DNA of 64,000 nucleotides from assembly GCF_000007705.1 (NCBI RefSeq), contig NC_005085.1, positions 3,047,752 to 3,111,751 of the forward strand, read 5' to 3'. The position numbers and the translations under genes were made by a program. Source of the DNA: Chromobacterium violaceum ATCC 12472. Lineage in GTDB: Bacteria > Pseudomonadota > Gammaproteobacteria > Burkholderiales > Chromobacteriaceae. The notes under the pieces are model-generated. The model saw nothing but the letters and a program-made list of their open reading frames with translations, made no database searches and was not told the DNA's origin. Below are positions 1 to 64,000 of this stretch, piece after piece (the stretch's first letter is position 1; every line of letters begins with the position of its first letter).

Positions 1-3000
1 TAGGCCACCAGCCGCTTGTCGCCCGGCGCGTCTTCCCGCGCCAGCACCACCGCCTCCTTCACCCCGGCGCAGGCCGCCAGCTTGGCCTCGATTTCGCCCA
101 GTTCGATCCGGAAACCGCGGATCTTGACCTGGAAGTCGTTGCGGCCCAGGTATTCGATGCTGCCGTCCGGCAGCCAGCGCCCCAGGTCGCCGGTCTTGTA
201 CAGCCGCGCCTGCGGATCGGCGCTATACGGGTCGGCGATGAAGCGTTCCGCCGTCAGTTCCGGACGGTTCAGGTAGCCGCGCGCCACCCCGGCGCCGCCG
301 ATGTACAGCTCGCCCGCCACGCCGAGCGGCGCCAGTTGGCCGTCGCCGTCCAGGATGTAAATCCGGGTATTGCCGATCGGCTTGCCGATCGGCAGGCTGG
401 CCGCCGTCTCCGCCTCCGCGCCGATCTCGTGCGTCGTCGCGAAGGTGGTGGTTTCGGTCGGGCCGTAGCAATTGAGCAGATGCGCCGGCGGGTTGTCGCG
501 CCGCACTTGCGCCGCCACCCGCGGGTCGACCACATCGCCGCCCACCATCAGGTAGCGCAAGCCGGACAAGGCGGCGCCCAAGCCTCGGGCATGGCGCTGG
601 AACAGCCCGGCAGTCAGCCACAGGATGGTGATGCGGTCGCGTTGCAGGCGCGCCCCCAGCGCTTCGGCGCTCAGCAGCGTGTCCTTATCGATCGCCACCA
701 GACTGGCGCCATGCGCCAGCGCGCCCCAGATTTCCAGGGTGCTGGCGTCGAAGGCCGGATTCGCCGCCCAGGCGATGCGGTCGTCGGCCTGGAACGCGGC
801 GTAGCGATTGCCGCAGACCAGCCGCGTGATGCCGCGATGCGGCGCCAGCACGCCCTTGGGCTCCCCGGTGGAGCCGGAGGTGTACATCAGATAGGCGACG
901 CTCTCCGCGTCGCCGGCGACCGCCGGGTTCTCCTCCGGCCACGTCCCTGGCGTCGCCAGCCAGGCGGCGTCCACCGACAGCTTCGCGCCGCTGTCGGCCT
1001 GCAGCCATTGCCGCCGCTCCGCCGTCAGGCCCTCATCCAAGGGCAGATAGGCCGCGCCGGATTTCAGGACGCCGACGATGGCGATCAGCAGATCGGCTCC
1101 TCTGGGCAGGTCCAGCGCCACCCGGTCGCCCGGCTCCACCCCCAAACTGATCAGGCGATGCGCCAGCTGGTTGGCGCGCCGGTTCAGCTCGCCATAGCTC
1201 AGCGTCTGCTCGCCGCAAACCAACGCGACAGCCTCCGGCCGCGATGCCGCCTGCGCTTCGAACAAGCGATGGATCAGTTCGCCGCGCGGGTAGTCCGCCG
1301 CCGTGTCGTTGAACGTCTCCAACAGTTGCCGACGCTCCGCCGCCGGCAGCACGTCCAGACTGCGCACCGCCTCGCCGCTGTCCGATGCCAGCGACGCCGC
1401 CAGCGACGCCAGCGCCGTCTCCATCATCGCGCACACCCGCGCCGCCCCCACGCTCGCCAGCGTCTGCGCCGTCAGCGCCAAACCGGCGCCCAGATCGTCC
1501 ACCGACAGGATGAGCGGGTAGTTGGTCCGCTCTTCGCCCACCAATACCTCGACTCCGTCCCAATCAGGCGCATCGCCTTCGTATCCGGAACTATGCCGGT
1601 AGTTCAGCAAGGCGCTGAACAAAGGCTGCGGCGCCGCCACCCCGCTGCAGCGCTGCGCCAGCGCCAGCGACGCGTGTTCGTGCCGCAACAGCGAGGTCAG
1701 CGCCTGCTGCGTCTGCTTCACCGCCTCCCGCGCCGTCGCCGCGCCGATCTCCAGCTTCAGCGGCAGCGTGTTGATGAACAGCCCCAGCGCCCGGTCCGAC
1801 CCCGCCCCGCCTTGCAGCCGGCCGAACAGCACCGTGCCGAACACCACTTGCGTCCGACCCGACGCCCGGGCCAGCACTTGGCCCCAGGCCAGGTGGGCCA
1901 GGCAGGCCACGCTGACGCCCAGACGCCGCGCTTGCTGCCGTAGCTGGTCGGCCAGCGCCATCGGCAGCCGCGTCCGCCACTCTTCTTGCCGGCTGCCGTC
2001 TTCCTGCGTGCCGCTCAGGCCGAACGGCAGCGTCGGCTCGTCCACCTCGCCCAGCTGCGCGCGGAAATAGGCCTCGTGCTCGGCCGCGCCCACGCCCAGC
2101 CGCGCCTGCGCCACGAACTGCCGGAACGGCAGCGACGGCGGCAGCGACGCGCCCTGCCCTTGCTGCAGCTGGCGGACTTCGTCCAGCAATCGCTCCAGCG
2201 TGGTGTGGTCGATCGCCAAGTGGTGGTAAAGCAATTGCAGATACTGCCGCCCGGTCCCTGCCTCCGCCGCGACGAAGCCGCGCAGCAGCGGCGCCTGGCG
2301 CACGTCGATCCGGTGGCGCCGCGGGTGGTAGCGCGCTTCCAGCTGCTGCGCCAGCGGGCCGTCCGCCGGGTCCAGCGCCACCGTCTCCACCTGCACCGGC
2401 GCCCTTCGCCACACCACCTGCACCGGCTCCGGCAGGTCCTGCCACAGCACCCCGGTGCGCAGGATGTCGTGCCGGTCCACCGCTTGCTGCAGGCTGGCCA
2501 GGAAGCCGTTCAGCCGCTCGCTGCTGTCGAAGGCCAGCAGGTCGTACAGCAGATAGGCGTCGCCTTCGCCGCCCAGCAGGTGGTGGAACAGGATGCCTTC
2601 CTGCAACGGCGCCAGCGGGTAGATGTCCTGGATATTGGCCATCCCGCCCGGCACCTGCGCGGCGATCGCGTCGATCTGCGCCTGGCTCAAGGCCATCAGC
2701 GTCACCATCTCCGGCGTGATCGCCTCGCAGCCCGCGGCCGGGATGCCGTTGGCCGGCGCCGCCACCAGCGCCGAGTCGCCGCTCAGGCTGGCCACCAGCG
2801 CCGCCAGGTCGGCCGCGCCGAACAGTTGCCGGATGTCGCTGTGCAAGCCTGCCTGCCGCATCCGCTCCACCAGCGTCACCGCCAGCAGGGAGTGTCCGCC
2901 CAGCTCGAAGAAGTTGTCGTGGCGGCCCACTTGCTCCACCCCCAGCAACTCGCACCAGATCGCCGCCAGCGTCGTCTCCGCCTCGCCTTCCGGCGCCGCG

Positions 3001-6000
3001 TACGCCCGGCTCGACAGCTGCGAGCCGTCCGGCGCCGGCAGCGCCTTGCGGTCCAGCTTGCCGTTCGGCGTCAACGGGAAGGCCTCCAGCACCACGAAGC
3101 CGCTCGGCACCATGTACTCCGCCAGTTCCTGAGACAGCGCCGCCCGCAACGCGGCCGCCTCCAGCGTCGCGCCCGGCTGCGCCGTCAAATAGGCCACCAG
3201 CCGCTTGTCGCCCGGCGCGTCTTCCCGCGCCAGCACCACCGCTTCCTTCACCCCGGCGCAGGCCGCCAGCTTGGCCTCGATTTCACCGAGTTCGATCCGG
3301 AAACCGCGGATCTTGACCTGGAAGTCGTTGCGGCCCAGGTATTCAATGCTGCCGTCCGGCAGCCAGCGCCCCAGGTCGCCGGTCTTGTACAGCCGCGCCT
3401 GCGGATCGGCGCTGAAAGGGTCGGCGATGAAACGTTCCGCCGTCAGTTCCGGACGGTTCAGGTAGCCGCGCGCCACCCCGGCGCCGCCGATGTACAGCTC
3501 GCCCGCCACCCCGAGCGGCGCCAGTTGCCCATCGCCGTCCAGGATGTGGATCTGGATATTGGAAATCGGCTTGCCGATAGGTACAAAGCTGCTAGGTCCC
3601 GCGGCGCTGCACGGCCAGGCCGTCACATCGATCGCAGCCTCCGTCGGACCGTACAGATTGTGCAGCTCGCTGTGCGGGAAGTGTCTCAGGCATTGCGTCT
3701 GCAAGGCGTGCGGCAGCGCTTCGCCGCTGCACAGAATGCGCTTGAGCGTCGGGCAGCTGCCGCGCGGCACCAGGCTGACAAAGCTTTGCAGCATCGACGG
3801 CACGAAGTGCAGCGTGGTGATGCCGGCCGCCTCGATCAATTGCCTCAAGTAATGCGGATCCTTATGCCCTTCCGGATCGGCCATCACCAGTTGCGCCCCC
3901 GCCAGCAACGGCAGGAAGAATTCCCAGACCGAGACGTCGAAACCGAACGGCGTCTTTTGCAGCACGCGGTCAGCCGTCGTCAAACGATAGGTCTCTTGCG
4001 CCCACCAGAGTCGGTTAACCACGCCCTCGTGTTCGTTGACCACGCCCTTGGGAAGGCCGGTCGAGCCCGAGGTGTAGATCACGTACGCCGCTTTGCCGCT
4101 GTCCAGCCCCGTTACCGCCGGATTCGCCTCGCGCTGCGCCGCTTGCTTCGCTCGCTCTTCCGGCGCGTCCAGCAACAGCCGCGGCGCCGAGCCCGACAGT
4201 TTCTCCGCCAGGCTCGCTTGCGTCAGCACCACGACCGGCGCGCTGTCTTCCAGCATGTAGCTCAGCCGCTCCGCCGGATAGCTCGGGTCCAGCGGCACAT
4301 ACGCCCCGCCTGCCTTCAAGATGCCCAGCAAGCCCACCACCATGTCCAGCCCGCGCTCCAAGCAGATGCCCACCCGCGCTTCCGGCACCACGCCCAGGCC
4401 GATCAGACGATGCGCCAGCTGGTTGGCGCGCCGGTTCAATTCGCCGTAGCTCAGGCTAGCCTCGCCATGACGCAACGCTTCCGCCTCCGGCCGCGACGTC
4501 GCCTGCGCTTCGAACAAGCGATGGATCAGTTCGCCGCGCGGGTAGTCCGCCGCCGTGTCGTTGAACGTCTCCAACAGTTGCCGGCGCTCCGCCGCCGGCA
4601 GCACGTCCAGACTGCGCACCGCCTCGCCGCTGTCCGACGCCAGCGCCGCCGCCAACGACGCCAGCGCCGTCTCCATCATCGCGCACACCCGCGCCGCCCC
4701 CACGCTCGACAGCGTCTGCGCCGTCAGCGCCAAGCCGGCGCCCAGATCATCCACCGACAGCGTCAGCGGGTAATGGGTGCCATCCTGGCTGGACACAATC
4801 TCAATGCCGTCCCAAGCCGTTTCCATCACATCGTCGTCAGAGCTGCGGCGGTAGTTCAGCAAGGCGCTGAACAGAGGCTGCGGCGCCGCCACCCCGCTGC
4901 AGCGTTGCGCCAGCGCCAGCGACGCGTGTTCGTGCCGCAGCAGCGAAGTCAGCGCCTGCTGCGTCTGCTTCACCGCTTCCCGCGCCGTCGCCGCGCCGAT
5001 CTCCAGCTTCAGCGGCAGCGTGTTGATGAACAGCCCCAGCGCCCGATCCGCACCTGCGCCACCTTGCAGCCGGCCGAACAGCACCGTGCCGAACACCACT
5101 TGCGTCCGCCCCGACGCCCGCGCTAGCACCTGGCCCCAGGCCAGGTGGGCCAGGCAAGCCACGCTGACGCCCAGACGCCGCGCTTGCTGCCGCAATTGCT
5201 CCGCCAGCTCCGGCGATAAATTGAGACGCGCCTCTTCGAGATCGCCGCCCACCCCCTGATAGCCTTGCAGGCCGAACGGCAAGGTCGGCTCGTCCACCTC
5301 GCCCAGTTGCGCGCGGAAGTAGGCTTCATGCTCGGCCGCGCTCACGCCCAACCGCGCCTGCGCCACGAACTGCCGGAACGGCAGCGGTGATGGCAACGCT
5401 TCGCCTTGCCCCTGCTGTAGTTGCCGGATTTCGGACACCAACAAGGCCAAACCAACGTTGTCCATGATCAGGTGATGAACCAGCAACAGCATCCAGCACT
5501 CGCCTGCGCCGGACTCGGCGATGATCGCCTTGATCAGCGGCGCCTGGCGCACGTCGATCCGGTGGCGCCGCGGGTGGTAGCGCGCTTCCAGCTGTTGCGC
5601 CAGTGGGCCGTCCGCCGGGTCCAGCGCCACCGTCTCCACCTGCACCGGCGCCTGCCGCCACACCACCTGCACCGGCTCCGGCAGGTCTTGCCACAGCACC
5701 CCGGTGCGCAGGATGTCGTGCCGGTCCACCGCTTGCTGCACATTCGCGATGAAATGCCGCGCCTTTTCTCTGTCAGCCAAGCGAATCAAAGTCGGGACCA
5801 GATAGGCGTCGCCTTCGCCGCCCAGCAGGTGGTGGAACAGGATGCCTTCCTGCAACGGCGCCAGCGGGTAGATGTCCTGGATATTGGCCATCCCGCCCGG
5901 CACCTGCGCGGCGATCGCGTCGATCTGCGCCTGGCTCAAGGCCGTCAGCGTCACCATCTCCGGCGTGATCGCCTCGCAGCCCTCGGCCGGGATGCCGTTG

Positions 6001-9000
6001 GCCGGCGCCGCCACCAGCGCCGAGCCGCCGCTCAGGCTGGCCGCCAGCGCCGCCAGGTCGGCTGCGCCGAACAGTTGCCGGATGTCGCTGTGCAAGCCCG
6101 CTTGCCGCATCCGCTCCACCAGCGTCACCGCCAGCAGCGAATGTCCGCCCAGCTCGAAGAAGTTGTCGTGGCGGCCCACTTGCTCCACCCCCAGCAGCTC
6201 GCTCCAGATCGCCGCCAGCGCCGTCTCCGCCTCGCCTTCCGGCGCCGCGTACGCCCGGCTCGACAGCTGCGACCCGTCCGGCGCCGGCAGCGCCTTGCGG
6301 TCCAGCTTGCCGTTCGGCGTCAACGGGAAGGCCTCCAGCACCACGAAGCCGCTCGGCACCATGTACTCCGCCAGTTCCTGCGACAGCGCCGCCCGCAGCG
6401 ACGATGGCTCTAATTCAGCGCCCGGCTGCGCCGTCAGGTAGGCCACCAGCCGCTTGTCGCCCGGCGCGTCTTCCCGCGCCAGCACCACCGCCTCCTTCAC
6501 CCCGGCGCAGGCCGCCAGCTTGGCCTCGATTTCACCGAGCTCGATCCGGAAACCGCGGATCTTGACCTGGAAGTCGTTGCGGCCCAGATATTCGATGCTG
6601 CCGTCCGGCAGCCAGCGCCCCAGGTCGCCGGTCTTGTACAGCCGCGCCTGCGGATCGGCGCTATACGGGTCGGCGATGAAGCGTTCCGCCGTCAGTTCCG
6701 GACGGTTCAGGTAGCCGCGCCCCACCTGGACGCCTGCAATGTACAGCTCTCCGGTCACGCCTATGGGCACCGGTTGCAACTTGCCGTCCAGGATATACAT
6801 GCGGGTATTGGCGAACGGTTTGCCTATCGTGACATTGACGCCCTCCAGCTCCCCTGCCAATCGCGTCGCCGTGCAAGAGACCGTGGCTTCTGTCGGTCCA
6901 TAGGTATTGATCAAGCCGGTAGACTCTGGACGGATGCTTTCCCAAACCCGCACTTTTTGCGCGGATAGCGCGTCGCCGGTGACATTGACCAAGCGCACGC
7001 CTTGCAAATACTGCAAAGCCTGCAAGGGCGCATCGCTCCATTGCCCGACTAGCGTGTGCCAATGGGCGGCCGTCATATGCACGAAACTGATGCCCAGCTT
7101 GCGGTGCTCGGACAGCGGCGCGGAGCCAAACAACTCAGTCGCCAGCACCAGGCACGCGCCGGATAACAGCGCCGGAAGCATTTCTTCCAGCGAAAGGTCG
7201 AAGTTCAGCGAGTTTTGCTGCAAAACCCGATCGGATGGCGTCAATTCGAACCAGCGAATCGCATCCAATACATAATTGACCAGGCTGCGATGCTCGATCA
7301 TCACGCCCTTGGGATTGCCGGTGGAGCCGGAGGTGTAAATCACATAGGCCAGGTCGCCGGCGTTCAGATGCAGACAAGCAGGCGCGTCTGCCGACAGCGC
7401 CGACCAGGCGTCGCCCTGCCGCCCAAGATTGATCAGCCGGGTGGCGAGCTGCAAGGGTTCCAGAATGGCCTGCCCGGCGTCGTCCGCCAGGATGAGCAGG
7501 GGCTGGCTGTCTCCCAGAATGTAAGCCAGCCGGTCCGCCGGATAGGCGGTATCCAGTGGGATATAGGCGCCGCCGGCCTTCAGGATCGCCAGCAGTCCCA
7601 CCACCATGTCCAGGCTGCGTTGCGCGCACAGCGCCACGAATTCGCCGGCTTGCACGCCTTGCACGCGCAAGTGCCGGGCCAAGCGATTGGCCCGGCAATC
7701 CAACTCGCGGTAACTCAGCGTGACGCCCTTGTGCTCAAGCGCCGGCGCGTCTGGCGTGCGTGCGGCCTGGGCCTCGAATATCTGATGGATCAGGGCCTCG
7801 CGCGGAAAATCCCTGGCGGTGGCATTGAAGCCATTCAGCACTTGTTCGCGCTCGGCCGGCGACAGCAGCGGTAACTCGCCCACCGTTTGCGAGTCGTCAT
7901 CCGCAAATGCCTCCAGCAATGTGAAATAGTGCCGAATCATTTGCCGCATCAGGGCTTCATCCATTTGCGCGGTATCAAAGCGGAAAGGGCAGCGCATGCG
8001 GTCGCCGATCACCAGCACATCCAGAGTAAAAGCCACGGAGGCGTCGCCGATCAGCGGATAGGGGAAGCGCCGAAGCTCCGCGCCCCCCCAGGAAACGGCG
8101 ACTTCGTCATTCTCAGCCACCCACAGCTTGTCCAGCCCCCCCTCCATACGGGTATTCTGAAACGTCATCATGGCCTGGAAAACAGGCGACACCTCCGGAT
8201 TGCGTGCCACGCCGAGGCTTTCCAGCACTTTGGCGAAGGGATATTTTTGGTTTTCGATGCCTTGCCGAATCAGCTTTTGGGTATGGCGGATGTGTTCGCG
8301 CACGGTCAGCGCACCGTCAATCTGGCATCTCAGCGCCACCGAGTTCACGAACTCCCCGACCACGCGCCCCCATTTGCTGCGCGTTCGCCCCGGCAAACTG
8401 GAACCGATGATGATGTCGTCCAGACCGCTGTATCGATGCAATAAGATTTGATAGGCGGACAACATGATGGCGAACAAACCGCTGCCTTGCCTGTCCGCCA
8501 AATCGTTCAACCTTCTGGCCAAGGACTCGGGCACGACAGGATCGATCACTTGGCTGCCCTTGGCGCCCCTCTTGCCGACAGGAAACTGCAAAACCGGCAA
8601 TTCGCCGGATAAAACCTCTTGCCAATGCCTGCGCTGAGCCTGCGCGACTGGTCCTTCCAGCCACTTCCGCTGCCACTGGACATAGTGCGCGAAGTCTTGC
8701 GGCGGCAGCGCCTCCAGCGGCTCCCCCGCCAGCACAAAGCCCAACTCATCCAACAACACCCAATATGACCAGCCATCCACCGCCAAATGTTCGCAAAAGA
8801 TCAACATAACGGGGTCTTGGCCCGCGCGCACATACCAATAGGCCGCGAGCAAGGGCGGGCGAGACAAATCAAAAGCGCGTTCGCAATCCCGCGCCACGCG
8901 ATGCCGAAGCGCCTCGTCGCTCTCCGCGCCGACGTCCACCACCCTCACCTTGACCGAGACGTCGTCCAATATCCGATATGCCAATTCCCCCTGATCAATG

Positions 9001-9203
9001 CCGAATACCGCGCGTAGCATAGGATGCCTGCGCACTAAAAGATTCAACGCCTCCTCCAGACGGTCCGGCGTCAAGCCGCGCACCCGCGCGCAAAATGGCG
9101 TATTGGACTCACCGCAGGACTCTGGATTTAACTGATACTGCAACCAGCGACTTTTTTGTGTTTCCGAAAGAGGATAGCGTGTGGGCGATTGGGGCTGATG
9201 CAT
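1..9203 (-). CDS. Non-ribosomal peptide synthetase, modules 1-3 (C-A-PCP-C/E-A-PCP-C/E-A...), partial
   Basis: Giant NRPS assembling a peptide from amino acids tethered to carrier domains. It begins at the ATG at 9203 and is still open at base 1 (at least 3067 residues; 3' end outside). Rough residues: C1 10-430; A1 455-965; PCP1 with Ser1022; C2 1100-1530; A2 1545-2040; PCP2 with Ser2105; C3 2185-2610; A3 from 2625. Motifs of all three modules lie in one frame. Specificity codes read from A4-A5: A1 DLEHNTTVSK (Dab), A2 DVWHLSLIDK (Ser), A3 DALWMGCTFK (Val-like, less sure). C2 and C3 carry the N-terminal HH(L)xxxxGD motif of dual epimerization/condensation domains (1124-1132; 2207-2215), predicting D-Dab and D-Ser. 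A leading C domain suggests an acylated N-terminus (starter C, inference). C1 reads EHLAVDG, with Glu138 in place of the first His. A Dab aminotransferase gene lies 122 nt upstream. Confidence 0.95.
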   Translation of the reverse strand, partial: MHQPQSPTRYPLSETQKSRWLQYQLNPESCGESNTPFCARVRGLTPDRLEEALNLLVRRHPMLRAVFGIDQGELAYRILDDVSVKVRVVDVGAESDEALRHRVARDCERAFDLSRPPLLAAYWYVRAGQDPVMLIFCEHLAVDGWSYWVLLDELGFVLAGEPLEALPPQDFAHYVQWQRKWLEGPVAQAQRRHWQEVLSGELPVLQFPVGKRGAKGSQVIDPVVPESLARRLNDLADRQGSGLFAIMLSAYQILLHRYSGLDDIIIGSSLPGRTRSKWGRVVGEFVNSVALRCQIDGALTVREHIRHTQKLIRQGIENQKYPFAKVLESLGVARNPEVSPVFQAMMTFQNTRMEGGLDKLWVAENDEVAVSWGGAELRRFPYPLIGDASVAFTLDVLVIGDRMRCPFRFDTAQMDEALMRQMIRHYFTLLEAFADDDSQTVGELPLLSPAEREQVLNGFNATARDFPREALIHQIFEAQAARTPDAPALEHKGVTLSYRELDCRANRLARHLRVQGVQAGEFVALCAQRSLDMVVGLLAILKAGGAYIPLDTAYPADRLAYILGDSQPLLILADDAGQAILEPLQLATRLINLGRQGDAWSALSADAPACLHLNAGDLAYVIYTSGSTGNPKGVMIEHRSLVNYVLDAIRWFELTPSDRVLQQNSLNFDLSLEEMLPALLSGACLVLATELFGSAPLSEHRKLGISFVHMTAAHWHTLVGQWSDAPLQALQYLQGVRLVNVTGDALSAQKVRVWESIRPESTGLINTYGPTEATVSCTATRLAGELEGVNVTIGKPFANTRMYILDGKLQPVPIGVTGELYIAGVQVGRGYLNRPELTAERFIADPYSADPQARLYKTGDLGRWLPDGSIEYLGRNDFQVKIRGFRIELGEIEAKLAACAGVKEAVVLAREDAPGDKRLVAYLTAQPGAELEPSSLRAALSQELAEYMVPSGFVVLEAFPLTPNGKLDRKALPAPDGSQLSSRAYAAPEGEAETALAAIWSELLGVEQVGRHDNFFELGGHSLLAVTLVERMRQAGLHSDIRQLFGAADLAALAASLSGGSALVAAPANGIPAEGCEAITPEMVTLTALSQAQIDAIAAQVPGGMANIQDIYPLAPLQEGILFHHLLGGEGDAYLVPTLIRLADREKARHFIANVQQAVDRHDILRTGVLWQDLPEPVQVVWRQAPVQVETVALDPADGPLAQQLEARYHPRRHRIDVRQAPLIKAIIAESGAGECWMLLLVHHLIMDNVGLALLVSEIRQLQQGQGEALPSPLPFRQFVAQARLGVSAAEHEAYFRAQLGEVDEPTLPFGLQGYQGVGGDLEEARLNLSPELAEQLRQQARRLGVSVACLAHLAWGQVLARASGRTQVVFGTVLFGRLQGGAGADRALGLFINTLPLKLEIGAATAREAVKQTQQALTSLLRHEHASLALAQRCSGVAAPQPLFSALLNYRRSSDDDVMETAWDGIEIVSSQDGTHYPLTLSVDDLGAGLALTAQTLSSVGAARVCAMMETALASLAAALASDSGEAVRSLDVLPAAERRQLLETFNDTAADYPRGELIHRLFEAQATSRPEAEALRHGEASLSYGELNRRANQLAHRLIGLGVVPEARVGICLERGLDMVVGLLGILKAGGAYVPLDPSYPAERLSYMLEDSAPVVVLTQASLAEKLSGSAPRLLLDAPEERAKQAAQREANPAVTGLDSGKAAYVIYTSGSTGLPKGVVNEHEGVVNRLWWAQETYRLTTADRVLQKTPFGFDVSVWEFFLPLLAGAQLVMADPEGHKDPHYLRQLIEAAGITTLHFVPSMLQSFVSLVPRGSCPTLKRILCSGEALPHALQTQCLRHFPHSELHNLYGPTEAAIDVTAWPCSAAGPSSFVPIGKPISNIQIHILDGDGQLAPLGVAGELYIGGAGVARGYLNRPELTAERFIADPFSADPQARLYKTGDLGRWLPDGSIEYLGRNDFQVKIRGFRIELGEIEAKLAACAGVKEAVVLAREDAPGDKRLVAYLTAQPGATLEAAALRAALSQELAEYMVPSGFVVLEAFPLTPNGKLDRKALPAPDGSQLSSRAYAAPEGEAETTLAAIWCELLGVEQVGRHDNFFELGGHSLLAVTLVERMRQAGLHSDIRQLFGAADLAALVASLSGDSALVAAPANGIPAAGCEAITPEMVTLMALSQAQIDAIAAQVPGGMANIQDIYPLAPLQEGILFHHLLGGEGDAYLLYDLLAFDSSERLNGFLASLQQAVDRHDILRTGVLWQDLPEPVQVVWRRAPVQVETVALDPADGPLAQQLEARYHPRRHRIDVRQAPLLRGFVAAEAGTGRQYLQLLYHHLAIDHTTLERLLDEVRQLQQGQGASLPPSLPFRQFVAQARLGVGAAEHEAYFRAQLGEVDEPTLPFGLSGTQEDGSRQEEWRTRLPMALADQLRQQARRLGVSVACLAHLAWGQVLARASGRTQVVFGTVLFGRLQGGAGSDRALGLFINTLPLKLEIGAATAREAVKQTQQALTSLLRHEHASLALAQRCSGVAAPQPLFSALLNYRHSSGYEGDAPDWDGVEVLVGEERTNYPLILSVDDLGAGLALTAQTLASVGAARVCAMMETALASLAASLASDSGEAVRSLDVLPAAERRQLLETFNDTAADYPRGELIHRLFEAQAASRPEAVALVCGEQTLSYGELNRRANQLAHRLISLGVEPGDRVALDLPRGADLLIAIVGVLKSGAAYLPLDEGLTAERRQWLQADSGAKLSVDAAWLATPGTWPEENPAVAGDAESVAYLMYTSGSTGEPKGVLAPHRGITRLVCGNRYAAFQADDRIAWAANPAFDASTLEIWGALAHGASLVAIDKDTLLSAEALGARLQRDRITILWLTAGLFQRHARGLGAALSGLRYLMVGGDVVDPRVAAQVRRDNPPAHLLNCYGPTETTTFATTHEIGAEAETAASLPIGKPIGNTRIYILDGDGQLAPLGVAGELYIGGAGVARGYLNRPELTAERFIADPYSADPQARLYKTGDLGRWLPDGSIEYLGRNDFQVKIRGFRIELGEIEAKLAACAGVKEAVVLAREDAPGDKRLVA
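1149..2150 (-). repeat. NRPS internal direct repeat, C3 C-terminal half to A3 start
   Basis: Near-identical in DNA to 4402-5400. The pair covers the C-terminal half of the condensation domain and the first part of the adenylation domain, with short diverged patches near 1520-1600 and 1960-2030. Confidence 0.8.
2286..3472 (-). repeat. NRPS internal direct repeat, copy in modules 2/3
   Basis: This stretch (C3 N-terminal part, PCP2 and A2 C-terminal subdomain) is nearly identical at DNA level to 5535-6721. Mismatches are a few percent where compared, except for a diverged patch of the same length near 2492-2550 (opposite 5741-5800). Its A-domain end is found a third time at 1-345. Confidence 0.85.
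4402..5400 (-). repeat. NRPS internal direct repeat, C2 C-terminal half to A2 start
   Basis: Partner of the repeat at 1149-2150. Together with the repeats at 2286-3472 and 5535-6721 it leaves only the adenylation cores and the region around the condensation active site as unique sequence. Confidence 0.8.
5535..6721 (-). repeat. NRPS internal direct repeat, copy in modules 1/2
   Basis: Second copy of the repeat at 2286-3472, covering the C2 N-terminal part, PCP1 and the A1 C-terminal subdomain. Identity stops abruptly at 6721, just before the GELYI-type motif of A1, so the substrate-selecting core lies outside the repeat. Confidence 0.85.
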
Positions 9204-9325
9204 TTTTCTCTTCTTCTTGAATAAAGTGATATGCCATCAAAGCAACGGCTTACGGTGTGAAACAGCCGTGACGACAGAGGGCCATCGCGTCGCGCGGGCC
9301 CTTGTCAAATCAAATGGGTGGAGAA

Positions 9326-10606
9326 TCAGGCTGTTTCTGATTCGAGAGAGCGGCTTAACAAAGCCTGGGCGCAAGCGGCGATGCGCGAAGCCGCCGCTAA
9401 CATGGCTTGCCTGTCCATGGTCAAGACAGGCATCAGCTTGAGCACCTCATTGCGAGGACCGCATACCTCAATCAGCAAGCCCGACTCGAATAAACGGCGC
9501 GAGGCTTCGCGGGCGTGCTCGGCATGTTGGAAACGCAAGCCTATCATCAGCCCCTTGCCAACTACGCGAACCTGGCCATCAAAGGCTTGCAGCGCATTTT
9601 TCAAGCAAGCGGCCACGGCCAAGCCCTTTTCTTCGACCTCATGGGCAAAGTGCGGGGTCGCCCAGTATTTCCGCAGCGCGGCGGTCGCCATGACCATGGC
9701 AAGATTGTTGCCGCGGAAGGTCCCATTGTGCTCACCCGGATTCCAGATATCGATCTCAGGCTTGATGAGATTGAGCGAGAACGGCAATCCGCCTCCGCCC
9801 AAGGATTTAGACAAGCAGATGATGTCCGGCTCGATGCAGGCGTGCTCGAAACTGAAGAAGCGCCCAGTGCGGCCGCAGCCGGTCTGAATTTCGTCCACGA
9901 TCAACAAGGCGCCAAGCTTGCGGGCGAGCGCTGCCACCCCTTGCAGCCATTCTGCCGACGCGCAATTCACCCCGCCCTCGCCTTGCACGCATTCCAGCAA
10001 GAACGCGGCGGGCGGATCGATGCCGAAGCCGGGGCGGCACAGCATGTCTTGCAAAACTCTCAGCTGGCTGGCGACGCTGCCCTCGATCGCCCCCTCGTAC
10101 GGCAAACGCACCACCCCAGGAACCTGCACCACCAGCGAAGCCCGTTTGACGGCGTTGGCCGTCACCGACAACGCCCCCAGGGACATGCCGTGGTAGCCGC
10201 CCGAGAAGCAGGCGATATCGGGCCGTTGCGTGACTTTCCTGGCCAGCTTCATGGCCGCCTCCACCGCGTTCGCGCCAGTCGGCCCGGTGAATTGAAGCTT
10301 GTAATTAAGATCGCGAGGCTGCAGCACCAAGGTGCGGAATGTTTCGATGAACTCCGCTTTAGCCGAAGTGTTTAAGTCCAAGCCATTGAGAACGCCATCT
10401 TGGCGCATATACGATATGGCGGCCTCGATCATATCGTCATCATTGTGGCCGTAGTTGAGGGATCCCGCGCCAGCAAAGAAGTCTAGAAACTTCCGCCCAT
10501 CTTCAGCAAGCAGATACTCTCCTTTGGCGCGCGAAAACACTGCGGGGAACGCTCGGCAATAACTACGCACTTCTGACTCAAACTCACTGAAGATTGTTAC
10601 AGACAT
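9326..10606 (-). CDS. Diaminobutyrate--2-oxoglutarate aminotransferase (Dab supply for the NRPS)
   Basis: PLP-dependent class-III aminotransferase of 426 aa, of the EctB/Dat/PvdH type, which makes L-2,4-diaminobutyrate from aspartate semialdehyde with glutamate as amino donor. Visible features: GPTGANAVEAA near 108-118, GGYHGMSLG near 136-144, the PLP-contacting VDEIQTG with Asp238, and Schiff-base Lys267 in CLSKSLGGGG. Length fits the family. The ATG at 10606 follows a purine-rich AAGGGTGTGAG. The NRPS gene starts 122 nt downstream on the same strand, so the two are probably co-transcribed, and the A1 code independently predicts Dab. No ectA or ectC is present, so an ectoine role is unlikely. 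A weak Fur-box-like sequence lies just upstream (separate entry). Confidence 0.9.
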   Translation of the reverse strand: MSVTIFSEFESEVRSYCRAFPAVFSRAKGEYLLAEDGRKFLDFFAGAGSLNYGHNDDDMIEAAISYMRQDGVLNGLDLNTSAKAEFIETFRTLVLQPRDLNYKLQFTGPTGANAVEAAMKLARKVTQRPDIACFSGGYHGMSLGALSVTANAVKRASLVVQVPGVVRLPYEGAIEGSVASQLRVLQDMLCRPGFGIDPPAAFLLECVQGEGGVNCASAEWLQGVAALARKLGALLIVDEIQTGCGRTGRFFSFEHACIEPDIICLSKSLGGGGLPFSLNLIKPEIDIWNPGEHNGTFRGNNLAMVMATAALRKYWATPHFAHEVEEKGLAVAACLKNALQAFDGQVRVVGKGLMIGLRFQHAEHAREASRRLFESGLLIEVCGPRNEVLKLMPVLTMDRQAMLAAASRIAACAQALLSRSLESETA

Positions 10607-11043
10607 GGCTCACACCCTTAAGAATATACTTATCATTAAATATTTACTCAAAGACAAAAACGATTATCACATAGAAAATCAATCCGACAAAGAAATATTA
10701 ATTACAAATGGATCTCAAAAATAATATGAATAATTGTTTTGAATATTTAAATACTGACTTTTTCAGCTCAAATCTCCCGCCCTAACTCAGCCTCCGATCA
10801 GGCATTATTTAATATCCCAACCCTTTGATTTTATTTGCATTAACAAAAAACACTCCACTTGCAGAAATAATCATCCAAACAAAAAATAAACGCGGTTTAA
10901 TTAAAAAAGCCGCTGAAACAAATAAAAAAAACTTATCCTAGCTATGAAAATCATCATGAATCATTAACCTCCTCCCCAAAACCGCAGCGGCGAAAAATAG
11001 AGATTTCTGGCAAATTCAAGGCCATACGGGCAGGCGATTTGTC
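10607..11043. other. AT-rich non-coding region upstream of the NRPS operon
   Basis: Roughly 350 bases (10610-10960) are far more AT-rich than the rest of the window, with A/T runs and no supportable ORF. This is the natural place for the operon promoter and a likely target for a nucleoid silencer. It also looks like a boundary of acquired DNA, because a transposase remnant follows directly. Confidence 0.7.
10622..10640. promoter_or_regulatory. Possible Fur-box-like site upstream of the NRPS operon
   Basis: The 19 bases match the classical Fur consensus (GATAATGATAATCATTATC) at 12 of 19 positions and sit 16-34 nt before the aminotransferase ATG. The surrounding DNA is strongly AT-rich, so chance matches are likely. 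If real it would make the locus iron-regulated and argue for a siderophore. Confidence 0.2.
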
Positions 11044-11202
11044 ATGAAACAATCGAAGTTCGCCGAAGAGCAGATCGCCTTCGGGTGGCGCCAGACGGAA
11101 TCGGGTATCACGATCACCGAGGTCTGCCGCAAGATGGGCGCCTCCGAAGCCACCTTCTGGGGGGCCGGCGCGGATACGGCGGCTGAGCAGACTTTCTGCT
11201 GA
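11044..11202 (+). pseudogene. IS3-family transposase OrfA, N-terminal remnant
   Basis: A 52-codon reading frame beginning MKQSKFAEEQI and continuing to CRKMGASEATFW matches the N-terminal helix-turn-helix half of IS3-type (IS2/IS407-like) OrfA proteins. Homology stops right after SEATFW; the remaining residues are unrelated and a TGA follows. OrfA is normally 85-100 aa and is followed by OrfB, which is absent. I see no terminal inverted repeats. It is a decayed insertion-sequence end and marks past mobile-element activity beside the NRPS locus. Confidence 0.8.
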
Positions 11203-11235
11203 GCGAGTTCGAACGGGCCTGACCCGCGCGGGCAT

Positions 11236-12060
11236 TCAGCGCTTTTCGCCCGCCTGGCTGGCCGGCTTCAGGCCGTACTTGAGCAGGATGTCGTTGAACC
11301 GTCCGGAATGGACGATGCGCCGGACTCCCTTGTCGAAAGCGGCGATCAGTTCCGGCGTTCGCGGGTTCTTCCGGGAAAAACCGGTGTACTGCGGCAGAAA
11401 ACCCAGCACCCCGGCGCTGGCGAACTTGCCGTTCAGATGGTGCTTGGCGATCAGGTAGTCGACGGTGAACGAATCCTCGTTGAACACGTCTATCCGCCCC
11501 GCCTCCATCAGCTTGAGCACGTTCAGGATGGAGTCGCCGGACGCCACGTAAACGACGGCGCCGTCGTTCTCCTTATGGTGGGCCTCCAGATAGCGTTCGT
11601 ATTCTGGAGACACGCTGTCATAGTTGTATCCGACGATGGACCCGGTCACCCGCCCTTGCAGCGACACGATCCCATGGTACCGCCAGGCGCTGCCCTTCTT
11701 CACGTAAAAGGTCTGCACCAGGCTGATCCACTGGCTGCCGGACAGCGCGATATCTTTCGAATTGCCGGGATTCAGCATCGGAATGATGTCGAACGAGCCA
11801 TCCTCGACGCTCAAGAGCGCGCGCTTGAAATTGGAATTGCGGAAGACAAGCCGATAGCCAAGCGGCTCGTATATTTCCTTGATCACGTCGACGGCGATGC
11901 CCAGCCTGCCGCCCTCGGCATCCGGATTGCACACATAGGGGCAATAATCGAACGTGGCCACCCGAATCTCGCCTGCACCGCGTCCGCTTCCTGCCGGCGT
12001 CTGGGAAAACGCTTGGCCCGCGCAAAGCGACAGGACAGCCAGCATCATGCGCCACCTCAT
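11236..12060 (-). CDS. Periplasmic solute-binding protein, family 3 (amino-acid type)
   Basis: Predicted secreted 274-aa protein of the SBP_bac_3 fold. The N-terminus MRWRMMLAVLSLCAGQAFSQ is a typical signal peptide. The mature part starts IRVATFDYCPYVC, followed by the GIAVDVIKEIYEPLGY segment that contacts ligand in this family. I chose the ATG at 12060 because GGAGAG lies about 6 nt upstream; the ATG at 12078 and further upstream codons give no better signal sequence. No permease or ATPase genes adjoin it, so it may serve a distant transporter or act as a sensor-type binding protein. A Cys pair (CPYVC) near the mature N-terminus is unusual for the family. Ligand unknown. Confidence 0.8.
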   Translation of the reverse strand: MRWRMMLAVLSLCAGQAFSQTPAGSGRGAGEIRVATFDYCPYVCNPDAEGGRLGIAVDVIKEIYEPLGYRLVFRNSNFKRALLSVEDGSFDIIPMLNPGNSKDIALSGSQWISLVQTFYVKKGSAWRYHGIVSLQGRVTGSIVGYNYDSVSPEYERYLEAHHKENDGAVVYVASGDSILNVLKLMEAGRIDVFNEDSFTVDYLIAKHHLNGKFASAGVLGFLPQYTGFSRKNPRTPELIAAFDKGVRRIVHSGRFNDILLKYGLKPASQAGEKR

Positions 12061-12432
12061 CGGCACTCTCTCCGTCATCAGGCTAATGCCCAGCCTTCCC
12101 GGGTCATTCCATGATAGATGCTCCGCCCCATCCTGCCTCCCCATCGCTCCGTCTGTGCGGCGCGCTGTTCGCCGCATTGCCGCTGGCGATGTGGGGCCCA
12201 GCCTGGCAGCCCCGTCTCGCAACCTTACCTGCGCTGGCGCTCGGGCCTGGCTTGTGCCTCGCCGCGCGGCTGCTGGCGGCCGCATCCGCCTGTCGAGGCG
12301 ACAACCCGGCATTCAAGCCGCCGATTAGCATGAATTAGCAATCTTTCCGTACCGTTTCGGCCAAAGCGGCAATACAATGCAGCGCAAAGATTCATCGGCG
12401 CCGCCCGCGCCCAACAGCAACACGGAACAATA
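12061..12432. other. Intergenic region between divergent genes
   Basis: About 370 bases separate the binding-protein gene from the AmpH-like gene and must hold both promoters. A 75-codon plus-strand ORF (12111-12338) is hydrophobic but has no ribosome-binding site and no family I recognise, so I do not call it. Nothing else is recognisable. Confidence 0.5.
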
Positions 12433-13749
12433 ATGAGAATTCTCCCCCTGCTAAGCCTCGGCCTGCCCCTGTTTACTACCCTGGCGCAGGCCGCCGAGCA
12501 ACCGGCCGAGTCCCCGATAGACCGCTACGGCCAGCAGATTTTCAAGAGCAGCAGGGCAGTCGGCATGACCATGGTGGTGATAGACAAGCGGCAGGTCCAG
12601 ATGCGTTTCTACGGCGAGACCCGTTCCGGCAACCGCCAGGCTCCGAACGCGGACTCGCTGGTGCGCATCGCCAGCATCAGCAAGGCCATGACCGGCGAAG
12701 TGCTGACCGCGCTGACGCTGGACAAGAAAGTGAAGCTGGACGACCCGCTGCAGAAATACGCGCCAGCCGGCGTCACCCTGCCGCCGGCGGGACAGTCGAT
12801 CACCCTGCTCAACCTCGCCACCCATACCAGCGGCGTGCCGCGCGAGATGCCGGGCGAAAAGCCCAAGGACACGCCCGTCTTCGTCTGGCCCAATGTCCAG
12901 CAACGCTGGAGCTGGCTGTCCGGCACCAAGAACAAGCTCGCCCCCGGCCAGCGCGCCCAGTATTCCAACCTGGGCTTCGACCTGCTGGCCGATGCGCTGT
13001 CCCGCGCCGCCGGCAAACCCTATCCCGTGCTGTTCCGGGAAAAGATCACCGCCCCGCTGGGCATGAAGGACACCACCTTCACCCCCACTCCCGCCCAGTG
13101 CGCGCGGCTGATGGAAGGCTACGGCGCCAGCCCCTGCGTGGACACCACCGCGGCGATAGGCAGCGGCGGCATCTACTCCACGCCGCGCGACATGCAGCGC
13201 TGGCTGCAGGAGCTGCTCTACCCGCAGAACGAGGCGAGGCGCCAGTTGCGCGACCAGACCCTGCGCATGCACTTCCAGCGCGCCGACCTGAACAGCCTGC
13301 GCGGCATGGACGTGGCCGGACAGGCCGACCAGCTGGGCCTGGCCTGGGTAAGGATGGAGCCTGGTCCGAACGCGCCGGAAATCATCCAGAAAACGGCCGG
13401 CGGCGGCGGCTTCCTCGGTTACGCGGCGCTGGCGCCGCGCAACGACGTGGCGGTATGGGTGGGCCTCACCCGCAGCGGCGGCACTCACTACCAGAGCCTG
13501 AGCAACGGCGTCAACAAGCTGGTGGCCGAACTCAGCGGCTACAAGCCGATTGCCGCGCCGATGCCCAAGCCCACGCTGGCCAAAACCAAGGCCGCCCGCG
13601 GCAAGGCGGCGCTCGCCCAGGCCAAGCCGGCCGCGCCGCGCGCGAAAAAGGCCGCGCGGAAAGCCGCCGGCCCCAAGACTGCCGCCGCGAAAGCCGGCGC
13701 CAAGAAGAAAGCCCGCCTGGTCAAGACCTCGGCACACCGGGCGCAGTGA
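12433..13749 (+). CDS. ampH: AmpH-like serine beta-lactamase-fold peptidase with Lys/Ala-rich C-terminal tail
   Basis: Predicted periplasmic penicillin-binding-protein-like hydrolase, 438 aa, related to AmpH D,D-carboxypeptidase/endopeptidase and class C beta-lactamases. A signal peptide covers residues 1-21. The SxxK motif is S81-I-S-K84, the YxN motif is Y177-S-N179, and the KTAGGGGF segment takes the place of the KTG box. Such enzymes trim peptidoglycan peptides and can weakly hydrolyse beta-lactams. From about residue 368 the protein ends in a roughly 65-residue Lys/Ala/Pro-rich stretch resembling histone H1 tails, absent from AmpH as I know it. Its 3' end overlaps the convergent deacetylase gene by 29 bp. 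The catalytic assignment is firm; the tail's role is unknown. Confidence 0.85.
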   Translation: MRILPLLSLGLPLFTTLAQAAEQPAESPIDRYGQQIFKSSRAVGMTMVVIDKRQVQMRFYGETRSGNRQAPNADSLVRIASISKAMTGEVLTALTLDKKVKLDDPLQKYAPAGVTLPPAGQSITLLNLATHTSGVPREMPGEKPKDTPVFVWPNVQQRWSWLSGTKNKLAPGQRAQYSNLGFDLLADALSRAAGKPYPVLFREKITAPLGMKDTTFTPTPAQCARLMEGYGASPCVDTTAAIGSGGIYSTPRDMQRWLQELLYPQNEARRQLRDQTLRMHFQRADLNSLRGMDVAGQADQLGLAWVRMEPGPNAPEIIQKTAGGGGFLGYAALAPRNDVAVWVGLTRSGGTHYQSLSNGVNKLVAELSGYKPIAAPMPKPTLAKTKAARGKAALAQAKPAAPRAKKAARKAAGPKTAAAKAGAKKKARLVKTSAHRAQ

Positions 13750-14695
13750 GCGCGAAGCGCGCGATCTCGTCCTTGCGCATGAATCGCACGCCCGGATGGC
13801 TCTGGGCGTAGCGGATGAAGGTCTCCAGCGCCCTCACCCGCGCCGGCGTGCCGGAGATGCGGTCGTGGGTGCTGATCGACATCATCCGGCGGCGGCGGCC
13901 GGCCTCCTGGTACAGCAGGTCGAACTCGGCCTTCAGATCGGCCAGGTAGGCGTCCACGGTCAGCGCCGGCGCATCGTAGCGGACGATGTCGTTGTTGCGC
14001 AGCGTGTACGGCACCACCATGAAGGGCTTGCCGTTCACCGGCACCGTGAACGGCTCGTCGCGGCTGATGTCGTCGATGTGGTAGACGAAGCCAAGCTCCT
14101 GCAGAATGCCCAGCGTATTGGGCGTGCCGCGCAGCCAGAAGGCGTTGAAGCCTATCGGCCGCGTGCCGGTGGCGCGCTCGATGCTGGCGATGCTGGCCAG
14201 GTAGCCGGCCCGCTCTTGCGCCGGCGTCATCGAAAACTGCGGCTCCCAGGTTTGGCCGTGTCCGGCCGCCTCGTGGCCGCGCTCGACGATCTCGCGCGCC
14301 AGTTGCGGATGGCGATCCACCGCCTGGCCCACCATGTGCGAGGTCACCTTGACGCCGACGCGGTCCCACAGGTCCAGCATGCGCGGGATGCCCTCTTTCA
14401 CGCCGTAGTCGTACCAGGTTTGCATCGGCAGGTCCGGATACTTCGGATCCAGCGGCGGGAACGGCCCGCTGGCGCCGCGTTCCGGCTGCGCGCCGGCCTC
14501 GAACTGCATCGAGATGGAAATCACCAGCCGGGCGTCCCCGGGCCAGAACCCGGTCCGCTCCTGTTTGCCTTGCGCCACTTTTCCCGCTCCCTTCGTCCCC
14601 GCCCAGGCCTGCCCCTGCGCCAGGGCCAGGCTCGCGCCGCCGGCCGAGGCACCGGCCAGAAACTGGCGGCGGTTGATCGGTAAGGTTTTCTTCAT
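13721..14695 (-). CDS. Tat-exported polysaccharide deacetylase family protein
   Basis: 324-aa protein of the NodB-type polysaccharide deacetylase fold, in the branch near allantoinase/PuuE-like enzymes. The N-terminus contains a twin-arginine signal (NRRQFLAGASAGG), so it is probably folded before export to the periplasm. Family segments visible are the Met-Gln-Phe-Glu strand near residue 64, SHMVGQAVDRHP, and the RGHEAAGHGQTWEP metal-site region; STHDRISG near the end supplies a further His. The substrate cannot be told; amide or N-acetyl deacylation is the family theme. It is the last gene of a three-gene operon with the SDR gene (12 nt upstream) and the SnoaL-like gene. Its stop lies inside the 3' end of the convergent ampH. 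Confidence 0.8.
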   Translation of the reverse strand: MKKTLPINRRQFLAGASAGGASLALAQGQAWAGTKGAGKVAQGKQERTGFWPGDARLVISISMQFEAGAQPERGASGPFPPLDPKYPDLPMQTWYDYGVKEGIPRMLDLWDRVGVKVTSHMVGQAVDRHPQLAREIVERGHEAAGHGQTWEPQFSMTPAQERAGYLASIASIERATGTRPIGFNAFWLRGTPNTLGILQELGFVYHIDDISRDEPFTVPVNGKPFMVVPYTLRNNDIVRYDAPALTVDAYLADLKAEFDLLYQEAGRRRRMMSISTHDRISGTPARVRALETFIRYAQSHPGVRFMRKDEIARFALTAPGVPRS

Positions 14696-14707
14696 CGCAT
14701 GCTCCGC

Positions 14708-15415
14708 CTACAACAGGCCGCCGCCGTCCACATCCAGCACCGCGCCGGTGAGGAAGGCGTTGCCCATCGCGAACAAATAGGCCTGGGCCAGGTCTTGCGG
14801 CCGGCCCACCCGGCCCAGCGGCAGGCCGGACGCGATGCGCGCCATCGCAGCCGCGCGGCCCTCAGACCCCGCCTCGCCCCACAGCTCGGTATCCACCACG
14901 CCGGGGCTGACCACGTTGACGCGGCGCGGCGCCAGCTCCTTGGCCAGATTTTTCGCCGCTGCCTCCAGCGCGGCGTTGACCGCGCTCTTGAGCAGGCCGC
15001 CGGGGCCATATTTGCGCGACAGCAATCCGGAAGTGAAGGTGATGGACGCATCCGGCGCCAGGTAGGGCAAGGCCTGCTGCGCCGCCAGCAGGGCGCCGAA
15101 CAACTTGACTTCGAAGGTCCGCTGTAAATCATCCAGCGTCGCATCCTCCAGCCGCGGCGAGCCGACGCGCGCGCCGGCGGTCAGGACCAGGTGGTCGATG
15201 CGGCCGATGCCGGCGAAGGCGTTGCGCAGGCTGTACAGATCGGTGACATCGGCCCGCAGGCTCTGCCAGGGTCCGGGCTGCGCCGCAGAGCGGCCCAGCA
15301 CGTAGACTTGGGCGCCGGCTTCCGACGCGGCCAGGGCCGCGGCCCTGCCGATGCCGGAGGTGCCGCCCAGCACCGCCACCGTCTTGTGCCGCAGAAAATC
15401 GGAAGGCGCGTTCAT
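14708..15415 (-). CDS. SDR-family oxidoreductase lacking the classical YxxxK
   Basis: 235-aa Rossmann-fold short-chain dehydrogenase/reductase. The nucleotide-binding motif GGTSGIG is near residues 18-24 and NAG-like LTAGARVG near 77-84. In place of the usual catalytic YxxxK it has a SRKYGPGGLLKSAVNAAL stretch, so Tyr and Lys are seven apart. This resembles the divergent SDR5-type proteins whose active sites are not classical. The C-terminus has the expected VDGGG segment. Its ATG overlaps the stop of the SnoaL-like gene by 4 bp (ATGA), indicating translational coupling. Substrate unknown. Confidence 0.85.
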   Translation of the reverse strand: MNAPSDFLRHKTVAVLGGTSGIGRAAALAASEAGAQVYVLGRSAAQPGPWQSLRADVTDLYSLRNAFAGIGRIDHLVLTAGARVGSPRLEDATLDDLQRTFEVKLFGALLAAQQALPYLAPDASITFTSGLLSRKYGPGGLLKSAVNAALEAAAKNLAKELAPRRVNVVSPGVVDTELWGEAGSEGRAAAMARIASGLPLGRVGRPQDLAQAYLFAMGNAFLTGAVLDVDGGGLL

Positions 15416-15939
15416 GGCTTCAGCGCTCCCAATTGCTTCAGCAAGGTCAGGTTGTCTTCCAGATGCCAGTTTTCGGCGATGCGGCCGTTCTTCACCCGGT
15501 AAAGATCAAAGGCCTGGAAGTCCACCGCCTGGCCGCTGCCCTGGATATCGCCGAACTTGCCGCTGAAGTGGCCGGTGAAGTGCAGGCGCAACGCCACCCG
15601 GTCGGCGGCCAACACCATGTCCGTGACCTCCACTTTCAGATCCGGCACCGCGGCGCGGAAGGTCTGCGAAGCCTGCAAGGGGCCAGCCGTGCCCTGGCGG
15701 CGGCCTTCCGGCAGCGTGCGGTCGAGGAAATCCGGGTCCAGCGCCAACTCGGCGTAGCGCGGATCTCCGGTGTTCCAGAATGCGGCGTAACGCAGCGCGG
15801 CCAGCTTCACCGCGGCGGCGCTGCCGCCTTTGCGTTCGGAAAACACGCGCGCCGGCTGCGGCAAGGCGTCGGCCGCCGTCGCGGCGCCGGCGGCAAGCGC
15901 CAGCAGGCCGGCGGAGATCAGATGGGAAAGACGGTTCAT
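15412..15939 (-). CDS. Secreted SnoaL-like/NTF2-fold protein
   Basis: 175-aa protein with a cleavable signal peptide (MNRLSHLISAGLLALAAGAA) and an NTF2-like SnoaL domain: LRYAAFWNTGD, then the FRAAVPDLKVEVTDM and AFDLYRVKNGRIAENWHLED segments typical of ester-cyclase-like members. The start at 15939 is set by AGGAG 5 nt upstream; an in-frame ATG at 15990 would give a poor signal peptide. First gene of the SnoaL-SDR-deacetylase operon. SnoaL-fold proteins can be aldol cyclases, isomerases or hydratases, but many periplasmic ones have no known activity. Confidence 0.8.
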   Translation of the reverse strand: MNRLSHLISAGLLALAAGAATAADALPQPARVFSERKGGSAAAVKLAALRYAAFWNTGDPRYAELALDPDFLDRTLPEGRRQGTAGPLQASQTFRAAVPDLKVEVTDMVLAADRVALRLHFTGHFSGKFGDIQGSGQAVDFQAFDLYRVKNGRIAENWHLEDNLTLLKQLGALKP

Positions 15940-16090
15940 GTCGACTCCTGTTGGTGTGTGGGAGTCGATTATCGAGCCGGCCGTTTTCATTGATAATTAG
16001 CCGGACGATTGCATGATTTTCCATTTAAATTTGAAAATAAGCGCAGCCGGCCGCCCGTCCGCTCCGCGCTCCTTGCCGGCAGGCAAGGAA

Positions 16091-16117
16091 AAAGGCGACC
16101 ATCAAAGGGTCGCCTTT
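16091..16117 (-). terminator. Rho-independent terminator of the yjfB-like gene
   Basis: Perfect 10-bp inverted repeat (AAAGGCGACC / GGTCGCCTTT) with a 7-nt loop. On the minus strand a run of T residues follows, placing it 40 nt after the yjfB-like stop codon. Confidence 0.85.
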
Positions 16118-16156
16118 ATTTCAAAAACCGAAGCCCCGCTGCGCGGGCCGCGCCGC

Positions 16157-16345
16157 TCAGGCGCGCACGTCCAGATTCTGTCCCAGGTGGGCCGGATTGG
16201 AAGCCTGGATCTGCTGGGCGGACTGCTCCGCGCCCTGCAGCAGCGTCAGCGTCGATTGCGCGTCGGCCTGCATGGCTTTTTTCAATGCGAACACCTGAGT
16301 GCCGCCGCTGACATTTTGCGCGCTGACTTGACTTACCGCGTCCAT
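16157..16345 (-). CDS. YjfB-like small protein (putative motility family)
   Basis: 62-aa protein starting MDAVSQVSAQNVSGG, followed by an amphipathic helix (VFALKKAMQADAQSTLTLLQ) and ending NPAHLGQNLDVRA. This is the layout of the YjfB/putative-motility-protein family, small proteins often found near flagellar genes and of unclear biochemical role. The gene lies divergent from trxB with its own strong terminator, so it is a free-standing transcription unit. No flagellar gene is in the window, so a motility role here rests on family name only. Confidence 0.75.
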   Translation of the reverse strand: MDAVSQVSAQNVSGGTQVFALKKAMQADAQSTLTLLQGAEQSAQQIQASNPAHLGQNLDVRA

Positions 16346-16437
16346 ACCCCCACCTCCTCAAAATGCTGCAAAGTGCATCACAATCTGCAGTGTAGCGCCA
16401 TGCCGGCCAGCGGCATAGCAAAACTGTTAGAATGTGA

Positions 16438-17427
<990 letters not shown>

Positions 17428-17446
17428 GCGCCGGAAGTCCTGCATC

Positions 17447-18082
17447 ATGAAGACCTTCAAGGACACTCTGAAGGGACTTCGCCAGACGCTGCGCCAGGCC
17501 GCCCCGCCGCGGGCGGCCGCGCCGCAGCCCGCAGTGCCCGAGGAAGCGGATTTTCGCCAGTCGGTCGGCGACGTCAAACCGCTGAAGCCGGACGGCCGGC
17601 ACCACCCTCAGCCTCCCAAGCCCAGTCCCCGCCCGCGCAAGCCCAGCCAGGGCCCGGCGCTGCACGCGGCCGCCTGCCAGGAAATCCTGCAGCACCAGAT
17701 AGGCTGGTTCGAACCCGCGCACCAGGCGCAGCAATACGCCCGCCCCGGCATGCCCGCCGCCACGCTGAAGCGGCTGCGCCAGGGCAACTGGCCGGTGTGC
17801 GCGCAGCTGGACCTGCACGGCTACACCCGCCACCAGGCGCAGGACGCGCTGGCGCTGTTCATCCACCGCGCCCGCCACCGCGGGCAGTGCGTGAAGGTGA
17901 TACACGGCAAGGGTTTTGGCTCGCCGCAAGGCGAGCCGGTGCTGAAGAAGCTGGTGCGCAGCTGGCTGCAGCACCATCCGGACGTGCTGGCCTTTTGCGA
18001 GGCGGAAACCGGCGGCGCCGCCGGCTCGCTGCTGGTGCTTTTGCGCCGCCCTCCGGCCGGAGAGCCCCGCGACGAAGGATAA
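17447..18082 (+). CDS. Smr-domain protein
   Basis: 211-aa protein with a basic, Pro-rich N-terminal region (about 1-75) and a C-terminal Smr (MutS2-related) domain. The hallmark motifs LDLHGYTRHQA near 124-134 and VIHGKGFGSP near 149-158 are present. Smr domains bind and often nick nucleic acids; recent work on family members points to cleavage of mRNA on stalled ribosomes. It sits 19 nt downstream of trxB and about 70 nt upstream of the bcp gene. Whether this protein is an active nuclease cannot be decided from sequence alone. Confidence 0.9.
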   Translation: MKTFKDTLKGLRQTLRQAAPPRAAAPQPAVPEEADFRQSVGDVKPLKPDGRHHPQPPKPSPRPRKPSQGPALHAAACQEILQHQIGWFEPAHQAQQYARPGMPAATLKRLRQGNWPVCAQLDLHGYTRHQAQDALALFIHRARHRGQCVKVIHGKGFGSPQGEPVLKKLVRSWLQHHPDVLAFCEAETGGAAGSLLVLLRRPPAGEPRDEG

Positions 18083-18153
18083 CGTGACAACCGCAATGAT
18101 AATCCGCTAAGCTCAAAACAAGGCGGACCCCTGCACACTACCAGGAGTTATGC

Positions 18154-18609
18154 ATGACAGGCACACCCTGCCCCGACTTCACCCTGCCCGGCACCGCCGG
18201 CGCCGATTTTCAGCTCTCCTCCAGCCGCAAGCCGCTGGTGATCTACTTCTACCCCAAGGACAACACGCCCGGCTGCACCAATGAAAGCATGGCTTTCCGC
18301 GACCTCCATCCGGAATTCGCCGCGCTGGGCGCCGAAATCGTCGGCATCTCCCGCGACAGCCTGAAATCCCACCAGAACTTCAAGGCCAAGCTGGAGCTGC
18401 CGTTCGAGCTGCTGTCCGATTCCGAGGAAACCGCCTGCTCGCTGTTCGGCGTCATCAAGATGAAGAACATGTACGGCAAGCAGGTGCGCGGCATCGAACG
18501 CAGCACCTTCGTGATCGACGCCTCAGGCAAGGTGTCGCGCGAATGGCGCGGCGTGAAAGTGCCCGGTCACGCAGAGGAGGTGCTGGCGTACGTCAAGACG
18601 CTGAAGTAG
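18154..18609 (+). CDS. bcp: Bacterioferritin-comigratory-type peroxiredoxin
   Basis: 151-aa thiol peroxidase that reduces hydroperoxides, normally recycled by thioredoxin, which fits the nearby trxB. The peroxidatic motif is TPGCTNES with Cys41. E. coli Bcp has a resolving Cys five residues later; here that position is Met46, so this is either a 1-Cys enzyme or uses the Cys near residue 90 (ETACSLFG). AGGAG lies 7 nt before the ATG. Length is standard. Confidence 0.93.
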   Translation: MTGTPCPDFTLPGTAGADFQLSSSRKPLVIYFYPKDNTPGCTNESMAFRDLHPEFAALGAEIVGISRDSLKSHQNFKAKLELPFELLSDSEETACSLFGVIKMKNMYGKQVRGIERSTFVIDASGKVSREWRGVKVPGHAEEVLAYVKTLK

Positions 18610-18667
18610 CAAGCGATACCCGCCCGGCCAGCCGGCCGGGCCAGAACATGAACAAGGGGACCACATC

Positions 18668-20071
18668 ATGGCCGGCCGCAAAAAGACCACCGCGTGCAAG
18701 CTGTTCGTACTGGACACCAACGTACTCTTGCACGACCCCACCTGTCTGTACCGCTTCGAAGAACACGATGTGTTCATCCCCATCATCACGCTGGAAGAGC
18801 TGGACACCCACAAGAAGGGCATGTCCGAAGTGGCGCGCAACGCCCGCCAGGCCAGCCGCTTCCTGGACGACATCATCAGCGGCAACGAGCTGAACATCTC
18901 CGAGGGCATCCCCCTCAAGCACGCCAGCCGCGACGCCGCCAGCGGCAAGCTGATCCTGCAGACCCAGGCCATCAACGGCACCCTGCCCTCGTCGCTGCCC
19001 ATGGGCAAGGCCGACAACCAGATCCTCGGCATCGTGATGGCGCTGAAGAGCCACTACCAGGGCCGCGCCGTCATCCTGGTGTCCAAGGACATCAATATGC
19101 GCATCAAGGCCCGCGCGCTGGGCCTGGAGGCGGAAGACTACTTCAACGACAAGGTGCTGGAAGACACCGACGTGCTGTACACCGGCACCCGCGAGATCGA
19201 CCAGACTTTCTGGGAGCGCAACAGCAAGGACATCAAGTCCTGGCAGGACCACGGCCGCAGCTACTACCAGCTGTCCGGCTCGGACTGCGCCAACCTGTAC
19301 GTGAACCAGCTGCTGTGGCAGGAAGGCGAAAAGCCTTTCCAGGCGCGGGTGATCAAGGTGGAAGGCAAGACCGCGGTGCTGGAGACGCTGAAGGACTACA
19401 GCCACAACAAGAACAACGTCTGGGGCATCACCGCGCGCAACCGCGAGCAGAACTTCGCGCTGAACATGCTGATGGACCCCAATGTCGACTTCATCACCCT
19501 GTTGGGCCAGGCCGGCACCGGCAAGACGCTGCTGACGCTGGCGGCGGGGCTGGCGATGACGTTGGAGCAGAAGATCTACAGCGAGATCATCATGACCCGC
19601 GTCACCGTGCCTGTGGGCGAGGACATCGGCTTCCTGCCCGGCACCGAGGAGGAAAAGATGGCGCCGTGGATGGGCGCGCTGGAGGACAACCTTGACGTGC
19701 TGAACAAGAGCGACGACGACGGCGGCGATTGGGGCCGCGCCGCCACCCGCGACCTGATCCGCAGCCGCATCAAGGTGAAGAGCCTGAACTTCATGCGCGG
19801 CCGCACCTTCCTCAACAAATACCTGATCATCGACGAGGCGCAGAACCTGACGCCCAAGCAGATGAAAACGCTGATCACCCGCGCCGGCCCCGGCACCAAG
19901 GTGGTCTGCCTGGGCAACGTCAGCCAGATCGACACCCCCTATCTGACCGAGGGCAGTTCCGGCCTGACCTACGTGGTGGACCGCTTCAAAGGCTGGGACC
20001 ACTCCGCCCACATCACGCTGCAGCGCGGCGAGCGCTCGCGCCTGGCCGACTACGCCGGCGAAGTCTTGTAA
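18668..20071 (+). CDS. PIN-PhoH fusion ATPase (PhoH2 type)
   Basis: 467-aa protein with an N-terminal PIN nuclease domain (FVLDTNVLLHDP near 13-24; further acidic residues in ITLEELDTHK and LVSKDINMRIKA) and a C-terminal PhoH ATPase domain (Walker A GQAGTGKT 280-287, then IIDEAQN). PhoH2-type proteins are described as RNA-unwinding and RNA-cleaving enzymes driven by ATP. AGGGGA precedes the ATG by about 8 nt. The gene ends 42 nt before a strong bidirectional terminator. It lies 58 nt after bcp, possibly in the same transcript. Confidence 0.93.
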   Translation: MAGRKKTTACKLFVLDTNVLLHDPTCLYRFEEHDVFIPIITLEELDTHKKGMSEVARNARQASRFLDDIISGNELNISEGIPLKHASRDAASGKLILQTQAINGTLPSSLPMGKADNQILGIVMALKSHYQGRAVILVSKDINMRIKARALGLEAEDYFNDKVLEDTDVLYTGTREIDQTFWERNSKDIKSWQDHGRSYYQLSGSDCANLYVNQLLWQEGEKPFQARVIKVEGKTAVLETLKDYSHNKNNVWGITARNREQNFALNMLMDPNVDFITLLGQAGTGKTLLTLAAGLAMTLEQKIYSEIIMTRVTVPVGEDIGFLPGTEEEKMAPWMGALEDNLDVLNKSDDDGGDWGRAATRDLIRSRIKVKSLNFMRGRTFLNKYLIIDEAQNLTPKQMKTLITRAGPGTKVVCLGNVSQIDTPYLTEGSSGLTYVVDRFKGWDHSAHITLQRGERSRLADYAGEVL

Positions 20072-20112
20072 ACCTTGCGGCCCCGGCGCGCGGCCAGCCG
20101 TGCCCGGCATGA

Positions 20113-20146
20113 AAAACGGCGCCAGCCTCAGGCTTGGCGCCGTTTT
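20113..20146. terminator. Bidirectional terminator between PhoH gene and convergent small membrane-protein gene
   Basis: 12-bp perfect inverted repeat AAAACGGCGCCA / TGGCGCCGTTTT with a 10-nt spacer, flanked by A-tract on the left and T-tract on the right, so it can work in both directions. Confidence 0.9.
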
Positions 20147-20154
20147 CTCGGCGG

Positions 20155-20472
20155 CTACAAATCCTCCCGCTCCCGCAGGCCGCGCAGATAGCCCAGCAGA
20201 CACAGCACCGCCACGCCCAGCACCAGCAGGTCCAGCGCGAACCACTTCTTGGCGTCGCGCATGCTCTCGCTACGCGACATCAGCTCCGCGGCCTGCGCCA
20301 ACCGCTCCACGCCGTCGCGCGGCTCAGGGGGCGCGGCGCGCGCCGCGGCGTTCTCCACGCAGACCACGCAGGGCCGCGGCGGCGCCGGCTCGCTTTCCAG
20401 CTCATGCCAACTCGCCGCCAGCACCGCGGCGCAAAACACGCAAAACAACAACAAAAACCTGATCATCCCCAT
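20155..20472 (-). CDS. Small membrane protein, unrecognised
   Basis: 105 aa. Residues 3-20 (MIRFLLLFCVFCAAVLAA) form a signal sequence or first membrane segment; a CVVCVEN Cys pair lies near residue 35; a charged middle helix follows; FALDLLVLGVAVLCLLGYL near 78-96 is a clear membrane segment before a short charged tail. I do not recognise a family. The convergent terminator just past its stop supports a real gene. The start could equally be the second Met (20466). Two membrane segments with a short periplasmic part holding the Cys pair is the likely topology. Confidence 0.55.
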   Translation of the reverse strand: MGMIRFLLLFCVFCAAVLAASWHELESEPAPPRPCVVCVENAAARAAPPEPRDGVERLAQAAELMSRSESMRDAKKWFALDLLVLGVAVLCLLGYLRGLREREDL

Positions 20473-20710
20473 CCGGCGCGCCCGCGCGCGCCGACCTCAT
20501 CCGCCCAGCACAAAAACAATCGCCGCCGGGCATGGGCCCCTGCGGCGATTTCCGGCTGGCGGCCACGCGCCAACCGATCACTCCCTGCAACGGTTTGCAG
20601 TTTTTAACAATCGCGCGCTCCGGTCAATCAATCGACCAAGCGCAGGACAATCCCGCGTCATCCGCGCCACAAACATGCCAAACAGTTAGAATTTTCTTTG
20701 TGCGCGCTGG

Positions 20711-21571
20711 TCAGCGCCTGCCCCGCCCCGTCACCGCATCCGGCCCGTACAGGCTCCACTCGCTGATCAGCAGCATGCCGTCCGCCGTGGCCACCAGCAA
20801 TTGCTCGGCCTGGGAATAGATCAGGCTGCCCGGCGCGAAATTGTGCGTCTCGGTCCAGCCCTCGGCGCGGTGGACGAAGAAGGTGACGTTGTTGACCACC
20901 GCCGCGCACTCGAAATCGCCGAAGGCCCGCACCTGGCGCAGCAGCTCCGCCGTGGTGCGGCTGAAATCCAGCATCCGGTCGTGATCGGTCCACAGCGGCC
21001 AGTAGCTGCCGCCCTCGCCCTGCGGCCTGGCGTCGCGCCACAGGCGGTCGAAATCATGCGCCAGCCGGTGGCTCAGCCTATGCAAGGCCAGCTGCAGCTT
21101 GATATCCAGCATCTGGTGGCTGTCGGCCTCGCCCAGCGGAAACCGCTCCTGATCCAGGATGTCCCCGGCGTCGAAATCCGGGCCCACCTTGTGGCAGGTG
21201 CAGGCCCACTCCCGATGCCCGTCCAGCAGCGCGCGCACCTGCGGATACGGCCCGCGGCCCAGCGGCAGTGGCGAAGGATGGAAATTGACCGCGTACTTCA
21301 GGTAGGACGTCCAGTCGGGAATGCGCCAATTGTAGCTGCCCACCAGCAGCGCCTCGCAGCCCTGCTCGGCCAGTTCCGCCAGATCATGCGTCCGCAGCGG
21401 CGACAGCTGCAGCGGCAGCTTGCGCTGCTCTGCGAAGGCCACCGACAGCTTGTTGTGGTGCATCCGGTGGTCCACCGGCGTGCAGAACACCTTCAGCGGC
21501 TGCCAGCCGGCCTGCAGGAACACGTCCAGCACTGGTTTGAAACGATCGGAAAGCGTAATCGCGAAACGCAT
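20711..21571 (-). CDS. Formyltransferase-family protein
   Basis: 286-aa protein with a Formyl_trans_N-like domain. It keeps the catalytic Asn-x-His (VNFHPSPLPLGRGPYP) and the following Asp in DFDAGDILDQE that characterise methionyl-tRNA and sugar-nucleotide formyltransferases, and has a C-terminal domain like Fmt (residues about 195-286). The N-terminal part (MRFAITLSD) is shorter and less conserved than Fmt, and it is not beside def or other translation genes, so it is probably not the housekeeping Fmt. The substrate is unknown. Start chosen at 21571; an upstream ATG at 21589 is possible. A class-III aminotransferase gene lies upstream on the same strand; the 226-nt gap holds a dispersed repeat. 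Confidence 0.7.
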   Translation of the reverse strand: MRFAITLSDRFKPVLDVFLQAGWQPLKVFCTPVDHRMHHNKLSVAFAEQRKLPLQLSPLRTHDLAELAEQGCEALLVGSYNWRIPDWTSYLKYAVNFHPSPLPLGRGPYPQVRALLDGHREWACTCHKVGPDFDAGDILDQERFPLGEADSHQMLDIKLQLALHRLSHRLAHDFDRLWRDARPQGEGGSYWPLWTDHDRMLDFSRTTAELLRQVRAFGDFECAAVVNNVTFFVHRAEGWTETHNFAPGSLIYSQAEQLLVATADGMLLISEWSLYGPDAVTGRGRR

Positions 21572-21726
21572 GGCATCCACTCGCGGCAAGCGGGCCCTTC
21601 CGGCCCGGTGCCTTGGTTATACCATCCGAGCCTCCCGCCTCCGCGGCGATGACACGCAAATTAACAGAAGGCGCCATCCTCTCACACACTCGGAGCGGCG
21701 AAGGGCAAAGCAGCTGAGCCCAGGCG

Positions 21727-21799
21727 CGCCGACGCAGACAGCGCAAGCCGCGCGGCAAGGAGGCGCAACGCAGGACCAGGGGTTTTCTCAGCGACGCTC
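21727..21799. repeat. Dispersed intergenic repeat, copy A
   Basis: About 72 bases (GCGCCGACGCAG...CAGGGGTTTT) match, at roughly 80 percent, the reverse complement of 49936-50008. The shared core includes GGCGCAACGCAG and CAGGGGTTTT. This copy lies between the aminotransferase stop and the formyltransferase start. Confidence 0.65.
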
Positions 21800-23159
21800 A
21801 GGCCCTCGCCTGCTCCAGCCATTCGCCGAAGACCTCCAGCAGGCGCTGCGCGTCGGCATCCTCGGTATGCGGGCTGAGCAGCAGCATATTGTGGAAGGGC
21901 GTGATCAGCAGGCCGCGGTTCAGTAAGTAAAGATGAATATAGCGCTCCAGCTCCTCGTCCTGCCCCGCGCCGGCCTCGCTGCCGTTGCGCGGCGGCCTGG
22001 CGGCGAACTGGAACTCGCAGCGCGCGCCCAGCTGCGTCACGCACCAGGGCAAGGCGAAGCGGGCGAACAGCTCGCGCAGGCCCTGCGCCAGCCGGCCGGC
22101 GCGCTCCAGCATGATGCGGTAATTGTCATCCGTCATCACCTGGGACAGGTTGGCGCGCATCGCCGCGCAGGCCAGCCGGTTGGCGCTCAGCGTGGTGCCG
22201 ATGCCGGAATGGCCGGGCGGCGCGGCGCGCTTGGCCTGCTGCGCCCGCGCAGCCAGATCGGCGCTGAAGCCGTAGGCGGCGGCCGGCAAGCCGCCGGCCA
22301 ATGGTTTGCCCAGCACCAGCATGTCCGGCCGCAAGCCGTGCGCGGCGGTATAGCCGCCCGGGCCGCAGCTGATGGTATGGGTTTCGTCCAGCAGCAACAG
22401 GCTGCCGTGGCGGCGGATGATGGCCTGCGCCTGCTCCCAGTAGCCCGGATCGGGCAGCACCATGCCGATATTGGTCATCGCCGGCTCGGCCAGCACGCAG
22501 GCGACGCGGCCATCGGCCAGCGCCGCCTCCAGCCCCTCCAGGTCGTTGAACTCCGCCACCCGGGTATGCTCGGTCAGATCGTAGACCTGGCCCAGCAAAC
22601 TGGCGCGCGGCCTCGCCTCCCCGTCCGCCAGGTCGACGAAGACATCATCCACCGTGCCGTGGTAGCAGCCGTTGAACACCAGGATGCGGTCGCGGCCGGT
22701 GACCGCCCGCGCCCAGCGGATGGCGAAGCGGTTGGCGTCGCTGGCCGACAGCGCGAACTGCCACACCGGCAGGCCGAAGCGCCGCGACAGCTCCTCCGCC
22801 ACCCACAGCGCGTCCTCGCCGGGCAGCATCGCGGTCATGCCGCGTGCCGACTCTAGGGCGATGGCCTGCGCCACCGGCGCCGGCGAGTGGCCAAACATCG
22901 CGCCGGTGTCGCCCAGGCAGAAGTCGGCGTAGACATGGCCATCCACATCGGTCAGCCTCGCGTCCCGCGCCTCGGCCAGGAACAGTGAGCGCGGCGTCGG
23001 CCAATCGTCCATCCAGTGCAGCGGCACGCCGAACAGCAAATGCCCGCCGGCCCGCTCCGCCAGCGCCAGGGAGCGCGGGCGGCGCGCCAGGAAATCCGCC
23101 GTCTCGCGCGCATGCAGCGCGCGCGCCTTGTCCAGATCAATGCCGTGCCGAATCGCCAT
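21798..23159 (-). CDS. Class-III PLP-dependent aminotransferase
   Basis: 453-aa aminotransferase of the glutamate-1-semialdehyde/ornithine aminotransferase fold. Visible are DFCLGDTGAMFGHSP near 81-95, FNGCYHGTVDDVF (phosphate-binding loop), LLLDETHT with the PLP-contacting Asp, and the Schiff-base Lys in VLGKPLAGGLPAA. The TLSANRLACAAM segment also fits. It resembles members annotated only as aspartate aminotransferase family; donor and acceptor are unknown. The start at 23159 fits the family N-terminus. It lies 121 nt downstream of a terminator that isolates it from the KorA-like gene. Confidence 0.85.
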   Translation of the reverse strand: MAIRHGIDLDKARALHARETADFLARRPRSLALAERAGGHLLFGVPLHWMDDWPTPRSLFLAEARDARLTDVDGHVYADFCLGDTGAMFGHSPAPVAQAIALESARGMTAMLPGEDALWVAEELSRRFGLPVWQFALSASDANRFAIRWARAVTGRDRILVFNGCYHGTVDDVFVDLADGEARPRASLLGQVYDLTEHTRVAEFNDLEGLEAALADGRVACVLAEPAMTNIGMVLPDPGYWEQAQAIIRRHGSLLLLDETHTISCGPGGYTAAHGLRPDMLVLGKPLAGGLPAAAYGFSADLAARAQQAKRAAPPGHSGIGTTLSANRLACAAMRANLSQVMTDDNYRIMLERAGRLAQGLRELFARFALPWCVTQLGARCEFQFAARPPRNGSEAGAGQDEELERYIHLYLLNRGLLITPFHNMLLLSPHTEDADAQRLLEVFGEWLEQARA

Positions 23160-23231
23160 GCTCGCAGCTCCTGTCGCGCGGGATGCGGCCAGTATGCCAA
23201 ATTCCGCCGGGCATGATCCACCACGACAAAA

Positions 23232-23257
23232 GGCCCGGAGGAAAAACGCTCCGGGCC
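23232..23257 (-). terminator. Terminator downstream of the KorA-like gene
   Basis: 9-bp inverted repeat GGCCCGGAG / CTCCGGGCC with an 8-nt loop. On the minus strand TTTTG follows. It stands 24 nt after the stop of the small HTH gene. Confidence 0.8.
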
Positions 23258-23280
23258 AATGTGCTGCAATGAACGGCTAT

Positions 23281-23496
23281 TCAGCGCAGGGGCAAATGCC
23301 CCGACAGCGTGTTGAGCTTGCCTACCGCGCGACGGAAGCGCGCGTGGGCGCGGGATACGGTGGATTCGCTGATGTCCATCTGCTGCGCGGCGAAGTAGCC
23401 TGTCATGCCTTCCACCTCCATCAGCCACACCGCCTCGCGCGAACGTTTCTTCATGCCGATCAGGTCGGCCACCACATTGAAATCGTCCAACTTCAT
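23281..23496 (-). CDS. KorA/TrfB-like helix-turn-helix protein
   Basis: 71-aa protein with a helix-turn-helix: EGMTGYFAAQQMDISESTVSR (residues 30-50, recognition helix around SESTVSRAHARF). The N-terminal MKLDDFNVVADLIGMKKRS and overall arrangement resemble the TrfB/KorA repressors of broad-host-range plasmids, though it is shorter. The start at 23496 is fixed by GGGGAGG 7 nt upstream; the in-frame ATG at 23511 lacks a site. It has its own terminator. No partition or conjugation gene accompanies it, so it is an orphan regulator, possibly a plasmid relic. Confidence 0.65.
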   Translation of the reverse strand: MKLDDFNVVADLIGMKKRSREAVWLMEVEGMTGYFAAQQMDISESTVSRAHARFRRAVGKLNTLSGHLPLR

Positions 23497-23640
23497 CTTA
23501 TGCCTCCCCATGTAGTCTCGGTTTCCGGCCTGCGCCGGAGAGCAAAACATGTCCTTGCCCTTTCAGCATAGATGCTTGCAGAAAAAATGCAGGTATCGAG
23601 CGGTCTGGCTTTGTCATTTTTCGTAGGGCTTACATCGAGG

Positions 23641-24420
23641 CTAGTTCGTGATGGCGATATATGGCTCAGGCGCGATGCCGGGGGGAGTATCGTCTGGCCG
23701 CCATTTTTGAAACATGGAACCGAAGGTACCATCCCGCTTCATTGCAACCAGCATACGCTGCCAAGCGATGACAAATTCTGATGGGGTATCCAGAGAACAA
23801 GCGATATAGGACTGGCTTTGGTTAACCAGCATGACCATTTCGACATCGTCCAACCGCGCCTCAGCCTTCACTAGCAGTCTGGGTAAGGTAAATGCAGCTG
23901 CAAACATGAGTTTGCCACGGTCGTGCAGCAACATCGCAACCATCGTTTCGGGGGACATGGTTGGTTCAAGGTTGCTAAAACCCAGCTTCTTTAGCAAGTC
24001 ATGGGTGTACCAACCCTTGGGAACGAGTACGCGATCAACTGCCTTGGCCTCCGCGAGATTGTGTATGCGAAGGCGATTGCTACGCTTGGCATAAAACCCG
24101 AACCGTCCGGTGGTAACCGGTCCAATCCATTGGAATTTGTTTTCGCGCTCCGGCGTCCGTGCCATGTCCAGAATACATGTGGTCGGCTCACTTTGCAGCT
24201 TTGCAAAGGCTCGTGCCCAAGGCAACATAGTAATGGGGAGTTGCTGTCCGAGACGGTGTTGAATTTCGTGTGCAACCTCGGGATATAACCCGACGATATC
24301 CCCTTCCTTGGTAAAGTTGTTAGGCTCCTCTTCGTGGGTCAGCAGTTGAACGGCGTTGGCATTCTCGCCAAGAGCGACCAGCAATGACAAACAGTAGGCA
24401 ATACGCCACAGGCTACCCAT
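23641..24420 (-). CDS. Periplasmic binding protein, SBP_bac_3-like
   Basis: 259-aa predicted periplasmic protein: signal peptide MGSLWRIAYCLSLLVALGENANA, then VQLLTHEEEPNNF and the GLYPEVAHEIQHRLGQ segment usual at the ligand site of family-3 binding proteins. WARAFAKLQSEPTTCILDMARTPER also matches this group. AGGAGAGAG directly precedes the ATG at 24420. No transporter genes adjoin it. Base composition is less GC-rich than its neighbours, as is the following intergenic stretch, hinting at a different origin. Ligand unknown. Confidence 0.75.
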   Translation of the reverse strand: MGSLWRIAYCLSLLVALGENANAVQLLTHEEEPNNFTKEGDIVGLYPEVAHEIQHRLGQQLPITMLPWARAFAKLQSEPTTCILDMARTPERENKFQWIGPVTTGRFGFYAKRSNRLRIHNLAEAKAVDRVLVPKGWYTHDLLKKLGFSNLEPTMSPETMVAMLLHDRGKLMFAAAFTLPRLLVKAEARLDDVEMVMLVNQSQSYIACSLDTPSEFVIAWQRMLVAMKRDGTFGSMFQKWRPDDTPPGIAPEPYIAITN

Positions 24421-24897
24421 CACCTCTCTCCTTCGAGGAGCTCCGCCTCTTGATTATTATCGATGACAATGAGCTTGCCCGCGCGGCCATTGCTAGCCGC
24501 CAGGGTGACCGGAGTTTTGGCAGTCACGTTAGGCGGCTTCGCGCTGTTGTCTTAGCCGCTCGCACAAAGCAAATCCGGTTAGGGTGGTTGTGACGACGCT
24601 GCGAATGACCACTTTTCAGCTACTTGTTCGATGCGTCCGATTTCCGCTTAGGGTCGCCAGTACGGGCGTTGCCTGGTTCGTCCGCGAAGACCGACAAGCT
24701 GCCGGCGTGGATACCATGATGCATCAGAATCTCGCGCAAGCAAACCGCAAGCCAGCATTGCTGGCCGCTCCCTTGCCGCCACAAGTCACCTAGCCAAGCC
24801 GACAAACGATAAAAAAAGAAGCCGGCCTCTGCACGAAGAAAGCCGGCCCGAAGGCGGAGGAGTACGCCGGGGGAAATGTCGTTTTGCCTGGCCGCGC
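24421..24897. other. Long intergenic region without a recognised gene
   Basis: About 470 bases of lower-GC sequence. ORFs of 61-69 codons on both strands have no supporting ribosome-binding site or family resemblance. Apart from the terminator near 24811-24847 nothing is recognisable; it may be decayed coding sequence. Confidence 0.5.
24811..24847 (-). terminator. Terminator of the hydroxyproline/binding-protein operon
   Basis: GCCGGC arms (24821-24826 and 24842-24847) with a 15-nt loop, followed on the minus strand by a run of seven T residues. It lies about 50 nt past the LivJ-like stop codon. Confidence 0.6.
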
Positions 24898-26046
24898 TCA
24901 GCGGACCACCGTCTCCACGGCCCAGGCGTTGTTCTTCACCGTGGACAGCGTCACCGGCGCTTTCAACAGATTGCCGTTGGGCGCGAAGGCGAAGTCCGCC
25001 GTCACGCCGCTGTAGCGGATGGCGGCCAGCTTGGGCAGGTATTTGGCCGGCTCCACCGAGCCCGCCTGCTTCATGGCCGCGGCCACCAGCATCACGCCGT
25101 CGTAGAATTGCGGCCCCAGCAGCACCACGTCCTGATGGAAACGTGCCTTGTAGCGGCGCTCGAACTCTTTGCCCGCCGGGCGGGCGCTCAGCACGCCGCC
25201 GGCCACCGCCGAGTAGTGGCCGGCCGCGTCCGCGCCGGCCAGTTGGATGAAGGTGGGGGTGTTGAGCATGTCGCCGCCCATCAGCTTGGCCTTGAGCCCC
25301 AACCGCTTCATCTGCTTGACCATGGGCGCGGCCTGGGCGTCGGCGCCGCCGTAGAACACCACGTCCGGATTGACGGCCTTGAGCGAGGTGAGAATGGCGG
25401 TGAAGTCGGTGGCCTTGTCGGTGGTGAATTCGCGGCGCGTCACCTTGCCGCCGTTGGCGGCCACCGCCTTGACGAACTCGTCGGCAATGCCCTGGCCGTA
25501 GGCGGTGCGGTCGTCGATGGCGACGATGCTCTTGGCCTTCATCATTTTGACGGCGAACTGCCCCAGCGCGCCGCCTATCTGGCTGTCGCTGCCCACCAGG
25601 CGGAAGGCGGTTTTGTAGCCTTGCTGGGTATAGGCCGGGTTGGTGGCCACCGACAGCTGCGGAATGCCGACGTCGGAATACAGGCGCGAGGCCGGGATGG
25701 ACACGCCGGAGTTGAAGTGGCCGATGACGGCTTTCACGCCGGCGTCCACCAGCCGCTGCGCCGCCTGGGTGCCGATGCGCGGGTCGGCCTGGTCGTCCTC
25801 GGACACCAGTTCGAACTTGATCTTCTGCCCGCCCACCACCAGGCCCTTGGCGTTGACATCGTCCACCGCCATTTTGGCGGCGTTTTCATTGTCCTTGCCA
25901 TAGTGGGCCTGCGGGCCGGACAGCGGCGAGGCGAAGCCTATCTTGACCACGGTATCGGCATGGGCCGCCGCCATGGCGAACGGCGCCATCATGCCGCCCA
26001 GCGCCACCACCCAGTTCATTTCCGCAAACAGTTTGTTCCAAGCCAT
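24898..26046 (-). CDS. LivJ/LivK-type branched-chain amino-acid binding protein
   Basis: 382-aa periplasmic binding protein of the Leu/Ile/Val (Peripla_BP_6) family. After a signal peptide ending AAAHA the mature part starts DTVVKIGFASPLSGPQAHYGKD, followed by AVDDVNAKG, VIGHFNSGVSIPAS and AIDDRTAYGQG, all standard. AAGGAGAC stands before the ATG. It follows the hydroxyproline dehydrogenase gene after 100 nt on the same strand, which suggests that in this operon it binds hydroxyproline or a related imino acid (inference from position). The matching permease and ATPase genes are not in the window. Confidence 0.88.
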   Translation of the reverse strand: MAWNKLFAEMNWVVALGGMMAPFAMAAAHADTVVKIGFASPLSGPQAHYGKDNENAAKMAVDDVNAKGLVVGGQKIKFELVSEDDQADPRIGTQAAQRLVDAGVKAVIGHFNSGVSIPASRLYSDVGIPQLSVATNPAYTQQGYKTAFRLVGSDSQIGGALGQFAVKMMKAKSIVAIDDRTAYGQGIADEFVKAVAANGGKVTRREFTTDKATDFTAILTSLKAVNPDVVFYGGADAQAAPMVKQMKRLGLKAKLMGGDMLNTPTFIQLAGADAAGHYSAVAGGVLSARPAGKEFERRYKARFHQDVVLLGPQFYDGVMLVAAAMKQAGSVEPAKYLPKLAAIRYSGVTADFAFAPNGNLLKAPVTLSTVKNNAWAVETVVR

Positions 26047-26146
26047 GAGATGTCTCCTTTATTGCTGCATTGACCAGGGCAAGCCACCCGGCCCGCCCTG
26101 CTACCGCTCCCCCGCAGCGGCCGGTCTGCGCCGGCCTGCCGCGGGT

Positions 26147-27403
26147 TCAAAAACGAGATAGCCGATACGGCCGCATGTCCAGCGCCGGCGCCCTGCCCTG
26201 CAGCATGTCGCGCAGCAGCGCGCCGGTGGTGGCTGCCAGGGTCAGGCCCAAATGGCCGTGGCCGGTGGCGAACCATAACCCTGGCAGCGGCGCAGGGCCG
26301 ATGATGGGCAGGGTGTCAGGCAGCGACGGGCGGTTGCCCATCCACACCGTCATGTCTTCGGTGGAGAAATCGCCGACGATGCGCCTGGCCTTGTCCAGCA
26401 GGATGTGGGCGCGGCGCCAGTCCGGCGGCGCGTCGCGGTGCGCCAGCTCCACCGTGCCGGCCAGGCGCAGGCCGCCATGGGCCATGGGCAGGATGACGAA
26501 GCTCTCGCTGGCGCACTGGATGAAGTGGCGCAGCGCCACGCCGGCCTTGGGCAGGTTGACGTGGTAGCCGCGCTCGCTTTCCAGCGGCACGCGGTATCGG
26601 TGCTGTTTGACGAAGCGGTCGCTCCACACGCCGCAGGCGATCACCACCGCGTCGGCGCGCAGGCGGCCGCCGCCGGCCGTCTCTACCCCAGTGACGCGGC
26701 CGGCTTCCATCGCCGTGGCCAGCGCCTCGTCCCGCACAAAGCGGCCGCCTTCTTGGAGGAAGGCGTCGAACAGGCCGCGGCTGAAAACATAGGGGTCGTC
26801 CACATGGGACCAAGCCGGCACCTGGACCGCGTACTGCCATTCCTCGCGCAAGACCGGCTCGCCTTCGCCGAGCGCGTCGCGGCCCAGCGCCAGCCAGCGC
26901 ACGCCATGGCGGCGCTTGTCGTCCCAGGCCGGCGCGGCGGCGTCGAACTCCTCCCGGCTGCGGTACAGCGTCAGGCTGCCGTGCCGCCGCCACAGATGGC
27001 CCAAGCCGGCCCGTTCTATCAGCGCCGCGTAGTCGTCGTTGACCCGGCCCAGCAGCGCGGCCAGCGCCTGCGTCAGCTCGGCCACCCGCTGCGGCCGGCT
27101 GGCGGCCAGGAAACGCAGCAGCCAGGGCGCCAGCGTGGGCAGGTAGCGCCAGCGCAGGGCCAGCGGCCCCAGCGGATCCAGCATCCAGCCCGGCACCTTG
27201 CGCAGCACGCCGGGTTCGGCCAGCGGAATCACGTCGCTGACGGCGAAGGCGCCGGCATTGCCGTAGCTGGTTTCCATCGCCGGCTCGCCGCGGTCCAGCA
27301 GCGCCACCTCGAAACCGGCCAGGCGCAGCTGCAAGGCCGCGGCGATGCCGACCACGCCGGCGCCCACCACGATGACGGCCGCGCCGGGGGCAAGAGCGTC
27401 CAT
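26147..27403 (-). CDS. FAD-dependent D-amino-acid (D-hydroxyproline) dehydrogenase
   Basis: 418-aa DadA-like flavoprotein. The N-terminal FAD motif is VVGAGVVGIAAALQL (near 11-25), followed by SYGNAGAFAVSDVIPLAEPG; the C-terminal GHGHLGLTLAATTG closes the FAD site. In the hydroxyproline pathway such an enzyme oxidises cis-4-hydroxy-D-proline to 1-pyrroline-4-hydroxy-2-carboxylate, and the flanking genes supply the steps before and after. The start is 3 nt after the stop of the aldehyde dehydrogenase gene, so the genes are tightly coupled. Single-subunit, unlike the multi-subunit enzymes of some pseudomonads. Confidence 0.88.
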   Translation of the reverse strand: MDALAPGAAVIVVGAGVVGIAAALQLRLAGFEVALLDRGEPAMETSYGNAGAFAVSDVIPLAEPGVLRKVPGWMLDPLGPLALRWRYLPTLAPWLLRFLAASRPQRVAELTQALAALLGRVNDDYAALIERAGLGHLWRRHGSLTLYRSREEFDAAAPAWDDKRRHGVRWLALGRDALGEGEPVLREEWQYAVQVPAWSHVDDPYVFSRGLFDAFLQEGGRFVRDEALATAMEAGRVTGVETAGGGRLRADAVVIACGVWSDRFVKQHRYRVPLESERGYHVNLPKAGVALRHFIQCASESFVILPMAHGGLRLAGTVELAHRDAPPDWRRAHILLDKARRIVGDFSTEDMTVWMGNRPSLPDTLPIIGPAPLPGLWFATGHGHLGLTLAATTGALLRDMLQGRAPALDMRPYRLSRF

Positions 27404-27406
27404 GAC

Positions 27407-28981
27407 TCAGCCCTCCCGCCGGCCGTCCAACAGGCGGCGCAGCGCCAGCGGGTTGGCCTGCCGCAATGCCGGCGGCAGCAGCGCGTCCGGGAAGTCCTGG
27501 TAGCAGACCGGCCGCAGGAAGCGCCGGATGGCCGCGGTGCCCACCGAGGTGGCGCGCGCGTCCGAGGTGGCCGGGTACGGTCCGCCGTGCACCATGGCCT
27601 CGCACACCTCCACGCCGGTGGGCCAGCCGTTCACCAGGATGCGGCCGGCCTTGCGCTCCAGCGTGGGCAGCAGCGCGTGAGCCAGGTCCAGATCGCCGTC
27701 GTCCAGCTGCAGCGTGGCGGTGAGCTGCCCTTCCAGCTGCTCGGCAAGCTGGCCAAGCTCCGCCGCGTCCCGGCATGCCACGATCAGGGCGGCGGCGCCG
27801 AACACTTCGGCCCGCAGCGCCGGCTTGGCCAGATAGTCGCGCGCCTCGGCCAGCCACAGCTGGGCCTGGCACTGGTTGGTCCCGGTGGCCGGCAGGCCGG
27901 CGGCCGCCAGCCGGGCATGGCCGGACAGCGCGTCCACGCCGGCCTGGTAAGCGCGGAAGATGCCGGGCGTCAGCATGGTCTGCGCCGGGCTGCGGCTCAG
28001 CACGGCGGCCGCGGCGGCGATGAAGCCATCCAGCGCCGGCCCCTGCAGGGCAACGATCAGGCCGGGATTGGTGCAGAACTGCCCCGCGCCCAGCGTCAGC
28101 GAGCCGACAAAGCCCTGCGCCAGCGCCTCGCCGCGCGCCCGCAGCGCCGCCGGCAACAGGAACACCGGATTGGTGGAGCTCATTTCCGCGAACACCGGAA
28201 TCGGCTCCGGGCGGCTTTGCGCCAGCCGGCACAAGGCCAGCCCGCCGCCGCGCGAGCCGGTGAAGCCCACCGCCTTGACGCGCGGATCGGCCACCAGCGC
28301 CTGCCCCGCCTCGCGGCCTTCGCCGAACAGCAGCGCGAACACGCCGGCCGGCAGCCGGCATTTTTCCACCGCCCGCGCGATGGCTCGCCCCGCCAGCTCG
28401 CTGGCGCCGGGATGGGCGCTGTGGGCCTTGACGATGACCGGGCAGCCGGCCGCCAGCGCGGAGGCGGTGTCGCCGCCAGCCACCGAAAAGGCCAGGGGGA
28501 AATTGCTGGCGCCGAATACCGCCACCGGCCCCAGCGCCACCTGGCGCTGGCGCAGGTCGGCGCGCGGCAGCGGCTGGCGTTGCGGCATGGCCGGGTCCAC
28601 CCGCGCGTCCAGCCACTCTCCCGCCCGCAGCGTGTGGGCGAACAGCCGCAGCTGGCCGCAGGTGCGGCCGCGCTCGCCCTGCAGACGGGCGCGCGGCAGG
28701 CCGGTCTCGGCCATCGCGCGTTCTATCAGCGCATCGCCCAGCGCTTCTATCTCTTCGGCGATGGTTTCGAGCAAGCGCGCCCTGGCCTCCGGCGCGGTTT
28801 CGCGGTAGGCGTCAAACGCCTCCCAGGCCAATGCGCAGGCCTGCTCCACCTGTTCGCGGTCCGCGCCGGCATAGCCCGGCTCCAGCGGCTGATCGGTGGA
28901 TGGGTCCAGCGCCCGTATCATGTTGCGGCGGCCGGCCACAGCCTGCCCGCCGATCAGCATCTTGCCTGTCAGATTCATCAT
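27407..28981 (-). CDS. Alpha-ketoglutaric semialdehyde (2,5-dioxovalerate) dehydrogenase
   Basis: 524-aa NAD(P)-dependent aldehyde dehydrogenase of the KGSADH group. Motifs: [24 protein letters not shown] near 150-173, cofactor-loop GFTGSRGGG, catalytic Glu in FAEMSSTNP and catalytic Cys in [10 protein letters not shown]. It oxidises 2-oxoglutarate semialdehyde to 2-oxoglutarate, the last step of hydroxyproline breakdown. AGGAAAC precedes two adjacent Met codons; I take the first (28981). Length and the N-terminal [12 protein letters not shown] fit the family. Confidence 0.92.
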
Positions 28982-29074
28982 GTTTCCTGCGCGATTGAGG
29001 ACCACGGACAACGCCCCTGATCCCGCCTGGGCTCAGGCGCTCTGCGAGGTGTTGCCGGCGGCTGCAAGTAGACT

Positions 29075-29096
29075 GCCGCGCCCCCCGGGGCGCGGC
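29075..29096. other. GC hairpin in the gap within the hydroxyproline operon
   Basis: A 10-bp perfect inverted repeat GCCGCGCCCC / GGGGCGCGGC with a 2-nt centre sits between the deaminase and dehydrogenase genes. There is no T-tract, so it is more likely an RNA-processing or stability element than a full terminator. Confidence 0.5.
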
Positions 29097-29108
29097 GGGG
29101 ATGGAATG

Positions 29109-30056
29109 TCAGGCCACGTTCTGCTCGGCCGACCAGTTGCGGTACCACTCGCGGAACAGCGCGTACTGGGTCTCGGCATAGCGGCGCTGGGCGGGACTCA
29201 ACGCGTCGCTCTCGTTGAAATGCAGCGCGTACTCCTTGTCGCCGTTCAGCACCATCAGGTGCTTGTAATACAGCACCAGGTCGCAGCCCTCATCAAAGGA
29301 AGACAGCACGGCCAGCGCCGATTCCAGCTCCTGCGCGCGGCGGCGGGCGACGGCGTCTCCCCTGGCCGCGGCCCGGCTCAGCGCCACCAGGTGCAGCACC
29401 TCGCGCGGCAACGCGTTGCCGATGCCGGTGATGGCGCCGGTGGCGTTGCAATTGACGAAGCCATGCACCACCTGGGTGTCCACGCCCACCATCAGCGTGA
29501 CCTCGTCGTCCTGGGAGGTGATGTGCTCGGCGGCGTAGCGCAGGTCGGCGGCGCCGCCAAACTCCTTGAAGCCGATCAGGTTGGGATAGGCGCGGCGCAG
29601 CTCGAAGAACAGGTCGGCGCGGGTGGCGAAGCCGTAATAGGGGCTGTTGTAGATCACCGCCGGCAGCTTGGGCGCGGCGGCCAGGATGGCGGAGAAATGC
29701 GCCTTTTGCGCGGCCGGGGACGCGCCGCGCGACAGCACGCGCGGAATCACCATCAAGCCATGCGCCCCCACGCTGGCGGCGTGGGCGGCGTGGGAAACGG
29801 CCTCGCGGCTGTTGACGGCGCCGGTGCCCACGATGGTCGGCACGCCGGCGGCCACCAGCCGCGCCACGCCCTCCTGGCGCTGGGCTTCGCTCAACAGCGG
29901 CCAGTCTCCCATGGAGCCGCAGTACACCACCGCGCTCATGCCCAGGGACACCAGCTCCTTGCCCTTGGCCACCAGCGCGTCGAAATCCGGCTGGCGATCG
30001 GCGGTGCACGGGGTCATCAGGGCCGGGATGCAGCCGGTGAAAATGTTATCGCTCAT
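29109..30056 (-). CDS. lhpC: 1-pyrroline-4-hydroxy-2-carboxylate deaminase (DapA-like)
   Basis: 315-aa member of the dihydrodipicolinate synthase/N-acetylneuraminate lyase family. Schiff-base Lys164 is in IGFKEFGG, the catalytic Tyr in YNSPYYGF (139-143), and CGSMGDWPLL (46-55) replaces the GTTGE loop of true DapA. Genes of this type in hydroxyproline clusters deaminate 1-pyrroline-4-hydroxy-2-carboxylate to 2-oxoglutarate semialdehyde, and the neighbours fit exactly. The start at 30056 is fixed by AAGGAGC 7 nt upstream; a Met at 30080 has no site. Confidence 0.9.
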   Translation of the reverse strand: MSDNIFTGCIPALMTPCTADRQPDFDALVAKGKELVSLGMSAVVYCGSMGDWPLLSEAQRQEGVARLVAAGVPTIVGTGAVNSREAVSHAAHAASVGAHGLMVIPRVLSRGASPAAQKAHFSAILAAAPKLPAVIYNSPYYGFATRADLFFELRRAYPNLIGFKEFGGAADLRYAAEHITSQDDEVTLMVGVDTQVVHGFVNCNATGAITGIGNALPREVLHLVALSRAAARGDAVARRRAQELESALAVLSSFDEGCDLVLYYKHLMVLNGDKEYALHFNESDALSPAQRRYAETQYALFREWYRNWSAEQNVA

Positions 30057-30111
30057 TGTTTTGCTCCTTGCGGCATTCATTCAGGTGGTAGAGGTCATGA
30101 GAGGCGCGGGC

Positions 30112-31050
30112 TCAGATGCCCCACGCGAAAGGGTCTTGTTCGTCTATCAGCAGCATGGCGCGGGCCGTGATATGGGCGCGGCCGGTGATGTAGGGGCGGA
30201 TGAAGTCGCCTTCGCGCTGGTAATGGCCGACGAAGCGGCTGCCGGTGATGCCGGCCTGCACCCATTGCTCGCCTTCGGCCAGCTTGCCGTCGGCCGCCAA
30301 GCAGGCCAGCTTGGCGCTGGTGCCGGTGCCGCAAGGGGAACGGTCGTAGGCCTTGCCCGGGCACATGACGAAGTTGCGGCTGTCGGCTTGCTCATCGTCG
30401 GCGAACAGCTCGACATGATCGATGCGCGCGCCGTCGGCGCCGGTGATGCCCTGCTCTTCCAGCGCCTGCATCGTGGCGCAACTGAACGCGCTCAGCGCCG
30501 CGACATTGTCCAGCCGCACGCTCAGGCCATGCTCGGCGACCAGAAAGAACCAGTTGCCGCCCCAGGCGATGTCGCCGATCACCGTTCCATGGCCGGGCAC
30601 CTCCACCGCCGCCTGCCGGCGGTAGCGATAGGCCGGCACATTGCGCAGCGTCACCGAGCCGTCTTCATGCAAGACGGCGTCCACCGGCCCCACCGGGGTA
30701 TCGATCTTGTGCGCGCCGGGCGCGATGCGCCCCAGGCAATGCAGGGAGGCGATCAGGCCTATGGTGCCGTGGCCGCACATGCCGATGTAGCCGGTATTGT
30801 TGAAGAAGATCACCCCGCAGGCGGCGTCGGGCGACACCGGCTCGCAATACAGCGCGCCCACCAGCACATCGCTGCCGCGCGGCTCCAGCAGGCAGGCGCG
30901 GCGCCACTGGTCGTGCCGCTCGCGCAGCGCGTCGCGCTTGTCCGCCATAGTGGCCCCCGCCAGCGCGGGAAACCCGCTCAACACCAGCCGAGTGGGTTCG
31001 CCCCCGGTATGGGAGTCGATGATCTCCACCTGCTTCATTCGCTTGTCCAT
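30112..31050 (-). CDS. lhpA: 4-hydroxyproline 2-epimerase (proline racemase family)
   Basis: 312-aa cofactor-independent epimerase that converts trans-4-hydroxy-L-proline to cis-4-hydroxy-D-proline. The two catalytic Cys are C92 in MCGHGTIG and C239 in [10 protein letters not shown]; having both Cys marks true racemase/epimerases rather than the dehydratase subgroup. [11 protein letters not shown] near the N-terminus is the family signature. The start at 31050 has GGATGGGG upstream; 31038 is an alternative. First gene of the catabolic operon, divergent from the AraC-type regulator. Confidence 0.93.
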
Positions 31051-31350
31051 TCTGAAACCCCATCCAGTCCGGCCGACCGCGCCGTCGTCTCGCAGGCCGT
31101 TGATTCCATTGAATCTCCGCGCCGCATCCGTATTCGATTCCACCCCGCTAGCATGGCTGCGTTGCCGCCAGGAATCTTGATGGTTATCATCAGTTGCGAT
31201 GACGAAATCGGCATAGTTTGCGTTTCAAGGGGGTTTGGCGCGCGCGATGGGCCTGGGCCAGATCGGGCGCGGGAACATTCGGAGTGATGGTGCGGCAATG
31301 GACGCCGACGCGCAGGCGCGGCGCTTGGCCTAACAGGAAAGGCGGGAGGG
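31051..31350. promoter_or_regulatory. Divergent control region of the hydroxyproline cluster
   Basis: 300 bases between the epimerase gene and the divergent regulator gene. It should hold both promoters and the regulator's binding sites. I see no clear dyad or terminator, and the short ORFs here are not supported. Confidence 0.5.
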
Positions 31351-32154
31351 ATGACGAACGCGGCCGTGGAAAAAATCGCCCGCTGGCGGGACGAAATCCG
31401 CCCGGCGACGATAGCCGAGCTGCTGGCGGGCATCGCCCCGCTATTGCCGGTGCTGGACCTGATCCCCAATGCGGCCATCTTCATCAAGGACGGGCAGGCG
31501 CGCTATCTCTGCGCCAACCAGACGCTGGTGCAGCGCTGCGGGCTGAAGGATTTGCGGCCGCTGCTGGGCAAGACCAGCGCCGAGGTGTTCCCGGCCCAGC
31601 TGGGGCCGGCGTATACGGCGCAGGATCTCAAGGTGCTGCAAGACGGCCTGGTGCTGGAAAGCCAGCTGGAACTGCACCTGTTCAAGAACCGGGAGCCGGG
31701 CTGGTGCCTGACCTACAAGTGGCCGTTGCGCGACCGGCAAGACCAGATCATCGGCCTGATCGGCATTTCGCTGGACCTGCAGGCCGCCAGCAAGACCCAC
31801 CCGGCCTACAAACGCCTGGTGGCGGTGGACGAATTCATCCGCCGCCACTTCAGCCAGCCGGTCACCATGGCGGAGCTCACCGGCATCGCCGGCATGTCCG
31901 CCGCCCAGCTGGAGCGCTACTGCAAGAAGGTGTTCCACCTGTCGCCGCGGCAAATGATACACAAGGCCAGGCTTGAGCACGCCCACCGGCTGCTGCACGC
32001 GGACATGGCCATCACGGAAGTGGCGCTGCGCTGCGGCTATGCCGACCACAGCGCCTTCAGCCGGCAGTTCAAGGCCCTGACCGGCCTGACGCCGCGCCAG
32101 TACCGCCAGCAGCTGGGCCAAAGCGATATCGGTCTTGCTTCGGGGGGCGAGTAG
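31351..32154 (+). CDS. PAS-AraC transcriptional regulator, likely of hydroxyproline catabolism
   Basis: 267-aa regulator. Residues 25-145 form a PAS-like sensor domain (DLIPNAAIFIKDG, LLGKTSAEVFP, WPLRDRQDQIIGLIGISLDL). Residues 155-255 form the two-helix-turn-helix AraC domain (VTMAELTGIAGMSAAQLERYCKKVF and ITEVALRCGYADHSAFSRQFKALTGLTPRQYRQ). A GGGAGGG stretch lies right before the ATG. Its position divergent to the epimerase operon suggests it controls that operon, perhaps sensing hydroxyproline or an intermediate through the PAS domain. PAS plus AraC is less usual than the cupin-AraC form. Confidence 0.88.
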   Translation: MTNAAVEKIARWRDEIRPATIAELLAGIAPLLPVLDLIPNAAIFIKDGQARYLCANQTLVQRCGLKDLRPLLGKTSAEVFPAQLGPAYTAQDLKVLQDGLVLESQLELHLFKNREPGWCLTYKWPLRDRQDQIIGLIGISLDLQAASKTHPAYKRLVAVDEFIRRHFSQPVTMAELTGIAGMSAAQLERYCKKVFHLSPRQMIHKARLEHAHRLLHADMAITEVALRCGYADHSAFSRQFKALTGLTPRQYRQQLGQSDIGLASGGE

Positions 32155-32298
32155 CCCCTTGTATAGCTGCTATCGACCCAAAGCATCCCGTTATAATTCT
32201 CCAAAGCGCCCGCTCCAGAGTGAACAGCAATGAGGGCAATCACACCGCTCGCACTCCAGATTTGTCAGCACGCGATCGAACCGAACACATTTTATTCG

Positions 32299-33051
32299 TC
32301 AGTGCTGAAGGTGTTTCAAATATGCATGCATCGCAATTGGTTCGCTGACCGCTTGTCCCATTAAGTGTCCGAGCACAGAGTAGAAAGTCAGCAATGCCTT
32401 TGAGCTAGGTTTTGCGATCAATTTCGTGTTCGGCATAGGAATTGGTTGCAGGCCTTCGGGCGCGAGATTGATGATCAAGCCTTTATCAAGAATGCAGACC
32501 AAATCAATGCGCTGGTCTATCGGTTGAGTATTGTTGAGCCGTTCAACATGTCCCAGCACCGTATCTAGGCCGTCAGATTCATACGCAAAAACAAAGAATT
32601 GCTGTGGCCAATACATTGATTCCCGACCATATAGGTACTTTGTAGTGGATACGAAATTGGGATGGTATGCGATCTTCTTCAGAGCCTTGATGGCCTTCAT
32701 GTTTTCGAAGGCATTCTCGATCTCTGCTTTGTTTAGATAGGTCTTAACTTCGATCGCACCATAAACAGACTCGATAGGCAAGACGTCCGCATCTCCTCGA
32801 GACAGAAATCGGGATGTCGTAGCGATGTCGTAGAGCAAGACGTCTACCTGTCTGGATCTACCACCCTCGCTATCGATTACTTCGCCGGTTGTAACACCAA
32901 CAGAGCCAGGAAGCAGCGGCCTGATCCAGTTGGCTACCGCGATCTCATTAAGGTGGCCCTTGATAGTTCGATGTTCAACGGCAGCACGAGCTTCGTCTAA
33001 TGAGGCTTGGAGCCTTGAAGTTGATGCACGAAACAAAGCTTCCCAATCCAT
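32299..33051 (-). CDS. DUF6602-type protein with PD-(D/E)XK-like residues
   Basis: 250-aa cytoplasmic protein. I recognise the DUF6602 pattern: KGHLNEIAVANWIRPLLP (Glu36) followed by SRQVDVLLYD (Asp70) and ESVYGAIEVKTYL (Glu101-Val-Lys103). The spacing E-D-ExK is that of PD-(D/E)XK nuclease folds, so nuclease activity or a decayed nuclease fold is plausible. GGGGAG stands 6 nt before the ATG at 33051; an upstream ATG (33201) has no site. The gene is clearly less GC-rich than its neighbours and stands alone on its strand, signs of horizontal transfer. DUF6602 genes are often found in phages and variable islands. Function unknown. Confidence 0.65.
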   Translation of the reverse strand: MDWEALFRASTSRLQASLDEARAAVEHRTIKGHLNEIAVANWIRPLLPGSVGVTTGEVIDSEGGRSRQVDVLLYDIATTSRFLSRGDADVLPIESVYGAIEVKTYLNKAEIENAFENMKAIKALKKIAYHPNFVSTTKYLYGRESMYWPQQFFVFAYESDGLDTVLGHVERLNNTQPIDQRIDLVCILDKGLIINLAPEGLQPIPMPNTKLIAKPSSKALLTFYSVLGHLMGQAVSEPIAMHAYLKHLQH

Positions 33052-33421
33052 TCGAACTCCCCAATTGACGATGTAGTTAGAGTTTACTGCTGCGTCGGCG
33101 GTACAGATTTTGATTTTTATACGCCATACACTTGTTACGACAAGACAGCAAAAAAAAGATAGCCAATCAATGCACAGCCAATGTCCGCATCTGGCCGACA
33201 CCAGCCCATTAGCATAACACCCTGCTTAGACCGAAAGGATACCCGCCATCAGCGCCGATGAAATGCGGTCATCAGGGGCCGAGCGTATCAGGGTCTTGAC
33301 GTTGGGCTTGCAACGGCAAGCGGCTCGTGAGCAGGTCTCCCACTCCCAATGGCAGGCAAGAATCGGGCAAAACAAAGCCCTCCCGGATGGGGAGGGCTTT
33401 TTTTACGGGAGACGGACGATG
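33052..33421. other. Intergenic region between DUF6602 gene and slyD
   Basis: About 370 bases. The left part is AT-rich and should contain the promoter of the DUF6602 gene. The right end holds the slyD terminator. No gene or repeat is recognisable in between. Confidence 0.5.
33374..33400. terminator. Terminator downstream of slyD
   Basis: 10-bp inverted repeat AAAGCCCTCC / GGAGGGCTTT with a 7-nt loop. A 7-T tract follows on the plus strand and a mixed T-rich stretch on the minus strand, where slyD ends 22 nt earlier. Confidence 0.85.
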
Positions 33422-33898
33422 TCAGTGCTGATGCCCGTGCTCGCCATGCACATGCTGGTGGGCGATTTCCTCGGCGGTGGCCTCCCGCACGTCCAACACC
33501 TTGATGGCGAAGCGCAGGGTCTTGCCACAAAGCGGGTGGTTGCCGTCCAGCAATACCGTCGGGCCTTTGATCTTGGTGACGAAGTAGTAGCGCCGCTGGC
33601 CATCCGGGCCGGGGCGCGGGATCTGGCCGCCTACTTTGACGCCGGGCGGGAATTCGGCCTTGGGCATGGTGGTGACCAGGGCTTCGTCGCGTTCGCCGAA
33701 GGCGTCTTCGCTAGCCAGTTCCAGCGTGGTTTGAAACCCTGCTTCCTGGCCTTCAAGCGCGGCTTCCAGCTTGGGGAAGAGATTGTCGTAATCGCCGTGC
33801 AGGTAAGAAACCGGGTTCTTGCCATCGTCGTAAACCAGACCCTGGCTGTCGGTGACTTTCATTCTCAGGGTGACGGCGGTGTTGGCGGTGATTTTCAT
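33422..33898 (-). CDS. slyD: FKBP-type peptidyl-prolyl isomerase SlyD
   Basis: 158-aa cytoplasmic prolyl isomerase and chaperone. The FKBP part opens with KITANTAVTLRMKVTDSQG and has the SYLHGDYDNLFPKLEAALEG segment; the inserted IF chaperone domain spans about residues 70-125. The C-terminus ends in a His-rich metal-binding tail (HQHVHGEHGHQH) as in SlyD, which delivers nickel for hydrogenase maturation in E. coli. The start at 33898 (MKIT) fits the family. Followed by a strong terminator. Confidence 0.95.
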   Translation of the reverse strand: MKITANTAVTLRMKVTDSQGLVYDDGKNPVSYLHGDYDNLFPKLEAALEGQEAGFQTTLELASEDAFGERDEALVTTMPKAEFPPGVKVGGQIPRPGPDGQRRYYFVTKIKGPTVLLDGNHPLCGKTLRFAIKVLDVREATAEEIAHQHVHGEHGHQH

Positions 33899-34129
33899 GG
33901 CGGGCAGCAAAATAAATTGAAGCGGGAAGGGTCTCAGTTCGGCGCGGGAGTGTCAACCAGATCCCCCTGGTTTGCTCAACGCTTATGCGCTTGCCACCAA
34001 CGCGCGCGCCCCTGTCGCATCCCGCATGCGAGGAGCCGCTCTGGCCGGCGTCCAGGCACCGGATTGCCGCGCTCCCGCGTCGGTAACCCAGCAGGCGACG
34101 CCCCGCTCCGGCCATGACCCGGCCAGGGC

Positions 34130-35566
34130 TCAGGGGCTGCCCACCAGCCCGCGCGCTTCCTGCCCTGCCTGCGCCGCATCCGCGCCGAACATCGCCTGCA
34201 AGGCCAGGGATTTGATGTCGGTGACCGACAGTTCTCCGTCGCAGGCAGGCGGGCAATCGCTGATCAGCAGCGCAGCGTCGGCGGCGTCCCGCGCCAGCAG
34301 TCCATGCGATCCCTTGACGATGCCGGCGTCCAGGCCGATCACATCCATCAGGCTGCGCATGCCCAGCATCCGCTTGGCCAGCCGGCTGGCCACGGCCAGC
34401 TTGGGAAAGCGGATGTTGGGGTCGATGAACAGCTCGGCCGGGTCGTAACCGGGTTTGCGATGGATGTCCACCGTGCGCGCGAAGTCCGGCGCCCTGGCGT
34501 CGTCCAGCCAGTAGTAATAGCTGAACCAGGCGTCATCCTCGGCCAGCGCGACCAAATCCCCGGCGCGCTCGTGGTTCAACCCCAGCTCGCCGCGCGCCCG
34601 CCCCTGCCATACCCCCGCCACGCCCGGAATCGATCGCAGCACGTCCTCCACTTCGGCCATCTGGCGCGCGCCCAGCCCTGGCTGCAGATAGACATGGGCG
34701 ATCTGATGGTCCGCCACGGCAAACGCGCGGCATTGGCTGGGGTCCAGGATCTCCGCCCCCGCCTCGTGCCGCACCTGCAGCAGGCCTGCCTCGCGCAGAT
34801 GGCGGTTCAGGTGCACCGCGCGGCTGACCGGGGTGATGCCGTACTCGGACACCAGCATCACCCGGTAACCGTTTTCCCGCGCATGGGCGATCAAGTCCCC
34901 GGCCACGGCGTCGATGTCGCGCAAGGACTGCCGCACCGCCGGATGCGACAAATCCGGCCCATGCCGCTGCAGGTCGTAATCCAGGTGGGGAAGATAGCTC
35001 AGCAGCAGGCTGGGGCGGAAATCGGCGATCGCCAGCTTGCTGGCTTCCGCGATCCAGCGGCTGGAGGCGATGGAGGTGGCCGGTCCCCAGAAGTGGAACA
35101 AGGGAAACGTCCCCAGCTCCGCCGTCAGCCGGTCCCGCCATGCTGCGGGCTTGGTGTGGCAGTCGGGCAGCTTGCGGCCATCCGCCTTGTAAATGGGACG
35201 CGGCGTCGCGCCGAAATCGTGGCTGGACGCCATGTTGTACCACCAGAACAGGTTGGCGCAGCGAAAATCAGGATCGTGCCGTTTGGCCGCCTCCCACAGG
35301 CGCTCGCCGCCGACCAGCCGGTTGGACTGGCGCCAGAACCAGACCTCCGCCAGTTCCCGGAACAGCCAGCCGTTGCCGACGATGCCGTGCTGCTCCGGGG
35401 TCAGGCCCGTCAGCATGCTGGCCTGCACCGAGCAGGTGACCGCCGGCACGATGTTGCGCAAGGGCTGGACGAAGCCCTGCCGGGCGAATTCCGCCAGACG
35501 AGGCGTGAATTCGCCGATCAGGCGCGATGTCAGGCCGACGACGTTGAGCAACAGCAGCGGCTGCAT
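34130..35566 (-). CDS. eboF: EboF-like alkaline-phosphatase-superfamily protein
   Basis: 478-aa protein of the type I phosphodiesterase/nucleotide pyrophosphatase branch of the alkaline phosphatase superfamily. Features: N-terminal LLLNVVGLTSRLIGEFTPRL, nucleophile-region NIVPAVTCSVQASMLTG with Thr, the PHLDYDLQRHGPD metal site, the VSEYGITPV segment and C-terminal GSHGLL. The first metal Asp of the family appears as Asn5-6 context (LNVVG). AAGGTGGGG precedes the ATG. Members of this type accompany ebo genes in many bacteria; here it is transcribed divergently from the eboD-E-C-A-B operon, 256 nt away. No signal peptide is seen, so it is probably cytoplasmic. Substrate unknown. Confidence 0.85.
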   Translation of the reverse strand: MQPLLLLNVVGLTSRLIGEFTPRLAEFARQGFVQPLRNIVPAVTCSVQASMLTGLTPEQHGIVGNGWLFRELAEVWFWRQSNRLVGGERLWEAAKRHDPDFRCANLFWWYNMASSHDFGATPRPIYKADGRKLPDCHTKPAAWRDRLTAELGTFPLFHFWGPATSIASSRWIAEASKLAIADFRPSLLLSYLPHLDYDLQRHGPDLSHPAVRQSLRDIDAVAGDLIAHARENGYRVMLVSEYGITPVSRAVHLNRHLREAGLLQVRHEAGAEILDPSQCRAFAVADHQIAHVYLQPGLGARQMAEVEDVLRSIPGVAGVWQGRARGELGLNHERAGDLVALAEDDAWFSYYYWLDDARAPDFARTVDIHRKPGYDPAELFIDPNIRFPKLAVASRLAKRMLGMRSLMDVIGLDAGIVKGSHGLLARDAADAALLISDCPPACDGELSVTDIKSLALQAMFGADAAQAGQEARGLVGSP

Positions 35567-35822
35567 ATCCCCACCTTTCTCGCTCCGGATGGCTGGCCTG
35601 GACGCAGGGCGCTTACTCAGCCACGCTCAGCCACATTCCATATGTGAAATTAAAATACTCATGAACTCCACAATAGAATTCAAAAAACTAAATGTCATTG
35701 AAATTGTCGAGACGCTCCCCTAGAACTACAGCTGATGCCGCGTCAACCCGCACCGGCCATCTATACCGTATCGCATCGCAAAGCCGCTCAAGACCGTAGC
35801 AACCTTTTCAAGGAGCTATTGC
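35567..35822. promoter_or_regulatory. Divergent control region of the ebo/VioB-like locus
   Basis: The only AT-rich stretch in the locus, between eboF and the VioB-N-like gene. It must carry promoters for both directions. A short CACAT(5)ATGTG dyad lies near 35630-35645. AAGGAG stands 8 nt before the ATG at 35823. Confidence 0.45.
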
Positions 35823-38018
35823 ATGAGTTATCTCCAGTACCCCCGCCTGGCCTTTTCAGGCCTGTTCCAGTCCGATGTCTCCACCGTCAACAACGATCCG
35901 CGCCATTTCGACAACGCCACGTTTGAAGAGCGCTTCCAGGATCCGCGTTACCAGCCGCCCGTCCAGGAAGACGCGGGCGGGGCCAAGATTTCGATCAACA
36001 ACGGCTGGTGGAACCCTTGGGGCACCGGCATTTTCGGCCTGAAGAACTGCGTCGTGCAGTCGGCGCTCGGACCGGATGGCCAGGAATGCCTGAGCAGCGG
36101 CGAAGATGCCGCCATCGGCCTATTCGTGGGCAATGCCGACGACCAGCCTTCCGGGAAGATGGTGGACCTGGATCCGGATTGGCAGCTGGCTTCCTGTATT
36201 TACGGGCAGGTGATCACCCTGCGCGCCGCCAACGGCCAGGTGCTGATGCGCGGCCAATACGCGCCCAATCCCTTCCGCGACCTGTGGTTCAACCGGGTGG
36301 GCAATATCCACGGCGACAGCGCGGCGTCCGCCATCTGGCAGACCCAGCTCACCAATGTGGAATGGAATCTGGACAAGATCAACAGCCCGGTGCTGCAGGC
36401 CTTGAAAACCATCTGCGAGCAACAGGGCAATATCCTGTCGCTGCGGCTGACCACCTACGGCTACGACGACGCATTGGGCGAAAGCTTCTTCTCCTACGGC
36501 ATCCTGCTGGGCGCCATCGGCCCCGCCTATCAAACCGAGCCGCAGTCCTTCATCCTGGGCCGCCGCTTCATTCCGGCCAACAATCTGCTGCCGTCCACGG
36601 CTTACCAGGCGGAAGACTATTTCCCCAATGTCGGCTGGTTCAGCGCGCAAGTGGTGACGAACGAGCAGACGAAAAGCAGCACCCTGTACGTGGATCTCAG
36701 CAATGCGCTGCCGCTGGTCTACCAACCCGCCCAGCCCCGGGCGGACGGCTCGCCCAACAGGCCGGCCGGCACGCCGGAAACGACCTATGTGGCCGATATC
36801 ACCTGCGGCAGCGGCAGCGGCAATCCTGCGGCGCCCAAGGAAGGCAATAGCAAGCAGTTGTGGCAACAGCCGCTGATCATCGCCCAGCTCACTTCCGCCA
36901 CCTTGCCGACCAGCCCTTATCTGCAACCGGGACAAACCGCCCCCACCCCGATAGCCTCGCAATACCAGCCGCTGGCCACCATAGACATCAGCAATGCCAA
37001 CCTGCTCAGCCGCAGCGGCATCGTCGCGGTGCCCATCCCCGAATCCATGCTGTCCAGCATCAATGAGCTGCCCCTGGCCTTGGTGACCTCGGCCAATCCC
37101 ATTACCGGCATCGCCCTGTTGCTGTGCTGCGAAGGAAATGGCGGCTGGGAAGTGCGGGCCGATCAATTCGCGCTGCGCCTCGATCCCAATGACCCGGCGG
37201 CCAATACCGTGGATTCCGATGTCTACGTCGCCCAATACGGCGTGCCGCTGGCCAATGCGCCCGTCTCGCTGGCGCTCGAGTCCACCGGCGCTCAGGTGGA
37301 TGTGGGCGACTGCCCCACCGACACGCCGCCGGAAACCACGCCCAAGGCCGCGCCGCCGACCTTCAACGTGCCCGCGGGCCAGCTCGCTTTCGTCCCGGGC
37401 CAGGCCGGCGCCGACGCCAACGGGACGGTGCAGTACACCATCAACGCCAACACCGACGCCAACGGCATGGTGAAGTTCGCCATCAACGGCCCCCAGGCGA
37501 TGGGCTATCCGCGCTATTACATCGACGGCCAGCTGTTCAACTACAGCTACAACATCTCGCCCAGCTCCGCTAATGGCAAGCCGACGGTGCAGCAGACCTT
37601 CGATCAGTACGTGATCGTCGTCCGCTCCACCTATGTAGTGCCCAGCAAGGTCACCTGGGACGACGTGCAACCGATTCTGCAGCAATACGCCAACCTGTAC
37701 CCGGTGATGAGCCAGGGGCTGTTCGACTTCTCAAAGAAAGAGCAGGCCGACGCCAACGCCTTCATCCTCAAGTTCGTGCTGGACAAGCCGGACGACGACC
37801 CGGACCAGATGCCGGTCACCCGCGACCTGTCCAGCAGCAAGCGCCGCGCGCTGATCCAGTATTTCGACAGCGTGCTGCAGGAGCAGGGACGCCCCCCCAG
37901 CATGCTGGACATGTTCGGCAAGCGCTGCCCCACCCGGGGCGGCGGTTCGCGCGCGGACTGCCCGGAAGGCGCTGTCGGCTATGGCAAGGGCGGCAAGCCC
38001 GATTGCCCGGCCAAGTAA
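35823..38018 (+). CDS. VioB N-terminal-half-like protein
   Basis: 731 aa, no signal peptide. The start SYLQYPRLAFSGLFQ...NNDPRHFDN parallels the beginning of VioB (DFPRIHFRGW...RDPHGHID, from memory). Near the end, ANLYPVMSQGLFDFS followed by MPVTRDLSSSKRRALIQYF matches VioB segments with LVYPFMSDKVFSL and MPSTRELSAPKARLFLKYL. VioB (about 1000 aa) then continues into a ferritin-like half; here that half is encoded by the next gene, 29 nt downstream. VioB/RebD/StaD enzymes couple imines derived from aromatic amino acids, so a related oxidative coupling is a reasonable guess. The C-terminal tail is Cys/Gly-rich. It heads the ebo operon. Confidence 0.75.
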   Translation: MSYLQYPRLAFSGLFQSDVSTVNNDPRHFDNATFEERFQDPRYQPPVQEDAGGAKISINNGWWNPWGTGIFGLKNCVVQSALGPDGQECLSSGEDAAIGLFVGNADDQPSGKMVDLDPDWQLASCIYGQVITLRAANGQVLMRGQYAPNPFRDLWFNRVGNIHGDSAASAIWQTQLTNVEWNLDKINSPVLQALKTICEQQGNILSLRLTTYGYDDALGESFFSYGILLGAIGPAYQTEPQSFILGRRFIPANNLLPSTAYQAEDYFPNVGWFSAQVVTNEQTKSSTLYVDLSNALPLVYQPAQPRADGSPNRPAGTPETTYVADITCGSGSGNPAAPKEGNSKQLWQQPLIIAQLTSATLPTSPYLQPGQTAPTPIASQYQPLATIDISNANLLSRSGIVAVPIPESMLSSINELPLALVTSANPITGIALLLCCEGNGGWEVRADQFALRLDPNDPAANTVDSDVYVAQYGVPLANAPVSLALESTGAQVDVGDCPTDTPPETTPKAAPPTFNVPAGQLAFVPGQAGADANGTVQYTINANTDANGMVKFAINGPQAMGYPRYYIDGQLFNYSYNISPSSANGKPTVQQTFDQYVIVVRSTYVVPSKVTWDDVQPILQQYANLYPVMSQGLFDFSKKEQADANAFILKFVLDKPDDDPDQMPVTRDLSSSKRRALIQYFDSVLQEQGRPPSMLDMFGKRCPTRGGGSRADCPEGAVGYGKGGKPDCPAK

Positions 38019-38047
38019 CCGAGCCTCCATTCTGAAAGGGTACGAAT

Positions 38048-39259
38048 ATGCTGCGCATCAAACAGAGCATCATCAATCAGCTGCTGCAGGGCTGTGGCCT
38101 GGATGAGCTGAAAAAGGCCGTGAACACCGCGATAGCGCTCGAGTTTTCCACCATCCCGCCCTATCTGACCGGCCTGTTTTCCATCATGCCCGGCAGCAAC
38201 CAGAGGGCCTCGGCCCTGATTCAATCGGTGGTGACCGAGGAAATGCTGCACCTGACGCTGGCGTCCAACATCCTGATCGCCATCGGCGGCAATCCGGACA
38301 TCGTCGCCATCGGCCGCTCCCTGGTCTATCCGGGGCCGCTGCCGGACAAGATAGACAATGACCTGCAGGTGGGACTGGCCGCGCTGAGCAAACCTCAACT
38401 GCAAAACGTGTTCATGGCGATAGAGCGGCCGGAAACCAAGCCGGGGGAAATCCTGCCGGGCGAAGAAGTGCCGCAGCCTACGCCGGTCAACCCCGGCGAA
38501 TTCGGCTCCATCGGCCAGTTCTACCAGGCGCTGCTGATCGGCCTGACCCTGGCCAACGCCAGCAATCCGGAACTGTTCTCCAATCCCAGGCTGGACCAGC
38601 AGCTGGACATCAGCAAATGGTTCCCGCCGGTGCCGACCGCGCCGGCCCAGGGCAAGATCCGCAACCTCGACGACGCGGCGCTGGCGATCAACACCATCGT
38701 GATCCAGGGTGAAGGCATACAGACCGATGACCAGGACCGCGGCAATCTGGAAGGCCAACGCCTGGAGAGCAAGCCCAGACCCGCCCTGCTGAACGCGCGC
38801 ATCCTGCCGCGGCATCAGGGCGCCGCAGAGCGCGGCGCGTCGGCTCAGAATGTCTTTCCAGGGGACGGCGACGGCAGCTACGCGCACTATTTCAAGTTCG
38901 GCGAGATCTTCCACGGCCGCGAGCTGATGCCGGACCTCGAAGCTGTTTCAGGCTGGTCCTACAACGGCGCGCCGGTGCCGCTGGACGAGAGCCGGATCTA
39001 CAACTTCCTGCCCAACGCCGCCGTCAGCGACTACCTGCCCGGCTCATCGGCGGCAGTGGCCGCCCAACGCTTCTACGACACTTACCAGATGCTGCTGACC
39101 AGCCTGGACCAAGTGTTCAACGGCAAGCCGGCGGCCATGGACCAAGCGATGGGCCTGATGTATCAGCTGAAGCTGCAGGCGCAGCAGGTGGCGCAATGCC
39201 CGGTCGGCGGCAACGCGTCCAATCTGATGGCGGCGCCGCCGTTCATGCTGATCCGTTGA
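38048..39259 (+). CDS. Ferritin-like protein corresponding to the VioB C-terminal half
   Basis: 403-aa ferritin-like diiron-type protein. ELKKAVNTAIALEFSTIPPYL (first Glu ligand region, residues 20-40), SVVTEEMLHLTLASNILIAIGG (EExxH, about 57-78) and YFKFGEIFHGREL (third ligand region) match the VioB/Ferritin-like family (VioB has ELRKAVDLELSVMLQYLYA and IAHEEMIHYLVVNNLLMALGE, from memory). An inserted loop between helices includes repeated Pro/Glu. AAGGG precedes the ATG. Directly downstream of the VioB-N-like gene, so the two products probably form one enzyme. Followed 66 nt later by eboD. Confidence 0.8.
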   Translation: MLRIKQSIINQLLQGCGLDELKKAVNTAIALEFSTIPPYLTGLFSIMPGSNQRASALIQSVVTEEMLHLTLASNILIAIGGNPDIVAIGRSLVYPGPLPDKIDNDLQVGLAALSKPQLQNVFMAIERPETKPGEILPGEEVPQPTPVNPGEFGSIGQFYQALLIGLTLANASNPELFSNPRLDQQLDISKWFPPVPTAPAQGKIRNLDDAALAINTIVIQGEGIQTDDQDRGNLEGQRLESKPRPALLNARILPRHQGAAERGASAQNVFPGDGDGSYAHYFKFGEIFHGRELMPDLEAVSGWSYNGAPVPLDESRIYNFLPNAAVSDYLPGSSAAVAAQRFYDTYQMLLTSLDQVFNGKPAAMDQAMGLMYQLKLQAQQVAQCPVGGNASNLMAAPPFMLIR

Positions 39260-39325
39260 TCCGCCCATGGCCACGCGTTCCGGCAAGCTTGCCGAAGCGC
39301 GTGGCTTACGCACCAGGAGATGCCG

Positions 39326-40606
39326 ATGACCGGAACGGATGCTCTTCGCCCTCTCTCCAACGACAGCGGAGCAGAAACCGACGACAAGCCGGACTCGCCG
39401 CGGCAACTGCGGCTGATCCATGACTTCAGCGTGGTCCACACCCGCGACGTCTTCGCCGCCGACAATCCCGTCCTGCTTGAAACCTTGCGCCGCCGCGAAG
39501 CCGACAAGCGGCACCGGGTGGCGGTTTTCGTCGACGACGGCGTGTTGCGGGCCTGTCCGAAACTGCCGCAACGCATCCGCGGCTACGCGCAAGCGCATGC
39601 GTCCCACCTGGAGATAATCGGCGAGATCGTGCCGGTGCCGGGCGGGGAAGCCTGCAAGAACGATCCCCAGCAACTGTGGCGGCTGCTGCAGGCGCTGGCG
39701 GATCGGAATATCGACCGCCACTCCTACGCGCTGGCCATAGGCGGCGGCGCGGCGCTGGACGCCGTAGGCCTGGCCGCGTCGCTGTTCCATCGCGGCGTGC
39801 GCCACATCCGACTGCCGTCCACGGTGCTGTCCCAGGCCGACAGCGGCGTCGGGGTCAAGAACGCCATCAACTGGAACGGCCAGAAAAACCTGCTGGGCAG
39901 CTTCGCCGTGCCCTGGGCCGTCATCAACGACGCGGCGCTGATAGACGGTCTGCCCGCGCGCGAGAAGCGCGCCGGCATGGCCGAGGCGGTGAAGGTGGCG
40001 CTGATCCGCGACGCGTCATTCTTCCGTTGGCTGGAGGCCCGCGCCGACGCGCTCGCCCGCTTCGAACCCCGGGATCTGGAGCAACTGATACGACGCTCGG
40101 CGGCGCTGCACCTGCGCCAGATCACCCAAGGCGGCGACCCGTTCGAACAGGGTTCGGCGCGGCCGCTGGATTATGGCCACTGGATCGCCCACAAGCTGGA
40201 GCGGCTAAGCGGCCATGCGCTGAACCACGGCGAGGCGGTGGCCATAGGCGTCGCCTGCGACGCGCGCCACTCCGTCTTGGCCGGCCTGCTGCCGGAGGGC
40301 GGCGAAACGCGCGTCTGGCAGCTGCTGCGCGCGCTGGGCTTCGAGCTATGGCACGAGCAACTGCTGGCCAGGGACGAGCACGGCCGGCTGGCGCTGCTGC
40401 GCGGCCTGGACGAATTCCGCGAACACCTGGGCGGCGACTTGTGCGTGACCCTGCTGGCGGAGCTGGGGCGCGGCTGCGAAGTGGACAGCATCGCCGAGGA
40501 GCGGGTGATGCGCAGCATCCTCTGGCTGCAACGATGCCTCGCCTCCTCCCCGGCATCCGCGCACGCGGATACCGCCGCGGCCGCCGCCTGCGGGGCCGCG
40601 CGATGA
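39326..40606 (+). CDS. eboD: EboD, 3-dehydroquinate-synthase-like cyclase
   Basis: 426-aa protein of the AroB/2-epi-5-epi-valiolone synthase superfamily of sugar-phosphate cyclases. NAD-binding GGGAALDAVGLAASLFHRG near 135-153, LPSTVLSQADSGVGVKNAINW, metal Glu in GMAEAVKVALI and metal His residues in LDYGHWIAHKLE and LNHGEAVAIG are all present, so it may be catalytic. The start at 39326 has AGGAG at 6 nt; the ATG at 39320 abuts the site. Known ebo clusters always carry such a gene; its substrate is not established. Its stop overlaps the start of eboE by 4 bp. Confidence 0.92.
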   Translation: MTGTDALRPLSNDSGAETDDKPDSPRQLRLIHDFSVVHTRDVFAADNPVLLETLRRREADKRHRVAVFVDDGVLRACPKLPQRIRGYAQAHASHLEIIGEIVPVPGGEACKNDPQQLWRLLQALADRNIDRHSYALAIGGGAALDAVGLAASLFHRGVRHIRLPSTVLSQADSGVGVKNAINWNGQKNLLGSFAVPWAVINDAALIDGLPAREKRAGMAEAVKVALIRDASFFRWLEARADALARFEPRDLEQLIRRSAALHLRQITQGGDPFEQGSARPLDYGHWIAHKLERLSGHALNHGEAVAIGVACDARHSVLAGLLPEGGETRVWQLLRALGFELWHEQLLARDEHGRLALLRGLDEFREHLGGDLCVTLLAELGRGCEVDSIAEERVMRSILWLQRCLASSPASAHADTAAAAACGAAR

Positions 40607-41832
40607 AGCTGGCCCACCTGCCCCTGCCCGCGCACCTGTCCTATTGCACCAATATCCATGCCGGCGACAGCCTGGCCGAAGTCGAGGCCAGCCTGGACGG
40701 CTTCCTGCCGGCGATCCGCGCCCATCTGGAAGAATGGCGGGCGCTGGATTCCGCCGCGCCCTTCGGCCTGGGCCTGCGGTTGTCCGCCCAGGCGGCGGAA
40801 AGCCTGCTCGACGAAGATGCGCTGCGCGCTTTCGCCGCTCGGCTGGCGTCGCTGCGCGCCTACGTGTTCACCATCAACGCCTTTCCCTGGGGCAACTTCC
40901 ACCAGCGGCCAGTCAAACAGGCCGTGTATCAGCCGGACTGGCGCAGCAGCCGGCGCCTCGCCTATACCCTGCATTGCGCGCGGACGCTGGCCGCCTTGCT
41001 GCCCGATGGCGTCGAGGGCAGCATTTCCACCGTGCCGCTGGGCTTCGCCGCCGGGGATCGCGCAACCGCGATGGCGGACTGTCTGCCGCAACTGCGCCAG
41101 GCTGTGCTTGAGCTCAGCCTGCTGATGCGCGCGACCGGCAAGGAAATCGTCCTGGCGCTGGAGCCGGAGCCGGCCTGCCTGCTGGAGAATGCCGCCGACA
41201 CGCTGCTTTTCTTCCGGCGATATTGGTTCGCCGACGACAATCTGGCGCAGCTGGCCCGGCTGGCCGCCTGCTCGCAGCCCGAGGCGCGGCGGCTGGCGCA
41301 ACGCCACCTGGGCGTCTGCTACGACGTATGCCATGGCGCGGTGGAGTTCGAAGACCCCTGCGCCGCGCTCTCAGGCTTGCGGGACGCCGGCGTCCGCGTC
41401 GCCAAGATCCAGTTGTCCTGCGCGCTGCGCGCCGAAGCCATGGACCCGCTCGTCGCGCGCCAGCTCCAGTCCTTCGACGACGGCGTCTACCTGCACCAGG
41501 TGGTCAGGCGCGGCGCCGACGGCCTGCGCCGCCACGCCGACCTGCCGCAAGCCTTGGCCCTGCCCGCTGATGCCATCCAGGGAGAAGCATGGCGCGTGCA
41601 TTGCCATGTGCCGCTGTTCTGGCAAGCGCCGCCCGAGGCAGGCCTGGCCAGCACCCGCGACAGCCTGGACGCGGTGCTGGCTATGCTGAGCCGGCAGCCC
41701 GTCAGCGCCCATCTCGAGGTGGAAACCTATACCTGGGACGTCTTGCCGCCCCAATTGCGCGAAATCCCCAAGGCCCAAGCCATCGCGCTCGAACTGCATG
41801 CTGTCCTCAAGGAGTTGCGCCATGAGCGGTGA
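40603..41832 (+). CDS. eboE: EboE, TIM-barrel metabolite-traffic protein
   Basis: 409-aa protein of the xylose-isomerase-like TIM-barrel fold. Recognisable ebo signature segments: LSYCTNIHAGDSLAEV at the start, FTINAFPWGNFH near 88-99, ALEPEP (about 185-190), CYDVCHGAVEFED and CHVPLF. Acidic and His residues in these positions could form a metal site as in sugar isomerases. Coupled to eboD (4-bp overlap upstream) and to eboC (11-bp overlap downstream), so the three are made together. Exact activity unknown. Confidence 0.92.
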   Translation: MKLAHLPLPAHLSYCTNIHAGDSLAEVEASLDGFLPAIRAHLEEWRALDSAAPFGLGLRLSAQAAESLLDEDALRAFAARLASLRAYVFTINAFPWGNFHQRPVKQAVYQPDWRSSRRLAYTLHCARTLAALLPDGVEGSISTVPLGFAAGDRATAMADCLPQLRQAVLELSLLMRATGKEIVLALEPEPACLLENAADTLLFFRRYWFADDNLAQLARLAACSQPEARRLAQRHLGVCYDVCHGAVEFEDPCAALSGLRDAGVRVAKIQLSCALRAEAMDPLVARQLQSFDDGVYLHQVVRRGADGLRRHADLPQALALPADAIQGEAWRVHCHVPLFWQAPPEAGLASTRDSLDAVLAMLSRQPVSAHLEVETYTWDVLPPQLREIPKAQAIALELHAVLKELRHER

Positions 41833-42763
41833 AGCCGTTTCGTCGATGCCGGTCTGGCTTCGCCTGGGCCGCGTTTCCAATCTGCCCACCGTGCTCAGCA
41901 ACGCGCTGGCCGCCGCCCTGCTGGGCTCGGCATCCGGCGGTCGTCCTCTGGATGCGCAGTCGCTGGCGGCCCTGCCCGGCCTGATGCTGTCGATGTGCCT
42001 GTTCTACGTGGGAGGAATGTATCTCAACGACGCCTTCGATCGCGAGATCGACGCCCGCGAACGCCCGCAACGCCCCATCCCTTCCGGCGAGGCGCGCGCG
42101 CAAACGGTTTTCGCCTGCGGCTTCGGCATGCTGCTGGCCGGATGGCTGCTGCTGGGGCGGTACGGCAACAGCTACAGCCAGGCCTACGGCGCGCTGCTGG
42201 CCTGCTCCATCGTGCTGTACAACATTTGGCACAAGAACAATCCCTGCAGCCCGCTGCTGATGGGCGCCTGCCGCGCCCTGCTGTGCCTGTGCGTCGGCTC
42301 GGCCTTCGCCGGCGGCACGCCGCCCCTGTTATGCCTCGCCGCCGCCCTGCTGCTGGCGCACATCGTCGGCCTCAGCCACGCCGCCAAGCAGGAAAGCCTG
42401 GACCGGATCGGCGCCCTTTGGCCGCTGGCCGTGCTCGGCCTGGCGCCGTTGGCCTACGCGCTGCTGGCGCTGGCCCGGCTTGCCGCGGATGCGACGCCCC
42501 AGGCCTGGCAAGCGCTGGCGCTGACCGCCTTGCTGGCCGCCGCCCTGGCCGCCGCGCTGGCGTTCGCCGTCGCGCGCCTGCTCAAGCGCGCCGCGCCCGG
42601 CGCCGTCGGACAGGCGGTGGCGGGCATGATCGCCGCCGTCAGCCTGCTGGATGGACTGGCGCTGGCCGCCGGCCTGCCGCAACCCGCCCCCGGCGCCGTC
42701 CTCGCCTGCGCGGCGGCCTACTGCGCCACCCGCGTGCTGCAAACCTACATTCCGGGAACCTGA
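41822..42763 (+). CDS. eboC: EboC, UbiA-like membrane prenyltransferase
   Basis: 313-aa integral membrane protein with about eight to nine hydrophobic helices. The first prenyl-diphosphate motif is NDAFDREIDARERPQRPIPSG (near 63-83). The usual second Asp-rich motif is only partly kept (HAAKQESLDRIG), so transferase activity is likely but not certain. In UbiA-type enzymes a polyprenyl chain is attached to an aromatic or sugar acceptor; in this operon the cyclase EboD could provide the acceptor. The ATG lies inside the end of eboE, 11 bp overlap. Confidence 0.92.
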   Translation: MSGEAVSSMPVWLRLGRVSNLPTVLSNALAAALLGSASGGRPLDAQSLAALPGLMLSMCLFYVGGMYLNDAFDREIDARERPQRPIPSGEARAQTVFACGFGMLLAGWLLLGRYGNSYSQAYGALLACSIVLYNIWHKNNPCSPLLMGACRALLCLCVGSAFAGGTPPLLCLAAALLLAHIVGLSHAAKQESLDRIGALWPLAVLGLAPLAYALLALARLAADATPQAWQALALTALLAAALAAALAFAVARLLKRAAPGAVGQAVAGMIAAVSLLDGLALAAGLPQPAPGAVLACAAAYCATRVLQTYIPGT

Positions 42764-42765
42764 AC

Positions 42766-43734
42766 ATGCGCGACCAACATGACATTGCGGCGACGTCCCT
42801 GTCGGATCCGCTGGCTCGAGCCCCATCGCCCGACGGTGCGTGGATTGCGTGGCAATCCAGCCGGCGAGCCTGGCAGAACCTGCTGCGAAGCTGGCTGGAC
42901 GCCCGCGCCGATGGCGATTGGTACGCCCGGCAATGCCAGGACCTGGCGCACGCTACCGCGAGCGACCGTCCGTTGAATTTGCTGTTCAAGGCCATGGGCA
43001 TCGCGCCGCGCAAGCTGGGCAAACGAGACCTGGCATTGAGCGGCGCGGAGCAAAGCGCGGCCCTAGTCTTGCAGCCCGGATTCGACGCCAGCCGCTGGAG
43101 CGTGGACCAGGCGGCCCGCGTGGGCCTGGTGCTGGCCGCGGCCGGCCGCCTGCCCGACGGCGCCGCCTTCGCCGCCCTGCTCGACGAGTTGTCGAACCAG
43201 GGAGACATCCAGGAACAGATCGCCCTGTACCAGGGATTCGCCCTGTATCCGCGAGACCCGGCCCTGCTGGCGCGGGCGGGCGAGGCGGTCCGCAGCGGCA
43301 TCCGCCCTGTCTTCGCAGCCTTCGCCCTGCGCAATCCATGGCCGCAAGCCATGCTGCCGCAAGCGGCGTGGAACCAGATGCTGGTCAAAACCTTCTTCCT
43401 GGACCTGCCGCTGTGGCCGATCCAGGGGCTGGCCGGCCGCGCCGACGAGGAACTGGGCGAGATACTGTGCGACCTGGCGGCGGAGCGCGCCGCCGCCGGA
43501 CGCGGACTGAATCCGGAAATCTGGCGCCTGCTGGCGTTGTCCCCCTCCCCCCGCGGACACGCCTTGCTGCGCGAGCGCTTCGCCTCGGAGAGAGACGGCT
43601 CCATCCTGATGCCGGCCTTGCGGCTGGCGGCGCAGGAAAGCCCGCATCAGGCGGTGCGCGCGCTGGCGCTGCCCGCGCCGCCCGGAACGGCGTTCGCGGA
43701 CGAGTGGGCGGAGTTGGCCCAGTGGCGGGAATAA
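42766..43734 (+). CDS. eboA: EboA-domain protein
   Basis: 322-aa soluble, helix-rich protein with the EboA arrangement: WQNLLRSWLDA, an Arg/Lys-rich stretch (MGIAPRKLGKRDL), NPWPQAMLPQAAWNQMLVKTFFLDLPLWPIQGL (the most conserved ebo segment) and ERAAAGRGLNPEIWRLL near 240-256. No enzyme motif is seen. It starts 2 nt after the eboC stop. EboA proteins have no assigned biochemical function. Confidence 0.88.
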   Translation: MRDQHDIAATSLSDPLARAPSPDGAWIAWQSSRRAWQNLLRSWLDARADGDWYARQCQDLAHATASDRPLNLLFKAMGIAPRKLGKRDLALSGAEQSAALVLQPGFDASRWSVDQAARVGLVLAAAGRLPDGAAFAALLDELSNQGDIQEQIALYQGFALYPRDPALLARAGEAVRSGIRPVFAAFALRNPWPQAMLPQAAWNQMLVKTFFLDLPLWPIQGLAGRADEELGEILCDLAAERAAAGRGLNPEIWRLLALSPSPRGHALLRERFASERDGSILMPALRLAAQESPHQAVRALALPAPPGTAFADEWAELAQWRE

Positions 43735-43756
43735 ACACAACCAAGGGGGAAGCAAG

Positions 43757-44830
43757 ATGAGCGACATCCAGCACGCAATCGAAGAGATGTTTTCCGAACG
43801 CAGCGCGGCCTGCCCCTGCTGCGGAGCGACCCTGAGCCCGGAAATGCTGCGCGGCCTGCTGAAACAGGCCGAAAGCCTGCAAGGGGAAAAACAGGCGTTT
43901 CGCCGGCTGGCGCCGGACGCCGGCGGCATGCTGATCGACCCTCACGCGCACATGATCGCCCGCACCACCGACGACTACGAGGCGATGGCCGCCAGCGGCG
44001 TCGTCGCCGTGATCGAGCCGGCGTTCTGGCTGGGACAGGCGCGCACCAACGTGGGCAGCTTCGTCGATTACTTCTCGACCATCACCGGCTTCGAGCGCTT
44101 CCGCGCCGCGCAATTCGGCATCCGCCACTACTGCGCGATAGGCCTCAACCCGAAGGAGGCCAACAACCGCGAACTCGCCGATGCCGTGCTCGACGTCCTG
44201 CCGCGCTACCTGGGCAAGGAAGGCGTGGTGGCGCTGGGAGAAATCGGCTACGACGAACAGACCGAACTGGAAGACCGCGCCTTCCGCGCGCAAATCGAGC
44301 TGGCCCAGGAATTCGACCTGCCGATCATGATCCACACGCCGCACCGCGACAAGAAACGCGGCACCCGGCGGACCATGGACACGCTGGAAGCCTGCGGCTT
44401 CGATCCCGCGCGCTGCGTGATAGACCACAACAACGAGGAAACGGCGCAGGAGGTGCTGGACCGCGGCTATTGGTGCGCGTTCACCATCTACCCCTCCACC
44501 AAGATGGGCAACGATCGGTTGGCCGCCATCGTGGAACGCTATGGCCCGGAACGCATCATCGTGGATTCCGCCTGCGACTGGGGCGTGTCCGATCCGCTGG
44601 CGGTGGCCAAGTCGGCGCGCATCATGGCCGCCCACGGCCTGGGCGAGGCCGCGATACGGCAGGTGGTCTACCACAACGCGCTGGCGGTTTACGGCCTGAA
44701 CGGCGAAATGAGCGAGACCCACTGGCTGGAGCCCGATCCGGTGGATCAACGCACGCTGTACGGCGGCAACTCGGTGCTGCGCGGCCAAACGCCGCGCGTG
44801 GATCAAGACAACCCGGATCGCATCGTATGA
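43757..44830 (+). CDS. eboB: EboB, TatD-family metal-dependent hydrolase with N-terminal Cys extension
   Basis: 357-aa protein. Residues about 58-340 are a TatD-like amidohydrolase TIM barrel: metal-binding DPHAH (62-66), GLNPKEAN, LGEIGYDE (catalytic-site Glu), MIHTPHRDK, IDHNNEET and DSACDWG. The first 57 residues are extra and contain CPCCGATLS, a zinc-ribbon-like Cys pair; usual EboB proteins begin near the LIDPHAHM strand, as far as I know. It lies 22 nt after eboA behind an AAGGGGGAAG site. Substrate unknown; TatD relatives are nucleases or amidases. Confidence 0.9.
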   Translation: MSDIQHAIEEMFSERSAACPCCGATLSPEMLRGLLKQAESLQGEKQAFRRLAPDAGGMLIDPHAHMIARTTDDYEAMAASGVVAVIEPAFWLGQARTNVGSFVDYFSTITGFERFRAAQFGIRHYCAIGLNPKEANNRELADAVLDVLPRYLGKEGVVALGEIGYDEQTELEDRAFRAQIELAQEFDLPIMIHTPHRDKKRGTRRTMDTLEACGFDPARCVIDHNNEETAQEVLDRGYWCAFTIYPSTKMGNDRLAAIVERYGPERIIVDSACDWGVSDPLAVAKSARIMAAHGLGEAAIRQVVYHNALAVYGLNGEMSETHWLEPDPVDQRTLYGGNSVLRGQTPRVDQDNPDRIV

Positions 44831-44860
44831 GGCGCGAAGAGCCAAAGAAAGGAAAAAGGC

Positions 44861-45643
44861 ATGACGAGCAGACAAAGCGGTAATGTGAGCCTGGTCTCGC
44901 AATGGTTCATTCGCCAGGGTTGCGTCGAACAGGTGCTGGCCGCGCTGCCCGCCTATGTGCAGCAAGTCATGAAGCAGGAGCCGGGCACGCTGATCTATCT
45001 GGTCAACACCCCGCTGCCCGAAGGCGGCCCCGGCTCCGCCCTGCAATCGCTGCCTCCCGCCATCCATCCCAGCCTGCTGTTCTTCGAGGAATACGCCAGC
45101 GAAGACGCTTTCCTGGCCCATGTCAAAGGGGCGGCGTTCACGCGTTTCGTCGACGAGTACGGCCAGTGCTTCATCAGCAGCGATGGCCGTCCCTACACCA
45201 CGGTCACCTTCCTGCATCGCCAGCAGGGTTTCGTTCGAGGACAGGATGGCCAGGCCTCCCGGGCCGAGCAGCTCGGCTGCCAGAACCGGCACCCGGCGGT
45301 GATGTTCGAAATCATCGCCAGGGACCAGGACCAGTCCAAGGCGTTTTACAGCGAAGTGTTCGGCTGGCGCTACCAAAGCGGCAGCTCCGGCTTCGCCTAC
45401 GTCCACTTCCCGCCGCAATTGCGCGCCTTGCTGGGCGGCATCGGCCAGACCGTGAGCGGCGTGGCCGGCATGGAGCCTGGGCATAGCTTCTATCTGCTGG
45501 TGGAGGATCTGCAGCTTGCCATCGACCGCGCGCTGGCGGCCGGCGGCAGTCCGCACATGCCCATCACCAGCGTGGACGGCTACACTTTCGCCATGATCAA
45601 GGACCCGGAAGGCAACCCGATCGGCCTGCTGCAGGCGGTCTGA
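44861..45643 (+). CDS. ABM-VOC fusion protein
   Basis: 260-aa protein with two ferredoxin-like/betaalphabeta domains. Residues about 10-120 form an antibiotic-biosynthesis-monooxygenase (ABM) domain (VSQWFIRQGCVEQVLAALPAY, EPGTLIYLV, FFEEYASEDAFLAHVKG). Residues about 143-260 form a glyoxalase/VOC domain (AVMFEIIARDQDQSKAFYSEVFGW, MEPGHSFYLLVEDL, KDPEGNPIGLLQ). Both domain types occur in tailoring oxygenases, cyclases and resistance proteins. Preceded by AAAGGAAAAAGG and only 30 nt after eboB, it is the last gene of the locus and a candidate tailoring enzyme for the product. The fusion itself is uncommon. Confidence 0.85.
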   Translation: MTSRQSGNVSLVSQWFIRQGCVEQVLAALPAYVQQVMKQEPGTLIYLVNTPLPEGGPGSALQSLPPAIHPSLLFFEEYASEDAFLAHVKGAAFTRFVDEYGQCFISSDGRPYTTVTFLHRQQGFVRGQDGQASRAEQLGCQNRHPAVMFEIIARDQDQSKAFYSEVFGWRYQSGSSGFAYVHFPPQLRALLGGIGQTVSGVAGMEPGHSFYLLVEDLQLAIDRALAAGGSPHMPITSVDGYTFAMIKDPEGNPIGLLQAV

Positions 45644-45717
45644 TGCGCAAGCTTCCGCCCGGCTCGCCGCGGCCGCGCGGTCGGATCAAGCGCGGGCCTC
45701 TGTTCAGCCCGGAGCCG

Positions 45718-46200
45718 TCATCCGCGCCCCACCGGCAGCCGGCCCGACATCTTCACTTCGCGCAGCGACAGGCTGGAGCGGATGGACGACACCCCCGGCA
45801 GTTCGCGCAGCACGTCGCGCACGAAAACGCCAAACGCTTCCAGATCCTCGGCGACCACCTGCAACAGGTAGTCGCATTCGCCGGTCAGGTTGTGGCAGGA
45901 CAATACCTCCGGGATCGCCTGTACCTGTTCCTCGAAACGCAACGGCGCGTCGCCGATGTGGCTGCCGAAGCCGACCTGCACGAAGGCGAGCACGCCGTAG
46001 CCCAGCTTCTTGCGGCTGAGCACCGCCTGATATCCTTCGATATAGCCATCGGCCTCCAGCCGCTTCAGCCGGCGCCAGCACGGCGTTTCGCTCAAGGCCA
46101 CCTGCTCGGCCAGTTTCGCATTGGACAGTCTCCCGTCCTTCTGCAACAGGGACATCAAGGCAACATCCACATCATCCAAGCCCAGTTTGGAAAGATTCAT
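45718..46200 (-). CDS. Lrp/AsnC-family regulator
   Basis: 160-aa transcription factor. N-terminal winged helix (KDGRLSNAKLAEQVALSETPCWRRLKRLEADGYIEGY, residues 20-56) and a C-terminal RAM amino-acid-binding domain (AFVQVGF, VLSCHNLTGECDYLLQVVAEDLEAFGVFV). It is divergent from a LysE-type exporter gene with 125 nt between, the classical layout of a regulator sensing an amino acid and switching on its exporter. Confidence 0.92.
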   Translation of the reverse strand: MNLSKLGLDDVDVALMSLLQKDGRLSNAKLAEQVALSETPCWRRLKRLEADGYIEGYQAVLSRKKLGYGVLAFVQVGFGSHIGDAPLRFEEQVQAIPEVLSCHNLTGECDYLLQVVAEDLEAFGVFVRDVLRELPGVSSIRSSLSLREVKMSGRLPVGRG

Positions 46201-46325
46201 TTATAAAAAACCTATAAACAGAAAGAGTCTTTCCAAATCTAGCTCGACAACGCAAGAGAAAGCAAAGCAATTTCACGCCGCCGGGCGCACACTAGCCGCA
46301 TCGCCATCCTGTGCCGGAGCCCGCC

Positions 46326-46943
46326 ATGCTGTCCCTGTCCGTACTGTCGCTCTACCTTGCCGCCCTGGTCGCCGTCTATGTCCTGCCCGGACCGGACATG
46401 GCCCTGGTGATGGCCACATCGGCGAGCCGTGGCGTCGGCGCCGGCCTGTTGACCGCGCTCGGCATCGCCGCCTCGCGCTTCCTGCATGTGATGATGTCCG
46501 GCCTGGGGCTGGCCGCCCTGATGGCGACCCACCCGCTGCTGTTCGACGCGGTGCGCTGGATAGGCACGGCCTATCTGCTGTGGCTGGCATGGAAGGTGGT
46601 GCGCGCCCAGCCTGCGCCGGAAGGCGCGCCCACGGTGACGGAATCGGGCCGCGCGGCGATCGCGCGCGGCTTTCTGACCAATCTGCTCAACCCCAAGGCC
46701 TTGATGTTCTGCGCGCTGTTCCTGCCTCAGTTCGTGTCGCCGGCGCACGGCGCGGTGCTGCCGCAATTCGCGCTGCTCGCGGCCATCCTGGTGGCGGTCG
46801 GGCTGTGTTTCGACACCGCCTATGCCTTCGCCGCCTGCGGCCTCGCCCGCCGCCTGAAAGGCCGCCGCGCCACGGCGAAACTGCAGAAAGGCTTGCTCGG
46901 CGGCGTGTTCGTGGCGATGGCTGGGCGGTTGCTTCTCGGCTGA
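46326..46943 (+). CDS. LysE/RhtB-family amino-acid exporter
   Basis: 205-aa inner-membrane exporter with about six hydrophobic helices. The start MLSLSVLSLYLAALVAVYVLPGPDMALVMATSASRG carries the PGPD motif of the family, and GFLTNLLNPKALMFCALFLPQF is the second conserved segment. GGAG stands 6 nt before the ATG at 46326; a GTG at 46311 would also be in frame. It is divergent from and probably controlled by the Lrp-type regulator. Substrate not predictable. Confidence 0.9.
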   Translation: MLSLSVLSLYLAALVAVYVLPGPDMALVMATSASRGVGAGLLTALGIAASRFLHVMMSGLGLAALMATHPLLFDAVRWIGTAYLLWLAWKVVRAQPAPEGAPTVTESGRAAIARGFLTNLLNPKALMFCALFLPQFVSPAHGAVLPQFALLAAILVAVGLCFDTAYAFAACGLARRLKGRRATAKLQKGLLGGVFVAMAGRLLLG

Positions 46944-47038
46944 CCGGCTGCGGAAGTCGGCCGATCGATCGCATCCAAGCCAGTCCGGCCGGAGTCTGAT
47001 TGCTGCGCCAGCGGCACGCCATTCGGGATGGAGAATGC

Positions 47039-47067
47039 AAAAGAGCCTTGCTCGACAAGGCTCTTTT
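47039..47067. terminator. Bidirectional terminator of hflX
   Basis: 12-bp perfect inverted repeat AAAAGAGCCTTG / CAAGGCTCTTTT with a 5-nt loop, A-rich on the left and T-rich on the right. It lies 16 nt after the hflX stop and also serves the plus-strand exporter gene. Confidence 0.9.
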
Positions 47068-47082
47068 CGCTGCGGCGGCCGC

Positions 47083-48471
<1,389 letters not shown>

Positions 48472-48638
48472 CTGCGAATGGCTTTACTTTGGATGAAGAG
48501 AGCAGATAGTAACCGCAAACGGCGTTTCCCGCTGGCAAGTCGCTGTTCTTTCTTGACCGGACGGCCGCCGCGGCCGATACTCGTGCCGCCTCGGGCCCTC
48601 GTGCCCCGTCTCCCATATTTGAACAGCCGTCCTCATTC

Positions 48639-49901
48639 ATGCCATTCGCTTCCCTGGGCCTGCAGCCCGACCTGGTCCAGTCAGCCCTGGAACAAGACTA
48701 TGTCCGGCCCACCGCCATCCAAAGCGCCGCCATTCCCGCCATTCTGCAAGGCGGCGACGTGCTGGCCACCGCGCAGACCGGCTCCGGCAAGACCGCGGCC
48801 TTCTGTCTGCCGCTGCTGCAACAATGGCTGGACAGCCCGCGCGCCATCCTGCGACAGCCGCGCGCGCTGATTCTGCTGCCGACCCGCGAACTGGCGGCCC
48901 AAGTCGGCGACATCCTGCGAGACCTCGCCCAGTCCCTGCCGCGCAAGCTGAAAGTGGCCGTGGTCTACGGCGGCGTATCGATCAATCCGCAGATGATGGC
49001 GCTGCGCGGCGGCGCCGACATCGTGGTGGCCACGCCCGGCCGGCTGCTGGATTTGCTCGACCACAACGCGCTGCGTCTTTCCGCCGTCAAAACCCTGGTG
49101 CTGGACGAGGCCGACCGCCTGCTGGACCTGGGCTTCGCCGACGAGCTGGGCAGCGTGCTGGACCGGTTGCCGCCGGCGCGGCAGAACCTGCTGTTTTCCG
49201 CCACCTTCCCGCCCGCGGTGCGCGCGCTGGCGGAAAAACTGCTGAAGCAGCCGCTGCGGATAGACATCGAACACGCCGCCGCCACCGCGCCAGACATCCG
49301 CCAGCGCGCGATCGAGGTGGACGCCGGCAAGCGCACCCTGCTGCTGCGCCACCTGCTGGCGACGCGCGATTGGGACAAGGCGCTGGTATTCGTCGCCAGC
49401 CGCCAGGCCGCCGACCGGGTGGCGGACAAGCTGCGGCGCAACGGCGTGCCCGCCGCCGCCTTGCACGGCGACTGCAGCCAGGGCCAGCGCGGCCAGGCGC
49501 TGGCCGATCTCAAATCGGGACGTTTGCGGGTGCTGGTGGCCACCGACGTGGCGGCGCGCGGCATCGACATCGCCCGGCTGCCGCTGGTGGTGAACTACGA
49601 CCTGCCGCGCTCGCCGGTGGACTATACCCACCGCATCGGCCGCACCGGCCGCGCCGGCGCCCGCGGCGAAGCCATCAGCTTCGTCAGCGCAGACTGCGCC
49701 GCCCATTTCCGGCTGATAGAAAAACGCCAGCAGCTGCGGCTGCCGCGCGAACGGATCGCCGGCTTCGAGCCGACCGAGACGGCCATCGCGGCCGCCTCGC
49801 TGACCGACCCGGACGGCAATGGCGGCATCAAGGGCAAACGCAAGAGCAAGAAGGACAAGCTGCGCGAAGCCGCCGCCATGCAGGAGGCCGGCGGCAACTA
49901 A
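48639..49901 (+). CDS. DEAD-box RNA helicase (RhlE-like)
   Basis: 420-aa ATP-dependent RNA helicase. Motifs in order: Q motif (FASLGLQPDLVQSALEQDYVRPTAIQ), motif I AQTGSGKT near 45-52, Ia PTRELAAQ, Ib TPGRLLD, II DEAD in VLDEADRLLDLGF, III SAT, V TDVAARGIDI, VI HRIGRTGRAG. After the helicase core there is a short basic tail (GGIKGKRKSKKDKLREA), as in RhlE-type enzymes; no DbpA-type RNA-binding domain. It is divergent from hflX with 167 nt between. Confidence 0.93.
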   Translation: MPFASLGLQPDLVQSALEQDYVRPTAIQSAAIPAILQGGDVLATAQTGSGKTAAFCLPLLQQWLDSPRAILRQPRALILLPTRELAAQVGDILRDLAQSLPRKLKVAVVYGGVSINPQMMALRGGADIVVATPGRLLDLLDHNALRLSAVKTLVLDEADRLLDLGFADELGSVLDRLPPARQNLLFSATFPPAVRALAEKLLKQPLRIDIEHAAATAPDIRQRAIEVDAGKRTLLLRHLLATRDWDKALVFVASRQAADRVADKLRRNGVPAAALHGDCSQGQRGQALADLKSGRLRVLVATDVAARGIDIARLPLVVNYDLPRSPVDYTHRIGRTGRAGARGEAISFVSADCAAHFRLIEKRQQLRLPRERIAGFEPTETAIAAASLTDPDGNGGIKGKRKSKKDKLREAAAMQEAGGN

Positions 49902-49935
49902 GGCGGGCCGCGGCGGGGATGGCGCGGCTTAGAGC

Positions 49936-50008
49936 GGCTAACAAAACCCCTGATGCTGCGTTGCGCCGACTTGCCGTACGACTTGCACTGCCTGCGTCGG
50001 CGTCAGGA
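49936..50008. repeat. Dispersed intergenic repeat, copy B (inverted relative to copy A)
   Basis: The reverse complement of this stretch matches 21727-21799 over about 72 bases at roughly 80 percent. It lies between the convergent helicase and DUF1801 genes. The AAAACCCCTG / CGTTGCGCC cores are shared. Confidence 0.65.
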
Positions 50009-50024
50009 GCTTGGCCAACCCGCC

Positions 50025-50477
50025 TTAGAGGCGGCCCTCCGGCGCGCCTCGGCCCGGATCGCGCTTGCGCCGTCCCGGCCCGGGCTTGGCCGCTGAGAGA
50101 TTGAGCGCGACCGCGGCGAGCACCAGCGCCTTGAACGCGTCCGGGTCTATCTCGTCCCCTTCGCGGATATCGATCGCGCGCCTCGCGTTGCCATCCAGGC
50201 TGGCATTGAAGAGCCGGGCCGGGTCATCCAGCGACGCGCCTTTGAGAAAGGTCAGCTTGACCACCGACTGGTAGGATTCGCCGGTGCAGATGATCCCCGC
50301 GCGCGACCAGACCGGCGTGCCCTTCCATTTCCACTCCTCGGCAATCTCCGGGTCCGCTTCGCGAATCAGCCTGCGCATCCCGCTCAACACCTCTCCCCGC
50401 CAGCCCCCGAGTTCGGCGATCCTTGCATCGATCCGTTCCGATGCCGAGGGATCCGCGGCCAGAATCGTTTTTTGCAT
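50025..50477 (-). CDS. DUF1801-domain protein
   Basis: 150-aa small cytoplasmic protein. IDARIAELGGWRGEVLSGMRRLIREADPEIAEEWKWKGTPVWSRAGIICTGESYQ matches the DUF1801 (YdhG-like) fold, followed by VVKLTFLKGASLDDPARLFN and a C-terminal segment (DEIDPDAFKALVLAAVALN) typical of the longer members, ending in a basic tail. The start at 50477 is favoured by GGAG 6-7 nt upstream; Met codons at 50489 and 50543 are alternatives. Function of the family is unknown; some relatives are linked to iron or stress. Confidence 0.8.
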   Translation of the reverse strand: MQKTILAADPSASERIDARIAELGGWRGEVLSGMRRLIREADPEIAEEWKWKGTPVWSRAGIICTGESYQSVVKLTFLKGASLDDPARLFNASLDGNARRAIDIREGDEIDPDAFKALVLAAVALNLSAAKPGPGRRKRDPGRGAPEGRL

Positions 50478-50639
50478 CGACTTCTCCATGAAAGCGTTGC
50501 CACGCGCCATGATTTCCCGCTCCGCATCCAGCCGGCAAAGCATGGCGCCCAGGCGTGGATGATTGCCCTGGACTCCGGGCCGGGATCGTCAATCATGCCA
50601 TCAACATTCCAGCCTTGCCACGCCCGGAGCGGCAGGCCG

Positions 50640-51671
50640 TCAGGCTTTGAGAAACAGCCGGTTGATGTCCACGCTGGCGCTGCGGCCCACCTTGCCGCCG
50701 TGCTCCGCCATCCACGACTGCGCCGCCTTACGCCCTTCGTCTCGCAGCCATGCGAGGAACGGGCCATGGGTCAACGCCCGGCTGGACGCGTCGAGCTCGG
50801 ACAGCAAGTCATGGGCCTCTATCAAATGGAAGCGCGTGGCCAGCAAGTGGCGCTCCAGCCGGCCGCGCAGGTAAGCCGGCGCGTCGGCCATCTCCCGCAG
50901 CAGCGCAAACAAGCGCATCTCGCGCAGAAAAGCGCTGTTGAAACCCAGCAGCATCGCCCGGCGCTGGATTTCCTCGGCCGTGCGCGGAGTCTCGCCGTGC
51001 GCCATCGGCGACAGCAACACCAGCAGGATGTCATCGCTGCGGCAGAACTTGAACAAGGGAAAGATCGCCGGGTTGGCGGCGAAGCCGCCGTCCCAGTAAG
51101 GCTCGCCGTCTATCATCACGGCCTGTTGCAACGAAGGCAGGCAAGCGGATGCCAGCAGAGCGTCGGCGCACAGATCGTCGTTGCGGAACAGCTTCAGTTG
51201 CCCGCTGTTGGCATGCGTGGCGGCCACGAACAGCTGCACCGGCGAGGCCTGCCGGATGCGCTCGAAATCGAACAGCGAGACGATGATGTCGCGCAAGGGG
51301 TTGTAATCCAGCGGATTGAGCTGGTACGGCGAAAACCATTGGGATAGTTTCAGCGCCATCTTCAGGCTGGGCGAGACGGTTGAGTCCATGCTGAATGGCG
51401 AGGGCCGCGCCATTTCCCCGGGCAAGCTCTCCCCCACACGGAGCCAGAACGCGGCCAGCGTCTCCCTCGCCGCCTCAGGACCGCCCAGGCACAAGCCGTG
51501 CGCCACCGCCACCGCGTTCATCGCCCCCGCGCTGGTGCCGCTCAGGCCGTCGAAGCGGTAGCGCCCCGCTTCCAGCAAGGCATCCAGCACGCCCCAGGTG
51601 AACGCGCCATGCGCGCCGCCGCCCTGAAGCGCCAGGCTCAGCGACAGCTCGCCTTCCACACGCCTGAACAT
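50640..51671 (-). CDS. Patatin-like phospholipase
   Basis: 343-aa serine lipid acyl hydrolase. The oxyanion stretch LALQGGGAHGAFTWGVLDALLE (residues 12-33), nucleophile Ser in GLSGTSAGAMNA (GxSxG, about 44-55) and catalytic Asp in YWDGGFAANP complete the catalytic dyad. GGGAG lies 6-7 nt before the ATG at 51671; longer in-frame starts add non-conserved residues. No signal peptide, so probably cytoplasmic or injected by a secretion system, though no secretion gene is near. It is divergent from the MarR gene. Confidence 0.9.
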   Translation of the reverse strand: MFRRVEGELSLSLALQGGGAHGAFTWGVLDALLEAGRYRFDGLSGTSAGAMNAVAVAHGLCLGGPEAARETLAAFWLRVGESLPGEMARPSPFSMDSTVSPSLKMALKLSQWFSPYQLNPLDYNPLRDIIVSLFDFERIRQASPVQLFVAATHANSGQLKLFRNDDLCADALLASACLPSLQQAVMIDGEPYWDGGFAANPAIFPLFKFCRSDDILLVLLSPMAHGETPRTAEEIQRRAMLLGFNSAFLREMRLFALLREMADAPAYLRGRLERHLLATRFHLIEAHDLLSELDASSRALTHGPFLAWLRDEGRKAAQSWMAEHGGKVGRSASVDINRLFLKA

Positions 51672-51981
51672 AGCCGCTCCCAGAATTGCTGCAATGCACA
51701 ATATGGCATGGCAGCTCGCCGCTCTCAAGTGACGTTTATATGGACAAGCTGAGAAACGGGCAATTCCGCCGCATGCAGAATGCCGCCTGTCCGCGGCCAA
51801 TCCCCCAATGCGCGGGCCTATGCCGGTTCGGGCCTTGCTTGCCGATATCCGCAGACCGCCTTGTCCTCGCCCGGGCTCCATGTCGGCCTGTCAATTAGTT
51901 AGTTTGCTAATTAATAAAATTGCCGCTACAATCCGTTTACACCATCACTATCCTCATCAGGCCTACCGGCCGGCAAACACC
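51672..51981. promoter_or_regulatory. Divergent control region between patatin gene and marR-efflux operon
   Basis: 310 bases holding the promoters of both directions. The part nearest marR (51890-51960) is AT-rich and contains a clear dyad (separate entry). No gene recognised. Confidence 0.5.
51894..51915. promoter_or_regulatory. Probable MarR operator
   Basis: A 22-bp dyad: ATTAGTTAG, 4-nt centre TTTG, CTAATTAAT. The half sites match at 8 of 9 positions. It lies 67 nt upstream of the marR start inside the likely promoter, the usual place for an autoregulatory MarR site. Confidence 0.6.
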
Positions 51982-52470
51982 ATGGAAGACATCGATCTAT
52001 TACGCCTGAGACTGACCAGCAGCCTGCGCCCGATGGGCGTGCTGTGGCGGCATATCGCGCAGGAAGCGCTGACGGTTCACGGCATTTCGGTATCCGGCGG
52101 CTCCGCGCTGCTGTTCATCGGCCGGCTGGGCGAAGGCGTCAGCCACAGCGCGCTGGCCGAAGAGCTGGGCATGGAGCCCGCCTCCCTGGTTCGCATCGTA
52201 GACCAGCTGAGCCAGGCTGGCCTGTTGCGGCGGGAACAAGGCCTGCATGACCGCCGGGTGAAAACGCTGTGGTTCACCGACGCCGGCCGCGAGCTCAGCC
52301 GCAAGATAGAAACGGAGCTGGTCGCGTTGCGCTCGCGCGTGCTGGCGCCGCTCAGCAAGGCCGATCTGGAAGCGGCGCTGCGGGTATTCCACGTGCTGGA
52401 GCAGGCCGCGCAAACCCGGCCGCCCAACGACCCCATGCTGGACAAACGCCATGATCGCGCTGCCCGCTAG
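51982..52470 (+). CDS. MarR-family regulator of the efflux operon
   Basis: 162-aa winged-helix repressor. The DNA-binding part is VSHSALAEELGMEPASLVRIVDQLSQAGLLRREQGLHDRRVKTLWFTDAG (about 50-99, with wing residues DRR). It precedes and overlaps by 20 bp a FUSC-type transporter gene, so it is the first gene of the efflux operon and probably its repressor, released by an aromatic acid or drug. The start at 51982 fits the family; longer upstream frame is AT-rich and contains the operator. Confidence 0.92.
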   Translation: MEDIDLLRLRLTSSLRPMGVLWRHIAQEALTVHGISVSGGSALLFIGRLGEGVSHSALAEELGMEPASLVRIVDQLSQAGLLRREQGLHDRRVKTLWFTDAGRELSRKIETELVALRSRVLAPLSKADLEAALRVFHVLEQAAQTRPPNDPMLDKRHDRAAR

Positions 52471-54481
52471 ACGCGACTGGCTGTTCTCGGCTCGCACCTT
52501 CGCCGCCGCGATGCTGGCGCTGTACATCGCGCTGGCGCTGGGCCTGCCTCGCCCGAGCTGGGCGATGGGCACGGTCTACATCGTGTCACATCCGCTGATC
52601 GGCGCCACCCGCTCCAAGGCGGTGTACCGCGTGTTCGGCACCCTGCTGGGCGCGGCGGCGGCGGTGTTCGTGGTGCCGCCGCTGGCCAACGAGCCGGTGC
52701 TGCTGAGCCTGGTGGTGGCGCTGTGGTCCGGCTCCCTGCTCTACCTGTCGATGCTGGACCACACGCCGCGTCATTACCTGCTGCGGCTGCCGGCCTACAC
52801 CATGCCGCTGATCGCGCTGTCGGCGGTGTACGCGCCGGAAAACGTGTTCGACATCGCCGTCGCGCGCAGCGAGGAAATCGCCCTCGGCATCGTCTGCGCC
52901 AGCGTGGTCGCCGCGCTGGTGCTGCCCACCCGCGTGTCCGCCGCGCTCAGCCCGCGCGTGGACGGCTGGCTCAGGGACGCCGCGGCCTGGGCGACCGACA
53001 CCCTGGGCAACGCTCCCCAGCCCCCGTCCGCGGGCCGCAACCGGCTGGCGGCCGACCTGCTGGCCTTCGACCAATTGCTCACCCACCTCTCCTACGACGC
53101 CACCAGCCGCAACGCCGAGCGCACCGCAGGCGAGCTGCGCGCGCGGATGAGCATGCTGCCGCCGCTGCTCTCGTCGCTGTCCGAGCTGCTGGCGGCGCTG
53201 CGCAAGACGTCCGGCGGCGCGTCCGCGGATTTGCTCCAGCTGATGGCAGACGTGTCCGACTGGCTGGGCTATCCGGCCGACAATCCATGGTTCTTGAGCC
53301 AGGCGCGCGCGCTGCGCCGCCGGCTGGACCAGCCGCCGCCGGACAGCGGCTGGCCGTCGCTGCTGGAGGGCACCGCGCGGATGCGGCTGAAATCGCTGGT
53401 CAACCTGTGGCAAGACTGCCTGACGCTGCGCGCGCTGATCTCGCGCGGGTTGCCGCTGTGGGACTGGAAGCCCGCCTACCGCCGCTGGGAAGTGGGCGTG
53501 GAGGCCCGCCACTACGACTACGGCCTGCTGGCCTTCGCCGCCGGCACCGCCGCGCTGGGCATCTTCCTGGGCTGCCTCGTCTGGATCGCGCTGGGCTGGC
53601 AGGACGGCGCCAACGCGGTGATCCTGGGCACGATAGCCTGCTGCCTGTTCGGCTCGATGGACGAGCCGGCGCCGATGCTGCGCACCATGTTCGTCGTCAA
53701 TACCGTATGCACCATGCTGGCCGGCCTGCTGCTGTTCGCCGTGCTGCCGGCGGTGCACGAGTTCGAAATGCTGGCGCTGTGCCTGGCGCCGCCCTTCCTG
53801 TTGGGCGGCGCGCTGCTGACCCAGCCGCGCTTCGGCCCGGTGGCGATGCTGCTGGTGGTGTTCACCGCCAACCTGATCGGCCTGCAGCAAAGCTACAACG
53901 CCGATTTCCAATCCTTTCTGAACAGCAATCTGGCCGGCGCGGCCGGCATACTGTTCGCGCTGGTGTGGACGCTGACCACGCGCCCCTTCGGCGCGGAGCT
54001 GACGCTGCGCCGCCTGATCCGCTCCAACTGGCGCGATCTGGCGCATAACGCCGCCGGCCGCCACGGCGGCGACTACGCGCGGCTGACGGCGCTGATGCTG
54101 GACCGCCTGTCGCTGCTGGCGCCGCGCCTGGCCGCAGACGGCGCCGATCCGTCGGCCGGCTTCCGCGAGCTGCGGGTGGGCTTCAGCGCGCTGGACCTGC
54201 AGCGCGACGAGCACCGCCTGGCCGGCGCCGCCCACCAGGCGGTGGACGCGGCGCTGCAAGGCGTCAGCGAGCACTTCCGCGCCTGCGCCCAAGCCGACCG
54301 CTACCTGGACGCGCCGGATGCGCTGCTGGGCCGGCTGGACGCGGCCATCGCCCTCACGCTGGCCGATCCCGCCCCGGCCGCGCGCGAGGCGCGAGGCGCG
54401 CTGGTGGAGATGCGCGTGTCGCTGTTCCCCGACGCTGAAGGCTGCCAGCCGGCGTCGCCTGTTCCAGGAGTCCGGCCATGA
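52451..54481 (+). CDS. FUSC-family inner-membrane transporter (AaeB-like)
   Basis: 676-aa membrane protein with two blocks of hydrophobic helices (about 15-155 and 355-505) separated and followed by soluble parts, the fusaric-acid-resistance/AaeB arrangement. The N-terminus RDWLFSARTFAAAMLALYIALALGLPRPSWAMGTVYIVSHP is typical. It works with a periplasmic adaptor and an outer-membrane channel, both encoded downstream. Substrates of relatives are aromatic carboxylic acids such as p-hydroxybenzoate or fusaric acid. It overlaps marR by 20 bp and the DUF1656 gene by 4 bp. Confidence 0.93.
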   Translation: MIALPARRDWLFSARTFAAAMLALYIALALGLPRPSWAMGTVYIVSHPLIGATRSKAVYRVFGTLLGAAAAVFVVPPLANEPVLLSLVVALWSGSLLYLSMLDHTPRHYLLRLPAYTMPLIALSAVYAPENVFDIAVARSEEIALGIVCASVVAALVLPTRVSAALSPRVDGWLRDAAAWATDTLGNAPQPPSAGRNRLAADLLAFDQLLTHLSYDATSRNAERTAGELRARMSMLPPLLSSLSELLAALRKTSGGASADLLQLMADVSDWLGYPADNPWFLSQARALRRRLDQPPPDSGWPSLLEGTARMRLKSLVNLWQDCLTLRALISRGLPLWDWKPAYRRWEVGVEARHYDYGLLAFAAGTAALGIFLGCLVWIALGWQDGANAVILGTIACCLFGSMDEPAPMLRTMFVVNTVCTMLAGLLLFAVLPAVHEFEMLALCLAPPFLLGGALLTQPRFGPVAMLLVVFTANLIGLQQSYNADFQSFLNSNLAGAAGILFALVWTLTTRPFGAELTLRRLIRSNWRDLAHNAAGRHGGDYARLTALMLDRLSLLAPRLAADGADPSAGFRELRVGFSALDLQRDEHRLAGAAHQAVDAALQGVSEHFRACAQADRYLDAPDALLGRLDAAIALTLADPAPAAREARGALVEMRVSLFPDAEGCQPASPVPGVRP

Positions 54482-54678
54482 TAGGCGAAGTCAATTTCTA
54501 CGGGGTCTACTTCCCCAGCCTGCTGGTGATGATGGTCATCGCCTTCGCCGCCAGCAGCCTGCTGCGCCGCGCGCTGGCCCGCCTGGGCCTGTACCGCGCG
54601 GTGTGGCACCGCTCCCTCTTCAATTTCGCGCTTTACCTGATCGTGCTGGGCGCCACGATCGCGCTGTTTCACAGGTGA
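54478..54678 (+). CDS. DUF1656 small membrane protein (AaeX-like)
   Basis: 66-aa protein with two hydrophobic segments (FPSLLVMMVIAFAASSLL and LFNFALYLIVLGATIALF), starting IGEVNFYGVYFP, the DUF1656/AaeX signature. Always found between the FUSC transporter and HlyD-type adaptor genes of such operons. ATG overlaps the FUSC stop; the adaptor starts 4 nt after its stop. Confidence 0.92.
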   Translation: MIGEVNFYGVYFPSLLVMMVIAFAASSLLRRALARLGLYRAVWHRSLFNFALYLIVLGATIALFHR

Positions 54679-54682
54679 CATC

Positions 54683-55558
54683 ATGAACAACCGCATTCGC
54701 AAAGCCGGGTCCGTGCTGCTGACCCTGGCCACCGTCGCCGTCGCCATCGTGGTGGTGCGGCATATCTGGATCTACTACACCGACGCGCCATGGACCCGCG
54801 ACGGCCATATCGCCGCCGACGTGGTGCAGGTGGCGCCGGACGTGTCCGGGCTGATCACCGAAGTGAAAGTCTCGGACAACCAGCTGGTCAAGAAAGGCCA
54901 GGTGTTGTTCGTGGTGGACCGCGCGCATTACGAACTGGCGCTGCGCCAGGCCGAAGCCGCCCTCGCCGCGCAGCGCGCCACGCTGGCCCAAGCCCGCCGC
55001 GAGGCCGCGCGCAACCACTCGCTGACCGACCTGGTAGCCGCCGAGGCCCGCGAGGAAGGCGACGCCAAGGTGCAGTTGGGCGAGGCCACCCTGGCCGCCG
55101 CCGAGGCCGCCGTCGGCCTGGCCCGGCTGAACCTGGAGCGCACCACGATCAAAAGCCCGGTGGACGGCTATCTGAACGACCGCACCCCGCGCGCCGGCGA
55201 CTACGCCGCCAGCGGCCGCGCGGTGCTGTCCATCGTCGACTCCCATTCCTTCCACGTGGACGGCTACTTCGAGGAAACCAAGCTGGGCGGCGTGGAGCTC
55301 AACCAGCCGGTGGACATCCGGATCATGGGCGAATCGCGCAAGCTGCGCGGCCACGTGCAGAGCATCGCCGCCGGCATCGAAAACCGCGACCGCAGCAACG
55401 GCGCCTCGCTGCTGCCCAACGTCAACCCCACCTTCAACTGGGTGCGGCTGGCGCAGCGCATCCCGGTCCGGATCGCGCTGGACGAAGTGCCGGCCAATTT
55501 CCGGCTGATCGCCGGCCGCACCGCCACCGTGTCGGTGCGCCAGGGAGGCCGTTCATGA
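54683..55558 (+). CDS. HlyD-family periplasmic adaptor (AaeA-like)
   Basis: 291-aa membrane-fusion protein: one N-terminal membrane segment (SVLLTLATVAVAIVVVRHIWIYY), the WTRDGHIAADVVQVAPDVSGLITEVKVSDNQLVKKGQVLFVVD lipoyl half-motif, a coiled-coil hairpin (about 85-150) rich in Ala/Glu/Arg, and the second lipoyl half with TIKSPVDGYLNDRTPRAGDY. It bridges the FUSC transporter and the outer-membrane channel. The stop overlaps the channel gene by 4 bp. Confidence 0.94.
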   Translation: MNNRIRKAGSVLLTLATVAVAIVVVRHIWIYYTDAPWTRDGHIAADVVQVAPDVSGLITEVKVSDNQLVKKGQVLFVVDRAHYELALRQAEAALAAQRATLAQARREAARNHSLTDLVAAEAREEGDAKVQLGEATLAAAEAAVGLARLNLERTTIKSPVDGYLNDRTPRAGDYAASGRAVLSIVDSHSFHVDGYFEETKLGGVELNQPVDIRIMGESRKLRGHVQSIAAGIENRDRSNGASLLPNVNPTFNWVRLAQRIPVRIALDEVPANFRLIAGRTATVSVRQGGRS

Positions 55559-56976
55559 AAGCCGCGCGCAAGCTGAGCGCGCTGGTCCTGGCCGGCGCGC
55601 TGGCCGGCTGCGCCGCCGTCGGTCCGGATTACCATCTGCCATCGCAGGCCGCGCTGGGCAAGCCCGCCGCCAACGCCGCCTTCCTGTCCGCGAGCGCCCC
55701 GGCATTCGCCCAGCAGCCCGTCCCCGCCGGCTGGTGGCGGCTGTATGACGACGCCAGGCTGGACACGCTGGTGGCAGAAGCGTTGGCCGCCAACGCCGAC
55801 ATCCGCGCCGCCGCCGCCAATCTGCGCAAGGCGCTGGCGGTGGAGGCATCGGTCAACGCCGAGCGCGACCCGCACGCCAGCGTGTCCGCCGCCGTCCAGC
55901 GCGCGCAAGACTCCGGCGAGGCGTATTTGATCGAGAAAAAGCTGCCGGTGGCCAATGTCGGCGACGGCGGGCTGAAGATAGGCTACGAGATCGACCTGTT
56001 CGGCAAACTGGCCCGCGCCGAGGAAGCCGCCCGCGCCGGCACCCAGGCTTCCGAAGCCGCGATGGACCTGGCGCGGACCACGGTGGCGGCGGAAACCGTG
56101 CGCGCCTATGTGCAAGGCTGCGCGGCCGGACACCAGCTGGCGGTGGCCAAACATGAACTCGACCTGCAGAACCGCGGCGTGGCGGTGGCCAAGCGCATGC
56201 AGTCCGCCGGGCGGGGCCGCGCCACCGACGTGGAACGCGCCCAGGCCCAGGCCGACATCCAGCGCGCCGCGCTGCCGCGGCTGCAGGCGGAACAGGACGC
56301 CGCCCGCTTCCGCCTGGCCGCGCTGCTGGGCAAGACGCCGGCCGAGCTGCCCGCCGCCGCCTGCTCCGACCTGCCGCGGCTGAAGCGGCCGCTGCCGGTC
56401 GGCGACGGCGCGGCGCTGCTCAAGCGCCGCCCTGACGTGCGCGCGGCGGAGCGCAAGCTCGCCGCCGCCACCGCCCGCATCGGCGTGGCCGCCGCCCAGC
56501 TCTATCCCAGCGTCAGCCTGGGCGCGTCGGCCGGCGTCACCGGCCTGCTGGAGCACGCGGGCGAAGACCGCACCCGGCGCTGGAGCCTGGGACCGCTGAT
56601 CAGTTGGACCATTCCGGACAGCGGCGCGCGCGCCCGGGTGAAGGCGGCCGAAGCCGAAGCCGACGCGGCGCTCGCCCATTTCGACGGCGTGGTGCTGAAC
56701 GCGCTGCGCGAAACCGAAACCGCGCTGACCTTCTACGCCAAGGACCTGGAGCGCAACGCCGACCTGCGCTCGGCGCGCGACAACGCCCGCGCCGCGGCGC
56801 AGGACAATCGCCGCCTGTACGCGGCGGGACGCGCGCCCTACCTGGCCAGCCTGGACGCGGACCGCGCGCTGGCCGGCAACGAATCGGCGCTGGCCGCCTC
56901 GGACGCGCAAGTGGCGCTGGACCAGGTCAATCTGTTCCTGGCGCTGGGCGGCGGCTGGGAGCAGATCCCACGTTGA
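55555..56976 (+). CDS. NodT-family outer-membrane efflux lipoprotein
   Basis: 473-aa TolC-like channel. The signal peptide ends in the lipobox LAGC (Cys19), followed by AAVGPDYHLP, as in NodT/OprM lipoproteins. Two repeated helical domains (WWRLYDDARLDTLVAEALAANADIRAAAANL; LKRRPDVRAAERKLAAATARIGVAAAQLYPSVSLGASAG) follow. It completes the tripartite pump with the FUSC and HlyD proteins. Within the coding region the reading frame is intact. Confidence 0.94.
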   Translation: MKAARKLSALVLAGALAGCAAVGPDYHLPSQAALGKPAANAAFLSASAPAFAQQPVPAGWWRLYDDARLDTLVAEALAANADIRAAAANLRKALAVEASVNAERDPHASVSAAVQRAQDSGEAYLIEKKLPVANVGDGGLKIGYEIDLFGKLARAEEAARAGTQASEAAMDLARTTVAAETVRAYVQGCAAGHQLAVAKHELDLQNRGVAVAKRMQSAGRGRATDVERAQAQADIQRAALPRLQAEQDAARFRLAALLGKTPAELPAAACSDLPRLKRPLPVGDGAALLKRRPDVRAAERKLAAATARIGVAAAQLYPSVSLGASAGVTGLLEHAGEDRTRRWSLGPLISWTIPDSGARARVKAAEAEADAALAHFDGVVLNALRETETALTFYAKDLERNADLRSARDNARAAAQDNRRLYAAGRAPYLASLDADRALAGNESALAASDAQVALDQVNLFLALGGGWEQIPR

Positions 56977-57002
56977 ACCTCGCAATCGAACAGAACGACG
57001 AT

Positions 57003-57920
57003 ATGAAACAGGAAGTGATTTTTCTCAGCGAAGACCTGGAACTGGTCGGCCATCTCTACCGCCCCGCCGATTACCAGCCACAGAAGCGCTACCCGGCCAT
57101 CGTGGTCAGCCACCCGTTCACCGGCGTCAAGGAACAAGTGGCCGGGCGCTACGCCGAGCGTCTGGCGCAGGCCGGCTATCTCGCGCTGGCGTTCGACACC
57201 GCCTACCAGGGCGAGAGCGAGGGCCTGCCGCGCCATCTGGAAACGCCCCATTCGCGCGCCGAGGGGATCAAGTCGGCGGTCAGCTATCTGTCCAACCTGC
57301 CCGATGTCGATCCGGAACGCATCGGCGCGCTGGGCATCGCCGCCGGCGGCGGCTACGCGGTGTTCGCCGCCCGCACCGACACGCGCATCAAGGCCGTGGC
57401 CGCCGTCAACGCCGTCTGCCAGGGCAGCCTGCTGCGCGAAGGCCTGAACGGCAGCCGCACGCCCGAACAGCTGCAAAGCCTGCTCGCCGCCGCTGCCGAA
57501 GACCGCACCGCCCAGGACCGCGGCGAAGCCGCCGCCACCCGCAGCGCGCTGGCGGAAACGGCGCAGGCCGCGGCCGAACAGCCGCAGCGGCTGCTGCGCG
57601 AGGCCTACGACTACTACCGCACGCCGCGCGGCCGCCACCCCAACGCGGAAAACCGTTTCGTGGTGTCGGGCCTGGACGCGCTGGCCGGCTTCGACGCCTT
57701 CGCCCGCATCGATATGCTGGCCCCGCGGCCGCTGCTGATGATAGCCGGGGCCGAGGCCGACACCCGCTACTTCAGCGAGCGGGCCATCGCCGCCGCCGCG
57801 GAGCCTAAGGAGCTGTGCCTGATCGCCTGGGCCTCGCACTTCGACCTGTACGACCGCGAGCCCTGCGTGGCCGCCGCGGCGGCCAGGCTGAAAGTTTTCT
57901 TCGACCTTAGCCTGGCCTAG
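57003..57920 (+). CDS. Alpha/beta-hydrolase-fold protein lacking the nucleophile
   Basis: 305-aa protein resembling YcjY/dienelactone-hydrolase-like alpha/beta hydrolases (YPAIVVSHPFTGVKEQVAGRYAERLAQAGYLALAFDTAYQGESEG). In relatives the nucleophile elbow reads like GICASGGYA; here it is GIAAGGGYA (about residues 107-115), with no Ser, Cys or Asp at the elbow, although the late acid region (AGAEADTRYF) and His (ASHFDLYDRE) are kept. It may be a pseudo-enzyme or use another residue. It lies 26 nt after the NodT gene, so it is probably the last gene of the efflux operon. The convergent YkgJ gene overlaps its end by 4 bp. Confidence 0.8.
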   Translation: MKQEVIFLSEDLELVGHLYRPADYQPQKRYPAIVVSHPFTGVKEQVAGRYAERLAQAGYLALAFDTAYQGESEGLPRHLETPHSRAEGIKSAVSYLSNLPDVDPERIGALGIAAGGGYAVFAARTDTRIKAVAAVNAVCQGSLLREGLNGSRTPEQLQSLLAAAAEDRTAQDRGEAAATRSALAETAQAAAEQPQRLLREAYDYYRTPRGRHPNAENRFVVSGLDALAGFDAFARIDMLAPRPLLMIAGAEADTRYFSERAIAAAAEPKELCLIAWASHFDLYDREPCVAAAAARLKVFFDLSLA

Positions 57921-58279
57921 CCGGCCAGCAGCGGCTCGGCCTCGTTGGCCGCGACCGGCGCTTCCCACAGCGCGGGCAGGCCGTGGCTGGCGCGCGCCTT
58001 CAGGCACTGCGCCGAACCGGCCTCCACTTCGCGGCAGGGACTGGGCCGCAGCGGATAGACGCCGCAGCCGACGCTGCCGCCCACTTCGCCCCGCAAGGCG
58101 ACGCAGCGCGGGCTGGTGGACCAGGTGCCGCGCATGCAGCGGGTCCAGTCGTTGAGTTTTTCGGTAAGATGGCCGGGCACCAGGCCGCCGCCGTCATCGG
58201 CCTCGGCCCAGTAGAAAGAAACGCGGAAGCTGGCGCAGCACGCGCCGCAGGATTGGCAGGGATTGCTTTTTTCACTCAT
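57917..58279 (-). CDS. YkgJ-family cysteine-cluster protein
   Basis: 120-aa small protein with the CxxCxxCC signature (CQSCGACC, residues 8-15) and further conserved Cys in VGCGVYPLRPSPCREVEAG. These probably bind zinc or an iron-sulfur cluster. Family function is unknown. Start at 58279 (MSEKSNPC) is favoured; a Met three codons upstream is possible. Convergent with the alpha/beta-hydrolase gene. Confidence 0.88.
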   Translation of the reverse strand: MSEKSNPCQSCGACCASFRVSFYWAEADDGGGLVPGHLTEKLNDWTRCMRGTWSTSPRCVALRGEVGGSVGCGVYPLRPSPCREVEAGSAQCLKARASHGLPALWEAPVAANEAEPLLAG

Positions 58280-58376
58280 GGCAAGCAAGAAAAACAGGTT
58301 GCGGATCGCGCCCGGGATGGGCGAAAAAATGCGATCCGGGTATTTTGTCAGACCTGCCTGCCGCCCTCAAGTAAAA

Positions 58377-59618
58377 CTATCTTGCCGCCTCCAGCCAGTC
58401 GGCGATGCCTTGCCCCGCCGCGCGGCCGCTGGCGAAACAGGCAGTCAATAGATAGCCGCCGGTCGGCGCTTCCCAGTCCAGCATCTCGCCGGCGCAGAAC
58501 ACGCCGGGCAGCGCGGCCAGCATCTGCCGCGCGTCCAGCGCGGAGAAGCAGACGCCGCCGGCGGTGCTGATCGCCTCGTCGATGGGCCGCGCCGCGGTCA
58601 CGGTCACGGGCAAACGCTTGATCGCGGCGGCGAGCATGGCCGGGTTCTGGAAGCTTTCCTTGTCCAGGCATTCGCGCAGGATGCCGGCGCGCGCGCCCTT
58701 CAGGTTGAGCCGGCTCTGCAGATGGCTGGACAGCGAGCGCGAGCCGCGCGGATGCGACACCTCGGCCAGCACCCGGGCCTCGTCCCAGGCAGGGATCAGG
58801 TCCAGATAGCAGGTGGCGGAGCCGGCGCGGGCGATCTCGTCGCGCAGCAGCGCCGAGCAGGCGTAGACCAGGCTGCCCTCGATGCCGCTCTGGGTGATCA
58901 CGCACTCGCCGACGCGCTTGAATTCGCGGCCGTCGCCGCCCTGGAAGGCCAGGCCGACCGACTTCAGCGGCTCGCCGGCGAACTTGTCGGCGAAGAAATC
59001 GCTCCAGCCGGCGTCGAAGCCGCAGTTGGACGGCAGCAGCGGCGCGGTGGCCACCCCCTTTTCCGCCAGCCACGGCATCCAGCGGCCGTCCGAGCCCAGC
59101 TTCTTCCAGCTGCCGCCGCCCAGCGCCAGCAGCGTGGCGTCGGCGCGCACCGCCAGTTCGCCGTCCGGCGTGTCGAACTTCAGGCTGCCGTCGGCGCTCC
59201 AGCCCTGCCAGCGGTGGCGCACGTGGATGCGCGCGCCGGCCTCGCGCAGCCGGCTGAGCCAGGCGCGCAGCAGCGGCGCCGCCTTCATCTCGCGCGGAAA
59301 CACCCGGCCGGAACTGCCGACGAAAGTCTCCACCCCCAAGCCATGCGCCCAGGCGCGCAGCGCGTCGGCGTCGAAATTTTTCAGCAGCGGCTCGACCTGT
59401 TCCGCGCGGTCGCCATAACGGCCGACGAAGGCTGGGTAGGGTTCGGAATGGGTGAGGTTGAGGCCGCCGATGCCCGCCAGCAGGAATTTGCGGCCCACCG
59501 ACGGCATCGCGTCGTACACATCCACCGCATAACCGCGCTGCGCCAGTACCTCGGCCGCCATCAGGCCCGCCGGACCGCCGCCGATGATGGCGACGCCGCG
59601 CCTTGTGCTGTCACTCAT
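58377..59618 (-). CDS. HI0933-like NAD(P)/FAD-dependent oxidoreductase (TIGR03862 type)
   Basis: 413-aa flavoprotein. FAD-binding GGGPAGLMAAEVLAQRG near 12-28, the diagnostic GRKFLLAGIGGLNLTHSEP, and at the end GVCFSALDARQMLAALPGVFCAGEMLDWEAPTGGYLLTACFASGRAAGQGIADW with the second FAD motif. Such BaiN/HI0933-like proteins are of unknown physiological role. The start at 59618 is preceded by GGGAATGGGC; longer in-frame starts lack conservation. Confidence 0.9.
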   Translation of the reverse strand: MSDSTRRGVAIIGGGPAGLMAAEVLAQRGYAVDVYDAMPSVGRKFLLAGIGGLNLTHSEPYPAFVGRYGDRAEQVEPLLKNFDADALRAWAHGLGVETFVGSSGRVFPREMKAAPLLRAWLSRLREAGARIHVRHRWQGWSADGSLKFDTPDGELAVRADATLLALGGGSWKKLGSDGRWMPWLAEKGVATAPLLPSNCGFDAGWSDFFADKFAGEPLKSVGLAFQGGDGREFKRVGECVITQSGIEGSLVYACSALLRDEIARAGSATCYLDLIPAWDEARVLAEVSHPRGSRSLSSHLQSRLNLKGARAGILRECLDKESFQNPAMLAAAIKRLPVTVTAARPIDEAISTAGGVCFSALDARQMLAALPGVFCAGEMLDWEAPTGGYLLTACFASGRAAGQGIADWLEAAR

Positions 59619-59857
59619 GCCCATTCCCTGTATTCCTGTTCCATTTTCACCATAGCCGTGGCGGCAAGGGCGCGATTGTTGCAGAAATCCGCCGCCAACC
59701 CAAGGGCAAGCGTTTTCCGGACAATGTTTGATCCAGACCAGAAGTCCGGTTACCGTTCTCCAGCAGAATCCATACGGCATAGCCGGGACTGTCCGCAATC
59801 CGGCCGACAATAACGAAGCCACACACATGGAGACGGGGCCCACCACCCCGGGAAGCG

Positions 59858-61486
59858 ATGAGAAAATTTTCCGATTGGCCGATCTGGCTGCGCCTGACCG
59901 GCGCGATCTGGACCTGTCTGGTGCTGGCCTGGGGCGGCCTGATCGCCTGGGAAACCCAGGCCAGCCGCGAGATCGCCGTGGAGCAGGCCAAGGACCTGGC
60001 CCACAGCATGAACGAGATGACCCTGGCCGGCCTGACCGGCATGATGATCACCGGCACCGTCGGCCAGCGCGACGTGTTCCTGGACCAGATCCGCGAACTG
60101 TCGGCGGTGCGCGACTTGCGCGTGATACGCGGCGACGCGGTCAGCAAGCAGTTCGGCCCCGGCAGCGCCGGCGACAAGGCCCGGCCGGGAGACGAAATCG
60201 AGCGCGCGGCCTTGCGCGACGGCAAACCGCATATCGCCATAGAATCCACCCCGCAATTGGGCGAGCACCTGCGCGTGGTCTACCCGGCGCTGGCCTCCGC
60301 CAACTACCTGGGCAAAAACTGCCTGGCCTGCCACCAAGTGGCCGACAAGACGCCGCTAGGCGTGGTCAGCATGCGGATTTCGCTGGAGAAGCCGTATGCG
60401 GCGGTCGACGCCTTCCGCACCCAGAGCATATTGTTCGCGCTGTTCGCCTCGCTGCCGATGCTGGCGGTGGTCTACCTGTTCATCCGCCGCTTCGTCACCC
60501 GCCCGCTGCGGGAAATGTCCCAGGGCCTGGCCGAGCTGGCCAAGGGCGAGGGCGACCTCACCCGCCGTTTGCCGGAGCGCAGCCAAGACGAGATCGGCGT
60601 CACCGCCCGCCTGTTCAACCAGATGCTGGGCACCGTGGCCGGCCTGGTGCGCCAGGTCAGCGACAGCGCCGAGGCGGTGGCGCAATCGTCCCGCCGCCTG
60701 TCGGACGGCGCCGGCCAGCTGGCCGCCAGCTCCCACCGCCAGAACAGCCAGTCCCAGGCCGCCGCCGAGGCGGTGGAGCAATTGGCCGCCCACATCGGCG
60801 AGATCGCCGGCAAGGCCGAGCATGTCAGCAGCGGCGCAGAGGAAAGCCTGCAGCGCTCGGAACAGGGCCGGCAGAGCCTGCACCGGCTGCAGCGCGAAGT
60901 GGGCCAGGTGGAAAGCGCGGTGCAACTGATGGCGCAGGCGGAGAGCGACCTGGTCAACTCCACCGCCGTGATCACCCACATGACCAAGGAAGTGCGCGAG
61001 ATCGCCGAACAGACCAATCTCTTGGCGTTGAACGCGGCGATCGAAGCCGCGCGCGCCGGCGAACAGGGCCGCGGCTTCGCCGTGGTGGCCGACGAGGTGC
61101 GCAAGCTGGCGGAGAAATCGGCCAGGTCCGCCAGCGAGATCGACGCCGTCACCGGCTCGCTCAACGACAAGACCGACGCGGTGCGCCAGGCGGTGAGCGC
61201 CGGCCTGCAGTCGCTGGAAGCCAGCCGCCACTCCACCGCCAGCGTGGCCGAGGTGCTGGACGCGGCCAACCAGTCGGTGGCCGAGGTGCGCAGCGGCCTC
61301 AGGCAGATCGTGGAAGTCACCGAGCAACAGCGCCGCTCCAGCCAGACGGTGAACGCCAATATCGACGCCATCGCCGGCATGGCCCGCGCCAACGACGCCG
61401 ACATCCGCGAAACCGTGGGCGCGGCCGAGGAACTGGAGGCGCTGGCCAAGCGGCTGACCGACTCAGTGTCGCGTTTCCGGGTGTGA
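59858..61486 (+). CDS. Methyl-accepting chemotaxis protein with periplasmic CxxCH heme motif
   Basis: 542-aa chemoreceptor. Membrane segment 1 about residues 10-30, periplasmic sensor 31-188, segment 2 about 189-209, HAMP domain 210-262 and a cytoplasmic signalling region with the conserved hairpin tip [41 protein letters not shown]. The sensor contains C155-L-A-C158-H159 within [12 protein letters not shown], a c-type heme-attachment motif, as in DUF3365-like/heme-sensing receptors. It probably senses redox state, oxygen, NO or heme itself. No other chemotaxis genes are near. The ATG at 59858 fits the short cytoplasmic N-terminus of such receptors. Confidence 0.92.
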
Positions 61487-62031
61487 GTGGTTGGAACCTG
61501 CCTGCTCCTCATCTTTTGCGCGGTTTTTAGTGCTTAATCTGCAAGAGACCGCGTATCCGATGAGCCCCTGCCCCTTCAGGCCTGCCGCCGGGTGGCAGGT
61601 CCGAGGTATTAAGCGGCTGTTTGTTTGAGCGATTTGACGTTAGCAAATTACCACTGAGCGAATCATAGATTCACACGTAGTGAGTTCAGCCGCGCCTCGG
61701 GCCTGACGGGATCCAACGGGAAGCCGCAGGCCAGGCCTGTGGGGTGGCTTTTAGGGGTGGAGGGGATATTTGGCCACACAAATATCCCCTCCCTGCTCGA
61801 CAGGCAGCCCCGGCTATGAAAAGCCATCATCCGCGCAGCGGATTCAAAATCCCGAAGATAGGCGAATCATCACTTCGTCCAACAAAACCGGCGGCATCTG
61901 ATAAAACGAGAGAAGTGCTCCCCGCGCCCGGCCCGCCGGGCGTTTTTCCAACCGAAAATGCGCCGGGCATTTGGCCGCGAGCCTCACTGCTGTTACACTG
62001 CCCAGCCTTTAGCCAACCGCGCCAAGTCATT
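61487..62031. other. Non-coding stretch with strong secondary-structure signals upstream of dbpA
   Basis: 545 bases without a supportable gene. Several perfect complementary arms occur in series: GCTTAAT/ATTAAGC (61532-61538/61608-61614) enclosing hairpin CCTGCC/GGCAGG (61581-61599); GCGGCTG/CAGCCGC (61613-61619/61687-61693) enclosing GAATC/GATTC (61660-61672); GGCCTG/CAGGCC (61700-61705/61727-61732); and a 13-bp hairpin (61759-61792). This looks like a structured RNA or leader; I cannot match it to a known class (not RNase P, tmRNA or SRP RNA). Ordinary G+C and coding shadows do not explain it. Confidence 0.45.
61759..61792. repeat. 13-bp perfect inverted repeat upstream of dbpA
   Basis: GGAGGGGATATTT and AAATATCCCCTCC enclose an 8-nt loop (GGCCACAC). 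No T-tract follows on either side, so it is not a standard terminator. It could terminate a structured RNA or act as a regulatory hairpin. Confidence 0.75.
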
Positions 62032-63414
62032 GTGAAACCAGCCGCTTTTTCCACCCTGCCCCTGCCCGCTCCCTTGCTGTCCAACCTGGACAGCCTGGGC
62101 TACCACCAGATGACCGCCATCCAGGCCGCCAGCCTGCCCGCCATTCTGGAAGGCCGCGACCTGATCGCCCAGGCCAAGACCGGCAGCGGCAAGACGGCTG
62201 CGTTCGGCCTGGGCCTGTTGTCCAGCATCAATCCGCGCTGGTTCGGCGTGCAGGCGCTGGTGATGTGCCCGACGCGCGAGCTGGCCGATCAGGTGGCGCA
62301 GGAAATCCGCCGCCTGGCGCGCGCCATCGACAATATCAAGGTGGTGACGCTGACCGGCGGCACGCCGATGGGACCGCAGATCGGCTCGCTGGAGCACGGC
62401 GCCCATATCGTCGTCGGCACGCCGGGCCGGCTGCAGGACCACCTGTTCCGCGAAACGCTGAACCTGACCGGCGTGAAGACGCTGGTGCTGGACGAGGCGG
62501 ACCGCATGATAGACATGGGCTTCATCGAGGAAATCGTCGGCATCGTCCGCGCCTGCCCGAGAACCCGCCAGACCCTGCTGTTCTCGGCCACCTATCCGGA
62601 AGACATCCGCAAGGCCAGCGCGCAGTTCCTGAAAAATCCGGTGGAAGTGAAGGTGGAGTCGCTGCACAAGGCCGACCACATCGAGCAGTGGTTCTACAAG
62701 GTGAAGCCGGAAACCCGGCTGGAGACGGTCAGCCGCATCCTGCGCCACCTACGCCCCACTTCGGCGCTGGCCTTCTGCAACACCCGCGAGCGCTGCAAAG
62801 AGCTGGTGCGCGAGCTGCAGGAACAGGGCTTCCACGCGCTGACGCTGCACGGCGACCTGGAGCAGCGCGAGCGCGACCAGATCCTGCTGCGCTTCGCCAA
62901 CAAGAGCGCCACCGTGCTGGTGGCCACCGACGTGGCGGCGCGCGGCCTGGACATCAAGGAGCTGGACGTGGTGATCAATGTCGACGTCACCCACGATCCG
63001 GAAGTGCACATCCACCGCATCGGCCGCACCGGCCGCGGCGAGCAGCACGGCCTGGCGCTGACCCTGGCCACCGACAGCGAAGCCAAGCGCCTGGTGCAGA
63101 TCGAAAACTACCAGCAGGCCGAGCTGACCTGGGCCGACGTCGAAGAGCTGACCCCGGCGCCGGGCGGCCCGCTGCTGCCGCCGATGGTGACGCTGGAGAT
63201 CGCCGGCGGCAAACGCGAGAAGCTGCGCCCGGGCGACCTGTTGGGCGCGCTGACCGGCGAGGCCGGCTTCGCCGGCAGCCAGATCGGCAAGATCAACATC
63301 TTCGAGTTCAACAGCTTCGTCGCGCTGGACCGCGCCATCGCCGAAGACGCGCTGGCCAAGCTATCCCGCGGCAAGATCAAGGGCAAGCAGTTCAAGATGC
63401 GCTTGGTCGGCTGA
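62032..63414 (+). CDS. dbpA: ATP-dependent RNA helicase DbpA
   Basis: 460-aa DEAD-box helicase acting in 50S ribosome assembly. Q motif region (LSNLDSLGYHQMTAIQ), motif I AKTGSGKT near 45-52, Ia CPTRELADQ, II DEAD, III SAT, V TDVAARGLDI, VI HRIGRTGRGE. The C-terminal domain (about 385-460: LRPGDLLGALTGEAGFAGSQIGKINIFEFNSFVAL) is the DbpA RNA-binding domain that recognises hairpin 92 of 23S rRNA. I chose the GTG at 62032 because it gives the family length (E. coli DbpA 457 aa) and N-terminus; the frame upstream is open but not conserved. Confidence 0.93.
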   Translation: MKPAAFSTLPLPAPLLSNLDSLGYHQMTAIQAASLPAILEGRDLIAQAKTGSGKTAAFGLGLLSSINPRWFGVQALVMCPTRELADQVAQEIRRLARAIDNIKVVTLTGGTPMGPQIGSLEHGAHIVVGTPGRLQDHLFRETLNLTGVKTLVLDEADRMIDMGFIEEIVGIVRACPRTRQTLLFSATYPEDIRKASAQFLKNPVEVKVESLHKADHIEQWFYKVKPETRLETVSRILRHLRPTSALAFCNTRERCKELVRELQEQGFHALTLHGDLEQRERDQILLRFANKSATVLVATDVAARGLDIKELDVVINVDVTHDPEVHIHRIGRTGRGEQHGLALTLATDSEAKRLVQIENYQQAELTWADVEELTPAPGGPLLPPMVTLEIAGGKREKLRPGDLLGALTGEAGFAGSQIGKINIFEFNSFVALDRAIAEDALAKLSRGKIKGKQFKMRLVG

Positions 63415-63435
63415 TCCGCGCCGCCGCAGATCAAA

Positions 63436-63459
63436 AAGGCCATCCCGCGGGATGGCCTT
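63436..63459. terminator. Bidirectional terminator between dbpA and the convergent gene
   Basis: 11-bp inverted repeat AAGGCCATCCC / GGGATGGCCTT with a 2-nt centre. AAAAA flanks it on the left (T-tract on the minus strand). It lies 22 nt after the dbpA stop and 25 nt after the stop of the minus-strand gene. Confidence 0.9.
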
Positions 63460-63483
63460 GTCGTTTCGCCTCGCCGGCCGCCC

Positions 63484-64000
63484 TCAGTCGCGTCCCAGCT
63501 TGGAGTAGGCAATCGGCTTGTTGGCGCCGCTCTGCAGGATGCCGCTGATGTCCTGCTGGTCGCTCGGGCGATAGAAGTAGAAACAGTCCTCGCCGTTTTC
63601 CGTCTGCTTGTGCATCATCTGGATGCCGATGCCGTTCAACAGAATGCTGGATTCCAGCAGCACCTTGCGGGCGTCGTCGACGTTGTCGCACTTGAAGAAG
63701 GTGTCGACGCGCTTGCTCAACTCCAGCAGCACATGGGAGAAGTCCCGATTGTCGGCATACTGGCGGAAGTCGGAGGTCGACGCATGGATCGCCTTGTTGC
63801 CGGCCACCGCCAGATCGACGATGGGCTGGCGCAGGTCCCACAAAATGCCGTCATAGCCCTGGAAGCCGTTGCCCTCCACCAGCGCGCGCAGATTATCCAT
63901 CGCTTGCGGGTGATAGCCCGCGGCGGGATCCTTCAGCGAAAAGTCCGGATTCATATTGTCCTTGCCGAACAGATCCGCGGTCTTGATGCCGGGCGCGATA
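63484..64000 (-). CDS. Unrecognised protein, 3' part (continues past the right edge)
   Basis: At least 172 residues are visible in an open frame entering from beyond base 64000; an ATG at 63954 could start a 156-aa protein, but the frame stays open upstream (IAPGIKTADLFGKDN), so the start is probably outside. Visible segments: GYDGILWDLRQPIVDLAVAGNKAIHASTSDFRQYADNRDFSHVLLELSKRV and MMHKQTENGEDCFYFYRPSDQQ. No signal sequence or membrane segment in this part and no family I recognise. A terminator follows the stop. Confidence 0.7.
   Translation of the reverse strand, partial: IAPGIKTADLFGKDNMNPDFSLKDPAAGYHPQAMDNLRALVEGNGFQGYDGILWDLRQPIVDLAVAGNKAIHASTSDFRQYADNRDFSHVLLELSKRVDTFFKCDNVDDARKVLLESSILLNGIGIQMMHKQTENGEDCFYFYRPSDQQDISGILQSGANKPIAYSKLGRD

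Follow-up and report, generated by a model that had tools for sequence, protein, structure and literature searches.

The locus described here lies in a 64-kb stretch of the Chromobacterium violaceum ATCC 12472 genome (contig NC_005085.1; hereafter, the window), where eboF diverges from an eight-gene plus-strand operon coding for a 731-aa protein, a 403-aa protein, EboD, EboE, EboC, EboA, EboB and an ABM-VOC fusion protein. The features, with positions in the window, are the following:

34130..35566, minus strand: eboF, type I phosphodiesterase/nucleotide pyrophosphatase family (PF01663, E=7.7e-69; homologues in other ebo clusters)
35567..35822, no strand: divergent intergenic region, with probable promoters (from reading of the sequence)
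35823..38018, plus strand: 731-aa protein, homologue of the VioB N-terminal half (hhalign to VioB; partial match to TIGR04492)
38048..39259, plus strand: 403-aa ferritin-like protein, counterpart of the VioB C-terminal part (PF12902, E=2.3e-48; ligand residues; 3hl1)
39320..40606, plus strand: eboD, 3-dehydroquinate-synthase-like (NF004852, 559 bits, cut-off 333)
40603..41832, plus strand: eboE, TIM-barrel 'metabolite traffic protein' (NF035939, 412.9 bits, cut-off 250)
41822..42763 (most likely start), plus strand: eboC, UbiA-like membrane protein (PF01040, E=2.7e-18; 7 hydrophobic stretches)
42766..43734, plus strand: eboA (NF035938 EboA domain, 129.4 bits, cut-off 50)
43757..44830, plus strand: eboB, TatD-like metal-dependent hydrolase (PF01026, E=6.6e-18)
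44861..45643, plus strand: ABM-VOC fusion protein (PF03992 and PF00903)

Domain and family scans, together with the ORF coordinates, confirmed all nine genes in the order given by an earlier sequence-only reading of this region, which had put the spacing at overlaps or gaps under 70 nt; the measured range is -11 to 60 nt (in order, 29, 60, -4, -11, 2, 22 and 30 nt). Homologues of EboA, B, C, D, E and F are all found together. In the narrower family models, EboA scored 168.9 bits (subfamily model NF035937, cut-off 320) and EboC, which passes the Pfam UbiA model, 103 bits (equivalog model, cut-off 250). The same gene order is present in two other Chromobacterium species and in Jeongeupia, with 71-94% protein identity, so the arrangement of the operon is not due to chance. 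Like the ebo clusters of Nostoc, eustigmatophyte plastids and many bacteria, the C. violaceum locus contains all of eboA to eboF, but it adds two VioB-like genes at the head of the operon and the ABM-VOC fusion at its end.

The ABM-VOC fusion was detected in L005, L006, L007, L038 and L039 and in none of the other loci longer than 6 kb that were compared (tblastn, 1e-6 in both cases); among the loci compared, it is confined to close relatives of the window operon.

A Pfam scan recognised no amino acid oxidase in the operon. The promoter scan returned two candidates, at 35650 (+) and 35698 (-), against 1.3 expected over the scanned region, which is not above chance, and the terminator scan found five against 7.7 expected, with nothing above chance. 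The degenerate pattern for quorum-sensing boxes matched too freely to be of use, with 604 matches in the window against a shuffle mean of 543 and 2 of 100 shuffles as high. The quorum-sensing-box matches listed (200 of the 604) end before the operon.

Relationship of the first two proteins to VioB

VioB, the iminophenyl-pyruvate dimer synthase, is an oxidase that contains heme and joins two indole-3-pyruvate imine molecules supplied by VioA; RebD and StaD are grouped with it as the nearest known enzymes. A profile of 20 homologues of the 731-aa protein aligned by hhalign with the N-terminal half of the VioB encoded in the same genome at E=3.1e-7. When a row representing a fused homologue (see below) was removed, the match to this one VioB was retained over a shorter stretch (E=8.4e-7), and the fused-free profile compared with two VioBs gave E=1.9e-11, with columns 1-612 aligned to VioB positions 1-588. 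The controls, comprising 20 shuffles, a reversed sequence, four window proteins and the VioB C half, all produced E-values of 0.044 or worse; the C half itself gave no match (E=0.8). The NCBIfam VioB model, TIGR04492, matched only residues 618-686 of the 731-aa protein (E=3.1e-4, 18.6 bits) and gave no match to the 403-aa protein, which places both outside the VioB equivalog, with its cut-off of 1250 bits; the VioB of this genome scores 1922.5 bits. In the 731-aa protein, the Pfam scan detected no domain, and phmmer found no convincing relative among solved structures (the best was 9kvn, E=0.015, residues 508-578). VioB itself matched only short stretches of leukemia inhibitory factor structures (best E=4.2e-4), taken as chance.

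The 403-aa protein matches PF12902 with 165.4 bits (cut-off 22.3), and its nearest solved structure is 3hl1 (E=9.3e-9). Residues E32, E65, H68, E222 and H280 are common to this protein and VioB, and the set (E, E, H, E, H) is invariant in the 10 split, two fused and two VioB rows of the alignment; in the same alignment, two other ferritin-like paralogues of the genome are incomplete, the 420-aa one missing one of these residues and the 341-aa one missing four. The five are putative ligand residues. By sequence comparison, the 731-aa protein shows remote homology to VioB across the entire N-terminal half of the latter; hhalign places it inside the VioB superfamily and not outside it, and the 403-aa protein, with PF12902 and the conserved residue set, is the counterpart of the ferritin-like C-terminal part. 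The assignment of the two genes to the halves of VioB, made earlier from the sequence alone, is thus borne out.

One-gene, fused versions occur at two loci, L049 (906 aa, PF12902 at 585-794) and L082 (1016 aa, PF12902 at 593-807), and in one Chromobacterium locus (G025) the VioB model spans both genes across a single stop (model positions 515-939, E=2.9e-10, below the cut-off). The two halves are adjacent in 20 of the 20 split Chromobacteriaceae loci and in all eight plasmid records that carry them, and their pairwise distances correlate at 0.94 across 13 ebo-linked loci (17 minus four near-copies). A reading of the pair as a broken VioB was rejected because the split orthologues are conserved across many genomes. 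Given the shared residues and the collinearity with VioB, the simplest reading is that the two proteins would form a heteromer that performs an oxidative reaction related to that of VioB.

Relation to violacein

The C. violaceum genome, a single contig of 4,751,080 bases, encodes a complete VioB (998 aa, the 1922.5-bit match) about 0.48 Mb from the operon, with an adjoining ORF that, by its position, we take to be VioA. A search for VioA in the 64-kb window gave no match, in agreement with the sequence-only reading. VioB scores above the cut-off in 11 of the 61 Chromobacteriaceae genomes surveyed; six of the 12 pair-bearing genomes have it and six lack it, and five VioB genomes are without the pair, which supports the earlier view of a system distinct from violacein. 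A cryptic second violacein locus was likewise considered and rejected, as the pair falls far below the VioB cut-off and is distributed differently. The pair and VioB are alike in the collinear N-terminal half, the ferritin-like C-terminal part and the E, E, H, E, H set; they differ in that the C. violaceum pair is encoded by two genes, reaches 18.6 bits against the cut-off of 1250 and is linked to ebo genes, with the vio locus elsewhere.

Co-occurrence of the pair with ebo genes

The Chromobacteriaceae survey covered 61 genomes, 19 of them in the window's genus; even samples of genomes were used for the order (399), the class (369) and the family of genome G607 (398). The flanking sequence covered extended over at most about 10 kb, and 'without ebo' denotes none in the stretch fetched. 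Relatives of the 731-aa protein were detected in 12 of the 61 Chromobacteriaceae genomes, EboE in the same 12, and all 12 have a copy of the pair beside ebo genes; they are not independent because all belong to the window's genus. Altogether, the Chromobacteriaceae contain 21 pair loci, 12 beside ebo genes and nine without ebo in the stretch fetched, the latter including L045, on a 7.3-kb contig, and the fused L049. The pair is accompanied by ebo genes in Jeongeupia (L007) and in a locus from another family of the order (L080), stands alone, with no ebo in the stretch fetched, in L081, and is fused, with no ebo on its 6.5-kb contig, in L082.

Among plasmids, eight records carry a relative of the 731-aa protein: three from Mycetohabitans, three from Azospirillum, and one each from Aureibacter and Gloeothece. 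In the three Mycetohabitans plasmids and that of Aureibacter (Bacteroidota), the pair lies within an ebo neighbourhood; in Gloeothece (Cyanobacteriota), it is beside eboB and eboD only; the three Azospirillum records have no ebo genes near the pair, one of them encoding EboE far off on the same plasmid. Hence, the combination recurs in three phyla, and the proposed link between the pair and ebo held in 12 of 12 Chromobacteriaceae pair genomes and five of eight plasmid records (one of the five only partly); the outcome that would have spoken against a coupled pathway, a pair without ebo in most genomes, did not arise in these two sets.

Viewed from the ebo side, most of the other clusters examined lack the pair. 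In the class survey, 15 of 369 genomes contain EboE and the 731-aa profile matched four; in the 15 stretches, several of them short, from the 14 EboE genomes other than the window's, neither profile gave a match (E-value limit 1), and one of these genomes, G677, has a VioB-like match on another small contig. Of 48 plasmid records with an EboE match, the pair is adjacent in four. On the strength of these class and plasmid surveys, ebo appears to be a general module, and VioB-like proteins one partner among others.

Pseudomonas-type ebo clusters

EboE was detected in 22 of 398 genomes from the family of G607, which is taken to be Pseudomonadaceae. This naming is not proved; it is based on a Pseudomonas 16S primer that matched only G607 among 185 class genomes, and on the best match of the genes upstream of the L131 cluster to P. 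aeruginosa records (73.9% over 99%). In the plasmid collection, the closest full-length match to the G607 16S among those listed reached 89.4%. Part of L131 searched against phage records gave no match.

Just downstream of eboF, each of the 22 stretches matches the 731-aa profile, with two such ORFs in 20 of them and one in two; the representatives from L131, of 793 and 603 aa, match the profile over most of their length (E=5.5e-10 and 2.7e-10). Two nearby proteins with CxxCH motifs (379 and 423 aa) likewise have relatives in 22 of 22, and a 307-aa protein is present in 19. Judging by eye from their N-termini, which resemble signal peptides, the CxxCH proteins and the 307-aa protein appear to be exported. 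None of the five L131 proteins was assigned to a Pfam family, and no ferritin-like match was found in the 22 stretches as fetched.

The 307-aa family is represented in four of 72,556 plasmid records, each time inside a cluster with the VioB-like pair, and the query also matches five other Chromobacterium loci, Mycetohabitans, Gloeothece and L081 (53-60%) and Azospirillum (48%); it was not found in the C. violaceum genome, an empty result from a search without a positive control. The Gloeothece plasmid combines, within 20 kb, the split pair, relatives of the 307-aa, 793-type and CxxCH proteins, eboB and eboD, and so joins the contents of the split-pair and Pseudomonas-type clusters; in a tblastn search of plasmids, the 793-aa protein matched Gloeothece only.

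The EDB cluster of P. fluorescens NZI7 is described in an mBio paper as a full ebo cluster accompanied by ORFs with signal peptides, and NZI7 with interrupted eboA, eboD or eboE as edible to C. elegans. EDB expressed in E. coli yielded tryptophan-derived indoles, two of them moderately repellent, in the account given by a review (PMC9655573). The 22 Pseudomonas-type clusters are probably of the EDB type, and would then be tied to the repelling of C. elegans and to tryptophan-derived indoles. This kinship was judged through the Pseudomonas-type clusters as stand-ins, NZI7 being known from its description. EDB resembles the C. violaceum operon in having, by the literature, a full ebo cluster, and its stand-ins carry VioB-N-like proteins in 22 of 22 cases; the stand-ins differ in possessing CxxCH proteins and mostly the 307-aa protein, with no ferritin-like match in the stretches fetched. 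The earlier description of the product as an undescribed metabolite therefore needs qualification, as Pseudomonas-type ebo clusters with divergent VioB-like proteins resemble the already studied EDB cluster.

History of the association

The ebo label was clustered on a 41-sequence tree, none of 500 shuffles being as low with near-copies, which help any label to cluster, included. The label requires seven changes at the fewest, at least four of them forced by well-supported branches, on a tree that has long branches with unsure joins; this indicates that the link between the pair and ebo was gained or lost several times. Pairwise distances of the pair correlate with those of five ebo proteins at 0.66-0.78, compared with 0.79-0.96 among eboB, C, D, E and F, and the modules have probably recombined with one another. 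Both observations would be expected if the two modules were mobile accessory genes that became neighbours without sharing a pathway. We nevertheless regard such a loose neighbourhood as very improbable, in view of the tight operon spacing, the identical distribution of the pair and EboE across the 61 genomes (12 carry both, albeit all of one genus), the VioB-N-like ORFs in every one of the 22 Pseudomonas-type clusters, and the recurrence of the adjacency in three phyla.

Proposed function

We favour a functional coupling, to which we assign a probability of about one half: given the homology to VioB, the operon, the co-inheritance of the two modules and the putative ligands, the pair would be an oxidative enzyme of the VioB kind that works together with the ebo genes as its export module. 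The 731-aa and 403-aa proteins would act as a heteromer in the cytoplasm and oxidise or couple a reactive intermediate of amino acid origin. The parent amino acid would most likely be aromatic, with indole-3-pyruvate imine as one example of such an intermediate; the amino acid oxidase feeding the heteromer would be encoded outside the operon. The ebo proteins would then carry the product across the inner membrane, perhaps linked to a lipid through the UbiA-like EboC. The system would be part of a wider class with VioB-like and ebo components, and because this class probably includes the EDB cluster of Pseudomonas, the product may be a deterrent or a surface-associated metabolite.

As for the substrate, the fused homologue L049 adjoins genes that look like those of tyrosine catabolism. 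Together with the tryptophan-derived EDB products reported in PMC9655573, this neighbourhood offers clues in favour of an aromatic amino acid. A conceivable but unlikely alternative makes the pair a PF12902-class oxidative enzyme whose substrate is not aromatic, such as the product of a LodA/GoxA-type or flavin oxidase. Such partners are found elsewhere: another PF12902 gene of the C. violaceum genome adjoins LodA- and LodB-like genes, two of the three Mycetohabitans plasmids have LodA/GoxA and LodB-like genes upstream of the pair, and in five of six ebo-free loci belonging to a single clade the pair follows a gene for a berberine-bridge-type FAD oxidase (in one of them by a partial match). 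In the window operon, however, neither type of oxidase was recognised, and the L049 neighbours and the EDB products point to an aromatic substrate instead.

The export step is carried over by analogy from Nostoc, where, as reported in PMC6282210, deletion of eboA, B, C, E or F each left the scytonemin monomer in the cytoplasm and not in the periplasm. If the C. violaceum substrate is aromatic, as suggested above, the scytonemin pathway, in which scy and ebo genes are combined, would be similar in joining ebo genes with a metabolite derived from an aromatic amino acid; it differs in that the monomer is made by ScyA, B and C and not by VioB-like enzymes. Alternatively, the VioB-like enzyme could use a lipid- or quinone-like cofactor or modification supplied by the ebo genes, which would then not be exporting its product. 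EboC belongs to the UbiA family, EboD is a relative of dehydroquinate synthase, and, according to PMC9235831, a UbiA-297 protein encoded in an eboA-E operon attaches farnesyl groups to quinoline acids in vitro. This role seems rather improbable to us, considering the phenotype of the five Nostoc deletions and the many ebo clusters with no VioB-like partner nearby; a coupled enzyme and export module remains the reading that we prefer.

Implications

Ebo clusters occur widely in bacteria and also in some algal plastids, and scytonemin is the only cargo established in the literature covered. A literature search for VioB-family proteins linked to ebo showed no such paper among those listed, the primary EDB papers lying outside its scope. 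Tentatively, we propose that VioB-type enzymes, whole, split or reduced to the N-terminal half, may usually serve as the biosynthetic partner within one large class of ebo clusters in Pseudomonadota, Bacteroidota and Cyanobacteriota; together they would form a family of pathways making and exporting metabolites derived from tryptophan or tyrosine, with EDB and the C. violaceum operon as members.

A recurrent partner from a family with known chemistry indicates which molecules to look for. The proteins of Pseudomonas-type ebo clusters that have no Pfam family gain a kinship, which makes the question of the repellent testable, and as C. violaceum is most likely represented here by a standard laboratory strain with a vio locus of its own, mutants and VioA-derived substrates are within reach. 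C. violaceum, a producer of violacein, carries a second, two-part relative of VioB, and the same partnership with ebo genes is found in distant bacteria.

Genes flanking the operon and its homologues

Convergent with the end of the ebo operon lies one regulatory gene, given which operon control responsive to amino acids is conceivable:

45718-46200, convergent with the operon, Lrp/AsnC-type regulator

In a Chromobacteriaceae locus (L049:3529-11550), the fused, 906-aa VioB-like gene adjoins genes that, judged by eye, resemble an AsnC-type regulator and tyrosine-degradation genes. Among the six related loci where the split pair occurs without ebo genes in the fetched stretch, a berberine-bridge-type FAD oxidase precedes the pair in five (L042-L046, with L046 counted on a partial match; L047 is the exception), and this enzyme is a candidate partner oxidase of the ebo-free pair. 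A Gloeothece plasmid (L073) carries, all within 20 kb, the split VioB-like pair, the Pseudomonas-type VioB-N-like gene and the CxxCH partner of the latter.

Other loci in the genome of the window

About 6 kb from vioB, a group of genes (L062:2716-6899) opens with one more PF12902 ferritin-like gene, after which come genes resembling LodA and LodB, the latter of the Trp_halogenase family; the group possibly represents another oxidative cluster. At the start of the window (~57-6500), identical short sequences return at ~3.2 kb spacing, which suggests repeated modules, perhaps part of a nonribosomal peptide synthetase.
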